From positions 1-20,786 of IMG/VR virus record IMGVR_UViG_3300031707_000229: 20,786 nucleotides of DNA; one strand, given 5' to 3'. Positions 1 through 20,786 of the stretch are shown here, in pieces (the stretch's first letter is position 1; every line of letters starts with the position of its first letter). The stretch comes from a virus. The position numbers were made by a program, and so were the translations under genes. A model generated the notes under the pieces. That model saw only the letters and a program-made list of their open reading frames with translations, was not told the origin of the DNA and made no database searches.

Positions 1-2
1 AT

Positions 3-53
3 AGAAATGGTATGAATAAAAATTCTAATTATAAACTTTATGAGGTTGAATAA
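3..53 (+). CDS. C-terminal end of an upstream gene (partial)
   Basis: Only the last 16 codons are in the window: reading from base 3 gives RNGMNKNSNYKLYEVE followed by TAA at 51-53. The other two + frames close within the first 20 bases. The stop shares its last base with the ATG of the next gene (TAATG), a typical arrangement for translationally coupled phage genes, and this supports the frame. The GAGG at 42-45, which serves the next gene, lies inside this coding tail. Nothing can be said about the product; in this context a further tail or baseplate protein is the likeliest guess. Confidence 0.6.
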   Translation, partial: RNGMNKNSNYKLYEVE

Positions 54-850
54 TGGATGATGAAGTCCTAGATATAAATGTTAGACGAAAGTTAGGACAG
101 AGTCCTGAATCCGTGATGAAGGATTTTATGGATAGAAATCCTTCTGAATATTTAAAGGGATTTTATTCGGGTAAAGTTGTTAATAATAAAGATCCTGAGA
201 GATTAGGAAAGTGTCAAATTAGAGTTTATGCATGTTTTGGGGAAGAGATTCCTGATAGTGATTTACCTTGGGCTTTACCAGATTTTGCATTTATTGGAAG
301 CACATTAGGTTCATTTATCGTTCCTCCGATAGGAGCTATTGTTAAAGTCTATTTTGATAATGGAGACATATATTTGCCTCATTATACAACAAAGGCGATG
401 AATGTTAATACTTTACCGTCCCAAAAGGATACTGATTATCCAGATAATATGGTTTTCTTTGAGACTGATAACGGAGATTACTTTACTATAAATAGAAAGA
501 GTAAACAAACTAAGTATTTTCATACAGCGGGAACTAATGTAGTTATTGAAAAAAATGGAGAAGTTAAAATATTTGTTGTTGATAATAAGACTGAAACTGT
601 AGTCGGAGATAACGTTTTTCAAAATGATCATCATGAACTTCCATTACTTAAAGGTAAAGTAACTATATTTAGAAATGGTAATATTAAAATTGAAGGACAA
701 GAAGTTTATATTGGACATATGGGTTTATTGAAAGTAGAAGGATCGACGGTTATACCGACTGGTATTGGTCCATTAAATGCTCTTCCAATTGATCCAATAA
801 CAGGAATTCCTCACTCAGGAAATATATGTGCGCCAGGATTACCAATATAA
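53..850 (+). CDS. Baseplate central spike protein, gp5/gpV-like, without lysozyme domain
   Basis: This 265-residue protein looks like the central spike at the base of a contractile tail, the part that first pierces the host envelope. Residues about 36-115 fit the OB-fold of the T4 gp5 N-terminus and P2 gpV: GFYSGKVVNNKDPERLGK, then a proline-rich PWALPD, then PPIGAIVKVYFDNGD and YLPHY. Residues about 130-220 are short alternating beta stretches (DNGDYFTINR, NGEVKIFVVDN, NGNIKIEG) as expected for a trimeric beta-helical needle. The end (TGIGPLNALPIDPITGIPHS) recalls the glycine/proline/histidine-rich tip of gpV or PAAR-type proteins; metal binding there is inference. T4 gp5 carries a lysozyme domain between these parts and this protein does not. 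The ATG at 53 is preceded by GAGG at 42-45 and overlaps the upstream stop. The assignment is by fold-type pattern, not by close identity. Confidence 0.8.
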   Translation: MDDEVLDINVRRKLGQSPESVMKDFMDRNPSEYLKGFYSGKVVNNKDPERLGKCQIRVYACFGEEIPDSDLPWALPDFAFIGSTLGSFIVPPIGAIVKVYFDNGDIYLPHYTTKAMNVNTLPSQKDTDYPDNMVFFETDNGDYFTINRKSKQTKYFHTAGTNVVIEKNGEVKIFVVDNKTETVVGDNVFQNDHHELPLLKGKVTIFRNGNIKIEGQEVYIGHMGLLKVEGSTVIPTGIGPLNALPIDPITGIPHSGNICAPGLPI

Positions 851-860
851 AGGATTAAAA

Positions 861-3800
861 ATGGCTATAGATGCAGTTATACTGAAAGATAATATTTTAG
901 AGAGATTAAAAGAACCTTATTCTATGATGACAACTTCTGCTGTCGATCAAGAAGTTCATTTATTCGATCCTGAGCAAGTAGCTACCATGTTTGGAATTGC
1001 TGATATTAATTCCGTTAGAAATGTTATATGGGAAGAGTATAATTCAAGATATTCTGGATTGGAAGCTATCATTAAAGCTTTGTCTGATGAGTTAGAATAT
1101 GAGTTTGAAAATTATTGGAAATTAGACGACTTATCCGATGTAATTATTACTGATGTAAAGCTTGGGGATTTTCTTTTTTATGATGGAAATTCATGGGTTA
1201 ATGAACCATATTCAGCAACTTCATTCACAAATATAGTCACTAATATTTCAAATATTTCATACGAGAATAATCTTTCAGCAACGTTAAATCAATTAAATCC
1301 AAATCAATTAATTTATTTAAGTGATAATTATACATTAAGTTCTGTAAGCGATCTTTCTACTTGGATTATTGCTGGAAATAGTATTAGTATTGAATCCGAA
1401 AATGGCACAGTTACTATCAACGCTAATATAATATCTAATTTAGCAGATTTACAAGACGTATCTATACCCAATGTCACAAATGGAGACTTTCTTTATTATG
1501 ATGGAAGTTTGTGGATTAACGAACCATTTTTAACTTCAGTCCAAGATATTGTTAATGATATGATAGGTGGATCGACTTATACTTCTGGTAGCATATTATT
1601 TGCAGGATCTGACGGACTTATAACTGAAGATAATGCAAATTTCTTTTGGGACGATGTTAATAATAATATGGGAATAGGAACATCAAATCCTAAAATGGCT
1701 TTACATATAGCTAAATGTTATAATAGATTAGTTTATGGAGGATTAGATGGAAGTCCCGATGATTTTCAAATTAGAAATAATGTGTATTATGATTATGATG
1801 ACACAAGAAGAGAATCGATGGTTTCAGGATATTCTACACAAATAGATTTGAGAAATTCAGACGGTACAATTAAATTTTATACAACAACAACTTCGGCAAC
1901 CAGTAGCAATGCTGCTGTAACAATAGTTGAAAGAATGAGTATTGGTAATACTGGAGCTTCGATAACTGGTAGATTATTAGTTACTTCAGCTATAGGTTTA
2001 GGAATAACAAGTCCTACAGCTCAATTACATACAAGCGGAACTGTAAGATTTGAAGGTGCAGGAACTCCTGTTAATGGGAGAGTCTTAACGACTGATAGCG
2101 ATGGAAACGCAACTTGGCAAAATTTTGGTACTATTTCAACTTCAGGTTATACATCAGGAAGCGCTTTATTTGCTAATATAGACGGAAATATAGATCAAGA
2201 TAATACAAATTTCTTTTGGGATAATGTAAATAAAAGACTTGGTATTGGTAATCATACTCCTGAAAGTACTTTACATGTTACTGGAAGAGTTGAAGCTCAA
2301 AATTTTTATACTGAAAAATTAGATGGAGAAATAAAAGGACAAGTTGCGCTAATCGGAGGTACTAGCGCGATGTCTGGATATGTTCAATGGTTGGATACTG
2401 CTGAAGTTAGAAAAGGTTATATGGGTTGGGATTCTTCCGCAAGTAACAATCTTTCTATTACTTTAGAACATTCTTGTCAACTTAATGTTGTCGGTGGTAA
2501 TGTTGATATTAATGGTAATAATTTAATTTTAGATGCTAACGGTGATACTTATATTAATAATGGTACTGAAGATAATATTAAGTTTTATACTTCAGGAGTT
2601 CATAGGTTAAGTATAACTAATTCCGGATTGATAATGTCTGCATCGTATATTGATCTTGATAGTAATAGATTAATTTTAGATTTAAATGCTGATTCTTATT
2701 TAACAGCTTCAGCTGATGATAATATAGATTTTTATACTTCAGGAGCTAAAAGATTAAATATATCAAATAACGGATTAGTTGTTAGCGGAACAACTACAGT
2801 ATCGTCAATATCAGCTAGAGGAACTGCAGCGACAGTATATTTAACGCATTCATCAGGATTGATACAAAGTAGAACTGCTGCTCAAGTTAGAAGCGATATA
2901 GCAGCTGCTTCATCGACTCATGGAGTAACGACGAGTTATTTGGCAAGAGCAACAAGCACAACTGCATTTGGTAATAGTCTTATACAGGATAATGGAACAG
3001 CATTAGGTATTAGGTGTGCTCCGAATAATACTTATGCTCTTTCAGTTTCAGGAAGTACAAGATTACAAGGATTTGATCTATATCTCGATGCAAATAATGA
3101 TACTTATATTTCAACTTCAGCTATTGATGATAATATTAGATTTTATACTTCAGGAGTTCATAGGTTAAGTATAACTAATTCTGGATTAATTATGTCAGCT
3201 TCGTATATCGATCTTGACGGTAATAGATTAATCTTAGATGTTGATGGCAATAGTTATTTAACAACTTCAGCTGATAATGTTGTTGATGTTTATATAGGCG
3301 GAGCTAATCATGTAAAAATATATAACGAAGGATTAAGGTATCAATCAGGACCAACATCAAATTTTGAATGTTATGGATTTTCCACTGATTCAAATGCTTA
3401 TCCTGCTTTAAATTTTGTTAAATCACATCATGATACCATAGGAACTTTTCAAGAAACTTTATCTGCTGAAGCTTTAGGAAGTATAGCAGCATATGGGGTT
3501 GAAACTGATGGAGGAACTGATCCTGCTGCTGTTATTTCATTTTTTCAAGAAGGAAGTTCAACGACAACTCGGGTTCCTGGTCAGATGAGATTTTATACAA
3601 GTACGACGGACGCTGCTAATAATGAAAGAATGCGTATATTATCTAATGGAAATATTGGAATAGGAGTTACCGCCCCAACAGCTCAATTACATACTGATGG
3701 AACTTTGCGATTTGAAGGTGCAGGAACTCCAGCTGATGGCAGAGTTTTAACTTCAGATATTAATGGTAATGCGACATGGGAAGATTTTTCGTTTATATCA

Positions 3801-6800
3801 ACATCAGGTTATACATCCGGTAGTGTAGTTTTTATAGGATCAGATGGTAATTTAGCACAAGATAATAATAATTTCTTTTGGGATAATGTTAATAATAGAT
3901 TAGGTATTGGAACTAAAGTTCCTGATATGAGTTTACATGTTAGTGCAAGTAATTGGCATTTTGATAATTATAAAACTCATAGTTTTGGATCAATGGCCGC
4001 TGTGTTATTACAAGCTAAAAGATTTGAAATAGCTAGATTTGGAGTGGATAGAGGTAATTGGGCTGATTATGGTCCTGTAACTATTGAATTATTTAATAGA
4101 TATTTTTTTGATGGATATAAAAGATATACATTACAAGCAACTTATGGAACAGGTAATGATATTAAAGTTATTTTAAGAGAAGCTCATGGAATATCTTCAA
4201 ATTATTTTAGATTAAATTATGAGTGGGTTGTAGTATCTGGAAACGTTGGTTATGTTAGTGTATTTGTTGAAGTAGATTATTATAGTAGAGTTTACGCTAA
4301 AATATCACATCAGAGGACAATATCAACTACAAGTCCTCCTGCGTATCCTTCAGTTTGGATAAATGATAATTATACTTCGGCTGCTAATATATCAGCGTTT
4401 TATAATCTCGCATCATCATATGAGACAGCTGAAGTAGCAGCTGATACTTTATTTAAAAGAAATGTTTATATTCCTGGTACTTTATATTTAGATAATGTCG
4501 GTGGAGATACTTACTTGTATTCTAATTCTGATATTATATATTTTTATACTTCAGGGGTTAATAGATTAAGTATTGGTACGAATAGTTTATTAATGAATAT
4601 GCCGTTAGATATGAATGCTAATACTTTAATAATGGATGATGATGCGGATTCTTATATTAGGGCTCCTATTGATGATAGTATAGATTTTTATACTGCAGGG
4701 TCTCTTAAATTCAGTGTAACTAATTCTGGATTAGTATTGAATTTTCCGATTGATTTAGATGGTAATAGAATAATTCTTGATACTGATGGAGATACTTATT
4801 TAACGGCATCAGCTGATGATGTAGTTAAATTAATGTTCCCGAATGGATCATATTATGATTTTACTATTAACGGATTAGATTATAAAACTACAGCAACAAG
4901 TCATGAAATTCTTTTAACTGATTATAGTACAGACATTACAGCAAGTATTAGATTAGGGTTTTATAAATCTCATAATAATACTTTAGGAACTTTAACTCCA
5001 ACAATTTCAGGAGAAGTATTAGGTCAAATATATGCATGTGGTGTTAATTCTATTAGCGGATTTGCTACAGCTGCTGTTATATCTTTTAATCAGGATGGAT
5101 CAAGTTCGTCAACTAGAGCTCCAGCTAATATAGTATTTAAAACCGCAAGTACGTCATCTGTACTTGAGAGGATGAGATTTCCTTCATCTGGTACAATGTT
5201 AATGTCAACTGATATTGATTTAGATGGTAATAAGTTAATTTTAGATGCTGATGGAGATACGTATTTAACTGTTTCGTCCGATGATAATATTCAGTTTTAT
5301 AATGGTAACGTATATTCATTAAAATTGGATAGTAATGGTTATTTAAATTTAATAACATATTTAGATGGTAATAAGGGTGATAATTTAATTTTTGATAAAA
5401 GGAGAAATATAACATCAGCAGCACAAGCTAATGATGTTATAGGAAGTATAATATTTAGATCGAATGATAATTCATCGACTCCTGTTATGACTGATTATGC
5501 TCGTATTGAGTCTAAAATAATTCATCCAAGATTAAATGGTGAGACATTATCGTGTAATAATTCGGAATTAAATTTTTATATTAATACATATCCAGAACAA
5601 TCCGATCCAACAAATCCGATTTTATTATTAACTTTAGGACATAATTATAGTACACCTTTGTTTACAAGTGGTGGTTATGCCAGAATGCAAATTTATTCCT
5701 CTTATACAGATTCAAATCATCCGACAGTATGGTTAAAATCGTTATCAAGTCATGCTACATATGATAATGCTGGATTTACATTTGTTGTTAATAAAACTGA
5801 AGGCCCATTTGAAATAGTATATGATACTGATGGAACGAGTAATACTTTTGTCGATTTATTGAATTTAAATTCTTCTGATTTTCGTTTAAGTGTTTCTAAT
5901 GAAATAGATTTTTATGTTAATAATGCAAATATTGTAACTATAACTGAAGATACTCTTAAAATTTATGAAGGCGGAGTGCAAATATATAATGCTGCTTGTG
6001 GAATTAATACAGGAAGTCCAGATGGATTTACAATTTCGTTATCAAGTACAGATAATCCTTTAGATATTATATTAGAACAACATGAACAAGAAGCTGATAT
6101 TATATTAAAATATATGTTAGGAGAAGTTAAGATACAATCGCCTGGATATGATTCGGTTTTAAGATTAACGAATGATATAACAGGTCATACTTCATCAGAT
6201 GGATTAGTAATAAAAGTTGAAACTAATGGAAACTCTACAATAAATTTATTAGAGGAACATACATCCTTTAATATTGGATGTCGGGGAAGAGAAATAATAT
6301 CAATGTATAGTGATAATTCAATAACATTTGATCCATTAGCAAGTATTAATTTTTTCACTAATAATATTGCAAGAGTTCAGTTAAACAATGCTGGGATGTT
6401 TATAAGTGTTCCATTATATGTTGATGGATATCAGTTAATTTTGGATGCTGATAGAGATACTTATTTAACAGCTTCAGCCGATGATAATATTGATTTTTAT
6501 ACAAGTGGAGCGAAAAGGTTAAATATATCGAATAGTGGATTAGTGGTTAGTGGAACAACTACAGTATCGTCAATATCAGCTAGAGGAACAGCTGCTACAG
6601 TATATTTAACACATTCTAATGGATTGATCCAAAGTAGAACTGCTTCCCAAGTGTTAAGTGATTTAGGAGTTCCTTCATCAATTCATGGAGTAACCACAAG
6701 TTATTTAGCCAGGGCGATAAGTACGTCAGCTTTCGGTAATAGTCTTATACAGGATAATGGAACAGCATTAGGTATTAGATGTACTCCTAATAATACTTAC

Positions 6801-7574
6801 GCTCTTTCAGTTTCAGGAGATACTAGATTACAAGGTTTTAAACTTTATCTTGACGCTGATAATGATACTTATATTGATAACGGTACTGATGATAATATTT
6901 ATTTTGTAGTTAGTTCGACTGATAGAATGTGGTTGAATACTACCAGTTTAACAATGAATGTTGATATTGATTTAGATAGTAAGAGATTAATTTTAGATTC
7001 AGATGCTGATACTTATTTAGTTGCTTCAGCTGATGATAATATGGATTTTTATACAAATGGAATAAAAAGATTAAATATATCTAGTGATGGAAGTATTATA
7101 GGTAATAATATTTACAATTACAATGTTAAAGCCAATAATGATATTTCAATATCAGGTTTTAATTCAAATTCGATATTATCAAATTTAAGTGTTATTGTAA
7201 GATCGCAAAGTGGAACAGTTTGTATGAGAACAGGTTTAGCAAATGATGGGGCTACTGGCGGTCTAATAATAGCTAAAGTAACTTTGGGTAATAATGTTTC
7301 TGCTGATTTAGAAACGGTTTTAAATAAAACTTTTTACCTGGGTGGATTTTTGAAAATAGTATCTCAAACTAGATCTGTTTATGGAGAAGTAGTTATTAAT
7401 AATAATACTGTTTGGAAAGTATTTGATTATAGTAATAATATTGAAACTGTATCATCAAGTGGTTACTTTTGTATAATACCTGAAGGATTAGGCAAAACTG
7501 CTTTGTTAAATAGAATGGGATTTGAAGTGACTTTTCATTTGTGTTATTTTGGTGATTTTTCTTATTATTCTTAA
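861..7574 (+). CDS. Giant repetitive tail fibre protein (2237 aa)
   Basis: This is a very long virion fibre, probably anchored to the baseplate and used for host adhesion. The chosen start is ATG 861 because AAAGGA at 849-854 sits six bases ahead; an in-frame ATG at 828 lies inside the spike gene and has no ribosome site. Residues 88-94 and 194-200 begin two copies of a common fibre motif (LDDLSDV and LADLQDV, each followed by GDF.YYDG..W.NEP). Later come several GIG...P...LH(V/T) motifs and about eleven copies of a ~48-residue repeat, LILDxDGDTYLTASADDNIDFYTSG, between residues 555 and about 2080. Residues about 1032-1190 are non-repetitive and rich in aromatic residues, possibly a knob. The last ~150 residues are also unique, possibly the receptor-binding tip. 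No S74 intramolecular chaperone domain is recognisable at the C-terminus. The function is inferred from the repeat architecture and the neighbours; the receptor is unknown. Confidence 0.8.
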   Translation: MAIDAVILKDNILERLKEPYSMMTTSAVDQEVHLFDPEQVATMFGIADINSVRNVIWEEYNSRYSGLEAIIKALSDELEYEFENYWKLDDLSDVIITDVKLGDFLFYDGNSWVNEPYSATSFTNIVTNISNISYENNLSATLNQLNPNQLIYLSDNYTLSSVSDLSTWIIAGNSISIESENGTVTINANIISNLADLQDVSIPNVTNGDFLYYDGSLWINEPFLTSVQDIVNDMIGGSTYTSGSILFAGSDGLITEDNANFFWDDVNNNMGIGTSNPKMALHIAKCYNRLVYGGLDGSPDDFQIRNNVYYDYDDTRRESMVSGYSTQIDLRNSDGTIKFYTTTTSATSSNAAVTIVERMSIGNTGASITGRLLVTSAIGLGITSPTAQLHTSGTVRFEGAGTPVNGRVLTTDSDGNATWQNFGTISTSGYTSGSALFANIDGNIDQDNTNFFWDNVNKRLGIGNHTPESTLHVTGRVEAQNFYTEKLDGEIKGQVALIGGTSAMSGYVQWLDTAEVRKGYMGWDSSASNNLSITLEHSCQLNVVGGNVDINGNNLILDANGDTYINNGTEDNIKFYTSGVHRLSITNSGLIMSASYIDLDSNRLILDLNADSYLTASADDNIDFYTSGAKRLNISNNGLVVSGTTTVSSISARGTAATVYLTHSSGLIQSRTAAQVRSDIAAASSTHGVTTSYLARATSTTAFGNSLIQDNGTALGIRCAPNNTYALSVSGSTRLQGFDLYLDANNDTYISTSAIDDNIRFYTSGVHRLSITNSGLIMSASYIDLDGNRLILDVDGNSYLTTSADNVVDVYIGGANHVKIYNEGLRYQSGPTSNFECYGFSTDSNAYPALNFVKSHHDTIGTFQETLSAEALGSIAAYGVETDGGTDPAAVISFFQEGSSTTTRVPGQMRFYTSTTDAANNERMRILSNGNIGIGVTAPTAQLHTDGTLRFEGAGTPADGRVLTSDINGNATWEDFSFISTSGYTSGSVVFIGSDGNLAQDNNNFFWDNVNNRLGIGTKVPDMSLHVSASNWHFDNYKTHSFGSMAAVLLQAKRFEIARFGVDRGNWADYGPVTIELFNRYFFDGYKRYTLQATYGTGNDIKVILREAHGISSNYFRLNYEWVVVSGNVGYVSVFVEVDYYSRVYAKISHQRTISTTSPPAYPSVWINDNYTSAANISAFYNLASSYETAEVAADTLFKRNVYIPGTLYLDNVGGDTYLYSNSDIIYFYTSGVNRLSIGTNSLLMNMPLDMNANTLIMDDDADSYIRAPIDDSIDFYTAGSLKFSVTNSGLVLNFPIDLDGNRIILDTDGDTYLTASADDVVKLMFPNGSYYDFTINGLDYKTTATSHEILLTDYSTDITASIRLGFYKSHNNTLGTLTPTISGEVLGQIYACGVNSISGFATAAVISFNQDGSSSSTRAPANIVFKTASTSSVLERMRFPSSGTMLMSTDIDLDGNKLILDADGDTYLTVSSDDNIQFYNGNVYSLKLDSNGYLNLITYLDGNKGDNLIFDKRRNITSAAQANDVIGSIIFRSNDNSSTPVMTDYARIESKIIHPRLNGETLSCNNSELNFYINTYPEQSDPTNPILLLTLGHNYSTPLFTSGGYARMQIYSSYTDSNHPTVWLKSLSSHATYDNAGFTFVVNKTEGPFEIVYDTDGTSNTFVDLLNLNSSDFRLSVSNEIDFYVNNANIVTITEDTLKIYEGGVQIYNAACGINTGSPDGFTISLSSTDNPLDIILEQHEQEADIILKYMLGEVKIQSPGYDSVLRLTNDITGHTSSDGLVIKVETNGNSTINLLEEHTSFNIGCRGREIISMYSDNSITFDPLASINFFTNNIARVQLNNAGMFISVPLYVDGYQLILDADRDTYLTASADDNIDFYTSGAKRLNISNSGLVVSGTTTVSSISARGTAATVYLTHSNGLIQSRTASQVLSDLGVPSSIHGVTTSYLARAISTSAFGNSLIQDNGTALGIRCTPNNTYALSVSGDTRLQGFKLYLDADNDTYIDNGTDDNIYFVVSSTDRMWLNTTSLTMNVDIDLDSKRLILDSDADTYLVASADDNMDFYTNGIKRLNISSDGSIIGNNIYNYNVKANNDISISGFNSNSILSNLSVIVRSQSGTVCMRTGLANDGATGGLIIAKVTLGNNVSADLETVLNKTFYLGGFLKIVSQTRSVYGEVVINNNTVWKVFDYSNNIETVSSSGYFCIIPEGLGKTALLNRMGFEVTFHLCYFGDFSYYS
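1576..1709 (+). repeat. Partial third copy of fibre module B
   Basis: This stretch encodes a version of the TSGYTSGS..F..DG....DN.NFFWD.VN...GIG unit seen complete at 2016-2279 and 3678-3941. It lines up with the first complete copy at an offset of 570 bases (190 codons), for example at the shared TTCTTTTGGG at 1641 and 2211. It lacks the N-terminal half of the module (LHT.GT.RFEGAGTP). Confidence 0.7.
2016..2279 (+). repeat. Fibre module B, copy 1
   Basis: This 264-base in-frame module encodes TAQLHTSGTVRFEGAGTP through FFWDNVNKRLGIG to LHV. It aligns without gaps to 3678-3941 at a constant offset of 1662 bases (554 codons). The differences are mixed synonymous and amino-acid changes. Confidence 0.8.
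2670..3110 (+). repeat. Fibre module A, copy 1
   Basis: A 441-base segment of the giant fibre gene is duplicated in frame at 6435-6875, at a constant offset of 3765 bases (1255 codons). It covers one 48-codon repeat, a VSGTTTVSSISARGTAATVY segment, and an SYLARATSTTAFGNSLIQDN-type segment ending in a GI...P...LSVSG motif. Within it, 2787-2824 and 2970-3013 are identical to the other copy over 38 and 44 bases, while flanking parts differ at many synonymous sites. Confidence 0.85.
3381..3650 (+). repeat. Fibre module C, copy 1
   Basis: This encodes KSHHDTIGTF, GSIAAYG, AAVISFFQEGSSTTTR and ERMR. It aligns to 4926-5192 at an offset of 1545 bases (515 codons) with one codon of length difference near the end. 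It is more diverged than modules A and B; the similarity is mainly at protein level. Confidence 0.7.
3678..3941 (+). repeat. Fibre module B, copy 2
   Basis: Second complete copy of the module at 2016-2279, starting TAQLHTDGTLRFEGAGTP and ending in a GIG...P...LHV motif. It stays in register over its full length and is followed by the non-repetitive aromatic-rich domain of the fibre. Confidence 0.8.
4926..5192 (+). repeat. Fibre module C, copy 2
   Basis: Diverged second copy of 3381-3650, with KSHNNTLGTL, GQIYACG, AAVISFNQDGSSSSTR and ERMR at the same positions. It follows three tandem 48-codon repeats (4482, 4626, 4770). Confidence 0.7.
6435..6875 (+). repeat. Fibre module A, copy 2
   Basis: Second copy of 2670-3110, in register over the whole 441 bases. 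The tracts 6552-6589 and 6735-6778 are base-for-base identical to copy 1. After 6875 the copies differ by one codon in length and then diverge. Confidence 0.85.
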
Positions 7575-7586
7575 CTTTAAAATATT

Positions 7587-7590
7587 GGAG
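7587..7590 (+). promoter_or_regulatory. Ribosome binding site deciding a TTG start
   Basis: GGAG lies seven bases before TTG 7598. There is no in-frame ATG near the beginning of the following reading frame (the first Met is residue 31), so this site supports initiation at TTG. Confidence 0.6.
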
Positions 7591-7597
7591 AAATTAA

Positions 7598-8065
7598 TTG
7601 AAACTAATTAATGTAATTTTAGGACCATTACCGGAAAAGCTTAATATATGTATCGAGTCGCAAAAGCGTTTTGCTGATTTGAATAATATGGAGTATATAT
7701 CTATTACTGAAATTCCGGAATGGGGTAAAAGATATGCAATGACTAATGCGATAGTAGATCGTATTAAGTTAGAATATTTAGCTAATGAGAATAATATATT
7801 AGCATGTGATTGGGATATTCAGTTATATGATAATTTTCAGTTACCTTTTAGACCTTCGTTAGGAGATAATGGTAATAATTTTATGTGGAATGGTAATGAT
7901 AAAGAAATTTTTAAAAAGAGTTTTGATGAATTAGTTGAATATGAAAAAAATCATTCAAAGTATTATTGTGAGTATTGTAGGGCTATGAAAATTTTAAATA
8001 AAAATGAATATTTATCAGTTCGTTTTGATAATAAAACATATAAGCATATAAGATGGCGACAATGA
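7598..8065 (+). CDS. Small glycosyltransferase-like protein with a DxD motif
   Basis: This 155-residue protein has a pattern like the sugar-nucleotide-binding core of DxD-type glycosyltransferases (the GT32 type): AIVDRIKLEYL at residues 51-61, then NNILACDWDIQLYDNFQLP with the candidate metal/nucleotide-binding DWD at 71-73. In that family an Asp-x-x-Arg helix precedes a strand ending in DxD by a similar distance. It is shorter than typical members (above ~200 residues), so it may be a minimal or degenerate enzyme. A CEYC pair at about residues 128-131 is unexplained. It starts with TTG, has GGAG upstream, and sits between the giant fibre and gp25, which makes modification of a fibre or of a surface glycan possible; both are inference. 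The family call rests on motif order only. Confidence 0.5.
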   Translation: MKLINVILGPLPEKLNICIESQKRFADLNNMEYISITEIPEWGKRYAMTNAIVDRIKLEYLANENNILACDWDIQLYDNFQLPFRPSLGDNGNNFMWNGNDKEIFKKSFDELVEYEKNHSKYYCEYCRAMKILNKNEYLSVRFDNKTYKHIRWRQ

Positions 8066-8081
8066 ATGGATAATTAGTAAC

Positions 8082-8089
8082 TATAAATA
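8082..8089 (+). promoter_or_regulatory. Candidate T4-type late promoter core (TATAAATA)
   Basis: An exact TATAAATA lies in the 55-base gap between the DxD protein and gp25, 31 bases ahead of the gp25 ATG. In T4 this octamer is the late-promoter element read by the gp55 sigma-like factor, with transcription beginning a few bases downstream. That would leave room for the GAGGA ribosome site at 8110-8114. In AT-rich DNA the octamer can also arise by chance. Confidence 0.45.
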
Positions 8090-8120
8090 AAAGAGAATAA
8101 TATTTTATAGAGGATAGATA

Positions 8121-8510
8121 ATGGTTAATTTTAGAGAATTATCAGATAATTGGGCTTATGATTTAGATAAAGATCCTATTCGTAATGGTGAAATTAAGGA
8201 TGGAGATGTTTTAAATCAAAGTATTGAAATGATTTTAGCTACTGCTTTTGGAGAAAGATTATTTAACCCTTCGTTTGGAGCCGGTTTACAATATAAAATA
8301 TTTAATGTATTTACAACTTCCGAAGCTAATGCAATTTTAGATGAAGTAGCTCAAAATATTAAAATGTGGGAAGATAGAATAACAGTTGTTGAAAGTCAGA
8401 TGAATTTTATTATTAATCCGGATCAAAATTACGTTATTCTAATTATTCCTTATATTATTAATCGAACAGGTGTAAAGAGTGTGTTCAAGAAAAAAATAAT
8501 CAATGACTAA
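8121..8510 (+). CDS. Baseplate wedge protein, gp25/gpW family
   Basis: The product is a 129-residue baseplate wedge subunit, close to the ~130 residues of T4 gp25. It shows the family signature around residues 44-61: GERLFNPSFGAGLQYKIF, that is, Arg followed by a short span to P.FG..L...lF. In T4 and P2 this protein joins the wedge core (gp6/gpJ) to the sheath through a sheath-like handshake domain. The family is often labelled gp25-like lysozyme, but its role is structural. It starts at ATG 8121 behind GAGGA (8110-8114) and is followed 11 bases later by the gp6-like gene, the usual W-J order. Identification is confident at family level. Confidence 0.9.
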   Translation: MVNFRELSDNWAYDLDKDPIRNGEIKDGDVLNQSIEMILATAFGERLFNPSFGAGLQYKIFNVFTTSEANAILDEVAQNIKMWEDRITVVESQMNFIINPDQNYVILIIPYIINRTGVKSVFKKKIIND

Positions 8511-8521
8511 TGAGGTTTTAA

Positions 8522-11209
8522 ATGGCAAAGAACTTTCTAAAATATAATTCATTAACATATGATGATATTTTAAAACAAATTAATGATAAGTTAGCATCAG
8601 ATCCAAGATTTGATAATTTTAGAGAAAGTAGTATAGCTCAAACTATAATGGAGATCTTTGCAGCTTGTACTGAATTGACAACTTTTTATGTAGAACGAAG
8701 AGCTGAAGAGTGTTTTTTTGATACTTTAAAATTAAAGAGTTCTGCAATACTTTTGGCTAGATCTTTAGGATATGATGTACAAAGACCGGTTCCTGCAAGT
8801 GGTAAAATCAAGTTAAAGTTAAAAGGTGATTTTACAGGAGTTTTTTCTGAAGCCAATGAAATATTACAGATTCCATATCATTCAGTATTTTCATTTGAAG
8901 GGCAAAATTTTCTTTTAAAGAAAACTTTGACTTTCAATGTTAATTCTAGTATGCAAAATGAAATGGTAGCTCAAGGAACAGCTTATGAATCTGATTATAT
9001 TTCAGTTGATTATAATAATGATGATATTTTTATTATTCAAGGTGAAATTAAAGAAAAAATTATAGATGGAACCAATAATGCTCAAGTAGGATCTAAATTC
9101 CAAATATATCGAATAGATGATGTAACAGTAGCAAATACATATGGTAATGAGGATTATGATACTCCTACTACCAAAATTTGGGTAGGAAATACAAAAAATG
9201 AATCAACAGAGTATCAAATAGATAGAAGATCGTTAATTAATTGGGAAACGATATCATTAATTCAAGAAGGTGTTCAGAATTATGTTAGTGTTTTAAGAAC
9301 TGCAGTTACTGAAGGAGTTGAAATTTTATTTGGTGATGCTAAATTTGCTGCTTTAGGAGCTTCTGTTAGTGGAACTGGAGCTCAGACTTCTTTTGATAAT
9401 ATTTATTTTCAATATTTATCGACTAATGGATTAAAAGGAAATAAATCAGGAGTTAAAGATAAAAAGATTAATTTTTCGGATAAAATATATTCAACTGTAA
9501 ATGGAATTGATATAACTAGTAAAGTTCAATTTTGGTTTAATAGTAATATTACTGGTGGATCTGATATGGAAAGTATTGATGAAATTAAAGCTAATGCTCC
9601 TGGAATATATTATAGTCTTGATAGATTAGTCACCAAAGAGGATTATCGTAATTTTTTAAAGGCGTTAACTAATCCTATTAATATTAAAAATGCATTAGCT
9701 TGGGGTGAACAAGAAGAAATTATTAAAAAAAGAACCGATGCGATTCTTGCTCTTTTTAATGTTGTATTTTGGACGGCAGTTGGAAGTCTTTATAATACTG
9801 ATGTTTCTCCTTATTCAGTTAAGACTGGATCAGATGATATGCAGTCTGTAGTTTTAGATTATGATTATAATGAAAATGATATTGTTGATCAAAGTTATTA
9901 TAATGTGTATGCTAAGCAAGAGATAGTTCGCCAATTACAAACTTATGAAACAAGTGGATTTGTTAAAAGAATAATAAGTCAAAATGCTATAGTTGATCAA
10001 TTGACTTATTGGAGTCAATATCAACCTAATATGGAAGTTGCTTTTAATTATACTTCAGATAATTCTTTATATGATCCTAATATTATTACATCAGCAACTG
10101 TTCTTATAGATGTTTCTGATATGAATGGAAATACTTATTCTACTAATAATTTAGCTATGGCTAAAATTGCTGAAAGATTAATATCAGCATTAAGAGTTAT
10201 AAATGATACAAGAGGAAATGTAGGAACAAATGCGAATAATGGTAGTTTGGCATTTGAAAATATTAATGTAATATATGATTCGACAGCTTCTACTTTTGAA
10301 ATAATTCAAGATTTAAATGATAAATGTTATATATCAAGTTTTACAGGATTAGCTTCTTCAGCAATGGGATTAAACGGAATAACAGCAACAAGTGTTTATG
10401 TAACCGATGAAGTTAAATTGAGCCAGAATATAATAACGGTTTTGGATAAGTTAAATAATAGAAGTCAGGTAACTGTTAAAAATATTTATGTAAGTCCGAT
10501 AATTAAAACATTCGAATTAAAAGGAACAGTTATTATTCAAGCTTTATATGATCGAGAAGAAGAAAGAACGAAGATAAATGATTCTATATATGAATGGTTA
10601 GATGTTAGATCGGATTTTAATCAACAAATTTATGTTTCAAATTTACTTGAACTTGTCGAACAATATCCTTCAGTCAAATATGCTAATATTAGATTAGTTC
10701 CGAAAACGATCGAAGGAGGTCCTTTTTATGTAACAGGACAAAACTCAACAATTAATTCTTTATTTGATCCAGGATTTTTTAGAAATTTAGTATATAGTTA
10801 TTTGGATACAGCAATACATAATTATATTGGAGACGCAAATACTTACGACGTTAGTGGTAGTACTGAAAAAAATATTAATTATAATACAACAATAGTACAA
10901 GAATATGCATATAAGTGGTATCCGCAAGTTACTGAAAGAAGTTTTTTTGAAACTTTTGTTAAAACGGTTTATAATGGAATAATAGATTTAGGATTAGAAA
11001 CTTTAGCTAATAGTCGTCAATTTAATACTGTGATGAGTGATATTCGTAAAGACTTGATAAATATTATAGGATATAATATGTTAGATACGATGGGTAATAT
11101 AGCTCCTGAATATAACGCAAATCATGAGTATATTAAAGGTGGATATTCTTTAGGAAATGAAATTGTTAAAATAGATAGTAAATTAGTGTTCCAATATGCG
11201 ACTAATTAA
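8522..11209 (+). CDS. Baseplate wedge protein, gp6/gpJ family
   Basis: This 895-residue protein is the scaffold of the baseplate wedge; in T4 gp6 dimers form the ring around the hub. The N-terminus is characteristic: LTYDDILKQINDKL, then FRESSIAQTIMEIFAA and a helix TELTTFYVERRAEECFFDTL, then SSAILLARSLGYDVQRPVPA leading into a beta domain with SGKIKLKL. A second recognisable stretch, YYSLDRLVTKEDYRNFLKAL near residues 362-381, matches the conserved Y..LDR.VT..DY motif of J-type proteins. It is longer than T4 gp6 (about 660 residues), the extra length falling in the second half. ATG 8522 follows GAGG (8512-8515) and lies 11 bases after the gp25 stop. Function follows from family and context. 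Confidence 0.88.
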   Translation: MAKNFLKYNSLTYDDILKQINDKLASDPRFDNFRESSIAQTIMEIFAACTELTTFYVERRAEECFFDTLKLKSSAILLARSLGYDVQRPVPASGKIKLKLKGDFTGVFSEANEILQIPYHSVFSFEGQNFLLKKTLTFNVNSSMQNEMVAQGTAYESDYISVDYNNDDIFIIQGEIKEKIIDGTNNAQVGSKFQIYRIDDVTVANTYGNEDYDTPTTKIWVGNTKNESTEYQIDRRSLINWETISLIQEGVQNYVSVLRTAVTEGVEILFGDAKFAALGASVSGTGAQTSFDNIYFQYLSTNGLKGNKSGVKDKKINFSDKIYSTVNGIDITSKVQFWFNSNITGGSDMESIDEIKANAPGIYYSLDRLVTKEDYRNFLKALTNPINIKNALAWGEQEEIIKKRTDAILALFNVVFWTAVGSLYNTDVSPYSVKTGSDDMQSVVLDYDYNENDIVDQSYYNVYAKQEIVRQLQTYETSGFVKRIISQNAIVDQLTYWSQYQPNMEVAFNYTSDNSLYDPNIITSATVLIDVSDMNGNTYSTNNLAMAKIAERLISALRVINDTRGNVGTNANNGSLAFENINVIYDSTASTFEIIQDLNDKCYISSFTGLASSAMGLNGITATSVYVTDEVKLSQNIITVLDKLNNRSQVTVKNIYVSPIIKTFELKGTVIIQALYDREEERTKINDSIYEWLDVRSDFNQQIYVSNLLELVEQYPSVKYANIRLVPKTIEGGPFYVTGQNSTINSLFDPGFFRNLVYSYLDTAIHNYIGDANTYDVSGSTEKNINYNTTIVQEYAYKWYPQVTERSFFETFVKTVYNGIIDLGLETLANSRQFNTVMSDIRKDLINIIGYNMLDTMGNIAPEYNANHEYIKGGYSLGNEIVKIDSKLVFQYATN

Positions 11210-11219
11210 GGATTAAATA

Positions 11220-14165
11220 ATGGCTTCTTTTTATGTATTAATCGATAATTCGTATTCATCAACAGGATTAGGATCTACCAATAGTCCTTTTAATTGGACT
11301 CAGCTATTAAGTTTAATAGGAACTCAAAATTATACTCCTAATCCTTCAGATACTTATTTAATTTCAGGAACCAGAAATTTAACAGCAGATCAAAATATTT
11401 ATATAAGAGCCAGAGTTCCGACAGTTGGACCAGTAAACACTATTAATTTAGAAGGATGGAATCAAACTCCTTGGAAAATTTTAAATCCTTCATATGATAT
11501 AAATTTCTATACTTCATCGACAAATATTAAAATATATGATGCAATGATACAAGCTGATTATTTAAGTTTTTTTGGTCCTAATATATCTACGGCTATTGGT
11601 GGTATAGAATTTCAAAATGATTATTTAAAATCAAATGTTTTAAATATTCCTTATAAAAATTATGTATATTTTTATGCGATGACATGTAAAACAAATAGAT
11701 TAGAACTTTTTCAAACTAATCAATTTATAACATCAAGATCAATTATTGATATTCCTGGGTTTACAACATGGACTGGATTAATAGCTTCGATAAATTATAG
11801 TACTATAACAACATCTAGTTATATGTTGAATGACATAGGTATTGTTACTACAAATGTACAAGATAATTGGGTTGGAACATCAGCTTTAAATTTAAATATA
11901 TCGGCAGTTGATACTGAAAATTTTAAACACACAAATTCTAATTGGAGTACTGTTTTAAATGGATTATCAGCTGCTACAAACTATAGAGCATGGAATGGAG
12001 ATACTAGGGATGGAATTGGAGCTTTATATTTTCCAACTATAAATGCTTCAAATTATTTTGTTTCAGCTAGTACATCTCCTGGTATTTCTGCAAATGCTGA
12101 TGAAGATATTTATTTCGTAGTGTCAGGATCCGATTTAACAGGAAATCCTTATACTGATTATGGAATTTCGGCAATTAAATATCAATGGAATTATCCAAAT
12201 ACTGATGTTGCAGATATAATAAGTTATAATAATAGTATATTAACTCATAGTTATTCAGCTACTGGAAGATATTATCCTAAAGCTACGTTATATTCACATA
12301 ATTCGTGGTATTCAAGACCTTTGACAATGGAATATCTTGTAATAGGATCATTTAATGTAATAATAAAAATATACGATCGTTCGGCTTTTAGTTATCAAAC
12401 TTTCTTAATTCCTCCGACAAATGATTTAACTGATGGTATAACTAAGCCTTTAACGAATTTAATTATATCTGCTGTTAGTGATGAAATTCCTCCAATTAAT
12501 TATTATTGGACAATTGATGGAGAAGTTTATGAAGACCCTTCTTATTCTTTTTTAGAAAAAGCTTTTAATATCGAAGGAACTCATAATATAGTTTTAAATG
12601 CATATGAAGGATTTTATATTAGTCAGACTTCTGCTACTATATTAGTTTCTGCTGTTTCTGCTGCTACATATTATGTTGATCTTAATAGTGATTATCTTGT
12701 ATGTGCATGGAATTTAGGAACATCAGCTGATCCTTTTAACCAGTATGAATTTAGAGGTAGATTAGAATCTGTGTTGGAAGGAAGTGCTGAAATACAGGGT
12801 AATGGGGAATATGGAGATATTTATAAATTAAAAGGGGAAATGTTATATCCATATCCAAGATATCCAACTAATTATATTATTAGTGCTGATCCAAATAAAA
12901 ATTTTACTATTGAAGATTGGGATGCATCAATTTACGGTCCTTGGTTAATGCAATATCCTAACGGAACTTCATATTATGGATTGAATAATATATCTCTAGT
13001 CGGATGTAAATTAAAAAATGGAATTATTTATAATGAAAAAAATGAATATGGACACGGAGGAAGTATATATTTAACAAATGTTTATAATATGTTTATAGTA
13101 AATACAGGTATTGATGCTGAAATAATAATAAATCCTTATAATACGTTATTATCAGCATACGGAGATACCAGAATAGTTGCAACAAGTGCTTATTCAAATA
13201 TTATAGGATCAACTATATATTTTAATAATGAAGATAATTATATATCGTCTTATTGGGAGGATAGATTTGTATCTGCGGATTATCATGATCAAGCATATTA
13301 TAATTTAAATATAATTGATTCTGTAATTACTGGATTGAGAAATTTAGATCAAATATATTCAGATGATGATGATATAAATTTTGAATATTGTAAATTATAT
13401 ATCTATAATAGCGTGTTTGATAGATCATATCTTGATTTGTCTGAAGAATTTGAAATATCAGCTAATGTTAATTCACAATATGATTGGACTCCTCCAACTC
13501 CATATCCTTTTACATCTAATCATGATTTTTATAATTTGTATGGTAAAGGTATTGATTATATTATAGCTAATAAATCTTTATTATTACCTTTTTATGGAAT
13601 TCAAACTCCTCCTAATCCTGGATATAATTTTTCGGCTTATGAAGGATATGAAAAAGGATTGTTTGGAGAATTAAGAGTTAATTATGGAGATATAGACAAT
13701 TTTGGTCATATAGGATCATTTTATTTCGGACAATCAACATTTATTTTTACACCTGATGATGATCAAATTTTTAGAGTTTCAGCATCTTTTTTAACTCCTA
13801 ACATATCATCTTATAATTTAATTGAATATGGTACAATATTACCAAATTTAATAACAGTAAAAGCAATTTTATTAGAACCAACAATTTATTCTACCGAAAA
13901 TATTTATGTTGATTTTGTCGGAGTTCCTCGAACAGGGACATCTCCTTTAGTAGTCGATTTTACTGCTACAGTTAATTTAGGATCCGATTTTAAAAATAGA
14001 TATAGGATAACTAAATACAAATGGTATTTTGATGCGGATTGTTCTACTCTACCAGAAAATGAAATACCAGAAGAGACATATGTTCCTACGATTACAAAAG
14101 TTTTTAACGGATATGCTGGACAGAAATATAGTGTTAGACTTTGCGTTGAAGTTGTTCAGATATAA
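11220..14165 (+). CDS. Large virion protein with PKD-like domains, inserted in the wedge operon
   Basis: I do not recognise this 981-residue protein as a whole. The last ~85 residues (897-981) form a clear PKD-type beta sandwich: GTSPLVVDFTATV, then KYKWYFD, then VFNGYAGQKYSVRLCVEV. Two more diverged PKD-like stretches lie around residues 285-380 (IKYQWNYP ... HSYSATGRYYPKATL) and 380-480 (PPINYYWTIDGE ... IVLNAYEG). The N-terminus (FYVLIDNSY..., GLGSTNSPFNWTQLL) and residue ~490 onward (TYYVDLNSDYL, GTSADPFNQYEF) look like two starts of a similar solenoid-type domain. No signal peptide or membrane segment is visible. It sits 10 bases after gp6 and 12 before the gpI-like gene, with AAGGA at 11208-11212 overlapping the gp6 stop. 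A baseplate-attached decoration or glycan-binding role is inference. Confidence 0.6.
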   Translation: MASFYVLIDNSYSSTGLGSTNSPFNWTQLLSLIGTQNYTPNPSDTYLISGTRNLTADQNIYIRARVPTVGPVNTINLEGWNQTPWKILNPSYDINFYTSSTNIKIYDAMIQADYLSFFGPNISTAIGGIEFQNDYLKSNVLNIPYKNYVYFYAMTCKTNRLELFQTNQFITSRSIIDIPGFTTWTGLIASINYSTITTSSYMLNDIGIVTTNVQDNWVGTSALNLNISAVDTENFKHTNSNWSTVLNGLSAATNYRAWNGDTRDGIGALYFPTINASNYFVSASTSPGISANADEDIYFVVSGSDLTGNPYTDYGISAIKYQWNYPNTDVADIISYNNSILTHSYSATGRYYPKATLYSHNSWYSRPLTMEYLVIGSFNVIIKIYDRSAFSYQTFLIPPTNDLTDGITKPLTNLIISAVSDEIPPINYYWTIDGEVYEDPSYSFLEKAFNIEGTHNIVLNAYEGFYISQTSATILVSAVSAATYYVDLNSDYLVCAWNLGTSADPFNQYEFRGRLESVLEGSAEIQGNGEYGDIYKLKGEMLYPYPRYPTNYIISADPNKNFTIEDWDASIYGPWLMQYPNGTSYYGLNNISLVGCKLKNGIIYNEKNEYGHGGSIYLTNVYNMFIVNTGIDAEIIINPYNTLLSAYGDTRIVATSAYSNIIGSTIYFNNEDNYISSYWEDRFVSADYHDQAYYNLNIIDSVITGLRNLDQIYSDDDDINFEYCKLYIYNSVFDRSYLDLSEEFEISANVNSQYDWTPPTPYPFTSNHDFYNLYGKGIDYIIANKSLLLPFYGIQTPPNPGYNFSAYEGYEKGLFGELRVNYGDIDNFGHIGSFYFGQSTFIFTPDDDQIFRVSASFLTPNISSYNLIEYGTILPNLITVKAILLEPTIYSTENIYVDFVGVPRTGTSPLVVDFTATVNLGSDFKNRYRITKYKWYFDADCSTLPENEIPEETYVPTITKVFNGYAGQKYSVRLCVEVVQI

Positions 14166-14177
14166 AAGGAAATGTAA

Positions 14178-16130
14178 ATGGCATCTTTATTTTATGTAAA
14201 TTATCGATTAACAGCTAATAGTGCTCAATCTTTATCAGCCGCTATGGCAACTGGATGTTTATATCAAGCTAAAGATGAACATTTTGTCACAAGTGGAGAT
14301 ATTTTTTATCTTAATTCAGATGATGATTTATACGGAACTCCATTAAGTTCTGCTAAAGGATCTGCAATAGGCCAAGGAGATTTGTTTCAAATAACGAATA
14401 TCGCTCCTTCGACAGCTGCAGTTGTATATATTTCTTCATTATTAAACGATCATGTTGATGATAATATTGGTTTATTACCTAATGGATTAGTTTTACCTTA
14501 TAATACTTTAGAAACTCCATCAGATTATTTACCAAATTATAAATTTTATTTACCAAGACCTATTGATAATTTGAAAGTTGTTTTTAATGGAATAGTAGGA
14601 GGATTAGGAAAAGAATTATATTTGTGTGTATCTGATACAGATCCTACTTTATTAGAATCTACAATTTTATCAGCACGATCTGGTACAAATGATATTTCAA
14701 TTTTTTCGGGATCTCCTGTCACTGGAACATCAGCATTAATTGATTTTGCTCAATTTTCGAATGCTATAGCTGGAAAAGAAATAATTTTTAGATGTCGTTT
14801 AACATATGGATCTCCTTATGAAAATACTTTTAATTATTATACTGGAGATATTGAAAGAAATACAGTATTTCATTTAGGAACTACAAGTCCAGGTCTAGTA
14901 ACACAAGTTAGTGGAACTGGTATATCAAGATTTTTAATTAATCCGTATACTGGTTCAATAACAATTGAAGATTGGAACGATGGTGATTATAATGATTATA
15001 CTGGAACTATAACGGATCCTATTTTAAGCGCTATAGGAACAAATGAAGACCCTTCACAAAATTATTTACCAATTACTGCATGTGAGTGTAAGTCAGATTA
15101 TATTGAATTGTATGGTCAAAAAAATAATGCCAGATATGGATCTTGTCGTAATATTAATTTAAAAGAATATTTACCGCAATATTTACAAGGCGGAGATACT
15201 GAAAAGTTCTTATTATTTTTTGAAGATTATTTAAATGAAATGTTTTCTGGATTATGTGGATTTCAAGTAAGTGGAACAGAATTGAATATAAATAAAAACT
15301 ATCAGACTGCTGTAGGAGCGTCTAGTGCTTTAACAGATGATTATGCTAGGAATTTTTCATATAATTTTTCAGCTACATCAGCAGAAAATGCACCAACTGA
15401 AGCTAATGAAGTTAGTGCTATATCTATTATATCTCCTAATAATTCTATTGATATTGATCCAAGGATTTCAATTTTAGAAAAGATAAATAGGATAACAGAG
15501 TTACATGATCCTGATTTAATAGATATTGAATATATTCAGCATTTTGCAAGTAATTTAGGATATAATATAGATATATATAGGAATGAAGTTGGTATAAGTG
15601 GAACTGGAACATTAGGATTCGGTGATTTTGGGGAAGATTCGAGTTTAGCAACTGACTCCGAAAAATATTTAAGGTTGATGATAAGTAATTTACCTAACTG
15701 GTATAAAATAAAATCTACTAATAATGCTATTAAAGTAATGTTATATTCGTTTGGTTTGATAGGAGATATAGTAGAATATTATTCAAATAATTATTTACCA
15801 GTAGCTGAAGGTGGTTTGTGGAGATTAAACGCTAACCATGATATTACTGAAATACCTGAAACATGGTTTCCGACTCCGCATTTTACTATTTTAATTAGAA
15901 TAGACGATAGTACTGATATATCATTCGATATGGCAAGAAGACAGAAAATAATAAGAGCAATTGAGTCGATAAGACCTGTAAATACTGTTTTTAGAAAGTT
16001 ATCAGCGTATTTAAAAAGAACTTTCGAAATGAAAATAGTAGCTTTTATGAGATTTACAAGATATATTCAAATTAAATCTGACGGATGGACTAATGCTTGG
16101 AGTGGAACACCACCTGCATATCCTTCATAA
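14178..16130 (+). CDS. Baseplate wedge protein with gpI/gp7-like C-terminal domain
   Basis: Residues about 430-640 of this 650-residue protein fit the P2 tail protein I pattern, which corresponds to part of T4 gp7 in the wedge: ILEKINRITELHDPDLIDIE, then FASNLGYNID, a helix YLRLMISNLPNWYKIKST, then NNAIKVMLYSFGLIGDI, and later FDMARRQKIIRAIESIRPVN with a beta tail. The first ~420 residues are of unknown type, mostly beta, with repeated SGTG/SGTGxS stretches; MASLFYVNYRL resembles the MASFYVLIDNSY opening of the gene before. In P2 the corresponding protein lacks this front part. ATG 14178 is chosen over ATG 14172 because the latter is followed at once by TAA; AAAGGA at 14165-14170 is the ribosome site. 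The position after gp6 supports the wedge role. Confidence 0.72.
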   Translation: MASLFYVNYRLTANSAQSLSAAMATGCLYQAKDEHFVTSGDIFYLNSDDDLYGTPLSSAKGSAIGQGDLFQITNIAPSTAAVVYISSLLNDHVDDNIGLLPNGLVLPYNTLETPSDYLPNYKFYLPRPIDNLKVVFNGIVGGLGKELYLCVSDTDPTLLESTILSARSGTNDISIFSGSPVTGTSALIDFAQFSNAIAGKEIIFRCRLTYGSPYENTFNYYTGDIERNTVFHLGTTSPGLVTQVSGTGISRFLINPYTGSITIEDWNDGDYNDYTGTITDPILSAIGTNEDPSQNYLPITACECKSDYIELYGQKNNARYGSCRNINLKEYLPQYLQGGDTEKFLLFFEDYLNEMFSGLCGFQVSGTELNINKNYQTAVGASSALTDDYARNFSYNFSATSAENAPTEANEVSAISIISPNNSIDIDPRISILEKINRITELHDPDLIDIEYIQHFASNLGYNIDIYRNEVGISGTGTLGFGDFGEDSSLATDSEKYLRLMISNLPNWYKIKSTNNAIKVMLYSFGLIGDIVEYYSNNYLPVAEGGLWRLNANHDITEIPETWFPTPHFTILIRIDDSTDISFDMARRQKIIRAIESIRPVNTVFRKLSAYLKRTFEMKIVAFMRFTRYIQIKSDGWTNAWSGTPPAYPS

Positions 16131-16132
16131 TC

Positions 16133-16140
16133 TATAAATA
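16133..16140 (+). promoter_or_regulatory. Candidate T4-type late promoter core (TATAAATA)
   Basis: An exact TATAAATA lies in the 48-base gap before the second fibre gene, 38 bases ahead of its ATG, leaving room for a short leader and the AAAGGGG ribosome site at 16164-16170. The same gap holds a nine-base inverted repeat overlapping this element. A promoter is inferred from the T4 consensus. Confidence 0.45.
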
Positions 16141-16164
16141 AATTGTAGATAAGAGATTTATTTA
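16135..16164 (+). repeat. AT-only inverted repeat in the leader of the second fibre gene
   Basis: TAAATAAAT (16135-16143) and ATTTATTTA (16156-16164) are exact reverse complements separated by 12 bases, directly ahead of the ribosome site. In a read-through transcript this could form a weak hairpin beside the start region. With only A-T pairs it would be marginally stable. Confidence 0.4.
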
Positions 16165-16178
16165 AAGGGGAACTATAA

Positions 16179-18929
16179 ATGGCAAATGTAATGATAACCG
16201 AACAAGGTTTAGATTTTGTAATGAACGCGCACGATGATGGCGCTTTAATTAGTATAGCTTATTTTGTTCCCGTTTATGATAATCGTATTGACGGAAATGT
16301 AAGATCAAGTGGATTAACTTCGGCTTTTGCTGAAATTGCGGATGAATCATTAACTGATCCTATTGGTGAAATTATATGGAACGTAAGCGGAACTCCTTAT
16401 AATATATCAGAATCAGATTCATTTCTTATATCAGCAGGAACTATAGTAGGAAACGATGTTACTAATACTTTTCAAGATGACTCCGAACCAATAAATTTAT
16501 ATAACGGAATTCCACTCTCAAATCATGTTAGCGGTACCGATTTAGAAAAAACAACAGCCGGAAATCTTACGAATTGGACAATGACAGGATTAACTAGGGT
16601 TACTGGTAACAATAGTATGCCTACTTCCACTTCAATAGATTATTTTCCTGTAGTTGATTATTATCCAATTTATGATTCAGCTGAAGAAGGTAGATTAAGA
16701 GGAACTTTTAAATGCTTGATTTCTAAAGATGTTGGAAGATTTAAATTTAATAAAATAGCCCTTTATGCCATTCAATATGTAAACGGAGTTCCGAATTCCA
16801 ATATTGAATTTTTTGGTGAAGCTTATTTAAACGAACCCATTGTTAAAGCAGGATTATCTCAAGACGGTTTTGACAATATTATATTAGACCTTCAAATAGA
16901 TTTACATTCAGTTAGTTCTACATGGGATGAAGTTTTCTTTTCATCATCTGCGGATTATTGGAGTCATTCACCAGGAGGACTTTATTTTCCTAATAAAGTC
17001 GGTATTGGACAATATGATAATAATGTTTATGAAATGGAATCTGCTTTGCATGTTAGAAGAACTAGAGATACTTCAGGTGCAATTGATTTAACTATTCCTC
17101 AATTAAGATTAGATCATGATAACAATCATTGGGTTTCGTTTGAAGTTTCATCAACCGCATGGGATATACCGCATGGTTCACAAGGATCTGATTTGTTACT
17201 TACAGGGCCTACTTTATTTAGTACTGATTCTGTTGCATTATTACCTAAATTAGATATGACTTGGAATCTCGGTACGAGCGCATCGCATTTTAGATCAGCT
17301 TGGATAAAAGAAACATTACCTTTGAAGATTCCTTTAAACGTTGAACATGATTATGGCACTGCCGTTAGTATTAATAATGGAAAAATATTATTAGGATCTC
17401 CTAACGGACTATTAGAATGGCCAACAAGATCAGAATATGCTATAAGAGTTTTAGACGCTTCTATTTCAATTACTTCAGGCGCTGATTTGTACGGAAGTTT
17501 TAAAGGCGGAGATTTAATCAGAAATGCGGACGAATTATTAATTTATACAACATTTTGTACTTATGCTTATCCATATACTGAATATAAAGCTTCTGATATT
17601 GTAATAGTAGCTGGAGTAAATGAACAAGGAACTTATACTTCAATAAACGGACAAACCGGATTAACTCATAAAAATCTTTTACATGAATTTGTAACAGATT
17701 TAGATTTTGTTACAAATACAAGTAACGAAGCTAAATTATTATTTGCTGGTAGAGGCGGTTTAAAATTGACTGCTCCAATCGAAATATCAACTAAAAGAAA
17801 TAGTTATTTGTATAATCAGGTAACTTATAATCATTATAATGCTATGATAATGACTAGAGAGCCTTATTTCTTTATTGGAGCTGGTTTATCAGAAGAAATA
17901 TTATGTACTAATTGGGATACTATAAATCGATATATAACTAACGCAACATGGGACTTTTGTGCTTTATTAACTACAACTGAATCGAAATTATTTTTAGTAG
18001 CTAAAAATATAATTACAACTGGGGATATTATTCCTAAATTAGATAATTTAGATGATATCGGAACAGATGCTTTAAAATATAAAAAAATATACGGACATTC
18101 AATGGATTTTGATTGGGGTGCAACTCAAATTTCAACATTATCAACAGGATCTATTTATTCATATTTAATGGGATTTTATTTTAGTTCATATATTTATACT
18201 TCGTCACAAAAAACTGCAATTATTTCATTATTACCAGGAAGTTCTGTATATGATAAATATTATACTAACGGAATATTTAGTACCATATCAAATATAGGAA
18301 ATAGTAGTCAAAGAATAACGAATGGTTATTTCGATTTAGTAGATACAACAAATATTCAAGTAAATACTTTAACAACTCCTAATTTACAGACGCAAGTAGG
18401 TAATATAACAACGAGTTTAGGTAGTTGGAGTACTTTAACAAATATTATATCTACAAATATTGTAAGTATAGATCCGGCATATTATCCAACTATTCAATCA
18501 CAATATTGTATTATGGGTAAAACTTTATTATTAAATTTAAAATTGACAGGATCTTTACCTGCTAGAACTGTAGGATATCATGAAAATTTATTTCAAATAA
18601 AAAATTGCTTTGGTAAAAATATAAATGTAAATAATTTGGGATCTATTACGACATCAATTGTTGATTTAAGTAGTGTAATAAATAGTTTACAAATAAAAGG
18701 ATCTTCAAATGGATCAATCAATGCGACTTATTTACCAGGAGGACAAAATTTTATAGTATGGTATCAATCACAATTAAATAATTTATATTATTATAAGTTA
18801 TTTACAGTACATTATGATGGAGTTTTGGATATGTTATCTTTTTATGCACATCCAAAAGCATTACCGACAGATAGGGCAATTTCAGGATCAATATATCCAA
18901 CAGAAATGTTATTAACGTTTAGTATTTAA
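16179..18929 (+). CDS. Tail fibre protein with tail-collar-type N-terminus
   Basis: The N-terminal ~250 residues of this 916-residue protein fit the phage tail-collar fibre N-terminal domain that attaches fibres such as P2 gpH to the baseplate. The matching parts are MITEQGLDFVMNAHDDGALI at the start, then GRFKFNKIALYAIQ and EFFGEAYLNEPIVKAG, the region that in the family carries a regular F.f..I.l.a pattern. After this come GIG and LHV motifs, then two copies of a shaft-end motif: KLDMTWNLGTSASHFRSAWI near residue 354 and KLDNLDDIGTDALKYKKIYG near residue 618. The last ~150 residues are unique and may be the receptor-binding tip. No S74 chaperone domain is seen. It follows the gpI-like gene, as gpH follows gpI in P2. 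The ribosome site is AAAGGGG at 16164-16170. Confidence 0.78.
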   Translation: MANVMITEQGLDFVMNAHDDGALISIAYFVPVYDNRIDGNVRSSGLTSAFAEIADESLTDPIGEIIWNVSGTPYNISESDSFLISAGTIVGNDVTNTFQDDSEPINLYNGIPLSNHVSGTDLEKTTAGNLTNWTMTGLTRVTGNNSMPTSTSIDYFPVVDYYPIYDSAEEGRLRGTFKCLISKDVGRFKFNKIALYAIQYVNGVPNSNIEFFGEAYLNEPIVKAGLSQDGFDNIILDLQIDLHSVSSTWDEVFFSSSADYWSHSPGGLYFPNKVGIGQYDNNVYEMESALHVRRTRDTSGAIDLTIPQLRLDHDNNHWVSFEVSSTAWDIPHGSQGSDLLLTGPTLFSTDSVALLPKLDMTWNLGTSASHFRSAWIKETLPLKIPLNVEHDYGTAVSINNGKILLGSPNGLLEWPTRSEYAIRVLDASISITSGADLYGSFKGGDLIRNADELLIYTTFCTYAYPYTEYKASDIVIVAGVNEQGTYTSINGQTGLTHKNLLHEFVTDLDFVTNTSNEAKLLFAGRGGLKLTAPIEISTKRNSYLYNQVTYNHYNAMIMTREPYFFIGAGLSEEILCTNWDTINRYITNATWDFCALLTTTESKLFLVAKNIITTGDIIPKLDNLDDIGTDALKYKKIYGHSMDFDWGATQISTLSTGSIYSYLMGFYFSSYIYTSSQKTAIISLLPGSSVYDKYYTNGIFSTISNIGNSSQRITNGYFDLVDTTNIQVNTLTTPNLQTQVGNITTSLGSWSTLTNIISTNIVSIDPAYYPTIQSQYCIMGKTLLLNLKLTGSLPARTVGYHENLFQIKNCFGKNINVNNLGSITTSIVDLSSVINSLQIKGSSNGSINATYLPGGQNFIVWYQSQLNNLYYYKLFTVHYDGVLDMLSFYAHPKALPTDRAISGSIYPTEMLLTFSI

Positions 18930-18935
18930 TTTAAT

Positions 18936-18941
18936 AGGAGG
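18936..18941 (+). promoter_or_regulatory. Strong Shine-Dalgarno site AGGAGG
   Basis: A full AGGAGG lies six bases before ATG 18948. It is the best match to the anti-Shine-Dalgarno sequence seen in the window, suggesting efficient initiation of the small helical protein and, through the 8-base overlap, of the tube-family gene behind it. Confidence 0.7.
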
Positions 18942-18947
18942 TTAGTT

Positions 18948-19445
18948 ATGAGAAGAAGTTTAACAAGAGAATCTATTTTTGAAATGTTTATTATTTTGAA
19001 GAGGGATTTTAAGGACGATGTAGTTTATGATAATAGATTTTCATTTGCAATGGATAGAAACTTAAATAATTTAATTGGTGAAACAGAATCATTAATTAAA
19101 GCCAGAAAGTCTTCTATTCCTGAGTTTAATGAATTTGAATCGAAAAGAAACGATATTATTAAAAAATACGTCGTTCCAGGAACAAATAGTAGTTTCTCAA
19201 CTCAAGAAGATGAGAAAAAATGTCAAGATGAAATTATTGAGTTAACTAAGGTTTACGAGAAAGCAATTGCTGATCGAACCGAAGAAGTTAAACTTTATAA
19301 TGAAATTTTGACTGAAGAAATTGAAGTAGATATTGTTCAAGCTCCTTTTAAGTCATTTCCTCAATTAAATAGGGTTCAGATGAGAGCTTTGAGACCTATG
19401 TTTAAGGAAACTGATGAGCAAATTGCGGAGATAATTAATGGCTGA
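18948..19445 (+). CDS. Small helical protein of unknown function, coupled to the tube gene
   Basis: I do not recognise this 165-residue protein with confidence. It is charged and mostly helical by composition: residues 30-70 and 90-130 contain long runs without proline and with regular hydrophobic spacing, suggesting a helical hairpin or coiled coil. The layout, with a central ...KRNDIIKKYV... and a later LYNEILTEEIEVDIVQA stretch before a final helix, loosely recalls the DUF1617 family of small phage proteins; this is weak. Its TGA stop (19443-19445) overlaps the start of the tube-family gene by eight bases, so translation is probably coupled. A tail-assembly or chaperone role would fit the position but is inference only. 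Confidence 0.7.
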   Translation: MRRSLTRESIFEMFIILKRDFKDDVVYDNRFSFAMDRNLNNLIGETESLIKARKSSIPEFNEFESKRNDIIKKYVVPGTNSSFSTQEDEKKCQDEIIELTKVYEKAIADRTEEVKLYNEILTEEIEVDIVQAPFKSFPQLNRVQMRALRPMFKETDEQIAEIING

Positions 19446-19977
19446 TAATAATATGTACCCGAATTTGTTTCATTCGGATAAGTGGCAAGTTAGCTTTTCT
19501 AACTTGCCAAGTATTCAATCTATTAGAGATATGCGGATATATGATAATTTTGTGAAGAGTATTACTTTTCCTGATTATAATATGGGTGAAATTTATTCAG
19601 ATATTATGGGATTTAGAATTAGACATCCTCTTTCAAAACCTAATGAAGAATTATCTCAAGTACAAATAGAATTTAAGTTATCTGAGGATATGTTAAATTA
19701 TATATACTTGTTTGAGTGGATGAGAGGGATGAAGTACGGAGATGTAGAAGATTTCGAGCGTAAAGAAGATTATTTCAGAAAATACACAATCAAAGCAATT
19801 ACTATAAATATATTAGATAATCAGAAAAGAGATATAGCTTATTGGAAAATGACAGAATGTTTTCTATTAAGTGTAGGATCTTTGCCATTAGAAATGGGAA
19901 CAAGTGAAGAAGTTACTTTTACTTGTAATTTTAGCTATTCTGAAATTTTTTATGAAAAGATTAATATTGAAGTTTAA
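19438..19977 (+). CDS. Tail tube family protein (gp19-like)
   Basis: This 179-residue protein resembles the T4 gp19 tube family in length (gp19 is 163 residues) and in layout. It has an N-terminal strand KWQVSFSNLPS, then VKSITFPDYNMGEIYSDIMG and a loop with RIRHPLSKPNEE, then a strand and helix VQIEFKLSEDMLNYIYLFEW, then a C-terminal beta meander (IKAITINILDNQKR ... MTECFLLSVGSLPLEM ... VTFTCNFSYSEIF). It may be the major tube protein or a tube initiator of the gp54/gp48 kind, although those are roughly twice as long. ATG 19438 lies within the end of the preceding gene, behind GGAG at 19427-19430. A perfect 11-base inverted repeat lies in its codons 16-24. Family assignment is by pattern and is moderately sure. 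Confidence 0.6.
   Translation: MADNNMYPNLFHSDKWQVSFSNLPSIQSIRDMRIYDNFVKSITFPDYNMGEIYSDIMGFRIRHPLSKPNEELSQVQIEFKLSEDMLNYIYLFEWMRGMKYGDVEDFERKEDYFRKYTIKAITINILDNQKRDIAYWKMTECFLLSVGSLPLEMGTSEEVTFTCNFSYSEIFYEKINIEV
19483..19509 (+). repeat. Perfect 11-base inverted repeat inside the tube gene
   Basis: TGGCAAGTTAG (19483-19493) and CTAACTTGCCA (19499-19509) are exact reverse complements around a five-base CTTTT loop. In mRNA this is a stable hairpin by the standards of this AT-rich region, starting 45 bases after the ATG. It is not followed by a run of T, so it is not a factor-independent terminator. It encodes WQVSFSNLP in frame. Confidence 0.85.
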
Positions 19978-19989
19978 AGGAGATTAATT

Positions 19990-20379
19990 ATGAATGTTGA
20001 AAATTTATTGGAAATAGAAGTTCTTGTAGATGATAAAGTTATATCGGAAACATGTAATCGGATAGGAATCGCCAATAAAAAGCGAAGAATATTATATCCA
20101 AGTTGTTATTTATATACTGAAAATGATAAAAAATATTTAGTTCATTTTAAGCAGATGTTTCTATTAACCAGAGAATCAGCTTATAATGCAATGTGCGACG
20201 ATGACTATCTAAGAAGAAATGCGATAGCTTATTGTTTAAGAAACTGGGGATTAATAGACGTAAAAGAAGAAAGTATTCAACCTTATAATAAGTTTATATT
20301 TGTATTGCCTCATACTCAAAAGAGCGAATGGACTATAAGTCATAAATTTAATTTTAGAAGTTTGACTAATAAAATATAA
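19990..20379 (+). CDS. regA: RegA-like translational repressor
   Basis: RegA in T4 is a small RNA-binding protein that represses translation of many early phage mRNAs, including its own, by binding around their initiation sites. This 129-residue protein (T4 RegA is 122) matches it along its length as I remember the T4 sequence. Shared parts are RIGIANKK and ILYPSC (residues 24-39), KYLVHFKQM (48-56), the stretch RRNAIAYCLRNWGLIDV (75-91), and KSEWTISHKF (111-120). The corresponding T4 stretches are MGIANNK, VLYQSC, YYIVHFKEM, RRDSIAWLLEDWGLIEI and KHEWKLVPKY. It begins at ATG 19990 with AAGGAG (19977-19982) overlapping the stop of the tube gene. Its place behind a tail gene differs from T4, where regA lies between genes 62 and 43. 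Target mRNAs here are unknown. Confidence 0.88.
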   Translation: MNVENLLEIEVLVDDKVISETCNRIGIANKKRRILYPSCYLYTENDKKYLVHFKQMFLLTRESAYNAMCDDDYLRRNAIAYCLRNWGLIDVKEESIQPYNKFIFVLPHTQKSEWTISHKFNFRSLTNKI

Positions 20380-20382
20380 ATA
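20375..20382 (+). promoter_or_regulatory. Weak candidate late promoter core (TATAAATA)
   Basis: An exact TATAAATA overlaps the regA stop codon, 13 bases before the next ATG. If transcription began at the usual T4 late distance, the start would fall in or next to the ribosome site AAGGGG (20385-20390), leaving almost no leader. It may therefore be chance. Confidence 0.25.
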
Positions 20383-20395
20383 TTAAGGGGAATTT

Positions 20396-20590
20396 ATGAT
20401 TACTGATAAAAATTTTGAATGTGATGAAAACGATTTAGAAGGATTTGATGATTTTGTTGATTATTATGGGTTTAATAATAAAGAAGATGAAGAATTAGCA
20501 GAATTAGACTTTAATGATCGTTTTTATAATATAGAAGATGATGATCTGGAAAGTTTTGAAAACGGTTTAGATAATGATAAAAAAGAATAA
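20396..20590 (+). CDS. Very acidic small protein, unknown function
   Basis: This 64-residue protein has 25 Asp/Glu against 5 Lys/Arg by my count, a net charge near -20, with acidic clusters such as NKEDEELAELDFND and NIEDDDLESFE. It has one cysteine and no membrane segment. AAGGGG at 20385-20390 gives a good ribosome site six bases before the ATG, which supports it as a real gene. Such proteins in phages can mimic nucleic acid or bind basic host proteins, but nothing in this sequence shows which, and no family is recognised. It follows regA by 16 bases and precedes another gene with its own AAGGAG site. Confidence 0.65.
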   Translation: MITDKNFECDENDLEGFDDFVDYYGFNNKEDEELAELDFNDRFYNIEDDDLESFENGLDNDKKE

Positions 20591-20597
20591 TTTCATA

Positions 20598-20603
20598 AAG
20601 GAG
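20598..20603 (+). promoter_or_regulatory. Shine-Dalgarno site AAGGAG for the last gene
   Basis: AAGGAG lies eight bases before ATG 20612 and supports the start of the incomplete last reading frame. Confidence 0.6.
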
Positions 20604-20611
20604 ATAATAAT

Positions 20612-20786
20612 ATGTTAGAATTTGCCAAATATTTACGCGAGAACTATAAGGAAGATGTGTCTAAAGCCGAAGTCATCATCAAAGATAAATGGGATAAAGT
20701 AGTTGCCATTATAAAAGAAGCTTTTGATGATAACTATTCTGATAAAACTACGGCTATTCATAAAATCAAAACAGAATTTGTGAATA
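20612..20786 (+). CDS. N-terminal part of an unidentified helical protein (runs off the window)
   Basis: The frame starts at ATG 20612 and stays open for 58 codons to the end of the window. It begins MLEFAKYLRENYKEDVSKAE and continues as a Lys/Glu-rich, probably helical sequence (KDKWDKVVAIIKEAFDDNY). I recognise no family. Its codon choice is less AT-biased than its neighbours: GCC three times, CGC, GTC and ATC several times within 58 codons. That could reflect a highly expressed protein or a different origin; the sample is too small to decide. The strong ribosome site at 20598-20603 supports it as a real gene. Confidence 0.65.
   Translation, partial: MLEFAKYLRENYKEDVSKAEVIIKDKWDKVVAIIKEAFDDNYSDKTTAIHKIKTEFVN

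Follow-up and report, generated by a model that had tools for sequence, protein, structure and literature searches.

The locus and its gene neighborhood

The window is the whole 20,786-nucleotide stretch analyzed here (positions 1 to 20,786 of virus record IMGVR_UViG_3300031707_000229), which comes from an uncultured phage related to T4. Genes for gp25, gp6, a 981-residue protein, a gpI-like protein and a gpH-like fiber follow one another in this order.

7598..8065, + strand: small protein, putative glycosyltransferase; resembles genes inside the cassette of some relatives
8121..8510, + strand: gp25/W baseplate wedge protein (Pfam GPW_gp25, E = 2.9e-11)
8522..11209, + strand: gp6/J baseplate wedge protein, 895 residues (tblastn matches to 192 phage records)
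11220..14165, + strand: A+C fusion protein, 981 residues (open reading frame, homologs in relatives)
11220..12044, + strand: putative beta-helix-type module 1, residues 1 to ~275 (module HMM, homology to module 2, low-confidence model)
12045..12659, + strand: two predicted Ig/PKD-type domains, residues ~276-480 (VIA, collagenase PKD profile match, PKD_4 in a homolog)
12660..13700, + strand: putative beta-helix-type module 2, residues 481-827 (module HMM, VIA row for 5olq)
13656..14162, + strand: C unit, residues ~813-981 (conserved motif, predicted fold, VIA)
14178..16130, + strand: gpI-like wedge protein, 650 residues (weak Tail_P2_I match, gene order)
16179..18929, + strand: tail-fiber-like protein in the gpH position, 916 residues (N-terminus conserved beside gpI in relatives)

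The frame at 11220-14165 comprises 981 codons and opens with ATG in the window's ORF list. Because the longest stop-free run in 200 mononucleotide shuffles of the window is only 211 codons, a chance origin is rejected and the frame is considered real. Its placement in the initial annotation, between gp6 and a gpI-like gene, is borne out on the left by gp6: the 30 rows shown of its 192 matching phage records span the first ~400 residues, and those listed rows that carry an annotation read gp6/baseplate wedge or J. Aquatic moraphages share the gp6, gp25 and gp19 families with the window, according to the available part of a published report (PMC12619734).

The right-hand neighbor is weakly gpI-like. 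Position and gene order agree with this earlier assignment, and the Pfam evidence for it is weak: Tail_P2_I scores 13.4 bits (E = 0.07), under the cut-off of 20.6, and reaches E <= 0.1 in three of 11 gpI-like family members (best E = 0.019). The conserved core begins near residue 299, the part N-terminal to it appears swappable, and the core is 42-52% identical (10 aligned rows) to that of relative L042, whose 324-residue gpI is a minimal version. A PDB profile search with the core returned three weak, unrelated rows. Homology of the core to a wedge protein of phage HTVC008M was considered and is unsupported (hhalign E = 0.45). This insignificant match coincides with a KGT-like motif, which is typical of gpI/gp7.

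Domain organization of the 981-residue protein

Judged from profile comparisons and models, the protein looks like a chain of two homologous beta-helix-type modules and three Ig/PKD-type domains. In what follows, A denotes window residues 1-822 and C about residues 813-981. The initial annotation captured the PKD/Ig-type content and overlooked the two modules that account for most of the chain. A module HMM matches at residues 1-150 (E = 3.9e-23) and 479-636 (E = 1.1e-34), and the two modules are homologous when profile is aligned to profile (hhalign E = 1.9e-14). Plain BLASTP between the two helices is weak (E = 0.10), but the significance of the profile comparison settles the internal duplication that two similar domain starts had originally suggested. 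Module 1 ends near an RDGIGALYF motif (residues 263-271).

The model of A has modest confidence (mean pLDDT 63.9, pTM 0.46), and the beta-helix assignment therefore rests on one VIA row together with sequence features. That row, the best for residues 481-827, is the rhamnogalacturonan lyase 5olq (Z = 11.8, rmsd 5.0, 253 aligned). The best Foldseek rows for the A model are Ig/FN3 folds, and Hoc of phage RB49 is among the rows (E = 2.9e-4). In BFVD the model retrieves 60 rows at E <= 0.001, all to be read with their low TM-scores, and the named ones include phage Ig/FN3 tail and Hoc proteins. The choice-of-anchor Q model NF041518, which we take to be tied to right-handed parallel beta-helix surface proteins, leaves the window protein unmatched and passes its cut-off in one of 10 proteins scanned, an 807-residue relative from L030 (30.9 versus 25 bits), where the match stops just ahead of the IGAFYFG motif described below.

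A lyase as closest structural row invites the idea of an enzymatic tailspike, with host polysaccharide as the substrate of one beta-helix or of both. Phage depolymerases often have a beta-helix fold, to go by the available excerpts of the literature, and two acids conserved in module 2, D568 (8/9 rows) and D700 (9/9), could be used by a glycosidase. However, D568 belongs to WD..YGPW, a motif of the module consensus, and may be structural. In the 10-row alignment of A, lysines, histidines and glutamates all stay under 85% conservation, and the sole arginine in module 2 at or above that level, R819, lies at the module end; a basic residue of the lyase type is therefore not apparent. We consider this enzymatic reading quite unlikely.

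Between the modules, the central region is by sequence the better PKD candidate. The family profile matches collagenase PKD in a PDB profile search (E = 1.2e-5), and Pfam PKD_4 scores 36.5 bits (E = 5.1e-9, cut-off 27) in the central region of an 811-residue homolog from L025. In the window protein itself the only PKD match is PKD_3 at residues 287-352 (E = 0.015, 15.6 versus 26.3 bits); no Pfam PKD family (PF00801, PF18911 or PF16820) scores over its curated cut-off. VIA gives Z up to 10.6 for residues 271-480, and residues 377-479 match PKD 1l0q (Z = 8.7) in a tie with Fc-receptor Ig domains. The initial annotation, with a clear C-terminal PKD domain and two weaker ones, needs correcting on this point.

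The C unit consists, in order, of GLFGE and IGSFYFG motifs, a linker and a C-terminal Ig/PKD-type domain (residues ~893-981). An IGAFYFG-like motif ahead of this domain is conserved in two alignments, one with 11 members and one with 15. The terminal domain had been called a clear PKD domain. It goes unmatched by Pfam in the window and is matched weakly in a single member of 15 aligned (E = 0.029), but aligns with bona fide PKD domains at an hhalign score of 28.1 over 22 columns (maximum 16.5 in 50 shuffles) and is predicted to form an Ig/FN3-type sandwich. VIA finds FN3 folds at Z up to 6.9; the Ig matches of C lie in the Z < 8 range, which may reflect merely a common arrangement. With the C model Foldseek yields nothing at E <= 0.001, and querying the PDB by profile with the C unit yields zero matches. 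Eight of the last 10 blocks of the terminal domain model at pLDDT 78-94, with the C motif and linker at about 50 or below. The folding alignment left out a mixed A + C row alignment, the second half of which was misaligned.

Searches for families and homologs

The earlier suggestion that the protein may be undescribed agrees with the collections searched. The window protein has no match in PHROGs or NCBIfam, no lectin family match in Pfam and no Pfam match to gp8 or gp9-gp10 at E <= 1. Against 50,697 phage records, tblastn with the 981-residue protein, with other A proteins, and with the window's gpI-like protein or the L042 gpI core returned nothing. A pattern-seeded scan covering 84,980 species, each by one genome, gave no confirmed homolog, including zero for the A1 and A2 queries, and single-sequence scans of viral contigs with the window's A and gp6 found none. 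A C-bearing gene from L005 matches five phage records over query residues 16-365 only, almost all ahead of its C unit. Among the matches listed, titles and the starts of abstracts contain no published account of such a cassette. The initial annotation regarded structural similarity to a known wedge protein as contrary to its proposal; no T4 wedge protein appears among the structural rows listed, which are Ig, FN3 and PKD folds and one polysaccharide-lyase beta-helix.

A modular cassette between gp6 and gpI

Homologs beside gp6, which the initial annotation had suggested seeking, are present in uncultured relatives, where the A and C parts occupy at least two separate genes, with A on the gp6 side and C on the gpI side. 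Because relatives carry both parts at the identical place, a one-off insertion is rejected, and the single inserted protein of the initial annotation becomes the fused form of a cassette. The window, one metagenomic contig, is the sole locus seen where a single gene combines a whole A with a whole C.

In a gp6-seeded survey of 62 clusters, for which the seed rows all came from cassette carriers, gp6 is followed by an A/module gene in 26, by gpI directly in 12 and by other genes and then gpI in nine, with 15 unassigned. J and I had been described as usually adjacent. This applies to 12 of the 47 assignable clusters, 11 of them more distant by gp6, and fails for the remainder. Among clusters whose gp6 aligns over at least 600 residues of the window's, 26 of the 29 assignable ones have an A/module gene after gp6.

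Of 556 ORFs, 35 carry module HMM matches, 54 copies in total, and reversed decoys carry none; three of the 35 are truncated duplicates that arise where loci overlap. Every copy lies after gp6 and either before gpI or inside it, L041 having no gpI in view. As gp6 and gpI were also the anchors for fetching these loci, a whole-record search is the better test of place. In the five A-carrying records out of seven of 124-264 kb, all 15 A profile matches and 14 of 15 PKD_4 matches fall between gp6 and gpI or in the N-terminus of gpI.

Within this conserved place the modules are shuffled. The stretch between A and C varies among relatives. Wherever C and gpI are both recognized, C ends the cassette, and it adjoins gpI directly except in L052, which has a 200-residue gene between them. 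C also occurs alone, with no helix, as proteins of 172 residues (L042) and 161 residues (L095, where gpI is unrecognized), and this fits the role of an adaptor better than that of a receptor binder. It is fused to the first ~70 positions of gpI in L053, and modules are fused to gpI in L047 and L052. The gene neighborhood and these fusions speak for association of the cassette with gp6/gpI rather than for a binding surface.

Small glycosyltransferase-like genes also occur inside the interval in some relatives. The window's own 7598-8065 product resembles a 200-residue gene product of L003 (blastp 34%, E = 1.9e-6), and Gly_transf_sug is detected in L050 only, below its cut-off (E = 0.0021). Such non-structural-looking genes would suit a reading of the 981-residue protein as a non-virion product, either a late-expressed assembly factor or another non-structural protein that merely shares the operon. 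Its domain make-up is nevertheless typical of extracellular and virion surface proteins, and C and modules are found fused to gpI, which makes this reading highly improbable.

A different reading makes A and C a structural part of the wedge that replaces T4 gp8, gp10 and the outer domains of gp7, required for the baseplate and not an optional adhesin. The frequency of an A/module gene after gp6 in close relatives is in keeping with it, as is the lack of any Phage-Gp8 (PF09215) or T4_gp9_10_N (PF07880) match over cut-off in the seven records of 124-264 kb, where the lone PF07880 match is sub-threshold (E = 0.10). Large proteins also follow gp6 in Pelagibacter phage HTVC008M (1016 residues, with a baseplate-wedge match and a head closure annotation) and in cyanophage S-PM2 (S-PM2p084, 3048 residues, annotated as a virion structural protein). 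But a very divergent gp8 or gp10 would escape the Pfam search, the seven records may be fragments, and free module shuffling would be unusual in a core building block. The cassette is also incomplete or absent in places: L085, which has a full-length gp6 match and most of the gpI core (profile positions 120-342), has neither A nor C between them, L099 lacks A, and L103 lacks both. L085 in particular is evidence that the cassette is accessory, and an obligatory wedge component seems unlikely.

A candidate wedge-mounted appendage

We favor, as a fairly likely reading of sequence and models, that the protein forms a modular appendage on the baseplate wedge, probably adhesive or decorating, docked through C. 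The two stiff right-handed beta-helix-type segments and the two Ig/PKD-type hinge domains would form the projecting part (A), and C, with its IGSFYFG motif and Ig/PKD-type domain, would be the dock onto the gp6/gpI wedge. We infer that the 981-residue protein is present in the virion. The projecting part would most likely make reversible contact with cell-surface or environmental polysaccharide, or else decorate or stiffen the baseplate. Phages may vary this appendage through gain, loss, splitting and fusion of modules in the gp6-gpI interval, with the C unit staying on the gpI side.

A broader and tentative possibility is that a large uncultured T4-related branch reserves the gp6-gpI interval as a docking bay on the wedge, with C as adaptor next to gpI and the rest as exchangeable payload. 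The payload would be duplicated beta-helix/PKD arrays in most close relatives and, in L061 and L107, the 2193-residue NHL-repeat protein that occupies an interval with no recognized C. C is likewise unrecognized in the gp6-gpI intervals of L085, L103 and L114. If the docking bay exists, wedge-mounted appendages would evolve by cassette exchange independently of classical tail fibers.

The analysis assigns a place and a likely role to large proteins whose window member has no family match over cut-off in the libraries searched. If the appendage reading is true, these phages carry on the baseplate wedge a second, reshuffled surface-binding set, separate from the usual tail fibers, for which the small portable C domain may be the plug. 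It would aid the prediction of host-range determinants in large uncultured phages, and the docking of modules to a contractile baseplate would become directly testable.

Comparison with known systems

Tentaclins, phage Ig-domain receptor-binding proteins, similarly combine an Ig-like array with a variable distal part, and their authors presume that a conserved C-terminal Ig domain is the virion anchor (PMC10743442, available part). Tentaclins vary an N-terminal C-type lectin domain by retroelements. In contrast, the distal part and N-terminus of the window protein are putative duplicated beta-helix-type modules, and its gene lies between gp6 and gpI. T4 Hoc and Hoc-like proteins, including Sf14 gp20 and its homologs, expose PKD domains and further Ig-like domains at the virion surface and are thought to be adhesive; they are capsid-borne in the portions of the reports at hand (PMC11821841, PMC13370021), whereas the window gene sits in a baseplate operon and encodes beta-helix-type modules.

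S-PM2p084 is likewise very large and encoded after gp6, but differs from A in its YHYH domain and its weak match to a wedge protein. Homology between it and A was considered and is unsupported (hhalign E = 0.16). The link to choice-of-anchor Q surface proteins lies in the one relative that passes NF041518, although the gene here belongs to a phage baseplate operon. The receptor-binding proteins of the Bacillus myophages Deep-Blue and Vp4 are large tail proteins with a PKD domain structurally like those of collagenase (2Y72, 4JRW); unlike the cassette, they are single chains with a C-terminus resembling the T5 L-shaped fiber, and the available text describes no gp6-gpI cassette (PMC11406892). 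The same two PDB entries are also matched by the sequence profile of the window family.

Gene order around the 981-residue protein

The window is a complete 20,786-bp virus record and may be a genome fragment. As the initial annotation stated, an open reading frame for a 981-residue protein stands between gp6 and a gpI-like gene, 10 bases from the gp6 stop and 12 bases from the next gene. The genes occur in this order:

gp5-type OB protein (Phage_base_V, 2.4e-7)
828-7574, 2248-residue fibre-like protein
7598-8065, small putative glycosyltransferase
gp25 (2.9e-11)
gp6 (tblastn matches in 192 phage records)
11220-14165, 981-residue protein, ATG start
gpI-like protein
916-residue fibre-like protein
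165-residue protein
gp19 tube protein (phrog_45, 5.1e-20)
RegA (phrog_242, 2.2e-28)

The tail genes follow the order known from P2, here W-J-(x)-I-H, and the same phage has a T4-type gp19 and RegA. TssE/F/G are likened to gp25/6/7 and to W/J/I in one account (PMC6300606). A large protein after gp6 is not new in itself, because a giant structural protein also holds this place in cyanophage S-PM2. The 2248-residue fibre-like protein has many near-repeated segments, and a stretch of its translation starting TTVSSISARGTAATVYLTHS is present twice in nearly identical form.

Domains and internal duplication

The 981-residue protein has no match over cut-off in Pfam, PHROGs or NCBIfam. The internal duplication proposed for it is borne out by hhalign, in which residues 1-282 and 480-822 are homologous (E=1.9e-14, score 105; 30 column shuffles reach at most 15.7) and the middle region is matched by neither. 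An iterated HMM of the repeated module detects 54 copies, spread over 35 of 556 ORFs (three of the 35 are truncated duplicates, their loci overlapping others), and gives no hit in reversed sequences; the window protein has two copies, at 1-150 and 479-636. Its description as a PKD protein holds in part: in its central region a profile of homologues matches collagenase PKD domains (E=1.2e-5), and the C-terminal domain scores 28.1 over 22 columns against bona fide PKDs by hhalign (50 shuffles, at most 16.5), but Pfam gives no match over its cut-off.

AlphaFold models residues 1-827 with modest quality (mean pLDDT 63.9). In a VIA comparison with this model, residues 481-827 resemble a rhamnogalacturonan lyase (Z 11.8 and rmsd 5.0 over 253 aligned positions), and residues 271-480 resemble Ig/FN3 domains in pairs (Z up to 10.6) and the PKD domain 1l0q (Z 8.7). 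The best Foldseek rows for the model are Ig/FN3 folds, including Hoc of RB49, and BFVD matches are of the same sort with low TM-scores. An enzyme is unlikely, though slightly less so in view of two acids, D568 and D700, that are conserved in module 2 (residues 481-827); in the shallow alignment, conservation stays below 85% for every lysine, histidine and glutamate.

The last part of the protein (residues ~813-981, the C unit) has a conserved IGAFYFG-like motif just before its C-terminal domain. Its model has a mean pLDDT of 61.6, with values of about 50 or below for the motif and linker and 78-94 in eight of the last ten blocks of the C-terminal domain. This domain is Ig/FN3-like by predicted structure (Z 6.9), and a Foldseek search with the C unit model returns no row at E<=0.001. 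One relative has a choice-of-anchor Q match over cut-off that stops just before the motif.

Shuffling in relatives

The relatives come from scans of viral_contigs in which gp19, gpI, A (the counterpart of window residues 1-822) and gp6 served as seeds. The homologues beside gp6 that the initial annotation had proposed to seek are present in these uncultured phages, whose gene maps show A and C as separate genes, A towards gp6 and C towards gpI. By tblastn against 50,697 phage records, no homologue of A or gpI was found, and a C-bearing gene has only matches that lie almost wholly ahead of its C unit; scans of genomes from 84,980 species, seeded by pattern, confirmed neither A nor gpI.

Examples of gene layouts at loci of relatives (lengths in residues)
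L042: A 777, putative glycosyltransferase 210, modules 575, C 172, gpI 324
L025/L044: A 811, 306, 763, C 623, gpI 544
L037: A 1020, 597, C 748, gpI 547
L031/L067: 571 (second half of A), C 416

A second group (L028, L041, L098, L110 and others) has the A profile split across two consecutive genes. C genes frequently have modules of their own (L044, L046, L047, L049, L063, L067), and L050, which has no A, combines module and C in one gene. Only in the window, among the loci examined, is the whole of A joined to C. Since C is also found alone without helices (172 residues in L042, 161 in L095), we suggest that it is an adaptor. Wherever both are recognised, C is the last gene before gpI, adjoining it except in L052, where a 200-residue gene intervenes. 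L053 has a split A (144 + 646) and a C fused to the first ~70 positions of gpI. The N-terminus of gpI is itself swappable, being absent in L042, made of modules in L047 and L052, and PKD-type in three large records (G003, G004, G005).

At L053:9167-11146 the gpI core is divided over two ORFs, of which the first is a fusion with the C unit; the contigs L053 and L054 share this arrangement. Near the N-terminus of the C-bearing protein at L025:14909-16777 lies a long low-complexity linker rich in Ser, with SSESSSDSS-like repeats.

Small putative glycosyltransferase genes accompany tail-protein genes in the window, L030 (17319-17918), L042 (12337-12966) and L050 (7167-7784), lying between gp6 and gpI in the latter three. 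Gly_transf_sug is matched in L050 only, below cut-off (E=0.0021), and in neither L030 nor L042. Because these genes travel with tail-protein genes, we suggest that virion proteins of these phages may be glycosylated.

A probable accessory cassette at the gp6-gpI place

The gp6 survey yielded 74 loci in 62 clusters at 95% identity. With a seed of nine gp6 rows, all from cassette carriers, the usual adjacency of J and I assumed initially holds in 12 clusters, whereas in 26 gp6 is followed by A or a module gene; nine have other genes and then gpI, and 15 are truncated or unassigned. Where gp6 aligns to that of the window over at least 600 residues, an A or module gene follows in 26 of 29 assignable clusters. 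The other three make a core wedge part less likely: in L085, gp6 matches over its full length and most of the gpI core (profile 120-342) is present, with neither A nor C between them; A is missing from L099, and both are missing from L103. These absences argue for an accessory role.

The gp6 tree gathers 11 of 13 cassette rows into a group of 12 (support 90/95, not starred), whose remaining member, L051, carries neither A nor C; the other two cassette rows group with L050. The fork at which the L064/L066/L070 group, with gpI adjacent, joins is open, and the tree is thus compatible with a single gain followed by losses and with several gains. Five of seven large records contain all 15 A-profile matches, each in the gp6-gpI interval or within gpI, and the other two contain none; 14 of 15 PKD_4 matches in the seven are also at the gp6-gpI place, the last being at G003:129283. 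The gp8 and gp9/10 families have no match over cut-off in these seven possible fragments, where divergent forms may escape.

The protein is probably an appendage on the wedge, in which C would dock at gpI/gp6 and A would project, presumably for adhesion; a non-virion protein is very improbable. The sequences themselves show the architecture and its duplication, the conserved place, the shuffling and the fusions, while the location in the virion, the docking and the adhesion are inferred. This bears out in part the initial annotation's suggestion of a baseplate attachment or decoration protein. In working, it may be likened to tentaclins, with Ig arrays and a conserved C-terminal anchor Ig (PMC10743442), to Hoc-type PKD decorations (PMC11821841, PMC13370021) and to the PKD-bearing RBPs of Deep-Blue and Vp4 (PMC11406892); the likeness does not imply that it belongs to any of these groups. 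Among the literature matches listed, in the text available, we found no description of a beta-helix/PKD cassette, a separable C unit or gp6-gpI exchange.

Other arrangements occur in relatives. A 163-170-residue gene directly follows gp6 in all 11 loci with a visible downstream side among distant relatives L127-L138. L058:2536-4613 (also L057) has tandem gpI-core genes of 330 and 358 residues directly after gp6, and at L061:2666-9244 (same record as L107) the slot of a more distant relative holds a 2193-residue NHL-repeat protein. In the record of L029 and L108, gp6 is split in two overlapping reading frames. The tail tube protein gp19 at L005:7326-9716 has 797 residues, with an extra C-terminal part of ~600.
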